DNA of 41,745 nucleotides from a virus, in the IMG/VR virus record IMGVR_UViG_3300046694_000138, positions 1 through 41,745 of that record; one strand, written 5' to 3'. Below are positions 1 to 41,745 of the stretch, one piece after another. A program made the position numbers and the translations under genes. Below the pieces are notes generated by a model that made no database searches, was not told the DNA's origin, and was given only the letters and a program-made list of their open reading frames with translations. Every line of letters starts with the position of its first letter. The stretch's first letter is position 1.

Positions 1-522
1 GCTGTCAGGGTCGAAAAACACGCTGGTGTCAGCGTCGGCGATCGGCTCGAACAGGATGCGTTGCGGCGTGTCGTCGTCCAGATCCGTCTCTGCGCGGTGA
101 TCGTAATCGTTCGTCAGACGCCATGCGCCCATGCCGCCCGTTACGGCTTCATCGAACGCAGATACATAAATGTCCTGTGCGCTGCTGTACTGCTCGTCGG
201 AGCGGTAGACGATGCGCAGAGCGTCAAGATCTTCCTGGCGGCTGTCGTCCTCGCTCGACCGGAAATTGACCGTCATCGCATTGGCGCGGTATTCCGATAC
301 GATCCGGCGAACGGCTTTCTGTACCTTGTTGACGACGAAGCGCGGGCGGTTGTTGAACTGCTGGCCGAGGCCGCCTTCCCACTGTGCGCCGTCGACATAG
401 GCGAAGCGACGATCTTCGAGCGCCGCCAGCCGGATTTGCTGCTGCGGGCCGTATGCGCGGTCGAACCGGGCTGTCGCTCGATCCCAAACCTTACCGAGCC
501 GTTCTTCTTTTGTCAGAGCCAT
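1..522 (-). CDS. P22-like portal protein, N-terminal 174 codons only (cut by window edge)
   Basis: This is the beginning of a second allele of the portal gene found complete at 38869-41166. It starts at the ATG complementary to 520-522 and reads to the window edge with no stop. The encoded 174 residues differ from the complete copy at about 12 positions, for example Ala for Ser at residue 34 and Tyr for Phe at residue 42, and most changes are conservative. The start overlaps the end of the upstream GNAT gene by 10 bases, as in the right-hand copy. The truncation is an edge effect, not a mutation. Confidence 0.93.
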   Translation of the reverse strand, partial: MALTKEERLGKVWDRATARFDRAYGPQQQIRLAALEDRRFAYVDGAQWEGGLGQQFNNRPRFVVNKVQKAVRRIVSEYRANAMTVNFRSSEDDSRQEDLDALRIVYRSDEQYSSAQDIYVSAFDEAVTGGMGAWRLTNDYDHRAETDLDDDTPQRILFEPIADADTSVFFDPDS

Positions 523-971
523 TTTGCGTATTTTGTCTCAATGGGTTCGAAACCGCGGCGCTTGAACAGAGCCGTTGCGGGGAATGCCAGCTTTTCGCCA
601 GCCATGAAGCACTTCACGCCTCGCCTGCGCAGTTCACGCTCGGTCGCCTCGAAGAGTTGCAGGCCGATGGCTGCGCCACGTCGCGATTGCTCGACAAAAA
701 ATATGTCGCCAACCGCCTCAAGGCAGGTCTGGTAGTGGATTCCAGGACGCACAAAAACGACGAAGTAGGCGACGATCTTCCCTTGCAGGCGGCCGATCAT
801 CATCACGAGTTGGTCTGCGTCCTGCATCGCGCGATAGAGAGCAACGGACGGGACCAGCGGGTAGCCGTGCTTCTTGTGCATGCTGATTTCGTCGTAGTGC
901 TCACCCAGCAGCGGCAACAGTTCGTCGTAGACATCCTGAAACCGTTCGACGGAAAAAACTGGCTTTGTCAT
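513..971 (-). CDS. Phage GNAT-family acetyltransferase (left copy)
   Basis: The 152-residue protein fits the GCN5-related N-acetyltransferase fold used by many phage-encoded acetyltransferases. The central strand reads GKIVAYFVVFV, followed by the acetyl-CoA-binding motif region around SRRGAAIG (normally R-G-x-G-x-G) and a C-terminal FPATALFKRRGFEP segment typical of the last GNAT strands. It lies between the gp16-like ejection gene and the portal and overlaps the portal start. The protein is identical to the copy at 41157-41615 although the DNA differs at about 10 synonymous sites. Its substrate cannot be read from sequence. A virion or host protein target is possible. Confidence 0.88.
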   Translation of the reverse strand: MTKPVFSVERFQDVYDELLPLLGEHYDEISMHKKHGYPLVPSVALYRAMQDADQLVMMIGRLQGKIVAYFVVFVRPGIHYQTCLEAVGDIFFVEQSRRGAAIGLQLFEATERELRRRGVKCFMAGEKLAFPATALFKRRGFEPIETKYAKWL

Positions 972-979
972 TTGGAGTC

Positions 980-3900
980 CTAACGACGACTGTTAAATTG
1001 ATTCGCTGCGGTAGCGCCAGCGGCATACCCTGCGCGCTGAGAAAGCTGCTCGATGAACAGCCGGCGCGCTGCGAGTGAGTCATAGTTACGCAGCGCTGCG
1101 GCCAACAGTTTACCGTTCGACAATAGCTTTGCGGCGTTCTCAGTCGTGATCGACGACACCTTTTGTGTGATCGTTCGCGTCAGTGCGCCAGTGATTGCGC
1201 CGGCAGCCGCACCACCGATCGTCCCGAGCGGACCTATCGCCGTGCCGACTCCACCGCCGATCAGCGCCTGAACGCCGACATCGCGCAGCGCATCGCCGAG
1301 ATTTCGCCCGAATCGCTTCGCCGCGCTCTGGTTCTGCATCGTGTCGCTGCCGCCGATCTTGCCCGTCTTGGCGTAGGTCGTCGTCTGGTTGTGCAAGTCC
1401 TGCGCGACGTTGCCGAACTGCGCCGCGTCCTCTTTCGCCATGAAGGGCGAATACTTCTCGCGCGCGCTGTTGAACGTGCCGCGGTTGAATTCCGTCTTGC
1501 CTTGGCTGTTCAGGTTGCGGCTTTGCACTTCCTCCATTGCCAGCTCGCGCGCCTTCTGTTGACGCAGTGCAATCGCCTTGGCGCGGTCAGCGGCTTCCAT
1601 GTTAGGCAGCAGCTTGTCGAGCGCCTTCAGGCTGCCCGGCGAATCTGCGCTGCGGATTGCATCTTCCGCCTGTGCGAGCGCCGTCTGGCTGGCCTTCTGC
1701 GACTCGATAGCCGCGACGCTCTGAGCATGCGCGCCGTGCAGTTCCTTGTATGCCGGCGACTGAGAGTCGAGAATGCCCTTAAACTCTTCGTGTGCTGCCG
1801 CATGTTTCTCGCTTGATGCGAGCGCGCGTCGGATGTACTCTTGCCCTTCGGCCGGGAGACCTGTGAGATCGTTCTTATTCTGAAGATGCGCCGCCAACTC
1901 GGCGAGCGCATCCATCGTTTCTTTCGGAACCTTGTCAGCCGGGCGAATGCCGGGCTTCATCTGCTCGGCCTTGATACTGTTGATCGTGCTGATCAGCTTG
2001 CCCGGATTGACTTCGCCGGTCGTCGGATTGATCGCACCATTGACGCGTGCCTGCAACGTCTGCATCGCATCGATCGGACCGGACGCCTCGGCGAACTTCG
2101 CTCGAGCGGCGCCGTATTCGGGATAAGCCTGATCCATCTGCTCGAGCAGAGCCTTCTTCACCGCCGTGTAGCGCGTCACGCTCGAGGTATCGCCAGCCAG
2201 AGAAGCCTTCGAGATCAGACCGTCGATCGCCTGCTTGGCGTCGAGCAAGCCGCGCCCGGTTGCGTTCACGGTTCCATCAGGATTCAGCGAGATAGCCGCC
2301 TTCTCGCCGCGGTCAGCAGCAATGCCTTCCGCTTCCTTGACAGCATCGCGGAACGTCGGACGGCTTGCGAGGTTCTTCCACGCATCGGTTTCGAGCGTCG
2401 CCGACTGCTGCATCGGCAGGAAGTTGTCCGCCGCTTCCGCGCTGCGCGATGCTTTGGCTGCTGCCAGTTGCTCGGGCGTTCCGACGATCTGCTCGAGCGC
2501 GCTCGCTGCCTCGGCGTGCTTCGCCTTCTGCAAGTCCTCGAACACGGTCGAGCCCTGATCCTTGGCGATCTTCTGCGCAAGCTTGACCGGCGCTTCGAAC
2601 TGCGGCGACTGCAAACGATCGGCAACCTTCTTTTCGAGCGGCTGCACTTCGCCCTGACCTTGCGCGGCCAGTGCGTCACTCTTCTGCGCTGCAGCTTCGC
2701 CGGCCTGCTCCGCTGCCTGCGGATTGGCGGCCGTGCCCGGCGCGTTCGGCGTCTCAGCCGGCATCGAGCCCGGCGCTTCACCGCGCGTCATGGCCTTGGC
2801 GATCGCCTCGTCGTTGCTCGCGCTGGCATTGGCAAACGTCGACGGATTCGCGTTCGTGTTCGCCTTTTGCAGCGTCGTCACGTTCGCGTCGTTCGCCATT
2901 TCCGCGGCGCTCGGCGTGTAGCCTGGCGTCTTGGGCGCGGGAGCCGCTTCCAGCTTCGTCGCCAGCTCGGCCGGCGTATGCCCGGTTGCGCCAGCGATGT
3001 CGGCCGCAACCTGTGCGTCGGGCGCCGCGCCACTGGCGGCTACCTTCGTTGCTTCAGACGGCGTCGAGCCGAACATCTTCTGCAAGCGCGCGATGCCCTT
3101 GGCGACAGTCGGGTTCTCAGCGATGGCCGATACGGCTTTCCCTGCCACCTTGCCGATGCCGAGGCCAGCCGCGCCAGCAGCGCCACCTACAGCAGCGTCG
3201 CGCGCCACTTCGCCGACAGACTTGTCCTGCGCAATCGCAGGGGCCGCGCCAGCCACAGCGCCGCCCGCCACAGCGCCCGGAAGCGTTGCGCCACCCATTG
3301 CCACGTAAGGCAGCGCCGAGCCCGCCATACCGGCGACCTTGCCGGATGTGCTGTTGTTCGTGTCCTGCGCCATCTGTGCATCGATCTGCTGATGCGCGGC
3401 GTTCGCCTTGTCCGCGAACTCATTGGCGCCGACGAGCCGGCCGCCAGCCGATGCGATGTCCAGCAGACTGCCTGCCACACCGCCGACGGCCTTCTCAGCC
3501 ACATCGGACCACGTAGAGCCGTTCTTGGCTGCCGTTGCAGGGTTCGCCGGCGCAGTCGGAGCGGCAGACGCAGGCAGGCCAGCGGCGAAGTAGCCGTCGT
3601 TCTGCGGACCAGTCGCATCCTGTGCGGGCGCAGCAGGGGCAGGTGCGCTCTGCGGCATCGTCAGCGTGCCATTGTCGATCCCCGCCTTGATCGTCGCCAA
3701 TTGGTCAGGCGTCAGCTTGCCAGCCTGCATTGCGGCGAGCGTCTGCGGGCCGATCGGCTTCGGCGCCTGCGTGGGAGCGGCAGCCGGTTGCGCTGCTTGC
3801 TGCGGCTTCTGCAACTGGCTAGGATCAATGCCGATCTTCGACGCGCGCTGCTCCACAGCCGCCATATCTTCAGGCGACAGGCGCCCGGCGTTATAGTCGG

Positions 3901-4495
3901 CGACGATCTGGTTATTCACGCCAGCAGCGGGAGCAACAGCTTTCGGCGCCTGCACGGCTGCGGTCGGCTGCTGCTGCGGCGCGCTATCCATGCCGACGAC
4001 AGACGGGTCGAGCCCGTACGATGCCGCGCTCGGCAGCGGAGCATTCGGGATCGGCGCAGACTGCGCACCCGCTTGCGGCGCGTCTTGCCCGCCGTTGCCG
4101 GTGAAGTGCGCCATCACGCGATTGGTGTAAGCGCGCGTCTGTCCGCCCCAGTTCTTCGGGTCGACACCGCCGATGTACTGCGTCACGGCGCCGGCCGCGC
4201 TGCCTGTGCGCTGAATACCCTCTTTAAGCAGGTATGCAGCGCCGAGAGCGGCAGCCTGCGGAGACTCCCACGGATCGATCTTGTACTTTTTGATCAACAG
4301 ATCTCGCGTCTCAGGCGTCACCTGGTACGGCGTGCGCGCTCCTGCGCTCGATACCTGATTGGCGTTCGAGCGCTCGCCGACGGTTCGAATGCTCGTCAGC
4401 AGGCCGGGCGGAATGCCGGCCGCCTCAGACGCGCTCTGGTCGGCTGCGGCGTAGACCGGATCTTTAAAAGATGTCGGAAAGGTCGGATTGGTCAT
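980..4495 (-). CDS. Large internal ejection protein with N-terminal lytic transglycosylase domain (P22 gp16-like position)
   Basis: At 1,171 residues this is the largest virion protein encoded. Residues about 25-130 resemble a soluble lytic transglycosylase (SLT) domain: IPPGLLTSIRTVGER, SSAGARTPYQVTPET and a later YIGG. Glu41 is the likely catalytic acid. The rest is Ala/Gln-rich, low in aromatics and probably largely helical, with a Gly/Ala-rich hydrophobic stretch near residues 390-460 and another near 1080-1120 (ALIGGGVGTAIGPLGTIGGAAAGAITGAL) that could insert in membrane. This is the architecture of internal proteins injected ahead of DNA to open peptidoglycan and the cell envelope. It is about twice the length of P22 gp16 (609 residues). 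The start overlaps the end of the upstream gp20-like gene by 4 bases. Confidence 0.85.
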   Translation of the reverse strand: MTNPTFPTSFKDPVYAAADQSASEAAGIPPGLLTSIRTVGERSNANQVSSAGARTPYQVTPETRDLLIKKYKIDPWESPQAAALGAAYLLKEGIQRTGSAAGAVTQYIGGVDPKNWGGQTRAYTNRVMAHFTGNGGQDAPQAGAQSAPIPNAPLPSAASYGLDPSVVGMDSAPQQQPTAAVQAPKAVAPAAGVNNQIVADYNAGRLSPEDMAAVEQRASKIGIDPSQLQKPQQAAQPAAAPTQAPKPIGPQTLAAMQAGKLTPDQLATIKAGIDNGTLTMPQSAPAPAAPAQDATGPQNDGYFAAGLPASAAPTAPANPATAAKNGSTWSDVAEKAVGGVAGSLLDIASAGGRLVGANEFADKANAAHQQIDAQMAQDTNNSTSGKVAGMAGSALPYVAMGGATLPGAVAGGAVAGAAPAIAQDKSVGEVARDAAVGGAAGAAGLGIGKVAGKAVSAIAENPTVAKGIARLQKMFGSTPSEATKVAASGAAPDAQVAADIAGATGHTPAELATKLEAAPAPKTPGYTPSAAEMANDANVTTLQKANTNANPSTFANASASNDEAIAKAMTRGEAPGSMPAETPNAPGTAANPQAAEQAGEAAAQKSDALAAQGQGEVQPLEKKVADRLQSPQFEAPVKLAQKIAKDQGSTVFEDLQKAKHAEAASALEQIVGTPEQLAAAKASRSAEAADNFLPMQQSATLETDAWKNLASRPTFRDAVKEAEGIAADRGEKAAISLNPDGTVNATGRGLLDAKQAIDGLISKASLAGDTSSVTRYTAVKKALLEQMDQAYPEYGAARAKFAEASGPIDAMQTLQARVNGAINPTTGEVNPGKLISTINSIKAEQMKPGIRPADKVPKETMDALAELAAHLQNKNDLTGLPAEGQEYIRRALASSEKHAAAHEEFKGILDSQSPAYKELHGAHAQSVAAIESQKASQTALAQAEDAIRSADSPGSLKALDKLLPNMEAADRAKAIALRQQKARELAMEEVQSRNLNSQGKTEFNRGTFNSAREKYSPFMAKEDAAQFGNVAQDLHNQTTTYAKTGKIGGSDTMQNQSAAKRFGRNLGDALRDVGVQALIGGGVGTAIGPLGTIGGAAAGAITGALTRTITQKVSSITTENAAKLLSNGKLLAAALRNYDSLAARRLFIEQLSQRAGYAAGATAANQFNSRR

Positions 4496-5853
4496 TTCGT
4501 CGGGTCGAAAGAGTTAGCGCCCGGCGCCGTGTAGTAGCTCGGCGCCGCCTTCTTGCCAAACTTTGTGAAGCTGTCGCCCGACTTTACGAGGACGGATTGA
4601 CCGTTCGGCATCGTCACCGTGAAATCGCGGTATGCGGGGCCGAGCGAATTGTTATTGTTGCGTGCCCAATCGCCGCGAGCGTTCGACCATGCCGCTTTCG
4701 ATGCGAGGAACTTCTGACGCGCTTCTAGATACGTCGCCCATGCCTTCGGGCTGTCCGTCACTTGCGGCACGTTCTGCACGGCGCGCGCGGTCGATGCGTC
4801 GGTAAAGTTGCCGTTGACCATGCTCGCCGTTTCCGCCTGCGTGACGAGCTGCGCCGCCTCTTGGCGCAACTGTTGCAGCTTCGACGTGTCGCCCGTCCAC
4901 TTGCGGCCGGCCTGATCCCACGTCGCACCGAGCACGCCGCTTGTGCCGCCGCCCTCGATCTGGTTGAACGCGTTCGCGAGTTCGCCGGACTGATCCGCGA
5001 GCTGCTGGTTCGACTGTCCGGTCGTGTATTCCTTGTTTGAGCCCTCGATTGCACCCTGCGGCGCCACCGTGTTCATTACGGTTTGCGCCGTATTCGCCCG
5101 CGTCTGATCGACGCCAGCCAGTGTCGATTGAACGCCCGCATCGCGCTCTGCTGGAGCGTAGGCGGCCGCCGTGCCACGCAGGGATGCGTCCGACGTAGCC
5201 GCCGCGACTTGAGCCGGAACCGTCGCCTGCGCCACAGTTGCGCGCGCCTGCTCGGCCTGATTCGTGTACTGCTGGCCGGCCGTGTTGGCGGTATCTGCGT
5301 TCAGAATCTGCGATGCGTACTGATTCGCGCCATCCGGGTTTTTCTTGATCAGCGCCTCGAACGATCGCGTCGACGCAGCGCCCGATTTATCGCCTGCGTT
5401 CTCCTGGCGGATCGCGCGTTGTTCAAGCAGATCCAGCGCGCCCGGAACATCGTTCGCTTGCAGTCGAGCGCGCATTGCAGCCACCGTCGCAACGGCATCC
5501 TGCGTCATGCGCGAGCGAATGTTCGCGAAGTTGTTCTGCGTCTGCTGGTTGTTGGCGTTGACCGTCTGCGCAAACTCAGGATACTTGTTCGCGAGCGCCT
5601 GGTAATCGGCCGGCTGTGCGTTCGGATTCGACGCGAGCGCCTGCGATTCCATCTGGAACGCTTGCTGACGCTGGTTGTTGTTGATCTGAAGGCCCGAGTT
5701 CGACACGCTCGCCGCGTTGCCTGCGTTCGTCGCCGCAACCTGTCCGGGGATCGTTGCCGCATTCACGCCGATGCGCTGGCCGGTCAGTGCAGCCTGCCCC
5801 ATCTGAGCGTCAAGCCCTTTGCCGATGTTGGAGAAATCGATGAGTTCAGCCAT
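4492..5853 (-). CDS. Internal ejection / DNA transfer protein (P22 gp20-like position)
   Basis: The 453-residue protein is rich in Ala, Gln, Asn and Thr with few hydrophobic core residues, typical of podovirus internal proteins released before the DNA. P22 gp20 is 471 residues and occupies the same place between gp7 and gp16. The N-terminus (AELIDFSNIGKG) is followed by long predicted helices such as NNQRQQAFQMESQAL, and a beta-like C-terminus ends near YYTAPGANSFDP. The start codon overlaps the stop of the upstream gene by one base. Function is assigned mainly by position, size and composition, not by clear residues. Confidence 0.7.
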   Translation of the reverse strand: MAELIDFSNIGKGLDAQMGQAALTGQRIGVNAATIPGQVAATNAGNAASVSNSGLQINNNQRQQAFQMESQALASNPNAQPADYQALANKYPEFAQTVNANNQQTQNNFANIRSRMTQDAVATVAAMRARLQANDVPGALDLLEQRAIRQENAGDKSGAASTRSFEALIKKNPDGANQYASQILNADTANTAGQQYTNQAEQARATVAQATVPAQVAAATSDASLRGTAAAYAPAERDAGVQSTLAGVDQTRANTAQTVMNTVAPQGAIEGSNKEYTTGQSNQQLADQSGELANAFNQIEGGGTSGVLGATWDQAGRKWTGDTSKLQQLRQEAAQLVTQAETASMVNGNFTDASTARAVQNVPQVTDSPKAWATYLEARQKFLASKAAWSNARGDWARNNNNSLGPAYRDFTVTMPNGQSVLVKSGDSFTKFGKKAAPSYYTAPGANSFDPTK

Positions 5854-6527
5854 TACACACCCGAAAAGACGATAGGATTGCCGCTGGCCGTGGTTCCATA
5901 GCTTGCGGGGCTTGCGCTCGTGTACGCGTTGATGCCCTGCGTGATCGCGCCGAGCCCGGAGTTTACAGAGTTCGAGAGCGACCCGGCGTAAGACGTCGCC
6001 GCATTGGCCTGCTGATTGTTCGCGCTCGTCGCTGCGTTCTGATAGTTGCTGCTAACGCCGTTCGACGTCGCAAGCGCGCTCTGCCCTGCGCCGATCAGAC
6101 CTTGATAACCAGCAAGCTTCTGCGTAATCAGGCCGTTCAGCGTGCCAATCGAGGTGTTCGCAAGCGTGTTGCTCGTGTTGCTGCCGCGCAGGCCACCTGT
6201 CGCCGATGCGTTCGCGAGCACGTTTTCATTGCCCGTCTGCATCAGGCCCTGGAACTGCGCGCCGTTTTTGATGTCGCCAATCGCTGTGTTCTGCGCGCCA
6301 TTACCGTTCGCACCGAGCAGATCCTGATAGCCTGTCAGACCAGCCTGCCCGGCCTGAAGGTACGGCGAGATCTGCCCTTGCAGTGTGTTGTATTGCTTGT
6401 CCGCGAGCGCGAGATTGTTTGCCGACGCCTGCGACTGAGCGTCTGCCGCGTCACCTGCCGCGCTCGCCGACATAGCCGATCCGGCCAGTCCGGCAACGGC
6501 CGTAGCCCCTACTGCTGCTGCTACCAT
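5853..6527 (-). CDS. Internal ejection / DNA transfer protein (P22 gp7-like)
   Basis: The 224 residues match the size of P22 gp7 (229). The N-terminus is a hydrophobic Ala/Gly segment (AAAVGATAVAGLAGSAM), a possible membrane-active or cleaved leader. It is followed by the recurrent family signature around LQGQISPYLQAGQAGLTGYQ and a Leu-Leu-Gly motif, then a Ser/Asn/Ala-rich tail. Such proteins leave the capsid with the genome and help it cross the envelope. It lies in the expected gp7-gp20-gp16 order and is tightly coupled to the next gene. Confidence 0.8.
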   Translation of the reverse strand: MVAAAVGATAVAGLAGSAMSASAAGDAADAQSQASANNLALADKQYNTLQGQISPYLQAGQAGLTGYQDLLGANGNGAQNTAIGDIKNGAQFQGLMQTGNENVLANASATGGLRGSNTSNTLANTSIGTLNGLITQKLAGYQGLIGAGQSALATSNGVSSNYQNAATSANNQQANAATSYAGSLSNSVNSGLGAITQGINAYTSASPASYGTTASGNPIVFSGV

Positions 6528-6530
6528 ATG

Positions 6531-6944
6531 TCACCCCACCGAAGATTGATAAGTTCCAGCCAAAAAGTACGTTCCTGCGCCCAGCGCTGCGCCGTCGTAA
6601 CGACGCACAATCAGATTCGCCGACTCTGGATCGACTACCCCAGTAACCGCGACACCTGCGGCTGATACGCCAGGAATAACGCCCCTCTGGCTGCTCAATC
6701 CTTGGTGAGTAAATGGAAGGCTGACACTCGGCGTTGCGCTGCCGGTGAGAACCAACGTAATCTCCACGTAAATCTGCGTGCCGATCGATGACCACACGCC
6801 TGTTGCTTTGCCGCTTGATGCGATCGGGTCGTATCCATTTGCTGCACTGCCGTTCATCACGTTACCGAGCGCGTCTGCAACGGCCGTATCGCCGTTCAGT
6901 GCGTCGGAGAGCGCCATTTGGCTTACGCGCGTGAGATTTGCCAT
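6531..6944 (-). CDS. Unknown virion-associated protein between tail hub and ejection genes
   Basis: The 137-residue protein is not recognised. Its start overlaps the stop of the gp10-like gene by one base and it ends 3 bases before the gp7-like gene, so it belongs to the virion operon. In P22 this position holds gp26 (tail needle) and gp14 (head assembly). This protein is beta-rich (GTQIYVEITLVLTG, LIVRRYDGAALGAGTYFLAGTY) and shows no long coiled coil, so it does not look like a gp26 needle. A small capsid or tail accessory role is plausible by context only. Confidence 0.7.
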   Translation of the reverse strand: MANLTRVSQMALSDALNGDTAVADALGNVMNGSAANGYDPIASSGKATGVWSSIGTQIYVEITLVLTGSATPSVSLPFTHQGLSSQRGVIPGVSAAGVAVTGVVDPESANLIVRRYDGAALGAGTYFLAGTYQSSVG

Positions 6945-8650
6945 TACGTGTTCAGCGCCTCAAGTTCGACGTCGAGCCCGAACCATGTGCAATGCTGCGT
7001 CGTCACATGCTCGATGCGGACCTGCATCTTGTTGCGCGTCAATCCGCCCGGCAGCCACCGTATGCGCTTGCTGTAGCCTCCGCGCGTCACCGCCTTGGTG
7101 TAGCGCGTCTGCGACCAGCGAATGCCGTCAGCCGAGTACGTCATCGCGATACGCGACGTGTCGCCGGCCTGCCCGGTGATGCACTTCAGTTCGACCGATC
7201 GAAGCCCCGCAGAAGCCAGCGGAAGCATGACCATAGGAGACGAGGAACGATGCAATACAGGGGCGCCATAGTGGCCACCAGTAGCGCTATCCAGATAGCC
7301 AACCCGATTGTCAGCCAGATCCCCGCAAGCCCACATTCCATTAAATCGAACAAAGTTTCGAGCGCGGTAGAAGTCATCGGCCGATGCTCCGCTGTTGAGT
7401 TGCGTCCAGAACTTCACGCCGAGGCCTGCCGTTGCTGTCGCGTCGAATACCAGCGTCTTGTTCGGCAAATGCACATAGAGCAGTTCAGAGTCCTCGAATG
7501 AGATCGCCTCCAGCGTCACTACAGCGACCTGATCCGCCGTCAGTTTCGACAGCTCGTAATCCACCGCAGCTGACGAGATCTTGGCCGGCGCGTTGCCGTT
7601 GAGCATCCACACGCCGTTAGGCATGTTCCGGCCGCCGCCAATCCATGCAAGCGTTCGGTTGAAATAGCACATCGTCTGACGCGAGACACAGCCAATGTCG
7701 AAAGTATAGGACTGCTGAACGGTAAATGGGAAATTATTACCGCCCGTATTCGCCATCGTCTGCGTGGTGTTCTTGCCGCCGACGTAAAGCTGATTGTTCA
7801 GCTTGTAAATGTAGGTAATGCCGTCCGGATCGTACTCCGCGCTACCGAAGTAGCCAGGGAAGAACGTCAGGTTCGTGAGCGAGCTATTCCAGACGTCGAC
7901 GCCATCGGTAACCATCACATAGCCAGCCATGAAGCAGGCGTCTACAATCGGCGTGATGCCAGCAGATAGCGTCGTGTCGACCTCGATGAAGTTACCGCGC
8001 GGCGCCCACGTCAGATTGAACGATGCGCCCGTTCCGCCACCGCTCGACAGGCTTTGCGCGACCGGATTGGCGGGGATGAACGCTGTAAGCATGTTCACGC
8101 TGGTCGTGATGTTCACCGCCGTCACTGCGCCGCCCGATACCGTTGTCACGGTCAGCTTTTCGTATGTGTTCGAAAGCGTGATCGTGTCGCCAATGGCATA
8201 GCCCGTACCACCCGATGCAACCGATGCAACCGCGCTAATGAAGCTGAACCCGCCCGGCGCGTAGTAATACATGTGGCCGGCCGACACGACGATCAGGAAG
8301 TCGAAGCCGTAATCAAGCCGCACGCGCTGGCCGTCGTTGACAACAGAGCCGATCTTCGTGCGCACGCCGTCTGTCGTGTACGAATAGACCGATGTGCCCT
8401 GAACGCGGTACATGATGCCGTTCCACAGGATGCCGCCGCGGTCGGACTCGCCGGTTGCCGACGAGGCCATCCATTGCGTCAGGCCGCCGTGCGACGTGCA
8501 CGTTCCCGGCTTGTCCTTCGTCGGGATCTGGCGCAGCTTCAGATTGACAGCGAACTCGCCTTGGACGTTGCCGTCGTCAGTCGTGCTCGTTCCGCCCGTC
8601 ATGAGCGGAATCGAGAGCGGCTGAGTCTGAGCGAGTGGAACCTGTGCCAT
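6944..8650 (-). CDS. Tail hub / packaged-DNA stabilisation protein (P22 gp10-like)
   Basis: The 568-residue protein resembles P22 gp10 (472 residues), which forms the tail hub below gp4 and plugs the packaged genome. Shared features are the N-terminal proline/leucine entry (QPLSIPLMTGG), an internal VNLKL segment, the ELSKLTADQVAVV region, ELLYVHLPNKTLVFDA, and the C-terminal series FYRARNFVRFNGMWACGD, MTYSADGIRWSQ and RIRWLPGGLTRNKMQVRI. The additional length lies mainly in the first half, around residues 130-250. In this genome a fibre/glycosidase set is inserted between gp4 and gp10, unlike P22. Confidence 0.88.
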   Translation of the reverse strand: MAQVPLAQTQPLSIPLMTGGTSTTDDGNVQGEFAVNLKLRQIPTKDKPGTCTSHGGLTQWMASSATGESDRGGILWNGIMYRVQGTSVYSYTTDGVRTKIGSVVNDGQRVRLDYGFDFLIVVSAGHMYYYAPGGFSFISAVASVASGGTGYAIGDTITLSNTYEKLTVTTVSGGAVTAVNITTSVNMLTAFIPANPVAQSLSSGGGTGASFNLTWAPRGNFIEVDTTLSAGITPIVDACFMAGYVMVTDGVDVWNSSLTNLTFFPGYFGSAEYDPDGITYIYKLNNQLYVGGKNTTQTMANTGGNNFPFTVQQSYTFDIGCVSRQTMCYFNRTLAWIGGGRNMPNGVWMLNGNAPAKISSAAVDYELSKLTADQVAVVTLEAISFEDSELLYVHLPNKTLVFDATATAGLGVKFWTQLNSGASADDFYRARNFVRFNGMWACGDLADNRVGYLDSATGGHYGAPVLHRSSSPMVMLPLASAGLRSVELKCITGQAGDTSRIAMTYSADGIRWSQTRYTKAVTRGGYSKRIRWLPGGLTRNKMQVRIEHVTTQHCTWFGLDVELEALNT

Positions 8651-8652
8651 GC

Positions 8653-10494
8653 TTATCCTATGATTTCGAACGTGTAACCATCGAGCGTGATCGTGTCTGT
8701 CGTGACACCGTTCTGCGCGCTGAACACGATTTGAAAGTCCTGCGTCGTGTCGATAGCGCTCGTGCCAGCAATGGCGCTGCCGGTGCTAAACCCGAACGAT
8801 CCGCCGCCGATATACTTCTGCGCGGACGTCGATCCGGTATTGCGCAGCGCGACTTCGCCCGAGAAGTTGCCGGTTGTCGTGAAGGACGCCTGCGTCAAAA
8901 GGACCGTTGTGCCGCCCTGAACAAGCTTGCACCGAATGGTTTTCGTGTTCGCGTTGTTCGGGTAGCTCCACCACTGCTTGATGATCAGGGCGCTGTTCTG
9001 CCCCATCGTTCCGCCCTTGACGGTTTCCGTGCGCAGCATGTTGTCCGTCAGGTTGCCGGTGTTGTTCGCGCCAACGTGCCATGACACAGGCGGCGTCGGG
9101 AGATAGCGCGCGATCGCAGGCCAGCCGCCCGGAGTCGTGACCGTGTTCGACTGGATGACGTTGCAGAAGCTGTTATATGCTGGCTTCTTCGTCGAGCCGT
9201 CAGCCTGGATCAGGCCGAAGTTAAGCGCGTTGACACCGAACACCGGGCCAGTGCCCGCGTCCGTCGTATCAGCGAACAGCGCATAGGCGTAGATCGCCTT
9301 GATGTTGTAGGTCGACTTCCAGTTGAAGAAGTCCAGCGTGCGTTGCGCGTAGAAAGCGCCTTGATTCGTGTCAGCCGCGCGTGAGCCCCATTCCGTCACC
9401 ATCAGCTCGAACGCGGGCGTCTGCGGCACGTCGTATGTCGCATTGCCCGTCAGTCCGCGCAGTTCAGCCAGGCTATTCGTCGCCACTGACGAGCCGGTAC
9501 GCGATTTGCAGGTGAACGACGTCGGGTTGCCCTGCGTGTCGTAGAAGTGCGCGCCGAGGAAGTCGAACGACAGCGGCGTCTGCGTGACAGCGCCAGTCGT
9601 ATCGCGCCCTTCGCGGAGCATACGGAAAGCCGTCTGCGGGAATGCCACGCCAGACGCGTAGCCAAGCTTAAACTCGTTCGTGACGCCACGGATGCCCGAG
9701 AGCATGCCCGACGTCCAGCCGCGCCAGCATTCGAACTTGCTCGGCGTGAAGTCGTCATACGAGCCGCCATCAGCGACGAAGCCGCGCGGGTTCGAGCCGT
9801 TGATCTTGCAGTTAAAGTCGAATTCGTTGCTCGTCTCGATATACTTCACGCCCGAGCCCATCAGCGCGGTAGCGAGCGATGCGCCGAGCGTGCTTGCTGC
9901 GCTCTGCTGCGCTGCGAACGTGCTGCCGAGGTTCGGCGACGCATCGATCACGACGAGAACGTCGATGCCGCCAGCAATGAGGCCCTTGACCGTCGACAGG
10001 ACGTTGTTCGCCTTGGCGACCGATGCGATATTCGTGCGCACCGTCTGAATTCCCATCTGCGCGAACAGCGCCAGATAGGACGTAACGGTCATGTTCGGCC
10101 AGAACGATGACGTGTATCCGATGTGGATGTTCACGCCGAAGAAGCCCACCGGCGTGATGCTCGCGACGCCCTTCGGCAGATAGACAAGCTTGCTTGACTG
10201 GTCGACGTACATCTGACCGGCCGAGCCAACTGTCGGATCAGGAGCGCCGCTGCCAAGGATCACGCTCGACGCGGCAGTCTGACCAGCGCCGGCGCCTTGC
10301 AGCGTGCCGATCGGACCGACCGTGTTCACGCCATACGTGCCGCTCACCTTCTTGTAATATGCCTGCGTCGTGCTTGAACTATCGAGCGCGAGCGTGCCGT
10401 CAGGGTTGCCATCTGCGTCAGAAGGCGGACCATTGCTTACGACCCAGCCAATACCGGGAGCGCTCGAACCACCACCACTGACGGCGCGCAGCAT
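8653..10494 (-). CDS. Tail protein with a clan GH-A-type glycosidase domain (probable receptor-degrading tailspike)
   Basis: The 613-residue protein begins with a low-complexity Gly/Ser-rich stretch and a fibre-like segment (residues about 1-115). It then has a TIM-barrel glycosidase-like domain (about 118-450). Visible landmarks are FFGVNIHIGY, an Asn-Glu pair in YIETSNEFDFN (candidate acid/base) and a second glutamate in LMVTEWGSRA (candidate nucleophile), the two-glutamate pattern of clan GH-A (GH5/GH39-like). A C-terminal beta domain (about 470-613) resembles carbohydrate-binding or trimer-end domains. It probably cleaves or binds a host surface glycan. It starts 2 bases after the stop of the small upstream gene. 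Confidence 0.78.
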   Translation of the reverse strand: MLRAVSGGGSSAPGIGWVVSNGPPSDADGNPDGTLALDSSSTTQAYYKKVSGTYGVNTVGPIGTLQGAGAGQTAASSVILGSGAPDPTVGSAGQMYVDQSSKLVYLPKGVASITPVGFFGVNIHIGYTSSFWPNMTVTSYLALFAQMGIQTVRTNIASVAKANNVLSTVKGLIAGGIDVLVVIDASPNLGSTFAAQQSAASTLGASLATALMGSGVKYIETSNEFDFNCKINGSNPRGFVADGGSYDDFTPSKFECWRGWTSGMLSGIRGVTNEFKLGYASGVAFPQTAFRMLREGRDTTGAVTQTPLSFDFLGAHFYDTQGNPTSFTCKSRTGSSVATNSLAELRGLTGNATYDVPQTPAFELMVTEWGSRAADTNQGAFYAQRTLDFFNWKSTYNIKAIYAYALFADTTDAGTGPVFGVNALNFGLIQADGSTKKPAYNSFCNVIQSNTVTTPGGWPAIARYLPTPPVSWHVGANNTGNLTDNMLRTETVKGGTMGQNSALIIKQWWSYPNNANTKTIRCKLVQGGTTVLLTQASFTTTGNFSGEVALRNTGSTSAQKYIGGGSFGFSTGSAIAGTSAIDTTQDFQIVFSAQNGVTTDTITLDGYTFEIIG

Positions 10495-10495
10495 G

Positions 10496-10798
10496 TCAGG
10501 ACCCCGCGCCAGGCGTGACGTACAGCGTAGCCGTGCCGCCCGGGCAGATTGCCGAGAACGTATCAGCCGGACCCTTGGCGAACACCTGCACGGTGCCCGG
10601 AGGAAGCGGTAGATCAGCCGCGACAGCCGGCGACGCTCCCTGACTCCATCGAATGAACGCGAGGCCTGTGCCGGCGTTGTAGATGTAGAGAGCAGGCGCG
10701 CCCGAACTGATGCTGATCGACGACGATGCGGCCGTCACGTTCATTGTTTGAGTGCTTCCCATACCGTGCGGACAAAAGTTAAATGACTGAACCTTCAC
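10496..10798 (-). CDS. Small beta-rich tail-associated protein
   Basis: The 100-residue protein consists of short beta strands (SSISISSGAPALYIYNAG, GLAFIRWSQG, GTVQVFAKGPADTFSAICPGGTATLYVTPG). The pattern recalls the small beta-sandwich proteins often encoded beside phage fibres. It is sandwiched between a fibre-adaptor-like gene and the glycosidase tail gene, with no space to the latter. Its partner is probably one of those proteins. No specific family is recognised. Confidence 0.7.
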   Translation of the reverse strand: MKVQSFNFCPHGMGSTQTMNVTAASSSISISSGAPALYIYNAGTGLAFIRWSQGASPAVAADLPLPPGTVQVFAKGPADTFSAICPGGTATLYVTPGAGS

Positions 10799-10810
10799 CT
10801 TGGCGTCTCC

Positions 10811-11023
10811 TTAGAGCGCTACCTTCACGACGTTGCCGTTCGCTTTGTCGATCCAGAGCTCACCAGAGCCAGCGACAGGTTGTACTGTTGGCAACTGAGA
10901 CAGCACAGCCAAAAGCATGTTGATCGACGTGCGCTGCGTAACGCCTTGGCTCGTCTTGTAGATCGGTACGGAATCAGACAGTGCAGGCGTCTGGTTGAAC
11001 GGAAGATCGTTAATCGTGGTCAC
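10811..11023 (-). CDS. Short fibre N-terminal/adaptor-like protein
   Basis: I chose the GTG start complementary to 11021-11023, not an upstream ATG at 11059 buried in the HNH gene. GGAG lies 7 bases before the GTG, and the start overlaps the HNH stop as GTGA. The 70 residues begin TTINDLPFNQTPALSDSVPIY and resemble the N-terminus of the fibre at 30274-31968 (GTINDLCVSSSAAPSDKLVIW, then GVTRSI). Both probably use the same attachment fold. The protein ends after GELWIDKANGNVVKVAL. It could be a free adaptor or the remnant of a longer fibre. Confidence 0.7.
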   Translation of the reverse strand: MTTINDLPFNQTPALSDSVPIYKTSQGVTQRTSINMLLAVLSQLPTVQPVAGSGELWIDKANGNVVKVAL

Positions 11024-11520
11024 GCGGCAACTCCATGACAGGCAAATTCGCCGTGGCACATCGCACGGGCGAGTTCGATGAATTCCTTGGCATCTTCAAC
11101 AACCTCGAAGAATCCAAGGCTTCTGTTCTTGCCCAAATAGGTCATCTGAGCGTGCCACTTGTTCTTGCGGCCATCCCATGAGACGCCCTTGACGCCCGAC
11201 TTGTTATTGCTCTTGAGCTTGATGTTCAGGCAGTTCTCCGACCTCGACGCCAAGCGAAGATTCGAGAACCGGTTGTTACTCTTCACGTGGTCGATATGGT
11301 CGATCTCTTGCGGCCACTCGCCCATCATGTAAAGCCATGCGAGCCGATGCCCGAAGTATTTGCCGCCGTCCACCGTGACGACCTGATAGCCCTTGTACTT
11401 ATGGATTGACCCAGCTACCGCACCAACTCGCGTCTTGTTGTTCAGCGACACAAGGCGCACGAATACACCCGTCTCAGGGTCGTAACTCAGCAGCTTTTTC
11501 AGTCGGGCTTGCGTCAGCAT
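11020..11520 (-). CDS. HNH homing endonuclease with AP2-like DNA-binding domain
   Basis: In this 166-residue protein an HNH_3-type nuclease core sits at residues about 55-100 (FGHRLAWLYMMGEWPQEIDHIDH, then NNRFSNLRLASRSEN). A C-terminal AP2-like DNA-binding segment follows (NKSGVKGVSWDGRKNKWHAQM). Free-standing enzymes of this type cut at a specific site and spread by gene conversion. It sits in the late operon between the gp4-like gene and the fibre adaptor, in the same direction, and overlaps the adaptor start. Two relatives with the same layout occur at 21113-21649 and 37138-37638. Confidence 0.92.
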   Translation of the reverse strand: MLTQARLKKLLSYDPETGVFVRLVSLNNKTRVGAVAGSIHKYKGYQVVTVDGGKYFGHRLAWLYMMGEWPQEIDHIDHVKSNNRFSNLRLASRSENCLNIKLKSNNKSGVKGVSWDGRKNKWHAQMTYLGKNRSLGFFEVVEDAKEFIELARAMCHGEFACHGVAA

Positions 11521-11522
11521 TC

Positions 11523-12044
11523 CTAGACCCCCGTGATATTGTTATCGCCAGACCACAATTCCATGTCTGGATTGAGATGCGAATCAGGGCCGGCATCCAA
11601 TTGGGGCGGACGGTTCGTATAAAACTGAATACCATCAGCAAAGATCTGATTGCCCGAGCCGACCGGCATGTTCGTATTGCGCTGGTATTGCGGGATCTTC
11701 TTGTTGAAGAACAGAAGGTTGTCGCGCGACAGCTTCAACTGAGCGACCGTGACGCTAGACAGGTTCTTGCCGATGCTCGGAGCAGCGACGATCGCAGCCG
11801 TCAGGATCACGAGGTTGACGACGCCGTTCGGAATGTTCACGACCGTTTCGAGATCAGCGACGCCCGGCGTATCGGCGTACACCCAGCCAGAGATACGCGC
11901 GCCCTTCGTCTCAAGTTCGGCCAGGTTCGCGTCGAGACGGCCCGAGATCCGCTCCAGATCTTCGGGCTCCATGTCGTACACAGCAGACGTCAGGCCGAGC
12001 TCACCGAGCCCCTGCTGAACGAACCAGCCTTTTGTCGCCTTCAC
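11523..12044 (-). CDS. Tail accessory factor closing the portal (P22 gp4-like)
   Basis: At 173 residues it is close to P22 gp4 (166). It has the same plan: an N-terminal helix (KGWFVQQGLGELGL), a pair DMEPEDLERISGRLDANLAELETKGARISGWVY resembling gp4's [20 protein letters not shown] region, then ANYGK-type helix equivalents (AAPSIGKNLSSVTVAQLKLSRDNLLF) and MPVGSGNQ, which matches MPTGSGN in gp4. gp4 binds the portal after packaging and carries the tail hub. The stop is followed at once by the HNH gene. Confidence 0.85.
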   Translation of the reverse strand: MKATKGWFVQQGLGELGLTSAVYDMEPEDLERISGRLDANLAELETKGARISGWVYADTPGVADLETVVNIPNGVVNLVILTAAIVAAPSIGKNLSSVTVAQLKLSRDNLLFFNKKIPQYQRNTNMPVGSGNQIFADGIQFYTNRPPQLDAGPDSHLNPDMELWSGDNNITGV

Positions 12045-12322
12045 TGCGCGTCACCCTGTTTAGCCTTCAATTCGCGCGCGGCCTTCGTGCGGCCGTCAAG
12101 CTTCGCCTGCTCGTCTGCGATCTGCGCCTGAAGTGCTGCGTTCTCCTTCTCCAGCTTCGCCAGTTCGGCAGCGTCGAGCGCTTCAGCCGCCGATCCGAAC
12201 CAGCCAGCAGCGATATGATCGGCTTGCTCGGCTTCGTCGATCACCTTCTGAGCGAGCGTTCCCCACACGGTTTCGCCTTCGCCAGCAGCGGATTCCAGCG
12301 GTTTGAACAGAGCGATCGACAT
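12041..12322 (-). CDS. Small protein with C-terminal coiled coil
   Basis: The first half of this 93-residue protein is globular (ALFKPLESAAGEGETVWGTLAQKVIDEAEQ). Residues about 45-93 form a charged heptad-like helix (AAELAKLEKENAALQAQIADEQAKLDGRTKAARELKAKQ). It follows a structured untranslated region after the terminase small subunit gene and overlaps the gp4-like start by 4 bases. AGGAAAAGAC precedes the ATG. An assembly or scaffold helper role is possible, but no family is recognised. Confidence 0.72.
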   Translation of the reverse strand: MSIALFKPLESAAGEGETVWGTLAQKVIDEAEQADHIAAGWFGSAAEALDAAELAKLEKENAALQAQIADEQAKLDGRTKAARELKAKQGDAQ

Positions 12323-12387
12323 GTCTTTTCCTATAAATGTGTTTGAGAGCGGCAGGACTGACGTCGATCCGCCGATTTCCTCGTGCG

Positions 12388-12500
12388 CCTATCAACTCAC
12401 ACGAACCTGCATTCCACGATAGGTTGGTTACGCTCTCACGACTGGCGCCTTGTTGGCCTGCCCCGGTAGCACCCGGAGCCAAAGCGCCATGCGCGAGAGC
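12388..12500 (-). ncRNA. Highly structured RNA region between terminase small subunit and virion genes
   Basis: The 242-base stretch 12323-12564 has no convincing gene. Read on the minus strand it can fold into two elements. The first (12500-12432) has an outer 6-bp stem GCTCTC/GAGAGC, a 5-bp GGCGC/GCGCC stem, a 5-bp TTGGC/GCCAA stem and a terminal CCGG/CCGG stem around a 6-base loop, with symmetric internal loops. The second (12423-12388) has a 6-bp CCTATC/GATAGG stem around a large loop containing GCAGGTTCG. It could be a leader of the virion operon, a packaging element or a processing site. The type is unknown. Confidence 0.5.
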
Positions 12501-12564
12501 AATCCCCACCGAATTAGTAAGGATTACTGCGCATTTTATCCCAAACGCGATAAATCTCCACGCG

Positions 12565-12993
12565 TTACGTGTTCGACTTCACAATGTTGATCTTCACAGC
12601 CGGCGCGTCAGGAATTCCGCCAATGCCGACATCGAGCTTGTCGCCATACTTCTTCGGCGCCATCTTCGAGGCCAGCCACTTGCGCGCGTCTACTCGCAGC
12701 CGTGAGCGTGCGATCCATTCGTTATCGGCACGGTCGCCGCTCTCCGCTGCGATCGTGTCGCGCTCAGTCTCGTCGGCAATCGCCAAGATCTCGTCAGCGA
12801 GGAAATCCGCCTGCGCTTCTCTCGCGCGCGCGTATTGCTCCTGAAATGTGCGATCCTGCGCCAGCCACCTGAACGCAGTCGACATTGCCGGCATTGCTTC
12901 GTCCTTGCAGATGGCGCGCATGCTTTCGCCACCTGCGAGCCGTTCGCAGATGTCGTCGGCTATCTTCTGCGTGAACTTACTTGGCCGCGCCAT
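12565..12993 (-). CDS. Terminase small subunit
   Basis: The 142-residue protein has an N-terminal helix-turn-helix: FTQKIADDICERLAGGESMRAICKDEAMPAMSTAFRWL, then a helical FQEQYARAREAQADFLADEI segment and a C-terminal LASKMAPKKYGDKLDV motif. That series is typical of phage terminase small subunits that recognise the packaging site and hand DNA to the large subunit. The gene is roughly 14 kb upstream of the large subunit gene along the late transcript, across the seam, which is unusual. It overlaps the end of the upstream small gene by 17 bases. Confidence 0.9.
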   Translation of the reverse strand: MARPSKFTQKIADDICERLAGGESMRAICKDEAMPAMSTAFRWLAQDRTFQEQYARAREAQADFLADEILAIADETERDTIAAESGDRADNEWIARSRLRVDARKWLASKMAPKKYGDKLDVGIGGIPDAPAVKINIVKSNT

Positions 12994-13153
12994 TGCTCAA
13001 CTCCATCGCCAGCTCTTCACGCAGAATCTGCGCGGCTGCGATCAGTTCGTGCGCGTCATGCAGCACAGACTCGCCCGCGCTCGCCTTGATGCGTGCGACA
13101 CGCTTCTCGACTTCGGCTAACCATGCGGCGCTGTTGTTTGCTTTTACTGTCAT
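12977..13153 (-). CDS. Small helical protein coupled to terminase small subunit
   Basis: I took the ATG at 13153 as start because AGGAG stands 5 bases before it. A GTG six bases upstream is too close to that site. The 58 residues are mostly helical (AAWLAEVEKRVARIKASAGESVLHDAHELIAAAQILREELAMEL). The gene overlaps the terminase small subunit start and so is probably translationally coupled to it. No family is recognised. Confidence 0.68.
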   Translation of the reverse strand: MTVKANNSAAWLAEVEKRVARIKASAGESVLHDAHELIAAAQILREELAMELSNGAAK

Positions 13154-13159
13154 TGCCAC

Positions 13160-13344
13160 TCCTAGATAGGTGATCGCCCCGCCCTGTGTGTGCTCTGCGT
13201 GGCTGACCCTACGCGGAGCGAGGCGATCGGAAAGAGGGTTGCTACGCCCGGCGCGGCCGGAGATCCCGGCGAACCGGGCGGAGAGGCCGCTTCCTTGACC
13301 TGCGTAGCTGACGCTGTTCGCCCACCTGCGCCTGGGGATGAGTC
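13160..13344 (-). other. Structured leader without a gene, upstream of the terminase small subunit pair
   Basis: No gene fits in these 185 bases. Strong pairing is visible: an outer 7-bp stem GATCGCC (13172-13178) with GGCGATC (13222-13228), enclosing a 9-bp GCTCTGCGT/ACGCGGAGC stem (13192-13200 with 13211-13219, one G-T pair) and a 10-base loop. A second hairpin CCCGG-CGAA-CCGGG lies at 13265-13278. The first stem ends just before the ribosome-binding site of the 13153 gene. A translation-control leader or packaging (pac) site are both possible by position. Confidence 0.5.
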
Positions 13345-13557
13345 CTAGTGCACTGCCCTGCTGCGCGCCATGATTGCGACAGCCGGGTCGAGAATCTCAG
13401 ATTGCGATTTGTCCTGCAGGGCGATCAGCCGGTCATTCGCTGCCTTGGCAACGTCTGGCGTCATTTCGCACAAGTCGTTCTGGTGCAGCGCGAGGAACAA
13501 GACGGCGAGCGCGTCACAGAGCGCGGATATGTCTGCGTGCGGGTCGATGCGATTCAT
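13345..13557 (-). CDS. Hypothetical small protein
   Basis: The 70 residues begin NRIDPHADISALCDALAVLFLALHQND and have no recognised domain. The start overlaps the stop of the upstream 48-residue gene as ATGA, which supports translation as part of the small operon 13954-13345. A moderately hydrophobic helix (LCDALAVLFLALH) spans residues 12-24. Confidence 0.6.
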   Translation of the reverse strand: MNRIDPHADISALCDALAVLFLALHQNDLCEMTPDVAKAANDRLIALQDKSQSEILDPAVAIMARSRAVH

Positions 13558-13700
13558 GCGTCGCTCTCGATGAAGTCCTCCAGCCGCGCGAGCGTGCTAT
13601 CCAGCACTTCGCACACATCGATCATTGAGTCGGTCACGAATGCGAACGCGCCGAAGATGCCGAGCAGCGGCCAGCAGGCGCACCACGCGGCGAACTTCAT
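13554..13700 (-). CDS. Very small membrane-type protein
   Basis: The 48 residues start at the ATG complementary to 13698-13700. A hydrophobic segment (FAAWCACWPLLGIFGAFAFVT, residues about 3-23) is followed by an acidic helix (LDSTLARLEDFIESDA). Both ends overlap neighbours in ATGA arrangement. The upstream neighbour is also an N-terminal membrane protein, so the two could act together. A spanin-like pair is conceivable, but no lipobox is visible, so I do not call it that. Confidence 0.55.
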   Translation of the reverse strand: MKFAAWCACWPLLGIFGAFAFVTDSMIDVCEVLDSTLARLEDFIESDA

Positions 13701-13954
13701 GTGCGCTCCCGGTAGAGCCCGAGTTCGTGAGCGTTATCGGCCATGCGGTCAAGCGCCCGTTCACGGTCAGCATTGATCGCGTCAGCCATGCGCGCGACTT
13801 TCGCTAGGTGCATGTCGTCGGCGAGCTGCGTGAGGTCGTCTGAGCCGAGATCGCCCTGCCAGTCGTCCAGTGCGGCCACTCCTATGCAGATCGAGATAGC
13901 GATGGCGCCGACTAACACCATGCACAGAAGCAAGAAAATTCCGCTCGCGCTCAT
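13697..13954 (-). CDS. Small protein with N-terminal transmembrane segment
   Basis: Start chosen at 13954, where GGGGG lies about 6 bases upstream. An upstream in-frame ATG has no support. The 85 residues carry a membrane segment (GIFLLLCMVLVGAIAISICIGVAAL, residues about 4-28) followed by a helical soluble part (LADDMHLAKVARMADAINADRERALDRM). The topology fits a type II membrane protein. It heads the leftward late operon. Confidence 0.65.
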   Translation of the reverse strand: MSASGIFLLLCMVLVGAIAISICIGVAALDDWQGDLGSDDLTQLADDMHLAKVARMADAINADRERALDRMADNAHELGLYRERT

Positions 13955-14026
13955 GACAACCCCCGTACGTTTGTGATCCGACTGTTGGTAGCTATGTGGA
14001 CGAGCGAACACCCGCTGTATCCATGA

Positions 14027-14078
14027 ATGACAGTGTAACAAGAAAACACTTGCAATAGTGATCCTGTATTCGTATCAT
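14027..14078. promoter_or_regulatory. Divergent promoters sharing a palindromic -35 box
   Basis: Rightward: TTGCAA (14050-14055), 17-base spacer, TATCAT (14073-14078), leading to the gene at 14109. Leftward: the same TTGCAA, which is its own complement, then 17 bases and TGTCAT (14032-14027), leading to the late operon starting at 13954. The rightward spacer contains TGATCCTG, part of a motif shared with promoters at 19078, 24453 and 15674. Assignment is by sequence match only. Confidence 0.6.
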
Positions 14079-14108
14079 TTCTCCATGCACTCAACCACGG
14101 AGAACACC

Positions 14109-14477
14109 ATGAGCACGATTACCCCGATCAACGTCACACTGGCCGGCGAATACGCTTTCGACCGCGGATTATCTGAGCGCGAGGCAGCCATCGACGCGGA
14201 CGAGCATCGCGACGAGCTGATCGCGGAGAAGAAAGCCGAATTGGTCGCGCAGCGTGTCGACGCGATGTCGAACGACGACATCATCTGTGCGTTGCAGAGC
14301 GGGTACGCAGAGCACTTCGTCCCGCAGATCCGTTCAGCGCTGAAGGAGAAGAACACCGTGCGCGCGTACGCTGTCCTCTCATCCCTGGTCGAAATCTGGA
14401 TCGGCATCGACAGCGAGATCGAAGCGATCAAATGGATGGAGCGAATGGAGAGCGATGATCACCCTGCCCGCCACTAA
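14109..14477 (+). CDS. Hypothetical early protein
   Basis: Start placed at 14109 (STITPINVTLAGEYAFD) because CGGAG lies 7 bases upstream. The 122 residues are acidic and mostly helical (SEREAAIDADEHRDELIAEKKAELVAQRV, then a hydrophobic AYAVLSSLVEIWIGIDSEIEAIKWMERM). It is a single-gene unit with its own strong promoter and a strong terminator, so it is probably highly or separately expressed. No family is recognised. Confidence 0.72.
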   Translation: MSTITPINVTLAGEYAFDRGLSEREAAIDADEHRDELIAEKKAELVAQRVDAMSNDDIICALQSGYAEHFVPQIRSALKEKNTVRAYAVLSSLVEIWIGIDSEIEAIKWMERMESDDHPARH

Positions 14478-14483
14478 AAGATA

Positions 14484-14508
14484 AAGCCCGCCGAGTAGCG
14501 GGCTTTTT
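14484..14508 (+). terminator. Rho-independent terminator
   Basis: A perfect 8-bp stem AAGCCCGC/GCGGGCTT with a 6-base loop (CGAGTA) is followed by a run of T. It begins seven bases after the stop of the 14109 gene. Confidence 0.92.
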
Positions 14509-14686
14509 GTTGATGTCTTTCCATCAGTCAGGCGCGGGGATCGCCAGTGGCATGCATCTACATCGGAATAAAAGCCGCTCGATCCTTTCGGAGAGCGGGA
14601 AGTGATCTATTGCAGACCACGGAAGGAACCGAGAGTCGCCTCTTGGTGACTAAATTCTATTGAAGTGCGACGATAGCGTCAATCGT
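14509..14686. other. Non-coding gap
   Basis: This gap lies between the terminator and the end of a leftward small gene. I see no gene, clear promoter or strong hairpin here. Confidence 0.5.
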
Positions 14687-14890
14687 TTAGTGACCGGCCA
14701 CCGTATCACTTGCGCCGCCGACGAGCGAGCGTAAGGCGCAGAGCGCTGCCAGGCGCTGTTCTTTGGGGATCGCGCTAACGATTGCGCGAATCATCACAGC
14801 ATCCGTCCATTCATCCGATAAATGCGGTGCCGTCAGGGCGGACAGCGCATTGATGTTCGACTCTTCGGACAGAACTTGCGCACCAGTCAT
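14687..14890 (-). CDS. Hypothetical small protein downstream of the repressor gene
   Basis: The 67 residues include SEESNINALSALTAPHLSDEWTDAVMIRAIVSAIPKEQRLAALCALRSLVGG, with a helical second half. AGGTAGGT lies just upstream of the ATG. A possible leftward promoter TTGCGC-18-TATTGT and a near-perfect palindrome (14942-14964) precede it. It could be a lysogeny gene because it shares strand and neighbourhood with the repressor. Confidence 0.62.
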   Translation of the reverse strand: MTGAQVLSEESNINALSALTAPHLSDEWTDAVMIRAIVSAIPKEQRLAALCALRSLVGGASDTVAGH

Positions 14891-14941
14891 TTTTACCTAC
14901 CTTCGCATATTGTTGGGGACCGCTTTCCTAGAAGCGATACA

Positions 14942-14964
14942 CATACAATAAGCTTTATCGTATG
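14942..14964. promoter_or_regulatory. 23-bp operator-like palindrome
   Basis: Arms CATACAATAA and TTATCGTATG pair at 9 of 10 positions around a 3-base centre. The site lies in the promoter region of the leftward 14687-14890 gene and overlaps the candidate -10. A dimeric regulator site is the likely meaning. Confidence 0.55.
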
Positions 14965-15034
14965 TTCTGCGCAATGATTTTTCGTAGCGAAATGTTGCAA
15001 ACTCGCACCTTGACCCGGCAATTGTTTCTGTAAG

Positions 15035-15048
15035 TTACCGATCGGTAA
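15035..15048. promoter_or_regulatory. Perfect 14-bp palindrome TTACCGATCGGTAA
   Basis: This perfect inverted repeat lies about 50 bases beyond the 3' end of the repressor gene, in the gap 14891-15096 that otherwise holds no convincing gene. It may be an operator for a dimeric regulator. Its role is unknown. Confidence 0.45.
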
Positions 15049-15096
15049 ATCGTGCTGAACTATTTTTGTTCGGCTTGTCAACCGACTGGTAAACCC

Positions 15097-15525
15097 TTAT
15101 TTATTACCGTTATTTTCCACAAGGCTTTCTATCGGCTTTCCTGTGACGATAGCGCCCATTACCTTGATCAGTGCGGCTCGGGTAGCTTCCGGGGATTGCT
15201 GGTACAGGCCGCTGACCGAGTCGAGAAGTGCTGCGAGATCCTCATCTTGCTCTTGGGTCGGCGCGACCTTTGTATGGTCTGTGTCCATCCACCCCGACTG
15301 AAGGCTCAAAGCCTCTTCTATGCGGTTCGCCATCTTGGTACCTATGACCTTGCCATGCTTGTGCTGCGAGGCCGAGATCGGGCTGATACCAAGCTTCTGA
15401 GCGAACCTGCGGAGCATCCCCCGGTCGGGCTCTCCCGGCCAGCTCCGTCGAACCTCTTCCTTGAACTGCTCGAACAGGAAAAGGTAGTTCTCGGTGCGGA
15501 TCTGCTCAATTGTCTTAATCGACAT
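15097..15525 (-). CDS. CI-like phage repressor (helix-turn-helix, no peptidase domain)
   Basis: The 142-residue protein has a DNA-binding helix-turn-helix around RGMLRRFAQKLGISPISASQHKHGKVIGTKMANRIEEAL, in which Arg/Lys-rich recognition residues follow the turn. A C-terminal part of about 60 residues has no visible Ser-Lys autopeptidase motifs, so it is probably not RecA-cleaved like lambda CI. Start taken at the ATG at 15525, six bases after AGGA. It is transcribed leftward, divergent from a Cro-like gene, the classic immunity layout. Its promoter carries the same spacer motif as three rightward promoters. Confidence 0.75.
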   Translation of the reverse strand: MSIKTIEQIRTENYLFLFEQFKEEVRRSWPGEPDRGMLRRFAQKLGISPISASQHKHGKVIGTKMANRIEEALSLQSGWMDTDHTKVAPTQEQDEDLAALLDSVSGLYQQSPEATRAALIKVMGAIVTGKPIESLVENNGNK

Positions 15526-15528
15526 CAC

Positions 15529-15797
15529 GGTTCCTATGTAATCGACGGTCTGAAGAATGGCCGGCGTGCGCTATGCGCTTTCTATTGGCGACTTTCTGCG
15601 TCCTTCGTCCACCCCTGTGGCGCCTCGCTGTATCGCTTAATAACAATACTGAAGGATCAGAATCACTTTTGCAACCTTTAAGCAGGAAAATCCTAGTGTT
15701 ATCCATAACTTATGAAGGATCATTCTACTTCGTCCTTGATGTCTGTTTGGTGAAATGATACGATAGACGCATAACTTCTCAACGGAGGGAGCGCCCC
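15529..15797. promoter_or_regulatory. Lysis-lysogeny control region with divergent promoters and operator repeats
   Basis: Rightward promoter for the Cro-like gene: TTGATG (15736-15741), 17 bases, TACGAT (15759-15764). Leftward repressor promoter: TTGCAA (15674-15669), 17 bases, weak CAGTAT (15651-15646), with TGATTCTG in the spacer. GAAGGATCA occurs twice (15651-15659 and 15714-15722). AGGA-AAA-TCCT forms a small palindrome at 15684-15694. AGGA-type ribosome sites precede both genes. These repeats are candidate repressor and Cro operators. Confidence 0.68.
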
Positions 15798-16046
15798 ATG
15801 ACAGCACAAGAGTTCTACAAGAAATACGGCCGCAAGGTCGTGCGCGAGGTTTGCGAGAAGGTCGGTATCCGCGAGGTGTACTGGAACAACATCAAGAACC
15901 TTCACACGACCGTCAGCGTCCATCGTGCGCTCGAACTGGCGAAGGCCAGCTACGAAGTGACCGGCGATCCGATGACCGTTGTTGACCTTCTCCGTCTGCG
16001 CGATCTGCCGTCGACCATCGTTGGCAGCGCCAGGGGCGATAAGTGA
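15798..16046 (+). CDS. Cro-like DNA-binding protein
   Basis: The 82-residue protein starts 9 bases after a strong GGAGGG site. It has a short helix-turn-helix-like N-terminal half (QEFYKKYGRKVVREVCEKVGIREVYWNNIKN) with LHTTVSVHRALELAKAS following, as in Cro/YdaS-type phage regulators. It is the first gene of the rightward early operon and is divergent from the repressor. The replication gene begins with a GTG overlapping its stop. The Cro role is inferred from position and size. Confidence 0.7.
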   Translation: MTAQEFYKKYGRKVVREVCEKVGIREVYWNNIKNLHTTVSVHRALELAKASYEVTGDPMTVVDLLRLRDLPSTIVGSARGDK

Positions 16047-16816
16047 GCAACGGCCTGTTATTCGACGAACCTATTTTGACGGTCCAACCCGTCGTCGCGA
16101 TGGCGCTCGGCCTGAACGAAGCCATTGCTTTGCAGCAGATCAACTACTGGATGGCGCGAACCAACAACGTCCGCAATGGACGGAAGTGGGTCTACAACAG
16201 CATCGCAGAATGGTCGAAGCAGTTCCCCTTCTGGAGCCCCTCGACGGTCAAGCGCACCTTCGCATCCCTTGAGAGCGCAGGAGTTCTGGTGTCGGATTGC
16301 TTCAATGCCGACAAGCTTGATCACTCAAAGTGGTACTCGATCGACTATGAAAAGTTCGCCGAGATAACAGATCCTGTAATCGCCGCGCGCCGAGCAGACC
16401 TTGAGAAATCGGGCGATACAACGATTGGGTCAAATTGCACCAATCGATTAGGTCAAGCTGACCCAGTGCGTCAGCCCAAGATGACCCAATCTCTATATAG
16501 AACAGAGAATACGTCAGAGATTACTTCAAAAGGCGCGCGTGCCGCGCTTCCTGAATGGCTCGATCCAGATGTATGGGCTGAGTGGGTACAGCACCTCAAG
16601 GAGAAGCGCATCAGGGTAACGCCTAGCAGCGGGAAGAAGGCGATCGAGAGGCTGGCGCGTTATAAAGAGCAGGGGTTCCCTCCGAAGGCCGTCATTGATC
16701 ACTGTATTGCAGGCAACTATCAAGGCCTTTTTCCGCCCAAAAGTGATCCGACTAATGTATCATCTAAGCATCCGAAAAGTCTTAACGACATGGACTACTC
16801 GGCCGATCTTTTCTGA
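16043..16816 (+). CDS. Phage replication initiator (O-like replisome organiser)
   Basis: A GTG start overlaps the TGA of the Cro-like gene. The N-terminal part of the 257-residue protein (LNEAIALQQINYWM, WVYNSIAEWSKQFPFWSPSTVKRTFASLESAGVLV) is a winged-helix domain seen in phage replication proteins that bind the origin. The central part is polar and variable. The C-terminal part (LDPDVWAEWVQHLKEKRIRVTPSSGKKAIERL) resembles the region that contacts helicase loaders. The gene directly precedes a DnaC-type loader. An origin for lytic replication is often inside such a gene, but I see no clear iteron array in it. Confidence 0.8.
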   Translation: MSNGLLFDEPILTVQPVVAMALGLNEAIALQQINYWMARTNNVRNGRKWVYNSIAEWSKQFPFWSPSTVKRTFASLESAGVLVSDCFNADKLDHSKWYSIDYEKFAEITDPVIAARRADLEKSGDTTIGSNCTNRLGQADPVRQPKMTQSLYRTENTSEITSKGARAALPEWLDPDVWAEWVQHLKEKRIRVTPSSGKKAIERLARYKEQGFPPKAVIDHCIAGNYQGLFPPKSDPTNVSSKHPKSLNDMDYSADLF

Positions 16817-16860
16817 CGCGATCTGTAACAAAGTGTTGCTAAAAAACAAAGGAATCGAGA

Positions 16861-17670
16861 ATGAATGCCGTCAATGCATCATTAAGCACTTCCTCCGAAG
16901 AGGGGATGTGCTCAAAACATGGTCAGTTCTACATCCGATCGATCAACCTTGGATGGCGTACTACGGTGCTCGACAAGTGCCCTAAGTGCGTGCGCGAAGA
17001 GTCCGATGCTGAACTCGCTGCTATCGAAGCGAAGGAACGCGCAGAGCGCCAGGCGAAGATCGATGCGCGGCTGAATCAAGCGGGTATCCCTGCTCTCTTC
17101 CGTGATCGCACGTTTGCCAACTACAAATGCAAGACGCAAGCGCAGGAACTAGCTTGGGAGCGGTTCCACAGCTTTGCTGCGAGCTTCCGCAACCATCTGA
17201 AGTCAGGCACCGTGCTTGTCGGCATGGGTAAGGTCGGCACCGGGAAATCTCACCTTGCATGTGCCGTCGCGAACGACGTCATGGCGCGTGGTTATACCGC
17301 GTATTACACGTCGACCGCCCGACTGTTTACCAAGATCCGCGGAACATGGGCGAAGTCGTCCGAGATCAGCGAAGAACAGTTGCTGCGCCAGTTCGAGCAG
17401 ATCGACTTGATGATCCTCGACGAAGTCGGCCTGCAACGTGGCACGGACGACGAACAGCGCACGCTCCACGAGCTGCTAGAGGCTCGCCGGCTGAACTGCA
17501 AGCCCACTATCCTGCTGACGAACCTCGACGGGGCCAATCTCAAGGGCTATCTCGGCGAGCGGTTCCTCGACCGTCTGAGCGAGTCAGGCGTCAGCGTCAA
17601 ATTCGACTGGGAAAGCCACCGCAAGCAATCGCGCGACGTCGGCGGACTCGACAACATGGAGGCCGCGTGA
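16861..17670 (+). CDS. DnaC-like helicase loader ATPase
   Basis: The 269-residue AAA+ protein has a P-loop GKVGTGKSH at about residues 123-131, a Walker B region LMILDEVG and a sensor segment ILLTNLDG, followed by LGERFLDRLSE with the arginine typical of DnaC/IstB loaders. The N-terminus carries a Cys/His cluster (CSKHG and CPKC) that may bind zinc. It loads the host replicative helicase at the origin marked by the upstream initiator. AGGA lies 7 bases before the ATG. Confidence 0.9.
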   Translation: MNAVNASLSTSSEEGMCSKHGQFYIRSINLGWRTTVLDKCPKCVREESDAELAAIEAKERAERQAKIDARLNQAGIPALFRDRTFANYKCKTQAQELAWERFHSFAASFRNHLKSGTVLVGMGKVGTGKSHLACAVANDVMARGYTAYYTSTARLFTKIRGTWAKSSEISEEQLLRQFEQIDLMILDEVGLQRGTDDEQRTLHELLEARRLNCKPTILLTNLDGANLKGYLGERFLDRLSESGVSVKFDWESHRKQSRDVGGLDNMEAA

Positions 17671-18464
17671 CCAGACCATTGATCGTAGTCGCCTACGGCG
17701 GTGGAACCGACTCCACGGCGATGCTGATTGAACTGGTGCGCCAGCAGCGGCCGGTCGACCTAATCCTGTTCGCGGATACGGGCGGAGAGCGTCCGGAAAC
17801 GTATCGCTACATCGACCTTTTTTCAAACTGGCTCGTCGAGCGCGGCTATCCCGAAATCCAGATTGTGCGCAAGGTTCGCAAGACGGGCGAGGTTCACACC
17901 CTAGAGCAGAACTGCCTCGAAGCGAAGATGCTCCCGTCGATCGCCTACGGCTTCAAGTCCTGCTCGCAGAAATTCAAGATTCAGCCGCAGGACAAGTTTT
18001 GCAACAACTGGCAACCTGCGCGCGACGAATGGGCCGCAGGCCGCAAGGTCGTGAAGCTGATCGGATACGACGCAGGCGAGGAGCGCCGCGCGAAGATTCT
18101 GGAGGACGACAAATACACGTTCGAATACCCGCTGATTGCGTGGGGATGGGAGCGCGACGAGTGCATCGCTGCGATCCGCGCGGCCGGCCTGCCGCTACCC
18201 GGCAAGTCTGCCTGTTTCTTCTGCCCTTCCGCGCGCAAGAACGAAATCATGCTGCTGAGGCGCCAACATCCCGACCTCGCTGCGCGCGCTGTCCGCATGG
18301 AACAGAACGCCGAACTCACGACGGTGCAGGGATTGGGGCGACGGTTCGCATGGGGCGACCTGTTCGCCGCTGACGATGCACAAGCAAAGATGTTCCCTGA
18401 AAGCCTGATCGACCAGTCGTGCGGATGCTACGACGGCGAATACGAAGAAATGGAGGCCGCATGA
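17667..18464 (+). CDS. PAPS-reductase-like ATP pyrophosphatase
   Basis: I chose the GTG at 17667, which overlaps the TGA of the loader gene as GTGA. The 265 residues open with IVVAYGGGTDSTAM, the PP-loop (SGGxDS type) that binds and adenylates substrates. Then come FADTGGERPETY and Cys-containing FKSCSQKFK, and a GKSACFFCPSARKNEI motif near residue 185-200. These mark the phage branch of the PAPS reductase/adenine nucleotide alpha-hydrolase family. Sulfate reduction is unlikely in a phage replication operon. Nucleic-acid sulfur modification or use of an ATP-activated intermediate is more plausible, but that is inference. Confidence 0.83.
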   Translation: MTRPLIVVAYGGGTDSTAMLIELVRQQRPVDLILFADTGGERPETYRYIDLFSNWLVERGYPEIQIVRKVRKTGEVHTLEQNCLEAKMLPSIAYGFKSCSQKFKIQPQDKFCNNWQPARDEWAAGRKVVKLIGYDAGEERRAKILEDDKYTFEYPLIAWGWERDECIAAIRAAGLPLPGKSACFFCPSARKNEIMLLRRQHPDLAARAVRMEQNAELTTVQGLGRRFAWGDLFAADDAQAKMFPESLIDQSCGCYDGEYEEMEAA

Positions 18465-18754
18465 GCATGGCAGCAATTACCGCATATCTCGACGACAAGC
18501 CTAACGGCGCGACGCCCGAGGAAATCGCAGAGCATGCCGGACTGTGCATGTACAACATCAGCCGCTCGCTCGGCGTGATGCTCACCCAAGGCCGCGTAGA
18601 GCGCTTAGACGGCGACGAGACGAAGCGCATCGGCTGCGCCTTCCGTCTGGTGAAGATCTACCGCGCGAGCGTCTACAAGGGCGAGGAAACGCTGGCAGCA
18701 ATGCAGGCAGTCTGCCGCGCTCGGCTGATGGGCGAACAGATGGAGGCGGCATGA
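18461..18754 (+). CDS. Small winged-helix protein
   Basis: ATGA overlap with the pyrophosphatase gene indicates coupled translation. The 97 residues contain a winged-helix pattern: AITAYLDDKPNGATPEEIAEHAGLCMYNISRSLGVMLTQGRVERL, followed by a beta-wing. It may bind DNA at a regulatory or repair site. The coupling suggests it works with the upstream enzyme. Confidence 0.72.
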   Translation: MSMAAITAYLDDKPNGATPEEIAEHAGLCMYNISRSLGVMLTQGRVERLDGDETKRIGCAFRLVKIYRASVYKGEETLAAMQAVCRARLMGEQMEAA

Positions 18755-18972
18755 GCAAATACGCAGTAGGCGAGCGCTGGTATTGCGATCGAAGCGTTGG
18801 CGGGAATCCGTACAACAGGCCGCCATTCTATTTCGTGATCGCCGAGGCATCGCGACCGGGATACAAGATGTGCCGCGTTGAAGTCGCGGGGCATCTTGAG
18901 GCGTTCGGGTATGAGTACAGCCACAAGCACCTGAAGAAATACGCCGTCCACGTCCCGAAGGAGGTCGCATGA
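18751..18972 (+). CDS. Hypothetical small protein
   Basis: The 73 residues start with an ATGA overlap to the previous gene. The sequence is beta-rich and aromatic (VGERWYCDRSVGG, PPFYFVIAEASRPGYKMCRVEV), suggesting a small barrel of SH3 type, but no family is recognised. It is the third gene in a run of ATGA-coupled genes. Confidence 0.65.
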   Translation: MSKYAVGERWYCDRSVGGNPYNRPPFYFVIAEASRPGYKMCRVEVAGHLEAFGYEYSHKHLKKYAVHVPKEVA

Positions 18973-19073
18973 GCCCAGCTCTCGCGTATTGGATGTTCTT
19001 TCAAGTAATGGCGCGCGCCTGGTTCCCGGCGCCGAAGCCGGATGTGGCAGAACGCACGAAAAATATCCAATAA
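18969..19073 (+). CDS. Tiny coupled open reading frame
   Basis: The frame encodes 34 residues beginning SPALAYWMFFQVMARAWFPAP, moderately hydrophobic. The ATGA overlap with the upstream gene is the main support. It ends 4 bases before the -35 box of the next promoter. Confidence 0.45.
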   Translation: MSPALAYWMFFQVMARAWFPAPKPDVAERTKNIQ

Positions 19074-19077
19074 ACGC

Positions 19078-19106
19078 TTGCACTACTGATACTGTTGTCG
19101 TATTCT
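19078..19106 (+). promoter_or_regulatory. Early promoter with shared operator-like spacer
   Basis: TTGCAC (19078-19083), a 17-base spacer containing ACTGATACTGT, then TATTCT (19101-19106). It drives the gene at 19150. The spacer motif recurs at 14050 and 24453 and, on the other strand, at 15674. Confidence 0.72.
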
Positions 19107-19149
19107 TTAGTCACAGCAGCACACAACCACAACGGAAGGAAAGGAAACC

Positions 19150-19539
19150 ATGAACACGCTGAACCAAGCAGGCAAAGGCTTATTACGCACTCTGACCAGC
19201 TTCCGCCCGCAACAAGCGCCTGTTGCGCGCAAAAATTTGTCCGCGATTGATCCGACAGTTGGTAGCATTCCCGCAGCGGTTTTCATGACCGAACTGCGCA
19301 AGGCCGGCGACGAGCACATCTGCCCGATCGCCGAGCTGATCGAGATCCACAAGCAATCGCAGATCGCCGAGAAGGCTGCGGACATGTACGCCCTTCTGAT
19401 GAACCTGGACCTGGAATGGCCGGTGTTCGCTGCCAAGTATCCCGAAGCCGCCGCTGATGGCTGGCTCGCCCTCCTTGTGAACCGTGCGCGCGTCCTGCGC
19501 GATCAGATCGACGAAATCAGCCATGCGAACCGTAATTGA
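19150..19539 (+). CDS. Hypothetical early protein
   Basis: The 129 residues have a basic N-terminus (GLLRTLTSFRPQQAPVARKNL) and a helical acidic remainder (AELIEIHKQSQIAEKAADMYALLMNLDLEWPVFAAKYPE, WLALLVNRARVLRDQIDEI). GGAAGGAAAGGAAA precedes the ATG, a very strong ribosome site. It is first in the recombination operon. No family is recognised. Confidence 0.72.
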   Translation: MNTLNQAGKGLLRTLTSFRPQQAPVARKNLSAIDPTVGSIPAAVFMTELRKAGDEHICPIAELIEIHKQSQIAEKAADMYALLMNLDLEWPVFAAKYPEAAADGWLALLVNRARVLRDQIDEISHANRN

Positions 19540-19615
19540 GACGTTGATCGCGGCTGTCCTGACGCTCGGCTATGGAGCGTGGGCGGCAGCGCAAGACCTC
19601 GGGGTCTGGCAATGA
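19523..19615 (+). CDS. Tiny membrane or signal-type peptide
   Basis: The frame encodes 30 residues: RTVIETLIAAVLTLGYGAWAA, then a short tail. It overlaps the previous gene by 17 bases and its stop overlaps the next ATG. One hydrophobic helix is visible. Such short membrane peptides are common in phage early operons. Support is modest. Confidence 0.45.
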   Translation: MRTVIETLIAAVLTLGYGAWAAAQDLGVWQ

Positions 19616-19881
19616 CAGACGGCGCCGAGTGGCAACAGCAGATCGAATCCGAAGAACACGAGCAACACGAACTGGAGCGACACCATGAGAACAAGCGAGA
19701 GCATCGACAAACTGGCATCTGCGCTTCTGAAAGCGCAACAAGCGATCCGTTTTGCAGCGAAGGACTCGAAGAACCCGCATTTCAAAAACTCGTATGCGGA
19801 TCTGGAGTCGGTGATCGACGCGATCAAGGCGCCGCTGAACGACAACGGGATCGTGTTCCTTCAGTCGCCCTCGCCTTCTGA
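19612..19881 (+). CDS. Possible small charged protein overlapping the ERF gene
   Basis: ATGA coupling to the previous tiny gene supports the start. The first 29 residues are a plausible charged helix (TDGAEWQQQIESEEHEQHELER). The remaining 60 residues are only the out-of-frame reading of the ERF gene and look random, so the protein, if made, may matter mainly as a coupling leader. Confidence 0.3.
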   Translation: MTDGAEWQQQIESEEHEQHELERHHENKREHRQTGICASESATSDPFCSEGLEEPAFQKLVCGSGVGDRRDQGAAERQRDRVPSVALAF

Positions 19882-20317
19882 CGACGGGAAGCTGCACCTG
19901 ACGACGCGCCTGATGCACGAGTCGGGTCAGTGGATGGAGGATACGGCCGTCGCACCGCTGCCGAAGCAAGACCCGCAAGGATTCGGCTCGACGCTGACCT
20001 ACCTGCGCCGCTACAGCCTGTCGGCAGTGACCGGGCTCTACCAGGCAGACGACGACGGTAACGCGGGCTCTGGCGTCGGCGCAAAGCCGGAAGCGAAACC
20101 CGCCCAACCGGCGCAGCAGGGGAACGTGATGGAGGACAGCGACCTCAAGCGTCATATCGCAGAAATCAACAAGTCCGATGACATCGACACGCTAAAGAAG
20201 CGCTTCGCCGTCGCATATCAAGCTGCGCAGAACAGCCATGACAAGGTGGCGGCAGAAATCATCACCGAAGCAAAAGACAACCGTAAGAAGCAACTCTCCG
20301 AACCCGCCACTGCATAA
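19685..20317 (+). CDS. erf: ERF-family single-strand annealing recombinase
   Basis: The 210-residue protein has the ERF core at residues about 8-130: SALLKAQQAIRFAAKDSKNPHFKNSYADLESV, NDNGIVFLQSP, LTTRLMHESGQWMED and the diagnostic DPQGFGSTLTYLRRYSL leading to ADDDGNAG. ERF proteins anneal single strands and in P22 circularise the incoming genome. That role would suit a plasmid-state prophage. A Pro/Ala/Gln linker leads to a helical tail. GGAG lies 8 bases before the ATG. Confidence 0.93.
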   Translation: MRTSESIDKLASALLKAQQAIRFAAKDSKNPHFKNSYADLESVIDAIKAPLNDNGIVFLQSPSPSDDGKLHLTTRLMHESGQWMEDTAVAPLPKQDPQGFGSTLTYLRRYSLSAVTGLYQADDDGNAGSGVGAKPEAKPAQPAQQGNVMEDSDLKRHIAEINKSDDIDTLKKRFAVAYQAAQNSHDKVAAEIITEAKDNRKKQLSEPATA

Positions 20318-20325
20318 GGAAAGAC

Positions 20326-20571
20326 ATGGCATACGACAACACGAACCGCGGCACGCTCGGCAAGAACCAGCGCAAAGAGAAAGACACGCATCCCGAGTAC
20401 GCCGGAAAGATCAACGTAGCAGGCGTCGACTACTGGCTCTCGGCGTGGGTCAAGGAAGGCCCGACGGGCAAGTTCTTCAGCTTGTCAGTGCGCCCGAAGG
20501 ACGAGCAGAAGTCGGGCGTTCCGGCGCCGGCCAATGATCAGTTCCTCGACGATGACTTGCCGCCCTTCTGA
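20326..20571 (+). CDS. Small ssDNA-binding-type protein with an SSB-like acidic tip
   Basis: The 81 residues include KINVAGVDYWLSAWVKEGPTGKFFSLSVRPKDE, an OB-like beta stretch, and end FLDDDLPPF. That ending imitates the C-terminal tip of bacterial SSB (DDDIPF), which recruits repair and replication enzymes. It follows ERF by 8 bases. A single-strand binding helper or a decoy for SSB partners fits. The fold assignment is tentative. Confidence 0.7.
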   Translation: MAYDNTNRGTLGKNQRKEKDTHPEYAGKINVAGVDYWLSAWVKEGPTGKFFSLSVRPKDEQKSGVPAPANDQFLDDDLPPF

Positions 20572-20622
20572 TCGAACAACAACCGCGCCGCTGGCCTAGC
20601 TGGCGGCGCACAGGGGAAAGCA

Positions 20623-20859
20623 ATGAACGCATTAACAGCTTGGTTCCCGAAGCACATCACACCGGCTCACGTCGGCGCATACGAAGTAAGGCTGCGACAG
20701 AACGGCATTCTAGTGAAGTGGTATTCGTGGTGGACGGGCTCACGTTGGAGCCGCACCGCACTGACGCCGGAAGGCGCCGAGTCTTGCAAACATCACATTA
20801 GCGCGCTCGCCATCACGAACGAGGGCTTCGAGTGGCGCGGCACAACCGAGGAGCAATGA
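20623..20859 (+). CDS. Hypothetical protein
   Basis: The 78 residues are tryptophan-rich (AWFPKHITPAHVGAYEVRL, ILVKWYSWWTGSRWSRTAL) with predicted beta strands. GGGGAAAGCA precedes the ATG. Similar short Trp-rich proteins are common in phage early regions. No function is assigned. Confidence 0.68.
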   Translation: MNALTAWFPKHITPAHVGAYEVRLRQNGILVKWYSWWTGSRWSRTALTPEGAESCKHHISALAITNEGFEWRGTTEEQ

Positions 20860-20860
20860 C

Positions 20861-21097
20861 ATGAACAAGACAAACTTAGTCGCAGACATCGACAGCGCAG
20901 CAGCTCGTGCGCAAGCCTTTGAACACGTTCCCGTTACCGTCGTACCACTCGACATAATCCGTGAGCAGATCCGCAGCGCAGAGTACGACATCGCGGAAGC
21001 GACCATGCGGCGCGACATGCTGCGCCTGGTGCTCGATCTGCGCGAGCAGGACGAACTGCAGCGCACGCGCAAGATCCTGTCCGGCTTTTTGAACTAA
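20861..21097 (+). CDS. Hypothetical helical protein
   Basis: The 78 residues include a long helix (IIREQIRSAEYDIAEATMRRDMLRLVLDLREQDELQRTRKIL). It starts one base after the stop of the preceding gene, and the GAGGAG upstream lies inside that gene. No family is recognised. Confidence 0.68.
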   Translation: MNKTNLVADIDSAAARAQAFEHVPVTVVPLDIIREQIRSAEYDIAEATMRRDMLRLVLDLREQDELQRTRKILSGFLN

Positions 21098-21112
21098 GCG
21101 CCAGAGGCCAAG

Positions 21113-21649
21113 ATGAGCAAAGAATTGCCAAGTAGGGAGTACGTCGCAAGCCTGCTGGCCTATGACGCAGAAACAGGCGAGTTTCGGTGGCTTAAGTCAA
21201 GGCAGGGGATTCGAGCCGGGAAAGCTGTTGGGTCCATTCAAACCTTTGGGTACCGGCAAATCACGATTGACCGTAGGCAATACCTGGCGCATCGCATTGC
21301 TTGGCTGCTTACTTACGGCAAATGGCCAGACGGAGTCATTGACCATATAAACGGCGATGGGGACGATAACAGAATTTCGAATCTGCGCGCATGCACGCAA
21401 TCAGAAAATCTGCAAAACACGAAGATCGGAATCAGAAATACGACGGGGATTAAGGGCGTCTCCTGGGATAAAAGCAAAAAAGCTTGGCGATCTGCGGTCA
21501 TGATCAAGGGCCGTTCCGTGTGGGCGGGCTACCACCAGAGCATTGACGATGCGACGCGCGCTGTCATGGAACTTAGAGAAAGACTGCACGGCGAGTTTGC
21601 GAATCATGGCGGCATCAAACTCGATGCAATAGCGGGCGACATCCAATAG
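21113..21649 (+). CDS. HNH homing endonuclease with AP2-like DNA-binding domain
   Basis: In this 178-residue protein the HNH_3 core at about residues 57-100 reads LAHRIAWLLTYGKWPDGVIDHINGDGDDNRISNLR. The AP2-like segment follows as NTTGIKGVSWDKSKKAWRSAVM, ending in RLHGEFANHGG. The pattern closely parallels the 11020-11520 enzyme on the other strand (CHGEFACHG), so the two may share recent ancestry. It interrupts the early operon between a small helical protein and the Gp157 gene. Confidence 0.92.
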   Translation: MSKELPSREYVASLLAYDAETGEFRWLKSRQGIRAGKAVGSIQTFGYRQITIDRRQYLAHRIAWLLTYGKWPDGVIDHINGDGDDNRISNLRACTQSENLQNTKIGIRNTTGIKGVSWDKSKKAWRSAVMIKGRSVWAGYHQSIDDATRAVMELRERLHGEFANHGGIKLDAIAGDIQ

Positions 21650-21668
21650 ATAAATTTTATGCAGAAAT

Positions 21669-21689
21669 GATCCATTAGATGGATCTTTT
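21669..21689 (+). terminator. Short hairpin with T-run after the HNH gene
   Basis: A perfect 7-bp stem GATCCAT/ATGGATC has a 3-base loop (TAG) and is followed by TTTT. It is a weak terminator or an operator. A TATAAA-like -10 at about 21710 suggests that transcription restarts before the Gp157 gene. Confidence 0.5.
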
Positions 21690-21739
21690 GGCTGTAGTAT
21701 CTATAAACCGATGCAGTGAACGGATAACAAGGAACCGAA

Positions 21740-22234
21740 ATGAACGCGCCTCTGTACCAACTAACCGGGGAATTGCTCGCAATCCGCAATGACCTGATGG
21801 ACGCAGGATTCGACGATACGACGATCGAGGACACGCTGGAAGGCTGCGCCGAGGACTTCGACAACAAGGCTGTCGGCTGCGCCCTGATCTCGCGCGAGCT
21901 GGGCGCAAACGCGAAGATGATCCGCGACGCTGCGGCAGAACTCGTCGAGCGCGCACGCAAGATCGAAGCACGCTCCGAGCGCCTGGCGGGATACCTGCAA
22001 ACGAACATGAAAGCCGCGCAACGCCTTCGCATTGAAAACCCATTCGTGACGATTGCCCTGCGCGAAGGCCGCGATGAGTCGGTCGAGATTGAGGATGGCG
22101 TCGAACTCGCCGCGCGTTTCTGCCGCGTCAAGCATGAGCCGAACAAGACCGCAATGAAGGTTGCACTGAAAGCCGGCGTTGAAATTCCCGGCGTTCGCTT
22201 GGTCGTCAAAGACCGCCTCGAAATCCGCGTTTAA
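21740..22234 (+). CDS. Gp157-family phage protein
   Basis: The 164 residues match the siphovirus Gp157 family plan. The N-terminal helix (YQLTGELLAIRNDLMDAGFDDTTIEDTLEG) and the central LISRELGANAKMIRDAAAELVERARKIEARSERLAGYLQTNMKAA form a helical array. A C-terminal beta part reads PFVTIALREG and VKHEPNKTAMKVALKAGVEIPGVRLVVKDRLEIR. The family is linked to phage recombination modules and one member was associated with phage resistance in Streptococcus. AAGGA lies upstream of the ATG. Confidence 0.88.
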   Translation: MNAPLYQLTGELLAIRNDLMDAGFDDTTIEDTLEGCAEDFDNKAVGCALISRELGANAKMIRDAAAELVERARKIEARSERLAGYLQTNMKAAQRLRIENPFVTIALREGRDESVEIEDGVELAARFCRVKHEPNKTAMKVALKAGVEIPGVRLVVKDRLEIRV

Positions 22235-22247
22235 CCAGAGAACCGCC

Positions 22248-22379
22248 ATGTCCACCTCGATCACCGTTTTATCTGGCGGCTATATGGAAATCGCCTGCAT
22301 CGATCCTTGGCTCGCTCCCCTGCTGCGCCACTACGTGATCCGCAGAACGGTGGACTACTCGCGCGTCTGCTGGTGCTGA
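22248..22379 (+). CDS. Hypothetical 43-residue protein
   Basis: The frame begins STSITVLSGGYMEIACIDPWLAPLLRHYV and ends VCWC. A weak AGAGAA site precedes the ATG. The gene fills the gap between the Gp157 gene and the next small gene without overlap. No family is recognised. Confidence 0.5.
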   Translation: MSTSITVLSGGYMEIACIDPWLAPLLRHYVIRRTVDYSRVCWC

Positions 22380-22380
22380 C

Positions 22381-22557
22381 ATGACGGCCGCCGAATGTCT
22401 CGCCAGCTTCATGCAGGCGGTACGTGACGGCCGCCGCGGCGAATATGGTGCCGCTAGGGCGATCGTCGAACGGGTTAGAGGCGCAGGCGGCGATCAGGCA
22501 GCAGAGATCGCAAAGAAAGAACTTTGGTCCTTTATAAAATCAGACCGTAAAGCATGA
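22381..22557 (+). CDS. Hypothetical 58-residue protein
   Basis: The helical sequence includes AAECLASFMQAVRDGRRGEYGAARAIVERV and AAEIAKKELWSFIKSD. It starts one base after the upstream stop, and its own stop overlaps the ATG of the nuclease gene (ATGA), consistent with coupled translation. Confidence 0.58.
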   Translation: MTAAECLASFMQAVRDGRRGEYGAARAIVERVRGAGGDQAAEIAKKELWSFIKSDRKA

Positions 22558-22844
22558 AATACGCAGCCAAAGCAGACCGCAATCAGCCTGAAGTCGTTGC
22601 AGCGTTACGCAAGATCGGCGCGAAGGTTGTCCCGACTCACACAGTCGGACAAGGGTTCCCCGATCTCATCGTCGAATACGGCGGCCGCACGTTTCTGCTT
22701 GAGATAAAGGACGGCGAAAAGCCGCCGAGCGCTCGAAAACTGACGCCGGCGCAGGAAGAATTTCACGCGGCATGGACCGGCGAGATCCATGTCGTCGATT
22801 CGATCGAGCAAGCGATCGCCGTCACGCGAGGGATGGCGTCATGA
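22554..22844 (+). CDS. VRR-NUC family nuclease
   Basis: The 96-residue PD-(D/E)XK nuclease has an N-terminal helix with glutamate (QPEVVAALRKIGAKVV), then GFPDLIVEYGGRTFLLEIKDG, where the Asp and the Glu-x-Lys form the catalytic set. LTPAQEEFHAAW completes the family. Stand-alone phage VRR-NUC proteins act on branched DNA and can stand in for RusA-type resolvases. It lies in the recombination block before NinB. Confidence 0.88.
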   Translation: MKYAAKADRNQPEVVAALRKIGAKVVPTHTVGQGFPDLIVEYGGRTFLLEIKDGEKPPSARKLTPAQEEFHAAWTGEIHVVDSIEQAIAVTRGMAS

Positions 22845-23257
22845 GCGATAAGGTCACGATCTTCCTCAACCGCAGCAACCGCCGCATGGCGGCCGACGCC
22901 GTACACAGCCGGCCAGACGGCCATGTGCTGATCCTTCAGGAATCGACGCGCAGCCTGCCGCAGAACGCCCTGCTGCATCACCTGTTCGGCATCGCCGCCA
23001 AGCACGCCACTTTCCAGAACCGTCGCCTCACCGCTCAACAGTGGAAGGTTCTTTTTGTCAGCGGCCATGCGATCGCAACCGGCATCGGTGCGGACATGGT
23101 TCCGGGGCTCGAAGGCGAGTTCGTGAATATCCGCGAATCGAGCGCGCAAATGGGCGTCCGACGCATGAACAGCCTGATCGAGTACGTGACGGCATATCTA
23201 ACCATCAACGGCATTCCCATGAGTGCCCCGCCAGGCTACGAGGGGTTGGCAGCATGA
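22841..23257 (+). CDS. NinB-like recombination protein
   Basis: The ATG overlaps the previous stop (ATGA). The 138 residues show the NinB/Orf pattern: RSLPQNALLHHLFGIAAKHATFQNRRLTAQQWKVLFVSGHAIATG near the middle and MNSLIEYVTAYLTINGIPMSAPP at the end. Lambda NinB (Orf) is a recombination mediator that binds ssDNA and SSB and can replace RecFOR functions. This fits with ERF and the SSB-tail protein upstream. Confidence 0.87.
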   Translation: MSDKVTIFLNRSNRRMAADAVHSRPDGHVLILQESTRSLPQNALLHHLFGIAAKHATFQNRRLTAQQWKVLFVSGHAIATGIGADMVPGLEGEFVNIRESSAQMGVRRMNSLIEYVTAYLTINGIPMSAPPGYEGLAA

Positions 23258-23667
23258 GAGGAAGCCCCAAAGACCCGAACAGCCCGCGCTACCAGAACAG
23301 GCGTCTCATCGTCGAACTGTTGCAGAAAGAGCCCGCGACCCTTCAGCAGATCGCGGCCGCGATGGGTATGTCAGTCAGCGGCGTGCGCAAGCACATCAGC
23401 AACCTGCACACGGCCACGCCGAAGCAAGTCTATATCTGCGGCTGGAATCAGCGCGTCGGCGGGCGCGGCGGCGATGGTGCTGCGCCGATCTATTGCGCCG
23501 GCAGCAAGCGCGATGTCGAGTTCGACAAAAAGCGCGCTCGGCTGGATTCCTCGACGCGTTACCGAACAAAGTTTCACGGCCTGCTGCTTGCCAAGGCAGC
23601 GGTTAAACGCGGCACGTTCAACCCCTTCTGGCAGCTCACCGCAGCCACATCGGAGGCCGCTCGATGA
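23254..23667 (+). CDS. Winged-helix DNA-binding protein
   Basis: The ATG is coupled to the NinB stop (ATGA). The first 55 of 137 residues form a helix-turn-helix (NRRLIVELLQKEPATLQQIAAAMGMSVSGVRKHISNLHTATPKQVYICGW), like ArsR/MarR-type small regulators. The remainder is basic (RDVEFDKKRARLDSSTRYRTKFHG). Probably an early regulator or an accessory of the recombination block. Confidence 0.75.
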   Translation: MRGSPKDPNSPRYQNRRLIVELLQKEPATLQQIAAAMGMSVSGVRKHISNLHTATPKQVYICGWNQRVGGRGGDGAAPIYCAGSKRDVEFDKKRARLDSSTRYRTKFHGLLLAKAAVKRGTFNPFWQLTAATSEAAR

Positions 23668-24074
23668 AGCGCTCCGCACCGATGAAGCGCACCGGGTTCA
23701 AGCGCCCGGAGCCCAAGCCGTTCGCACTGGCCGATCGCAAGACGACACTGCGCCGCCGAGCCAAGAAGCCGACCGTCGAAGAAGGCTCAAAGTATCTGGC
23801 GGCCTGCCGCGGCGAGACGTGCTATCTGCGCGAGATATGCCTCGGCGAAGCCTCTCCTGACATCGTTGTGCCCTGCCACAGCAACCAGAGCAAGCACGGC
23901 AAAGGCGGCGCCAAGAAGGCCGAGCATGTCTACACGGTGCCCGGCTGCTACTGGTGCCACACCTGGCTCGATCAAGGATCTGCGCCGCGCGAAGAAAAGT
24001 TCGCGGCATGGGATCGCGCATACGAAAACTGGGCGCCGGTTCGCGCTCGCAAGATGGATAAGGAAGCAGCATGA
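23664..24074 (+). CDS. DUF1364-type phage nuclease-like protein
   Basis: The 136-residue protein is ATGA-coupled. The basic N-terminus (MKRSAPMKRTGFKRPEP) is followed by the family core LAACRGETCYLREICLG, VVPCHSNQSKHGKGGAKKAEH and PGCYWCHTWLDQG. The Cys and His residues likely bind zinc in an HNH-like treble-clef fold. Members sit in the nin-like region of lambdoid phages beside NinB and resolvases. Confidence 0.83.
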   Translation: MKRSAPMKRTGFKRPEPKPFALADRKTTLRRRAKKPTVEEGSKYLAACRGETCYLREICLGEASPDIVVPCHSNQSKHGKGGAKKAEHVYTVPGCYWCHTWLDQGSAPREEKFAAWDRAYENWAPVRARKMDKEAA

Positions 24075-24439
24075 AAAATATCGCCTTCGTCGCCAACCGC
24101 CAGCCGGAAACCGTATCGCATGACGAGCTGATCGCTGCGATGGAAGAGAATCGCGAGTACACGCAAGACCAAGTAATGGCGCTGCTCTCCGATCGTCCGC
24201 GCGCTTCCGTGCGCGATACCCTCCACTCTCTCGTCGACCGCGGAATCGTGTGGCGCGAGAACCGCACGAAAAACGATTCGCGCGTCCGCTATACCCTGCT
24301 CGAAGGCGAGGCTCTCCGGGATGCCATCGACCGCAAGACGACGCGCGGCGAAACACCCGCATGGATGCAAGCCGACCTGATCGGATACGAAGCGACGAAC
24401 AAGCGTCATCAGGCGCTTTGCATGCTCGTTCGCAGATAG
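24071..24439 (+). CDS. Winged-helix protein
   Basis: The 122-residue protein is ATGA-coupled. The core HDELIAAMEENREYTQDQVMALLSDRPRASVRDTLHSLVDRGIVWRENRTKNDSRVRYTLL is a clear winged helix with a beta wing. The C-terminus (GYEATNKRHQALCMLVR) is short. A late-operon activator or an early regulator is possible. It is last in the run before the next promoter. Confidence 0.77.
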   Translation: MKNIAFVANRQPETVSHDELIAAMEENREYTQDQVMALLSDRPRASVRDTLHSLVDRGIVWRENRTKNDSRVRYTLLEGEALRDAIDRKTTRGETPAWMQADLIGYEATNKRHQALCMLVRR

Positions 24440-24452
24440 TCAATTTTTCCGC

Positions 24453-24481
24453 TTGCACAATTGATACTGTAGATGTAGTAT
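24453..24481 (+). promoter_or_regulatory. Early promoter with shared operator-like spacer
   Basis: TTGCAC (24453-24458), 17 bases containing TTGATACTGT, then TAGTAT (24476-24481). It drives the operon starting at 24533. The spacer matches those of the 14050 and 19078 promoters. Confidence 0.72.
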
Positions 24482-24532
24482 TACTCCCATAGCAGGATCA
24501 TTCAAATAACAACCAACCGGAAGGAACCGAAA

Positions 24533-24979
24533 ATGCACACCAATGACCATTTTTTATTACCTCGCTGCACCGGCATGAACTGCGGTGCGACGGACGCGAA
24601 CCATTCGCCCGAGTGCCGCGCTGAACATGCAGCGGCTATCGCTGGCGGACGGTTCGTGAAAGACGAAAAACGCGCGGCAGACGATGCGGAGCGGGATGCA
24701 CTGGTGATCGCTGAGGCCGCGCTTGCGGATATAGGCGACGCGGAGCGCGAGCCGGGCGATGACCTTGCATGGTGCGAGCGACGAGCCGCACAAGCGCTTC
24801 CCGCAGTGCGAGCAGCACTGTCAGCCCGAGCCGATGGCGGCAAGGATTTGCTAGCCAGGGTCGAAGAAGTCTACCGGCACATTCTCAAGCAAAACGGTCA
24901 AGCCGCACGAAGGACCACGCCTGAAAATATCTGCGACGTGTTTGAAGCTATCGCCGCCATTGCAGGAGAGAAGAAATGA
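24533..24979 (+). CDS. Hypothetical protein
   Basis: The first part of this 148-residue protein has a Cys/His cluster (PRCTGMNCGATDANHSPECRAEH) that may bind a metal. The rest is acidic and helical (DDAERDALVIAEAALADIGDAERE, LARVEEVYRHILKQNGQAARR). GGAAGGAACCGAAA precedes the ATG. No family is recognised. Confidence 0.72.
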   Translation: MHTNDHFLLPRCTGMNCGATDANHSPECRAEHAAAIAGGRFVKDEKRAADDAERDALVIAEAALADIGDAEREPGDDLAWCERRAAQALPAVRAALSARADGGKDLLARVEEVYRHILKQNGQAARRTTPENICDVFEAIAAIAGEKK

Positions 24980-25362
24980 CAGACGCAGAATGGATCGAAT
25001 CCTTCGAAAGCAAGCAAGGCATGGGCGCCTGCATTGTTGAAGGGCAGGAAATTGCTGCCGTGGTTCGCGCATTGGAAGCAGCACGCCGCACTGTGAGTGG
25101 GCAGGAGGCAAAGCCGATCTATCAGGCTCGGTCCATCAATTCAGTGACCTGGACCGACCAGAGCAAAGACGGGTACGACCACATGGCGAAATACCCGATG
25201 TGCTTTGAAGTGCGTATCGTCTACGCCGCCCCCATTCCCGCAACGGAACTGATGGTCGAGGAGATCGCGCAGATATTCGATCAATACGCAATCGGAACGG
25301 TATTGCCTGCGCAGTCGGCGGCGCAAATCATTCGGGCAGCAATCAAGAAGGAGCCGAAATAA
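24976..25362 (+). CDS. Hypothetical protein
   Basis: The 128-residue protein is ATGA-coupled to the previous gene. It shows TDAEWIESFESKQGMGACIVEGQEIAAVVRALEAARR and VEEIAQIFDQYAIGTVLPAQSAAQIIRAAIKKEPK. Similar small acidic proteins are frequent in phage early operons. No function is assigned. Confidence 0.7.
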   Translation: MTDAEWIESFESKQGMGACIVEGQEIAAVVRALEAARRTVSGQEAKPIYQARSINSVTWTDQSKDGYDHMAKYPMCFEVRIVYAAPIPATELMVEEIAQIFDQYAIGTVLPAQSAAQIIRAAIKKEPK

Positions 25363-25874
25363 TGGCCGGCAATAAGAAACCGAACCGAAAGCCGCGCAAG
25401 TTAATCGAGCCGAAGAACCACGTCATGTATTTGTATGACGCCGACGCGCCGATGCAGGGCGAAGAACGGCTCGAAGTGCTGACGTCGGTTCACATGGCCG
25501 CCCTCGCCCTCTCGCGCGGCGAAGGAGCCAAGAACGAATGGGATGTGATCGTAATCGCCATGAACGTGGCGATCGTCCTGTGTGAGTCGGCGGGAAACCG
25601 CGAGATCGGCCTGCGCGCTCTCTACGACACGCAGAACGCCATGATCGACGTCTGCGAACGATTCCAGGCGCGCTGTAACTTCGTCCTGACCGGCGAGGAA
25701 CTGAAAGCGATGAATGGGGGGATTCATGTATTCGAGCAACTGGTCGCCACGGTGAGCAGGCGCCAGTACGTGCGCGCGTGCGCCGAATACACCAAGCGCC
25801 TAAACGCGGGTAAGGCTGTGCAGATCCGCAAAGGTAAGCAGACAGAGAGGTTCGCGCTGAGGGAGGCAGCGTGA
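25362..25874 (+). CDS. Hypothetical phage protein
   Basis: The 170-residue protein starts on the last base of the previous gene. It has a basic N-terminus (KKPNRKPRKLIEPKNHVMYLY), a helical middle (VHMAALALSRGEGAKNEWDVIVIAMNVAIVLCESAGN) and a basic C-terminus. Proteins of this layout occur in several proteobacterial prophages and plasmids without known role. It ends just before the partition-type repeat array. Confidence 0.72.
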   Translation: MAGNKKPNRKPRKLIEPKNHVMYLYDADAPMQGEERLEVLTSVHMAALALSRGEGAKNEWDVIVIAMNVAIVLCESAGNREIGLRALYDTQNAMIDVCERFQARCNFVLTGEELKAMNGGIHVFEQLVATVSRRQYVRACAEYTKRLNAGKAVQIRKGKQTERFALREAA

Positions 25875-25875
25875 T

Positions 25876-25927
25876 AGCCGTATGGACGTATGGAAGGCCA
25901 TCTAGCTACCCATACGTCCATACGCCT
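25876..25927. repeat. Heptamer inverted/direct repeat array (candidate partition site or parA operator)
   Basis: Arms 25876-25893 and 25910-25927 pair at 17 of 18 positions around a 16-base spacer. Each arm contains CGTATGG twice, separated by one base, so the site has four heptamers: two direct and two inverted. This is the kind of array bound by ribbon-helix-helix partition partners. It lies just upstream of the parA promoter and could act as the centromere, the operator, or both. It can also fold as a hairpin ending the previous operon. Confidence 0.68.
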
Positions 25928-25938
25928 TAATGTGTCAC

Positions 25939-25967
25939 TTGAACTTCTGCCCGACGGGCGCTACTCT
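25939..25967 (+). promoter_or_regulatory. parA promoter
   Basis: TTGAAC (25939-25944), 17-base spacer, TACTCT (25962-25967). It starts 11 bases after the heptamer array, so a protein bound there could repress it. GGAGGG precedes the parA ATG. Confidence 0.62.
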
Positions 25968-25993
25968 TCCGGGAAACATAAACCGGAGGGAGC

Positions 25994-26647
25994 ATGAGTA
26001 TCATCGCAGTTGTGATGCAGAAGGGAGGGGTTGGCAAGACGACAACCGCGACCAACCTAGCCGGCGCGCTTGCGTCGCGCGGCGCCAGTGTGCGTCTATA
26101 CGACGCGAACCCGTATCAGAGCAGCGCGTACCAATGGGGCCAAGTCCGCATTGGATCGGGCGTTGCGCACAATCTGAGCGTCGTTCGGGCCGATCAGAAC
26201 TATGGACACGCCATCGAGGCGGACGCGCCGAACTTCGATCACATCGTCATCGACTGCCCGCCAGACCTTCGCATCGAGACGCGCGTCGCAATGGGCGTCG
26301 CTGATGTGATCGTCGTCCCCCTGCGCATCGGCCAGTTCGACGTTTGGAGCCTTGCGCAGACCGCGCAGATAGTGAGAGAGAGGAGGGCGACGCTAACCGC
26401 ACCAGTGCGCGCTATCGCCTTCGTGAACGCAGTTCCACATTACATCAAGTCCGAGCTCGACGAGTCGATCGATGTTATTCGGGAAATGAGCGATGACTTC
26501 GAGCTCGGGCCGACGCTGGTAGACCGCGCAGCGTATCGGAAGGGTTCGAAGCTCGGGCTGTCAGTGCTGGAATTGCCGCCTGAATATCGGGACGGGAAAG
26601 CAAGCGACGAGTTCGAAATGTTGATCGAGGAGGTGTGCCGTGGCTAA
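25994..26647 (+). CDS. parA: ParA-family partition ATPase
   Basis: The 217-residue protein has the deviant Walker A KGGVGKTT at residues 10-17, with the signature first lysine of ParA/MinD ATPases. A'-region residues are LYDANPYQSS, and a Walker B-like HIVIDCPP follows, then VIVVPLRIGQFDVWSL. Its size matches small ParA (type Ib) proteins that pair with ribbon-helix-helix partners instead of ParB. It would segregate the plasmid prophage at cell division. The stop overlaps the partner gene by 8 bases. Confidence 0.93.
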   Translation: MSIIAVVMQKGGVGKTTTATNLAGALASRGASVRLYDANPYQSSAYQWGQVRIGSGVAHNLSVVRADQNYGHAIEADAPNFDHIVIDCPPDLRIETRVAMGVADVIVVPLRIGQFDVWSLAQTAQIVRERRATLTAPVRAIAFVNAVPHYIKSELDESIDVIREMSDDFELGPTLVDRAAYRKGSKLGLSVLELPPEYRDGKASDEFEMLIEEVCRG

Positions 26648-26915
26648 TCCCCCGCTGAACCGCAGTGCAATCGATGCTTTCGCCGGCGCGCCCGCTTCAG
26701 AACCTGCCCCAAAGCCTGCAAGTGTCACCCCTGTGCGCGATGCGCGGCCGATGTTTCGCGAGCGCGATGCAACGCAGAAAATGACGGTCAACATGCCGAA
26801 AGACCTGTACGAGGAATTGCGCGCGTACATGAAACTGACTGATGTGCCGATGTCTGAAGTGTTGGTCGAAGGTGCGCGGCGCGAGCTGGCGAGGCTTCGG
26901 AAGCAGGAAGGATAG
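26640..26915 (+). CDS. Ribbon-helix-helix partition partner
   Basis: A GTG start overlaps the parA end. In this 91-residue protein a flexible Pro/Ala-rich N-terminus (DAFAGAPASEPAPKPAS) and a basic middle (VRDARPMFRERDATQ) precede the ribbon-helix-helix fold: QKMTVNMPKDLYEELRAYMKLTDVPMSEVLVEGARREL. Type Ib partners such as ParG use an unstructured N-terminus to stimulate ParA and the fold to bind heptamer-type arrays. The 25876-25927 array is the likely target. Confidence 0.85.
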   Translation: MANPPLNRSAIDAFAGAPASEPAPKPASVTPVRDARPMFRERDATQKMTVNMPKDLYEELRAYMKLTDVPMSEVLVEGARRELARLRKQEG

Positions 26916-26935
26916 GGCGTCGATCATCCCCGCAT

Positions 26936-27052
26936 GGATAACTCACCCGCCCACAGCGCAAGGCTGTGGACGGCCCTGCGGGTCCGTGAGTTACCCACAC
27001 TTGAGCCTGACGCGGCCTGCGGCCTTGCCTCAATTAGAAATAGAGGCAAAGC
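26936..27052. other. Nested inverted repeats upstream of repL (candidate origin or copy-control structure)
   Basis: Outer arms GGATAACTCAC (26936-26946) and GTGAGTTACCC (26986-26996) pair at 10 of 11 positions and enclose a perfect CCACAGC/GCTGTGG hairpin (26951-26957, 26963-26969). TTACCCACA at 26991-26999 is one base off a DnaA box. A second hairpin has arms 27022-27031 and 27043-27052 (9 of 10). No gene is seen in 26916-27213. Confidence 0.52.
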
Positions 27053-27114
27053 GAAGAACCTGAGAGACAGATCAAGAGGAAATTGGCCGAAGAGCCATAT
27101 CCCATATAGAGCCC

Positions 27115-27164
27115 GGTCCGAATTTCCGGACCAAAAGGTCCGTTTTTCCGCACCAATTGTTCCG
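27115..27164. repeat. 22-bp tandem repeats before repL
   Basis: GGTCCG occurs at 27115 and 27137 and GTTCCG at 27159, at an exact 22-base period. The two full units share TTCCG and ACCAA in the same positions. They may be iterons for a replication protein or operators controlling repL. Confidence 0.55.
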
Positions 27165-27213
27165 CTAGTTGGTGTACTCTACGGTCCAGTCATTAACGAA
27201 CCGTGAGGCGGAT

Positions 27214-27684
27214 ATGTCGACAGTGTTCAAGGGAGCGCGACAGCTTCAGGATATGCAGACCGGCGAGATCATCGATACGCAGGTAGTCGAGAAAACTGTC
27301 GGTGACATTGGGTTCCACAAGATCTGGCTGCACGAGATCCTTGATCTTGTCGATGAAGTCGGCAACGCAAAGATGAAGGTTCTGATGTGGCTGCTCAGTA
27401 ATGCAGACGCGCAGAATCGCATCTATGCGACGTGGGCAGAGATCGCAGACGGGACCGACGTTGGCAGGACGACTGTTTCCGCGCTGATGGCAAAGCTGAA
27501 GGCCGCGAACGTCATCAGTGAGGTTCGGCGCAGCGTGTGGCGCCTGAATCCTGATGTGATTTTCAAAGGCGATCACAACAAGCGCATGTCAGTGCTGATC
27601 CGCTACAAGAACGAAAAACAGAAAGACTTGTTCGATGAAGAATCAGAGCCGGTCAAGGCCCCTTCGCTGCGCCGCGTTGCGTAA
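27214..27684 (+). CDS. repL: RepL-family plasmid replication initiator
   Basis: Start set at 27214 (STVFKGARQLQDM), where GAGG lies about 7 bases upstream. An in-frame ATG at 27169 is inside the repeat-bearing leader. The 156 residues follow the RepL family: TGEIIDTQVVEKT, FHKIWLHEILDLVDEVGNAKMKVLMWLL, a winged helix (TWAEIADGTDVGRTTVSALMAKLKAANVI) and the characteristic VWRLNPDVIFKGDHNKRMSVLIRY. RepL proteins initiate replication of small plasmids. In a phage with ParA and no integrase, this indicates an extrachromosomal prophage. Confidence 0.87.
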   Translation: MSTVFKGARQLQDMQTGEIIDTQVVEKTVGDIGFHKIWLHEILDLVDEVGNAKMKVLMWLLSNADAQNRIYATWAEIADGTDVGRTTVSALMAKLKAANVISEVRRSVWRLNPDVIFKGDHNKRMSVLIRYKNEKQKDLFDEESEPVKAPSLRRVA

Positions 27685-27716
27685 GTGATAAACATCATTA
27701 TGTCAATCCATTCAAT

Positions 27717-29183
27717 ATGAGATCTTTCCCGCTGCAATACCTGCGAGCTGTAGCGGCAATATCTGTCGTTTTGTACCATGCGGGGTTTTACCTAGCCCAC
27801 TACCGGGGCATGTCGACGGTCGAGCGCGTGTTCGGGCAGTCTTTCGGAAGTTTTGGCGTGTTCATATTTTTCGCGCTGTCCGGTATGTTGATGGCGATAC
27901 AGGCGCGGAAGCTTGCCGATCGGCCGTCCCTATTTCTTGCGCATCGAGTCGTTCGAATCTTCCCGATCTTCTGGCTTGCCTGCTTCCTGCGCGTTGCGGT
28001 GGCATGGGGGATCGGTCTGGGCGCACAGTTCGACCCATTGGCACTGACACTGGCTCCGATCGGAGACATAGACTATGTGCTTGGGATCGAATGGACCCTC
28101 GTTTATGAGGTCGTGTTCTACTTCTACGTATTCGCAATAATTGCGTTGAGAATGTCCCGTTGGATCGAGGTTATAGCGGGCCTATGGTTGGTCGCCATTT
28201 TCGCGAACACCATAATTCATCCTGGCTTTGCCCCGCAGTATCCCTCTCTGCTGACGCTTCCGTTGTCCACGGTATGCGCTCCGTTCGCGTTGGGGATGCT
28301 TATCCCGCTATTGGTGAGAAAGAAATTGGTCACCCATGCGTCATTGGCAGCGGGGGCTTTTCTTTTCGCGCTTGCGCAGATCCAATTTGTGGCGCAGTTT
28401 GCGAACCTGATTATGGGCTTGGGATGCGCGTTGATTGTCGCTTGGGCGGCAGCGCTGGCCGACGATGGGCCAATGAGTTCGCCGCGCCTCGCAAAGGTAG
28501 GGGATTGGAGTTTTGCTATCTATCTGGTCCATGTGCCGGTTCTGACGACGCTGTATCAGATTCTTCCGGTCGGCATGAACCCTATCTGGGTATGGGCCAC
28601 TTCCCTAGCAGCCGCACTTTTGGCAGGCGCCGCACTCGGAGTGCTGGATATCTACACTTACCAGCACCTAAAAACATTTGTCGATGCGATCAAGCCGCGC
28701 CGGGCCAAATTCGCGCCGGCAGTCTTTGCATCCTTTTTCGGCATAGCCATACCGCTTGCGCATCCGAGCGCAACGGTTCCAGAAGCTGAAAGTGCGGGGG
28801 CATCAATCGATGACGCAGCCATTAAGAAAGCATTCGCAAAGGCCGGCATCACCCCGACAGACAACATCCTCGGCGGCGTTGATCTGATCCTGAAGGGCAG
28901 AAGCGGCCTGGTTGCGAGCGGATGGGTTAATGATCCGTCCCGAGTCGGGAACGGCGCGCGTATTCTGCTGGTCGGAGGAGAGGGGGCCCCGGCCATCATA
29001 TTCCCTAAAAGTTACCGCGGCGACGTCATCGGAGCTTATGGTATTCGGGGCTTCATAGCTCCGGTTGCTTTCCGGCAGACGATACCGGAAAGCGCGTGCC
29101 CGCCTGGTGCGACCGTGCGAGCAATCGGGATCGGTGGATCTGGCAAGTCCTATCGGATTTTGAACACCACAAAATGTCCATAG
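27717..29183 (+). CDS. Membrane acyltransferase (acyltransferase family 3) with C-terminal extra domain
   Basis: In this 488-residue protein the first about 340 residues hold some ten transmembrane helices and the family-3 signature: LQYLRAVAAISVVLYHAGF with the catalytic-type His, FGVFIFFALSGMLM and HRVVRIFPIFWLACF. The last about 135 residues form a soluble beta-rich domain (LIQRS-like VDLILKGRSGLVASGWVNDPSRV, ARILLVGGE, FIAPVAF) unlike the SGNH domain of OafA-type enzymes. Such enzymes O-acetylate LPS or other glycans and often mediate lysogenic conversion. No good ribosome site precedes the ATG. It reads as an independent acquired gene. Confidence 0.85.
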   Translation: MRSFPLQYLRAVAAISVVLYHAGFYLAHYRGMSTVERVFGQSFGSFGVFIFFALSGMLMAIQARKLADRPSLFLAHRVVRIFPIFWLACFLRVAVAWGIGLGAQFDPLALTLAPIGDIDYVLGIEWTLVYEVVFYFYVFAIIALRMSRWIEVIAGLWLVAIFANTIIHPGFAPQYPSLLTLPLSTVCAPFALGMLIPLLVRKKLVTHASLAAGAFLFALAQIQFVAQFANLIMGLGCALIVAWAAALADDGPMSSPRLAKVGDWSFAIYLVHVPVLTTLYQILPVGMNPIWVWATSLAAALLAGAALGVLDIYTYQHLKTFVDAIKPRRAKFAPAVFASFFGIAIPLAHPSATVPEAESAGASIDDAAIKKAFAKAGITPTDNILGGVDLILKGRSGLVASGWVNDPSRVGNGARILLVGGEGAPAIIFPKSYRGDVIGAYGIRGFIAPVAFRQTIPESACPPGATVRAIGIGGSGKSYRILNTTKCP

Positions 29184-29198
29184 AACATTACTTTGTGG
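29167..29198. terminator. Bidirectional hairpin between converging genes
   Basis: CCACAAA (29167-29173) pairs with TTTGTGG (29192-29198), and AATGT (29173-29177) pairs with ACATT (29185-29189). The stops of the acyltransferase and the 3TM holin lie inside the structure. No long T-run follows on either side, so it may be an inefficient terminator. Confidence 0.5.
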
Positions 29199-29625
29199 CG
29201 ACGCCCTTCGTTTTTTCGAATGTGCGCAGGCCGCCGAGCCCGAGCATACCCATCATCAATTGCCAGAGGTTTTCATCGAGCCCCGGCATTGGCGGCAACT
29301 CGTGGCCGAAGGCCAACACGCCCCAACTCACGAGCGGCCGCATAAGGTACTGATAAGCCAGCGCCGCGGCACAGACCCATCCGATCGCCGGGCGCCAGCC
29401 AGAGACGAACACGGCACTGTTGCCGGCTTCGGCCTGATTGACGCCGATCTGCGCCTTCGCGATCTCGAAAGCCTGATCCATTTCCTTGAACTCGCCGGCC
29501 TGCTGCGCCTTGAACAGTTCAAGCTTCGCCGCGGCTGCTTGCGTGGGATCAGGCCAGACTCGGTCGATTATTTTCGAGCCGAAGTCGAGCACCGAACTGA
29601 TGCCGGTAATGTCGAGTAATCCCAT
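29188..29625 (-). CDS. 3TM holin-family protein (GTA HolA-like)
   Basis: In this 145-residue protein an amphipathic N-terminal part (LELFKAQQAGEFKEMDQAFEIAKAQIGVNQAEA) is followed by the family hallmark SGWRPAIGWVCAAALAYQYLMRPL and a C-terminal membrane segment around LWQLMMGMLGLGGLRTFEK. Members permeabilise the inner membrane to let endolysin out. It lies one base downstream of the lysozyme gene. Confidence 0.82.
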   Translation of the reverse strand: MGLLDITGISSVLDFGSKIIDRVWPDPTQAAAAKLELFKAQQAGEFKEMDQAFEIAKAQIGVNQAEAGNSAVFVSGWRPAIGWVCAAALAYQYLMRPLVSWGVLAFGHELPPMPGLDENLWQLMMGMLGLGGLRTFEKTKGVATK

Positions 29626-29626
29626 G

Positions 29627-30073
29627 TCACACCCCTTTGCGCATCATGTCGGCAAGACGGGTCGCCCTGCCCTTCACTTGCCCGGCCCAGGCGCTATTCA
29701 GCATTCCATCTGCCGCAGCGTCGTACTTGCCCTGGCGCATGAACACGAGCGTGTTTTTGAAGCCAAGCAACTTCGTGATGCCGAGGTTGAACGCCATGTT
29801 GCAAACGACGCGCTGTCGGACGTCGTTCAGATCCGTCCACCAAGGAAGGTTGCGGTCGAGATCGTGGAAAACATCTTCCAGATCGTCGTCGAGCAGCGAA
29901 TTGACCTGCGTGTCGTTCAGTGGGGACTTCCAGCCGGTCGGCAGCGGCTTCGCTTGCAGGTTATGGCCGACGCCGACAGTGTCGATACCCTTCGTGTCTT
30001 TGTAGACGGAATATCGAACGCCCTCATCGCGGCGCAACTCGGCTATCAGCTTCTGCCGGTTTTCGTCATTCAT
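29627..30073 (-). CDS. T4-type lysozyme endolysin (GH24)
   Basis: The 148-residue protein has catalytic residues Glu17 (RRDEGVR), Asp26 (YKDTKG) and Thr32 (DTVGVGH) at exactly the T4 lysozyme spacing (Glu11, Asp20, Thr26). A second lobe follows (VCNMAFNLGITKLLGFKNTLVFMRQGKYDAAADGML, TRLADMMRKG). It hydrolyses peptidoglycan at the end of infection. There is no signal peptide, so a holin is needed for release. Confidence 0.95.
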   Translation of the reverse strand: MNDENRQKLIAELRRDEGVRYSVYKDTKGIDTVGVGHNLQAKPLPTGWKSPLNDTQVNSLLDDDLEDVFHDLDRNLPWWTDLNDVRQRVVCNMAFNLGITKLLGFKNTLVFMRQGKYDAAADGMLNSAWAGQVKGRATRLADMMRKGV

Positions 30074-30239
30074 TGCCTTTCAGCCCCTTGTTCTTAATCA
30101 GGTAGTACGCCTGAAGAACGATATAGGCGATAGTCGCCAAGGCAACCCACCAATTGATATCATGCCCGGTGAACCATAACCACCAGTTAGCCCCGATTGG
30201 CGGTGCAGCCTTGGCCGCACTTTCAACTATATTGTTCAT
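30066..30239 (-). CDS. Small holin candidate, one transmembrane segment
   Basis: The 57 residues start at the ATG complementary to 30237-30239, with GGGGA about 6 bases upstream. The sequence NNIVESAAKAAPPIGANWWLW is followed by a membrane helix NWWVALATIAYIVLQAYYLI and a basic end KNKGLKGNE. It overlaps the lysozyme start by 8 bases, the usual holin-endolysin coupling. With the 3TM protein downstream it makes two candidates, and one might be an antiholin or pinholin. Confidence 0.72.
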   Translation of the reverse strand: MNNIVESAAKAAPPIGANWWLWFTGHDINWWVALATIAYIVLQAYYLIKNKGLKGNE

Positions 30240-30273
30240 GTGATTCCCCGAATACTCTTTAAATGTTTGGTCT

Positions 30274-31968
30274 TTATCTGATTCGTCGAGCGCGAATTAG
30301 GCCAGATGCAGTGCATGTACTTGTCGTAAAGCTACTAAGCGCAACACAAAAAACGGTTGTCGATGCGGAGACATTGACCCGAATCGTCGGGCTGGCAATT
30401 GCGGAGCCCTGCCCTGCGGTCTGGTTGCCTGCGATCGATCCATACGAGCCAAGGGCGCCCAGGGTTGCCGACGTTGTACTTGGGCCGCCCGCCTGCAACT
30501 GCATAACCGTTGTCCCGGCAGGAACGAAAAGAACCGTGCTAGAGACATCCCAGTCGCCGGCCGTCAGAGTTATGGAGGTAACATTCGCTGCGGCACCGGA
30601 CGTCAAACTGACCGCCGTGGCGCTGTTACTGATCAGTTCACCTAAGTTTCCAGCCGATGCGTTTCCGACAGAAGTCGTGCCAACTATCCCGCCGCTGAGA
30701 GTCGATGCGCCGGTCACAGTCAAAGTCCCGCCAGCCGACAGGTTCGACGTCGCGGAAATGCTATTGCCGCCGATGTTGCCGCCGATGGTTGCTGCGCCCG
30801 ATACCGTCAATCCGCCCGTCGACGTAAGCGTTCCGCCCTGCACTGTGGCGCCCGTCACGATATTGCTTAGGACGGTCAGAACGCCTGCCTGCGTCAGCGA
30901 CATAACTTCAGTCGCTTCGCCGCTATTCGTGACGCTAAACTTGCCGCCCGAGTTGCGAAGCCATACTTCGTTCGTTGTCGTTCCGCTTTGATACAGACCG
31001 ATATGACCGGCGCCGGTAACCAGGAAGTTCTGAACGCCCGAGGAATAGCTTCGAATCAGATTCGTCCACGTCCCGCCGTCAGTCTGGAATTGCAGCCCGA
31101 CATCGTTGGTTCCGACGACAGAGCGCAACACATGGCCGTAGCTGAAGCCAGAGCGGGTATCGACAACACCAGACTGACATCCAATCTGCTTCGTAACGGT
31201 TGCGCCACTTATCGATGTCGTGACGCTCTCATACGCGAAGTTTGTGCCGGTGCCATAGTTGGCAACATCGATAAGAAAACCGCTTGTATCAGAATTGGTG
31301 CCGCCGTTCCGAACGAAGAAATAGCCGCCATCAATTTCGCCAGCTACAGAAGTCGTGTCCGGATTCTGCTTGCGGGCGGATACACTCAATCCGATGTCAG
31401 CGTTCGTCGGCCCGATATTTCCACTACCGACCACAACATGCTCAAAGTGCTGCGCAGAATGCCCTTTCCCGACGTGAGCCCCTGCATCGAGCGTGAACTG
31501 CGCGGCCTGCGCGATGTAGCTTGAACCCGCGGCTTCTCCGGCAAAACTCACCGGGATATTCGGCCCCGTATAACGATAGACAACGCCGGGCGTATAGCTC
31601 GCCCGAGGGTTGCTTGACCAGTTGCCGGCAGGCACTTCGACCGTGCCGCCGCCGTACAGCGAATACATGGCATTCCCTGCCGCTGCGATAGACGTAGTAG
31701 ACGATGAGGAAACGTCAAAATCGCGCGGGCTTACAACATCCTGAAGCTTGCTCGTAATGGTCCGAGTGGTAGCGCCAAGCCCTAATTGCGTGAAGTTCCC
31801 CAGAAGGGAGACACTCGCAACAGATGCGTAAAGGTCGGAAAATGATTGCGCCGCAGCAAGCGTCGAAACCGGGATGCTTCTGGTAACGCCATCGGAATCT
31901 TTCCAGATAACGAGCTTATCCGAGGGCGCCGCAGACGATGAAACGCAAAGGTCGTTTATTGTTCCCAT
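30274..31968 (-). CDS. Tail fibre/tailspike with beta-helix-type repeats
   Basis: Start set at 31968 (GTINDLCVSSSAAPSDK), where ATG overlaps the upstream stop by one base. The 564 residues have an N-terminal fibre motif shared with the 10811-11023 protein. A SPRDFDVSS segment near residue 80 marks the entry to beta-helix repeats (Gly/Ser/Thr-rich, e.g. GTLTSTGGLTVSGAATIGGN). The C-terminal beta domain (AANVTSITLTAGDWDVSSTVLFVPAG) is common in phage receptor-binding tips. Likely a receptor-binding trimer. No enzymatic residues are evident. Confidence 0.78.
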   Translation of the reverse strand: MGTINDLCVSSSAAPSDKLVIWKDSDGVTRSIPVSTLAAAQSFSDLYASVASVSLLGNFTQLGLGATTRTITSKLQDVVSPRDFDVSSSSTTSIAAAGNAMYSLYGGGTVEVPAGNWSSNPRASYTPGVVYRYTGPNIPVSFAGEAAGSSYIAQAAQFTLDAGAHVGKGHSAQHFEHVVVGSGNIGPTNADIGLSVSARKQNPDTTSVAGEIDGGYFFVRNGGTNSDTSGFLIDVANYGTGTNFAYESVTTSISGATVTKQIGCQSGVVDTRSGFSYGHVLRSVVGTNDVGLQFQTDGGTWTNLIRSYSSGVQNFLVTGAGHIGLYQSGTTTNEVWLRNSGGKFSVTNSGEATEVMSLTQAGVLTVLSNIVTGATVQGGTLTSTGGLTVSGAATIGGNIGGNSISATSNLSAGGTLTVTGASTLSGGIVGTTSVGNASAGNLGELISNSATAVSLTSGAAANVTSITLTAGDWDVSSTVLFVPAGTTVMQLQAGGPSTTSATLGALGSYGSIAGNQTAGQGSAIASPTIRVNVSASTTVFCVALSSFTTSTCTASGLIRARRIR

Positions 31969-33110
31969 TATGAAACCCGTACCCACAGAGAGGAGCCAGA
32001 AACAGTGCCGAGATTCGTCCATGTCCCAGGGGTGGGAGAACTAGCCTGTAGCCTTAAGGAGCCGATTCCGGTCCCGGTGACAATAACGCTGGTCAAGATG
32101 CCGCCCTGGGGCGTTGCATCGACATCGCAGAGCAGGGAATCAGTTCCGTTCCAACCGATCTTTACGTTATTCGTCGAAACCTGACCTGTCCCTGTGCCGT
32201 TTTGAACGGCTCGATTGAACATCGAATCTTCAGCGATCCAATTTGACCCGTCAGAGCGAAGCGTGATCCGAGAAAACGAGTTCGAGAGCGCGACAGAGCC
32301 AAGACCAGAACCGTTGACGTCGTTGATCGACTGGCCGCCAACAGTGGCGATTGGATACGTCCCGCTACCCGTCCGAACGAACGCGGCAACCCATCCATTT
32401 CCAACGGTGATCGCAGAAGGAAGCGTGACAGTAAATGACGTACCTGTGAGTTCGAATCTCATTCCGCCATCAGTGGCGAGCACCGAATACGCTGTACTGA
32501 GCGCCGAGATTCTATTTATCGAATTGCGGATAGAAGTGGTAACGCCTTTAACCCACGCCGTGCTGGCCGCTCGATTCGATGTTTCGTCAAAGCCGTATGT
32601 TTGGACATACGTGTCGTCCAGGTGGTAGCGACCGCCATCCGAGCCGACAATCAATGTCGGGATGCTTTCAGGGGACGTCGTGTCAGTCGGGACATAGTGA
32701 TACATCCCGAAATTCGTCACCCACACCTGATTGGTGGAATTCTTGTCGCGCGCTCGCAATGCGGCGAGATCATTTGCGCTCTGAACACTAGAGGTTCCAA
32801 GCGCAATTGCGACGGGGTCGGTTTCGTTCAGCGACGTATAGACGAGACGCCCCGCCCCATCAAGGATAGTGATGGAGTACGGGATCGGAACGAATAGGTG
32901 AATTAGCGCTCCGGCCGCGGCGGCATGTCCATGCGTGGTGCGGATAGGCTGCGCTACAACAACGCTTCCAGCCGCGTCAGAATTAACCGTGACAGGGTAT
33001 GCGAGCGGGTCTAACCCCGGCTGGCCAATGTAGATAAAACCGGACTCCAGCGGCTGGCCGTAGAGATCCGTGAAGAATGGAAGCGCACGCGCCTCGCTAG
33101 TGGCGGTCAC
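31968..33110 (-). CDS. Tail protein with P22-tailspike-like head-binding domain
   Basis: The first about 110 residues of this 380-residue protein match the P22 tailspike head-binding plan: PFFTDLYGQPLESGFIYIGQPGLDPL, VTVNSDAAGSVVVAQPIRT, LIHLFVPIPYSITILDGAGRLVYTSLNE. In P22 the equivalent GKIYIGQ segment attaches the spike to the tail hub. The remainder is a beta-rich stalk and tip (VIVTGTGIGSLRLQASSPTPGTW) and is shorter than the P22 beta-helix, so it may be an adaptor carrying the next fibre. Stop and next start overlap (TAATG). Confidence 0.8.
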   Translation of the reverse strand: MTATSEARALPFFTDLYGQPLESGFIYIGQPGLDPLAYPVTVNSDAAGSVVVAQPIRTTHGHAAAAGALIHLFVPIPYSITILDGAGRLVYTSLNETDPVAIALGTSSVQSANDLAALRARDKNSTNQVWVTNFGMYHYVPTDTTSPESIPTLIVGSDGGRYHLDDTYVQTYGFDETSNRAASTAWVKGVTTSIRNSINRISALSTAYSVLATDGGMRFELTGTSFTVTLPSAITVGNGWVAAFVRTGSGTYPIATVGGQSINDVNGSGLGSVALSNSFSRITLRSDGSNWIAEDSMFNRAVQNGTGTGQVSTNNVKIGWNGTDSLLCDVDATPQGGILTSVIVTGTGIGSLRLQASSPTPGTWTNLGTVSGSSLWVRVS

Positions 33111-33169
33111 GGTTGCTCCTTTGGTTGAAGACTGATACCATTCATATGGACACCTAATCGGAACAAACC

Positions 33170-33751
33170 ATGAAATGCACCTTTGAGAATTGCGACCTGC
33201 CGAAGTACTGCAAAGGGTATTGCGTCAAACACTACAGACAAGCGCAGCGTGGCGTGCTTGGCAAGATCGAGGGCCGTGAAAGCACCAAAGATCGCCGTGG
33301 GTCGGCATCCGAAAGATTCGCGAAGTCCTACGATGTCATGCCGAGCGGATGCTGGCACTGGAAGACCATCAACACGAACGGTCGCGCAAACGGGTTCATG
33401 TTTGAGGGGCGAATCATAGGTGCGTATGTCGCTTCCTACATCCTTCACAAAGGTCCGGTCGGATCGCTGTGGGTATGCCATACGTGCGACAACGGTCTGT
33501 GCGTGAACCCTGATCATTTGTTTCTCGGAGCGCCGGTAGAGAACACTCAGGACATGATTGAGAAAGGCCGACAAGTCATCAAACGTGGCGAGGCGCGCGG
33601 CAGAGTTGCGAAGCTAACCGAGGCACAAGTACGAGAGATAAAAACTGCCATCTTGTCCGGCACGCGGCTGGCCCGTCTTGCCGAGGAATATGGCGTCAGT
33701 CGTTGTACGATTTCCGACATAAACCTAGGCAAGACGTGGAGCCACGTCTGA
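33170..33751 (+). CDS. HNH homing endonuclease (I-HmuI-type core) with C-terminal helix-turn-helix
   Basis: The 193-residue protein has an N-terminal zinc-like Cys cluster (CTFENCDLPKYCKGYCVKH). The HNH core reads VCHTCDNGLCVNPDHLFLGAPVENTQDM with the KGR that follows in the family. A C-terminal helix-turn-helix (LARLAEEYGVSRCTISDIN) binds DNA. It lies on the strand opposite to the late operon, between the head-binding tail gene and the coat gene, with its stop abutting the coat stop. It is presumably a mobile gene that entered in reverse orientation. Confidence 0.9.
   Translation: MKCTFENCDLPKYCKGYCVKHYRQAQRGVLGKIEGRESTKDRRGSASERFAKSYDVMPSGCWHWKTINTNGRANGFMFEGRIIGAYVASYILHKGPVGSLWVCHTCDNGLCVNPDHLFLGAPVENTQDMIEKGRQVIKRGEARGRVAKLTEAQVREIKTAILSGTRLARLAEEYGVSRCTISDINLGKTWSHV
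33732..33749. terminator. Perfect 8-bp hairpin at the HNH/coat gene junction
   Basis: AGACGTGG and CCACGTCT are separated by AG, inside the last codons of the HNH gene and next to the coat stop. It may attenuate converging transcripts. There is no T-run, so the call is tentative. Confidence 0.4.
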
Positions 33752-35068
33752 TCAGGTCTGCGAGAACAAAATAATCCCCGCCATCTCAGGATTTGTCACG
33801 GACACGCCGTAGAACGCGTCCACGCGGTAGCGCGACTGGTAGTTGTTGATGCTGGCCTGCTTCGACATGATGATTTCGATGCCTTGGTCGGTCGTGCCGC
33901 GCATCACCGAGAGGCCTTGATCCGACGGCACTGCGAGACGGCCCGGCAGGATTTCGACCGCTTCTTTCTTCCAGAAGCAGTTCACACCCGTCGAAACGGT
34001 GTTGAGCCAGGTGATCGCTGCGCCCGATGCCGGCGTCGCGGTGCAGTTCTTGTACGCAAGTTCCGCGTCGGTCGCGCCTTGGCCGCTGATGATCGCCGGA
34101 GCGATCGTGACCGTACCCGTACCGCCCGCGCCCGAAACGATGCCGACGACGCGGAACGTCTTGAGCTGTCCCGTATCGATCTTCGTGATCGGATGAACGT
34201 TGTTCACGCCAGCGATGGTGAATGCGTCGCCAACCTTGACAGTGCCAGACGTGACGGTGATCGCCAGCGCTTGCAGGCGGTTGTCCACGTTCGACTGAAG
34301 CGGACCCGTAGGCGATGCAGCAAGCGCCTTCGGAGTGGTGAACTGGTTCGCACCGTTGACCGTGACCGTTACGCCAGCCGCAGCCGTCAGACGCGCGAGG
34401 TAGTCAGCCTTCAGCACGCGCTCGAAGCCTGCCACTTGGCGGCCGACCGTTGCCATTTCGTAGGCGTTCGCAGCCTTCTGGCCTTCGACCAGATATGCGC
34501 GCGATGCCAGGTTGCCGGCCATTGCGTTGTAATCACGCGAACCAAACACCGAGTAGCGGCCGTCGTAGTCGATGCCGCTTTCGTTCATCAGCGAATCAGC
34601 TTGAGCCAGATCGTCGAAGCCGGTTGCTGCGACGGTGCGCTTCACGACGAGCGAGCCGAGGGTCGACACAGCGTTGACCACGTCGACGTTGATGTCGGAT
34701 GCGATCTTTTGCTTTGCAGCGGCGCCAAGACGGTTTTCTTGCAGCGCGTCGCGCAGTTCGGTTGCGTCCATCAGCCACGGCGACGAACGGATCGTGTCGA
34801 TTGCGGCCGGGATCGTAAGCTGCGTCTTGCCGACGAAGTTGGCGGTCTGGTCGAGGCCCGAGAACGAACGCGCGATGTAGGGCATCGGACGGCGGATGAC
34901 GTCGCCTTGGCGAGCCATTGCGGTCTGATCGTTGTTGAACACGGTGACGGCTTTCGACATGACCAGTTGGTCATTGAAGCCTTCAAGCAGGTTTTCGAAG
35001 GCGATGCGCTCTTCTTTCGAGAACGCGTTGGCGGTCGAAAGGAACGGAGTGACGGGCGGTTGAGCCAT
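33752..35068 (-). CDS. Major capsid protein (P22 coat-like)
   Basis: Start set at 35068 (AQPPVTPFLSTANAF), where AGGA lies 9 bases upstream. Upstream in-frame ATG at 35119 has no site. The 438 residues compare with 430 in P22. Shared features include FGSRDYNAMAGNL, RQVAGFERVLKADYLARL, a VTVNGANQF strand followed by SNVDNRLQALAITVTSGTVKVGDAFTIAGV (the inserted beta domain), NCFWKKEAVEI and a C-terminal YRVDAFYGVSVTNPEMAGIIL. It builds the procapsid around the scaffold encoded just upstream. Confidence 0.92.
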   Translation of the reverse strand: MAQPPVTPFLSTANAFSKEERIAFENLLEGFNDQLVMSKAVTVFNNDQTAMARQGDVIRRPMPYIARSFSGLDQTANFVGKTQLTIPAAIDTIRSSPWLMDATELRDALQENRLGAAAKQKIASDINVDVVNAVSTLGSLVVKRTVAATGFDDLAQADSLMNESGIDYDGRYSVFGSRDYNAMAGNLASRAYLVEGQKAANAYEMATVGRQVAGFERVLKADYLARLTAAAGVTVTVNGANQFTTPKALAASPTGPLQSNVDNRLQALAITVTSGTVKVGDAFTIAGVNNVHPITKIDTGQLKTFRVVGIVSGAGGTGTVTIAPAIISGQGATDAELAYKNCTATPASGAAITWLNTVSTGVNCFWKKEAVEILPGRLAVPSDQGLSVMRGTTDQGIEIIMSKQASINNYQSRYRVDAFYGVSVTNPEMAGIILFSQT

Positions 35069-35272
35069 GATGTGTAATCCTAAATAAAACAACGAAAAAG
35101 AATGGCGGGATCGCCACAAGATTTCGCATCCAGCTAGGACTAACGCTCAAGGCGCCGATGGGGCTGAGATACGTTGAGACTTGCTGACTTCGCCCGCGCG
35201 GAATGTCTCACGCAGGCGAAATTTGGCTTTTGTGCATCTTACTACTTTGCGTAATATGAAGCAACTACTGGA
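35069..35272 (-). other. Scaffold-coat intergenic region with hairpin
   Basis: No gene is seen. Bases 35189-35198 and 35211-35220 can form a 10-bp stem (one G-U pair in the minus-strand RNA) around a 12-base loop. No T-run follows in the transcribed direction. It could tune the ratio of coat to scaffold by processing or attenuation. Confidence 0.45.
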
Positions 35273-36121
35273 TCATTTCTGCGCAAGCTGACGCTTGTAG
35301 GCGGCCACCTTACTATAGTCGCCAGTGCGCGCAGCTTCCTCGCGCAGCTTGTCGAGTTGCGAGCTGGAGGCGTTGAAGCCAGTGCCCCGCTCCGCGGTAA
35401 CGCGCGCTTCCGGCGCCGGCCGGTTGGTTTTCTTCGTAGCCAAGGAAATCTCCAGTTTGGCGATTGCAACGGTGAACTTGACCGGATCGGCGATCTTCGA
35501 CAGTTCGATCAGCCGCGCGGGGGATTTCGACAGCGCGTAGACGAGCACAGCAGGATCGTCGGCGCCGCGCATGAGCAGGCCAGCTTGCGTCTGATTCAGG
35601 ATCGATCCGACTTCGGACTCTGCCTCTTCGAAGTCGTCGACGCCGAGCGATTCCTTGCGTGCGGCGTAGGACTTCTTGAAGTTCTCGACTTCTTCCTGTT
35701 CCTTGCGGATCGCTTCGAGTTTGGCGCGATCGGCCGCGTCGAGCTTGGCCTTCTGCTCCATCCAGGCGTCATACGCTTCCGAGAACCGCGTCTCGTCGTA
35801 GTCGTACTGGTCGAGCGTCGGCTTCGAGACGATGGCGTTCGCTTCCTGCTTCGGCAGCTTCGAGCGGATTTCTTCGAGTTCGCGCTGGAGTTCGCGCTTC
35901 TCGCGCATTATCTCCTTGTGGCTCTTGCGCAACTCGGAAACCCACTTGGGCGCCGGTTGGCCCTTCAGCGACGGGGATTCGCCTTCGGATTGCTCGGCGC
36001 CTTCAGCGGGTTCTTGGCTTTCGGAGTCCTGATCTTCGTCGTCGAACAAAGTCGGCGCTACGATTTCTTCAGGCTGTTCCTGCTCGATTTCGAGTTGTTG
36101 CGTGTCGAGTTCTTGATCCAT
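35273..36121 (-). CDS. Scaffolding protein
   Basis: Start set at 36121 (DQELDTQQLEIEQEQ), where GAGGTG lies 5 bases upstream. The 282 residues compare with 303 in P22 scaffold. The N-terminal third is very acidic (DDEDQDSESQEPAEGAEQSEGE), then a long charged coiled coil (SHKEIMREKRELQRELEEIRSKL, RAKLEAIRKEQEEVENFKKSYAARKE). The C-terminus is basic and helical (KLREEAARTGDYSKVAAYKRQLAQK), as needed to bind the coat. It is immediately upstream of the coat gene. Confidence 0.87.
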   Translation of the reverse strand: MDQELDTQQLEIEQEQPEEIVAPTLFDDEDQDSESQEPAEGAEQSEGESPSLKGQPAPKWVSELRKSHKEIMREKRELQRELEEIRSKLPKQEANAIVSKPTLDQYDYDETRFSEAYDAWMEQKAKLDAADRAKLEAIRKEQEEVENFKKSYAARKESLGVDDFEEAESEVGSILNQTQAGLLMRGADDPAVLVYALSKSPARLIELSKIADPVKFTVAIAKLEISLATKKTNRPAPEARVTAERGTGFNASSSQLDKLREEAARTGDYSKVAAYKRQLAQK

Positions 36122-36156
36122 GCACTCACCTCTTGGTGGGAAAATACGATTCGCCG

Positions 36157-36204
36157 AGTATACAACAGACAACCGTTGCAATAAGCAGGATGTGTGTATA
36201 TCCT
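36157..36204. promoter_or_regulatory. Divergent promoter region between scaffold and a ribbon-helix-helix gene
   Basis: Rightward: TTGCAA (36176-36181), 17 bases, TATCCT (36199-36204). The expected start is near 36211, exactly at the ATG of the next gene. Leftward: a good -10, TATACT (36162-36157), with only a weak -35 (TTATTG at 16-base spacing). AGGAT and ATCCT form a spaced inverted repeat over the rightward -10. Confidence 0.55.
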
Positions 36205-36210
36205 CCTGAT

Positions 36211-36357
36211 ATGAAACGATTTCAGATGTTCCTCCCCGAGCCGATACTGAAGCGTCTGATGGAGTACGCGCAGCGGCACGATTACTCGATCGCCGAGGTT
36301 GTGCGGCGCGCGGTGCTCAAGTTTCTAGACGAAGAAGATTCGAAGGAATCGAAATGA
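36211..36357 (+). CDS. Ribbon-helix-helix (CopG-type) regulator
   Basis: The 48-residue protein fits a complete ribbon-helix-helix unit: KRFQMFLPEPILKRLMEYAQRHDYSIAEVVRRAVLKFLDE. No Shine-Dalgarno sequence precedes the ATG (the upstream bases are CCTCCTGAT). With the -10 box ending 7 bases before, the mRNA may be leaderless. It is the first gene of the plus-strand island and probably autoregulates through the spaced AGGAT/ATCCT repeat. Confidence 0.82.
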   Translation: MKRFQMFLPEPILKRLMEYAQRHDYSIAEVVRRAVLKFLDEEDSKESK

Positions 36358-36566
36358 CCTACGTAATGATCGCGCTGTTCTCGCTCGCCGCGCTCCGCGT
36401 GCTCTACCTGATCCGCCACTCTGTCATGGACGGCATTGGCCATGTGCTCATGTTCCCGTTCACGCTGGCCGATGACATCCGGCGCAATGGCCGCGACGTG
36501 CTCAAGGCGGCGTTCTGGTGGTTGGTCGCTATCGTCGCAATCGCATCCTTCACCATACTTTTCTAA
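36354..36566 (+). CDS. Small membrane protein, two transmembrane segments
   Basis: The 70-residue protein is ATGA-coupled to the regulator. Hydrophobic segments are MIALFSLAALRVLYLI and AAFWWLVAIVAIASFTILF, joined by a basic, amphipathic loop (RRNGRDVLK). Its stop overlaps the start of the oxygenase gene. The function is unknown. An inner-membrane helper for the neighbouring enzyme is possible. Confidence 0.7.
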   Translation: MTYVMIALFSLAALRVLYLIRHSVMDGIGHVLMFPFTLADDIRRNGRDVLKAAFWWLVAIVAIASFTILF

Positions 36567-37141
36567 TGCGCAATTTTCATATTCTCCGCGACGGCATGGA
36601 CGTTAGCGCCCTGTCGCTCGCTATCTCGATGGACCCTGACCTGTGGATGGCTGACACGTTCCTGCGCAACTATCCGCAGGGGCCGTTCGGCGATACGGAC
36701 ACGATCATGCTGCGCTTCCCGGAGATCCAGACCGGCATGAGCGAGGAAGAGATCGATCTATACAAGCAGAACAAGCTGCCCGGCTACGATCAGCACGAGT
36801 CGATCGCCTATCCGGCATGGTCAAAGCTGACGCAGGCGCATGGCTTCGTGTTCGATCTGGCGCGCTTCACGCAGGCGACGCGCATTGGACGCGTTATGGT
36901 GAACCGAGTTCGACCGGGCGGCCGGATCTACGCGCACGTCGACACGCCGGAGCACACGCGCTATTGGGACAGGTTTCACCTAGTGATCCAAGGGCAGCCT
37001 GGGGCAATAATTACAAGTGGCGACGAAACTCTGCAAATGCTAACAGGGAGGCTGTTTCATTTCCGAAACGACTTGCTACACGAAGTGAGGAATGAGTCGT
37101 CCGTCGATCGTATTAGCATGGTTATGGATATGCGCCGATGA
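36566..37141 (+). CDS. 2-oxoglutarate/Fe(II) oxygenase, aspartyl/asparaginyl beta-hydroxylase-like
   Basis: The 191-residue protein has a metal site with His-x-Asp in RIYAHVDTPEH (near residue 130) and the distal His in LLHEVRNES, with Arg in DRISMVMDM as the likely 2-oxoglutarate ligand. The intervening strands (FHLVIQGQPGAIITSGDETLQMLTGRLFHF) form the jelly-roll core. Members hydroxylate Asp/Asn in proteins or modify small molecules or bases. In the phage the substrate is unknown. It starts in TAATG overlap with the membrane-protein gene. Confidence 0.82.
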   Translation: MRNFHILRDGMDVSALSLAISMDPDLWMADTFLRNYPQGPFGDTDTIMLRFPEIQTGMSEEEIDLYKQNKLPGYDQHESIAYPAWSKLTQAHGFVFDLARFTQATRIGRVMVNRVRPGGRIYAHVDTPEHTRYWDRFHLVIQGQPGAIITSGDETLQMLTGRLFHFRNDLLHEVRNESSVDRISMVMDMRR

Positions 37142-37638
37142 ACACCGTAGAGTTGACGCGGGGAGCGTCAGTTATCGTCGATGCAGACGATCTAACGAAA
37201 ATCACGATGACAAGCTGGAACCTGAACAGCATGGGGTATGCCGTCAGGTTCAAGATGCTTCCGTCCGGCAAGAGAACCCATGAACTAATGCACCGGTTCA
37301 TTATGGGGCTTGAATATGGCGATCGTCGCGTCGTCGACCATATCAACGGCGACAAGCTCGACAACAGGAAGGAAAATCTGCGGATATGCTCGATCGCGGA
37401 AAACTGCCTTAATTCGAAAGCGCATCGCGACAATAAGTCGGGCTTCAAGGGCGCTTTTCTGCATAAGCCATCGGGGCGGTGGATGGCTCAAATCGCTAGA
37501 GACGGGAAGAAGAAACACCTTGGCTATTTCAGCAGCGCAGAAGAAGCGCACGCCGCATATTGCGCTGCTGCCAAGGTGCTTCACGGAGATTTCTACAGGG
37601 AAACTACACCTTCGCCCAGTGCGATACAGTCGGAATGA
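37138..37638 (+). CDS. HNH homing endonuclease with AP2-like DNA-binding domain
   Basis: The 166-residue protein is ATGA-coupled to the oxygenase. The HNH_3 core (RRVVDHINGDKLDNRKENLRICSIAENCLNSKA) is followed by an AP2-like part (DNKSGFKGAFLHKPSGRWMAQI, HLGYFSSAEEAHAAYCAAAKVLHGDF). The last 35 bases overlap the antisense end of the terminase large subunit gene, so expression of either may affect the other. Confidence 0.92.
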   Translation: MNTVELTRGASVIVDADDLTKITMTSWNLNSMGYAVRFKMLPSGKRTHELMHRFIMGLEYGDRRVVDHINGDKLDNRKENLRICSIAENCLNSKAHRDNKSGFKGAFLHKPSGRWMAQIARDGKKKHLGYFSSAEEAHAAYCAAAKVLHGDFYRETTPSPSAIQSE

Positions 37639-38872
37639 TGCGCACGCGCGACGCAAGATCCGCCTGCTTCTTCCTTACCTCGGACACTGCCTTAAAGTGA
37701 CTCATGGCGACGCAGGTGTAACGGAAGCTGTCAGCCGCGTGTGAGTGTTCATCGTGCTTTGGATGACCTGATTTGGCTCGAGAGTAACGCCGTAGGTGCT
37801 CGAGCAATTCACCGCAGTCGTCAGAAACAAAAGCGTTCTTCAGTGCAGCACGAGCCGTTTTGATGCCAGTCTCTACGGGAACTGACGGCACAGTTTGAAC
37901 CTGCCAGCCATACGATTCCATCATCGCGTTTGATGTCAGATTGGTTTGAATCGAACGCGCCCCGCCGTCGTGCGGGAACCAGATGATCGCGTCTTTCCAG
38001 CCGTTATCCTTCAGCCAGTCGCTGTACGCCTTCAGATCGTTGTTGTTATCCTCGTGGAAGGCGAGCACGCGCAATCCGCTAATGTCCGCCTGAGCTATCG
38101 TGATCGACGTCATATCGTTGATGCCAAGGTCGAACACGGCGTGAACGCTAAGGACTGGATCGGCCGCCATCGGGCGAATGCGGTTGCCCGTTACTAGGTC
38201 GTGCATTTCCTTACGATATATTGCGCCAGAGACGGCCGACTTGGGAATGCCCTCCCAAATATGGTCGTAGTCGTCAGGGTCATCAGCCTTTGACCGAAGG
38301 CGCTCCGCCTCGAGAGCCGCATTCCAGAAAGGGTTTTTGTCCCAATTTACGTTGATGATGCGGGCATTTGGAGGCCGCTTCTCAATGAATGTCGTATATA
38401 CCGGGTCCGTGTCCAGTTCTGGATTCATGCTAAACCAGATCTCAGACGTATCTTTCCGGATTGTCGGTAGGAAAAGGTCTAGCGACTCTTTCGAGATCGC
38501 CTGCGCTTCTTCGCCCCACGCGATGTCGATGTCATCTAGAGACTTGATCGACGTTGCCGTCTCGTCACTCAGGCCACGGAAAATGAACTTGCTTCCGTTT
38601 TGACCGACAATTTCCTTCTTGGTGATCGTAAAGAATCCCTCGAGCCCGCAGTCTTTGATCCGCTTTTCAATGATCGCCTTGACTGATTCGTCGATCGATT
38701 CCTGAATTTCACGGAAGCAGAGAATACGCAGAGGCTCGGCCGTCGCTCGAATCACAAGCGACGTCGCGCACGCCATAGACTTTCCAGACCCGCGCCCACC
38801 ATGAAAGATGGTATAGCGCGGGCCTTGGCTCAATAGGCATTCGGCCCACTCAGGAAGCGAGATCTCGCTCAA
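37604..38872 (-). CDS. Terminase large subunit
   Basis: In this 422-residue protein the packaging ATPase has Walker A GGRGSGKS at residues 25-32 and a Walker B-type segment ending DIDIAWGEEA near 115. The C-terminal RNase H-like nuclease supplies VFDLGIND, HDGGARS and DEHSHAADSFRY acidic residues. It belongs to the Terminase_3 (PBSX/T4-like headful) group. The start overlaps the portal stop by 4 bases. The order portal then large terminase is the reverse of P22. The 3' end converges on the HNH gene. Confidence 0.93.
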   Translation of the reverse strand: MSEISLPEWAECLLSQGPRYTIFHGGRGSGKSMACATSLVIRATAEPLRILCFREIQESIDESVKAIIEKRIKDCGLEGFFTITKKEIVGQNGSKFIFRGLSDETATSIKSLDDIDIAWGEEAQAISKESLDLFLPTIRKDTSEIWFSMNPELDTDPVYTTFIEKRPPNARIINVNWDKNPFWNAALEAERLRSKADDPDDYDHIWEGIPKSAVSGAIYRKEMHDLVTGNRIRPMAADPVLSVHAVFDLGINDMTSITIAQADISGLRVLAFHEDNNNDLKAYSDWLKDNGWKDAIIWFPHDGGARSIQTNLTSNAMMESYGWQVQTVPSVPVETGIKTARAALKNAFVSDDCGELLEHLRRYSRAKSGHPKHDEHSHAADSFRYTCVAMSHFKAVSEVRKKQADLASRVRIIPTVSHWAKV

Positions 38873-41166
38873 TGGCCCACCGCAGGACGGTTAGAGACAT
38901 GAACCGGCGCTTGCGCGGCTGCCGGCGCATTGCCAGCGGTCAGCGCCTGCGCAGTCGGGTCGACCTGTTGCGTACCGTGCAGAGCGTTGATGCCCGGTGA
39001 CGGCGCAGCCTGCCCCGTCGAGATCGCCTGATTGACCTTGACATCCATCGGGCTTTGCGGCTGATCCTGATTTACCTGCCCCGCCTGCTGATTGACGCGA
39101 TCTTGGATGCCTTGCAGCATCAGCATAATCGTCGACAACTGGCTCGCGTTCGTGTTGGATATCGATTCCGCCGCTTTCGCCTGGTTGAGTTCGGCCGTCG
39201 ACAGCGCCTGCACAGCCGATGCTTCGCTTTGCGTGGCGCTCGCTGCGTCCTTGCGCGCCTGAGCCAGCAGCGCGACCGTCTGAGCGTCTGGCGGTGCATT
39301 GGCGGCTGCTTGCTGCTCGGCTTGCAACTCTTCCGCTTCTTCGTCGTTCGGCTTCACGACGCCAGCCTTCACGAGCTGCATGCGCGCGAACTTGGACAGA
39401 TCTTCCATACCTTCGCCGTCGAGATTGCGGACGAGCGTCGCGACCATCAGTTGTTGCATCTGCGGGTCGGTGATGCCCGGCAGAATCTTCGCAATCGCGT
39501 TGACGGTCGAGTCCTTGCGGCTGTTGAATGCCGGGCCCACGTCGACGAACACATCGAGGCCGGGCGTGAACGTGCGGGCGATCGTCGGCGCACCGTTCGC
39601 GTCGATAGACGGCACATTGATGGACGTCGATTCCGGCGAGCCGTCCTCGCCATTGGCGGAGAACTTGCGGTTATCTTCGGTGTAGATGTCGCAGGCCATC
39701 GACAGGTAGATCTTGCCGCAGCGCTGCATCGCGCGCGACATGTTGTCGATGAAGATGTAAATCTGCATGTCCTGATGCGCCTGCACGCGGCTGACCAGCG
39801 CGTCTGAGGTGTTGGACGTCACCTGAGCCGCAGCAAGATCGCCGCCAGTCACATCAAGCATATCGGCCGCCGTGATCTGCACGAGGCCAGCCAGCGCGGG
39901 CGGGACGTCCGGCTGCTTGATCTGTCCGACCGGGCCGGCGAGTGTCTGTGAGCCATCAGCGCCCGTTACCGGGTTGACCAGCAGATACGGATTGTTGTCG
40001 ACCAGATCGTTTGCCCACGACAACTCATGCCCGGCGATCTGCTCGGGCGTGAAGATCGGCTTCTCGCGCGGAGTAAATGCGGTGATGTCGGCAAGCGTCG
40101 AAATCTGCATGTTGTACAGACGCTGCGAGTCTTTCGCGAGCCGTACGGCGCCTTGGAAGCGCTCGATCCCGTCGATGATCTGGCGGATGCCGTAGACAAC
40201 GACGATCGGGATTTCGGATCCAGCAATGTAGCCGCAGTCCTTCAGCACGCCACAGCCGTCCATGAAATACTTGCGCACGCGCTTGCTGTTGCGCTTGCCA
40301 CTGCGAACCTTGATGTAGCCGACCGATTCCCAATGCTTCTCTTGATCTTCTGCGTCCTCGCGTGCGTCGGCATCCAGACCGGCGTAGACCTTCTGCTCAA
40401 GACCTGAATGCGGCTCGCGCCACACGGAATACTTCTCGACCTTCTGCTCGACCTCGTAATATTCGCCGATGTAGACGGAATCGTTCGTGAACCAGTCGAA
40501 TTGCTTCAGCGAGCGGACCATCTTGAAGCTGCTCGGGCGCTCGCTCAGTTCTACCTCGTCGCCGAGATATTCGGTCGTGTAGGTATCCCAACTAATTGGG
40601 TTCAAAACAACGCACCATTTGGCATCGGACTTGTCCAGCTTGCGGCTGTCAGGGTCGAAGAATACGCTGTTATCTGCGTCGGAAATCGGCTCAAAAAGGA
40701 TGCGCTGCGGCGTGTCGTCGTCCAGATCCGTTTCCGCTCGGTAGTCGTAGTCGTGCGTGAGGCGCCATGCGCCCATCCCGCCAGCTACCGCTTCCTCGAA
40801 CGCAGCGACGTAGACGTCCTGCGCGCCGCTGTACTGCTCGTCCGATCGGTAGACAATGCGCAGCGCGTCCAGATCATCCTGGCGGCTGTCATCCTCGCTC
40901 GACCGGAAGTTGACCGTCATCGCATTGGCGCGATATTCCGAGACGATCCGGCGCACGGCCTTCTGTACCTTATTGACGACGAAGCGCGGCCGGTTGTTGA
41001 ACTGCTGCCCTAGCCCGCCCTCCCACTGCGCGCCGTCGACGAAGGCGAAGCGCCGATCTTCAAGCGATGCTAGCCGGATTTGCTGCTGCGGGCCGTAGGC
41101 GCGATCGAACCGGGCTGTCGCGCGGTCCCAAACCTTACCGAGCCGTTCTTCTTTTGTCAGAGCCAT
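38869..41166 (-). CDS. P22-like portal protein, complete
   Basis: At 765 residues it is close to the 725 of P22 gp1. The N-terminal region (LEDRRFAFVDGAQW, RPRFVVNKVQKAVRRIVSEYRANAMTVNF) leads to the clip/stem regions (VYGIRQIIDGIERFQGAVRLAKDSQRLYNM). A long C-terminal barrel-like helix is rich in Ala and Gln (EEAEELQAEQQAAANAPPDAQTVALLAQARKDAASATQSE). The Gln-rich tail after residue about 690 is probably disordered. It forms the dodecameric DNA entry ring and binds the terminase and the gp4-like factor. It overlaps the GNAT gene end. Confidence 0.94.
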   Translation of the reverse strand: MALTKEERLGKVWDRATARFDRAYGPQQQIRLASLEDRRFAFVDGAQWEGGLGQQFNNRPRFVVNKVQKAVRRIVSEYRANAMTVNFRSSEDDSRQDDLDALRIVYRSDEQYSGAQDVYVAAFEEAVAGGMGAWRLTHDYDYRAETDLDDDTPQRILFEPISDADNSVFFDPDSRKLDKSDAKWCVVLNPISWDTYTTEYLGDEVELSERPSSFKMVRSLKQFDWFTNDSVYIGEYYEVEQKVEKYSVWREPHSGLEQKVYAGLDADAREDAEDQEKHWESVGYIKVRSGKRNSKRVRKYFMDGCGVLKDCGYIAGSEIPIVVVYGIRQIIDGIERFQGAVRLAKDSQRLYNMQISTLADITAFTPREKPIFTPEQIAGHELSWANDLVDNNPYLLVNPVTGADGSQTLAGPVGQIKQPDVPPALAGLVQITAADMLDVTGGDLAAAQVTSNTSDALVSRVQAHQDMQIYIFIDNMSRAMQRCGKIYLSMACDIYTEDNRKFSANGEDGSPESTSINVPSIDANGAPTIARTFTPGLDVFVDVGPAFNSRKDSTVNAIAKILPGITDPQMQQLMVATLVRNLDGEGMEDLSKFARMQLVKAGVVKPNDEEAEELQAEQQAAANAPPDAQTVALLAQARKDAASATQSEASAVQALSTAELNQAKAAESISNTNASQLSTIMLMLQGIQDRVNQQAGQVNQDQPQSPMDVKVNQAISTGQAAPSPGINALHGTQQVDPTAQALTAGNAPAAAQAPVHVSNRPAVGH

Positions 41167-41615
41167 TTTGCGTATTTTGTCTCAATGGGTTCGAAGCCGC
41201 GGCGCTTGAACAGAGCCGTTGCGGGGAATGCCAGCTTTTCGCCAGCCATGAAGCACTTCACGCCTCGCCTGCGTAGTTCACGTTCGGTCGCCTCGAAGAG
41301 TTGCAGGCCGATGGCCGCGCCACGTCGCGATTGCTCGACAAAAAATATGTCGCCAACCGCCTCAAGGCATGTCTGGTAGTGGATTCCAGGACGCACAAAA
41401 ACGACGAAGTAGGCGACGATCTTCCCTTGCAGGCGGCCAATCATCATCACGAGTTGGTCTGCATCCTGCATCGCGCGATAGAGAGCAACGGAAGGAACCA
41501 GCGGGTAGCCGTGCTTCTTGTGCATGCTGATTTCGTCGTAGTGCTCACCCAGAAGCGGCAACAGTTCGTCGTAGACATCCTGAAACCGTTCGACGGAAAA
41601 AACTGGCTTTGTCAT
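41157..41615 (-). CDS. Phage GNAT-family acetyltransferase (right copy)
   Basis: The protein is identical to that of the 513-971 copy, while the DNA differs at about 10 positions, all silent. The upstream sequence (GGACTCCAAATG) and the 10-base overlap with the portal start are also preserved. In a single 40.6-kb genome this is the same locus as the left copy. Confidence 0.88.
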   Translation of the reverse strand: MTKPVFSVERFQDVYDELLPLLGEHYDEISMHKKHGYPLVPSVALYRAMQDADQLVMMIGRLQGKIVAYFVVFVRPGIHYQTCLEAVGDIFFVEQSRRGAAIGLQLFEATERELRRRGVKCFMAGEKLAFPATALFKRRGFEPIETKYAKWL

Positions 41616-41623
41616 TTGGAGTC

Positions 41624-41745
41624 CTAACGACGACCGTTAAATTGATTCGCTGCGGTAGCGCCAGCGGCATACCCCGCGCGCTGAGAAAGCTGCTCGATGA
41701 ACAATCGACGCGCGGCGAGGGAGTCATAATTGCGCAGCGCTGCGG
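41624..41745 (-). CDS. C-terminal end of gp16-like ejection protein (cut by window edge)
   Basis: Only the last about 40 codons of the second allele of the 980-4495 gene are present. The visible C-terminus ends in FNGRR, whereas the complete copy ends in FNSRR. The truncation is due to the window edge. Confidence 0.9.
   Translation of the reverse strand, partial: AALRNYDSLAARRLFIEQLSQRAGYAAGATAANQFNGRR

Follow-up and report, generated by a model that had tools for sequence, protein, structure and literature searches.

Gene content and layout of the early region

The stretch of viral DNA analysed here (hereafter the window; all 41,745 nucleotides of IMG/VR record IMGVR_UViG_3300046694_000138) encodes P22-like coat, portal, and stabilisation proteins beside a large terminase. 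RepL and ParA are encoded downstream of a promoter at 24453. Since both are present and no tyrosine integrase was found in the window, the gene content indicates that this is probably a P22-like temperate phage-plasmid. Nucleotide and protein searches of the annotated phage collection returned no close relative. Relatives were obtained from IMG/VR, where the repressor described below matched 26 loci at 49–99% identity and the protein encoded at 19150 matched 43; the latter had no match in the annotated collection. Gene order is conserved between the window and these relatives.

The immunity switch comprises two divergent genes. The leftward gene (15097–15525, − strand) encodes a CI-like repressor of 142 amino acids, assigned on matches to PHROG transcriptional repressor/regulator profiles, 30% identity to annotated CI proteins, and a fold match. 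Its model contains a helix-turn-helix (HTH) with the recognition helix at about residues 50–57, and the nearest solved fold is that of Salmonella phage SPC32H Rep (PDB 5d50), a weak match (E about 0.02) at only 20–24% identity. Repressor searches returned only distant CI proteins from annotated phages, no match from plasmids, and one 32% match from bacterial genomes. Sequence searches against solved structures gave no useful match. The protein has no peptidase domain and no room for one of the LexA type; induction by RecA-stimulated self-cleavage therefore appears unlikely. The rightward gene (15798–16046, + strand) encodes a Cro-like HTH protein of 82 amino acids, whose AF2 model is most like YdaS and also resembles other XRE-type HTH proteins, with weak fold matches (E 0.08).

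Three further promoters on the + strand lie outside this switch. The left one (14050–14078) reads TTGCAA-N17-TATCAT. The middle one (19078–19106; TTGCAC-N17-TATTCT) is predicted to drive a recombination unit at 19150–20571 (+), consisting of a gene with no assigned function (19150–19539), an Erf-like annealing protein (19685–20317), and a gene at 20326–20571. The right one (24453–24481; TTGCAC-N17-TAGTAT) precedes a unit at 24533–27684 (+) with genes of no assigned function (24533–25874), ParA (25994–26647), a small partner gene (26640–26915), and RepL (27172–27684).

The shared spacer motif is one arm of a 19-bp dyad

A sequence-only reading of this DNA had proposed that these three promoters and the leftward promoter of the repressor gene at 15674 share a motif inside the −35/−10 spacer. 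This observation was confirmed: the window contains TTGCAMNNNTGATNCTG at four places (14050+, 15674−, 19078+, and 24453+) and nowhere else, against a mean of 0.01 in dinucleotide shuffles, none of which reached four. The four sites form a discrete class, since a matrix built from them scored them at 36–42 and the next-best place in the window at 18. The −35/−10 spacer is 17 in 4/4 sites, and the −10 boxes, read by eye, are TATCAT, TATTCT, TAGTAT, and CAGTAT, the last of which (15674) is poor. A consensus promoter scan of the window listed only 14050 among the four; it found fewer promoters than in shuffles and was therefore given no weight.

The unit originally proposed, TGATnCTG, covers just one half of a larger element, a 19-bp inverted repeat of the form RATMC-N7-GKATY. 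The shared TGATnC corresponds to its left arm, and its right arm falls on the −10 box. After seven bases, TGATMC is paired with a right arm GKATCA, perfectly in the left promoter (14059–14077; TGATCC-N7-GTATCA) and imperfectly in the middle (19087–19105) and right (24462–24480) promoters, where the poor arms read GTATTC and GTAGTA, respectively. When RATMC...GKATY half-site pairs were counted at gaps of 0–19 in 11 records (the window and ten relatives), 34 were found at gap 7 vs. 0–13 at the other gaps, indicating that the spacer sequence common to the promoters forms one half of a symmetric site for a DNA-binding protein.

The window contains further dyads of this kind, all written here on the + strand. 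A second perfect copy (16744–16762; TGATCC-N7-GTATCA) lies within the replication (O/DnaD-like) gene, close to its 3′ end, away from any promoter and with no TTG at promoter distance. A dyad with one mismatch (21668–21686; TGATCC-N7-GGATCT) is located upstream of 21740 and could alternatively be read as a terminator hairpin. Two abutting candidate operators occupy pR, the promoter of the cro-like gene: operator 1 (15737–15755; TGATGT-N7-GTGAAA) over the −35/spacer and operator 2 (15756–15774; TGATAC-N7-GCATAA) overlapping the −10 box. A second candidate operator (24482–24500; TACTCC-N7-GGATCA) directly follows the right promoter, at a distance of 20 bp from the first dyad there. A further candidate with one good arm (14690–14708; GTGACC-N7-GTATCA) overlaps the final codons of gene 14687–14890, which is transcribed leftward. 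The dyads at 15756, 19087, 24462, and 24482 are weaker than that at 21668, and poor arms are also found at 14690, 24482, and 15737. With up to one mismatch, TNATMC-N7-GKATNA matched the window 9 times vs. 1.7 expected; two of these matches, 17761 and 37097, are probably background. A dyad at 35257 with two mismatches, of which 3 would be expected in the window, was treated as background. In total, about 9 sites per genome are spread over about 10 kb, including the three promoters outside the immunity switch.

Conservation of the dyads in relatives

Regions upstream of 19150 orthologues were aligned by gene homology, without using the motif. Among 21 distinct sequences, ATAC in the spacer and GTA in the −10 box were invariant, most other spacer letters varied, and the trailing CTG of the earlier motif was not kept. 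The motif scan of the genome and relatives thus upheld the sequence-only reading in part: the four sites stand apart in the genome and the dyad is kept in relatives, but the CTG is lost.

The combination of TTG and dyad at fixed distance had exact or one-mismatch sites in 13/14 complete or partial virus records, with 0–2 per record for a reversed-pattern control. Across 11 records it occurred 2–3 times per record, always co-oriented, compared to 0.0045 per shuffled genome. Long records typically contained three co-oriented promoters of this type about 4–6 kb apart, as in the window (14050/19078/24453), G004 (24121/30294/36226), and G006 (2923/8873/15683). Only one weak match was found in G011, which has the most distant repressor (49%).

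Site positions are also alike among relatives. The left promoter lies at orthologous places in relatives, and each genome of the 57% clade, when scanned for dyads, has some eight or nine sites in synteny: one divergent site on the left, the left promoter, a site close to the 3′ end of the 14687 orthologue (CAAAAC-N7-GTATTA, a GTATTA-armed site syntenic to 14690), pR, the O gene end, the 19150 promoter, before 21740 (TAATAC-N7-GCTTTA, syntenic to 21668), and the right promoter. At pR, this clade has abutting dyads GGATAC-N7-GCTTTA and TAATAC-N7-GCCTTA, and pR operator 1 is recognisable in all clades but the most distant. A tandem site similar to that at the right promoter is present in G002 (20766/20786). 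Both arms of the O-end dyad are kept in close relatives with different O genes while the seven central bases differ, the variants being TGATCCGACTAATGTATCA, TGATCCAATGGTAGGATCT, and TGATCCAGTGGTAGTATCC.

The repressor promoter (15646–15674, − strand; TTGCAA-N17-CAGTAT with TGATTCTG) behaved differently from the other three. Its site at 15665 has no right arm, and no more than a subset of the closest relatives have the identical motif, which is elsewhere altered to ACGATTCTG or absent. It reads TTGCATTTACGATTCTG in L006–L008 (96–97% group) and is gone from the 70% and 57% groups, where TTGC is retained. The proposal that the repressor's own promoter is the fourth member of the set was not borne out: this site is probably not an operator of the dyad class, and autorepression through its motif is not supported, because the promoter lacks the second arm and its element is not conserved.

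These data also bear on whether the likeness of the promoters could simply reflect descent, i.e., whether a strong promoter was duplicated together with its −35, spacer, and −10 without any bound regulator. The promoters do share TTGC and the −10, and recombination can spread promoters. However, the non-promoter dyads have the same arms without TTG, the flanks and the N7 vary freely, and the left-arm bases, which are not promoter elements, are invariant across divergent orthologues. Moreover, half-sites shift together across positions within a clade. We therefore rejected promoter duplication, which is very improbable given the non-promoter dyads and the invariant left arms. As the sequence-only reading had supposed, the common spacer sequence behaves as expected of an operator, being a member of a dyad, lying over the −10 box, conserved in orthologous promoters, and varying with the repressor clade.

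Which protein reads the dyads

Position 2 of the half-site differs between clades, with 23 G and 5 A in the window and 70% clades, and 3 G and 15 A in the 57% clade (Fisher p 1.5e-5, for sites chosen by synteny and by eye that are non-independent within a clade). In the repressor, residues 49–50, at the recognition helix, are SP in the window and the 70% groups and DQ in the 57% group; the 53% record has SQ together with both G and A at half-site position 2. This covariation of half-site and residues 49–50 fits a contact made by CI, with few independent events behind it.

The reader of the dyads could also be sought in the host, for example LexA or some other global regulator. Phage promoters are frequently under host control, and a repressor without a cleavage domain implies that induction needs some other input. 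Against this, the half-sites of different phage clades change along with the phage repressor, a dyad is present at the phage's own pR, and inspection of the dyads found no match to the LexA-type CTGT-N8-ACAG. Control by a host factor hence seems very unlikely to us.

A closer competitor is the Cro-like protein (15798–16046), which might be the main reader of the dyads in a late shutdown of the early units, with CI acting only near pR. It is a small HTH protein of XRE-like fold whose gene lies at pR, and in most clades its alleles covary with the dyad. In most relatives the alleles of CI and Cro are linked, and hence either protein, or both, could read the operators. CI is nevertheless favoured by L009, which has a CI 97% but a Cro-like protein only 67% identical to those of the window, and which keeps the window operator upstream of 19150 unchanged. 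In the phage-plasmid phiKO2, all operators are bound by the prophage repressor and just one by Cro (PMC4997575), which also argues against a predominant role of Cro. Reading mainly by the Cro-like protein is accordingly improbable, if less so than host control. The most likely ligand of the dyads, as judged from these comparisons, is the small CI-like repressor (15097–15525), and the Cro-like protein possibly shares its sites.

Candidate operators and prophage maintenance

The dyads might instead be dispersed ParB/parS or replication sites of a plasmid prophage that fall in promoters only incidentally. The centromere sites of N15 are dispersed, the window has ParA and RepL, and the dyads at 16744 and 14690 lie outside promoters. 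Relatives speak against this: the same dyads occur in G001 and G003, whose ParA is only 28% identical, RepL scored above its cut-off only in the window, and the dyads are kept in G002, which encodes an integrase and gave no match for ParA. ParB/parS sites were rejected on the evidence of G002, which excludes them as an explanation, and we regard this as the least probable of the alternatives. The persistence of the dyads in G002 suggests that the operator network is retained when the mode of prophage maintenance changes.

Repression of a unit that includes ParA would be unexpected in a plasmid prophage; a separate ParA promoter or sufficient basal expression would remove the difficulty. More speculatively, the P22-like members of this group could swap between plasmid and integrated life while a symmetric-dyad network, made of promoter operators and conserved intragenic roadblocks, stays fixed, such that lytic units are silenced genome-wide whatever the mode of maintenance. 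We consider this broader scheme possible but doubtful.

Proposed model and comparison with known systems

Our preferred reading, to which we assign a probability of about 0.75, is that the phage carries dispersed 19-bp dyad operators (RATMC-N7-GKATY), in which one arm occupies the spacer and the second overlies the −10 box, most likely read by the CI-like repressor. A repressor dimer bound to the dyad would cover the spacer and −10, thereby excluding RNA polymerase. In the lysogen, the repressor would silence pR, and with it the replication genes (O/DnaC), via the two abutting dyads. Also silenced would be the left unit at 14050, the Erf-containing recombination unit at 19078, and the right unit at 24453, which runs in the direction of ParA and RepL. 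The Cro-like protein may act on the same operators. For the dyads inside gene ends, extra silencing, a roadblock to transcription, or decoy sites can be conjectured. Because the same dyad occurs in three far-apart promoters and elsewhere, and is kept in relatives, one repressor probably silences several lytic gene blocks at once, as in phage P1. The regulon envisaged by the sequence-only reading, wider than the pL/pR pair, is thus consistent with our results, its predicted members being three dispersed co-oriented units and pR.

Stoperators of the L5 type are mostly non-promoter sites in one orientation with respect to transcription, at which the bound repressor blocks elongation. In mycobacteriophage L5 and cluster A, these sites are 13-bp and asymmetric, number up to 30 per genome, and are dispersed in and outside promoters, with a consensus that follows the clade of the repressor Rep (PMC6550527). 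The window shares the dispersal and the clade-dependent consensus, whereas its sites are symmetric dyads, about 9 per genome, and mostly promoter-linked, with 16744 and 14690 as the only candidates for such a block. In phage P1, the repressor C1 has 22 dispersed operators and represses the RepL replicon via Op53 (PMC8546580, PMC9948254). The likeness would lie in one repressor with many genome-wide operators over promoters, and the RepL of the window is also downstream of an operator-bearing promoter. However, the P1 operator is an asymmetric 17-mer, ATTGCTCTAATAAATTT (PMC8546580), while the sites here are 19-bp inverted repeats of another consensus, and the window phage combines virion genes of the P22 type with a divergent CI/Cro pair resembling that of lambda.

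Divergent genes for a repressor and a Cro-like HTH protein, with tandem dyads between them in the window and relatives, are the arrangement of lambda-type switches. In N15 and phiKO2, the prophage repressor controls early genes and plasmid replication, and the 5–6 operators are confined to OR and OL (PMC4997575). In contrast to these and other lambda-type systems, dyads in the window also lie outside OR/OL, at 14059, 16744, 19087, 21668, and 24462. Overall, the system most comparable in operation is P1 C1, and for the non-promoter sites it is L5; the operator type differs from both.

This study describes a predicted, sequence-defined regulon of about nine candidate operators in a phage family with no representative in the annotated phage collection that was searched. 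To the small number of documented repressors with dispersed operators (P1, L5) it adds one whose sites are dyads. Since the repressor and the half-site change together while the site positions stay fixed, these phages offer a natural series for studying the coevolution of repressor and operator and the splitting of immunity groups.

Genome form and gene content

End-to-end comparison of the record showed an imperfect terminal overlap between positions 1–1101 and 40645–41745, with 1021 of 1101 bases identical at an offset of 40644. Judging from the sequence, the ends look like those of a genome of approximately 40.6 kb, either circular or circularly permuted, whose closure drew on reads of another, slightly different strain. 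Another contig, IMG/VR 3300046474_000206, carried the gene found at 19150–19539 in the window, together with its operator promoter, at both of its ends (loci L059 and L063). These two copies differed slightly and were probably strain variants that overlapped in the assembly.

A weak version of the dyad, the candidate repressor operator, was located on the minus strand at 35257–35275 (TGATCCAGTAGTTGCTTCA), between the coat gene and the gene upstream of it, and was probably a chance occurrence. The late region included, on the opposite strand, a gene for an aspartyl/asparaginyl beta-hydroxylase domain protein (36518–37141).

A replication protein of the RepL family (27172–27684) scored above the cut-off in the window and in none of the 14 related records, two of which (G001 and G003) each gave a weak match over a short stretch. 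Adjoining RepL was an O-acetyltransferase gene (27717–29183), possibly a lysogenic-conversion gene that changes the host surface. A tyrosine integrase was encoded by two relatives with a related repressor, G002 (17044–17526) and G011 (5939–6421), indicating that the group is a mixture of integrating and plasmid-like members.
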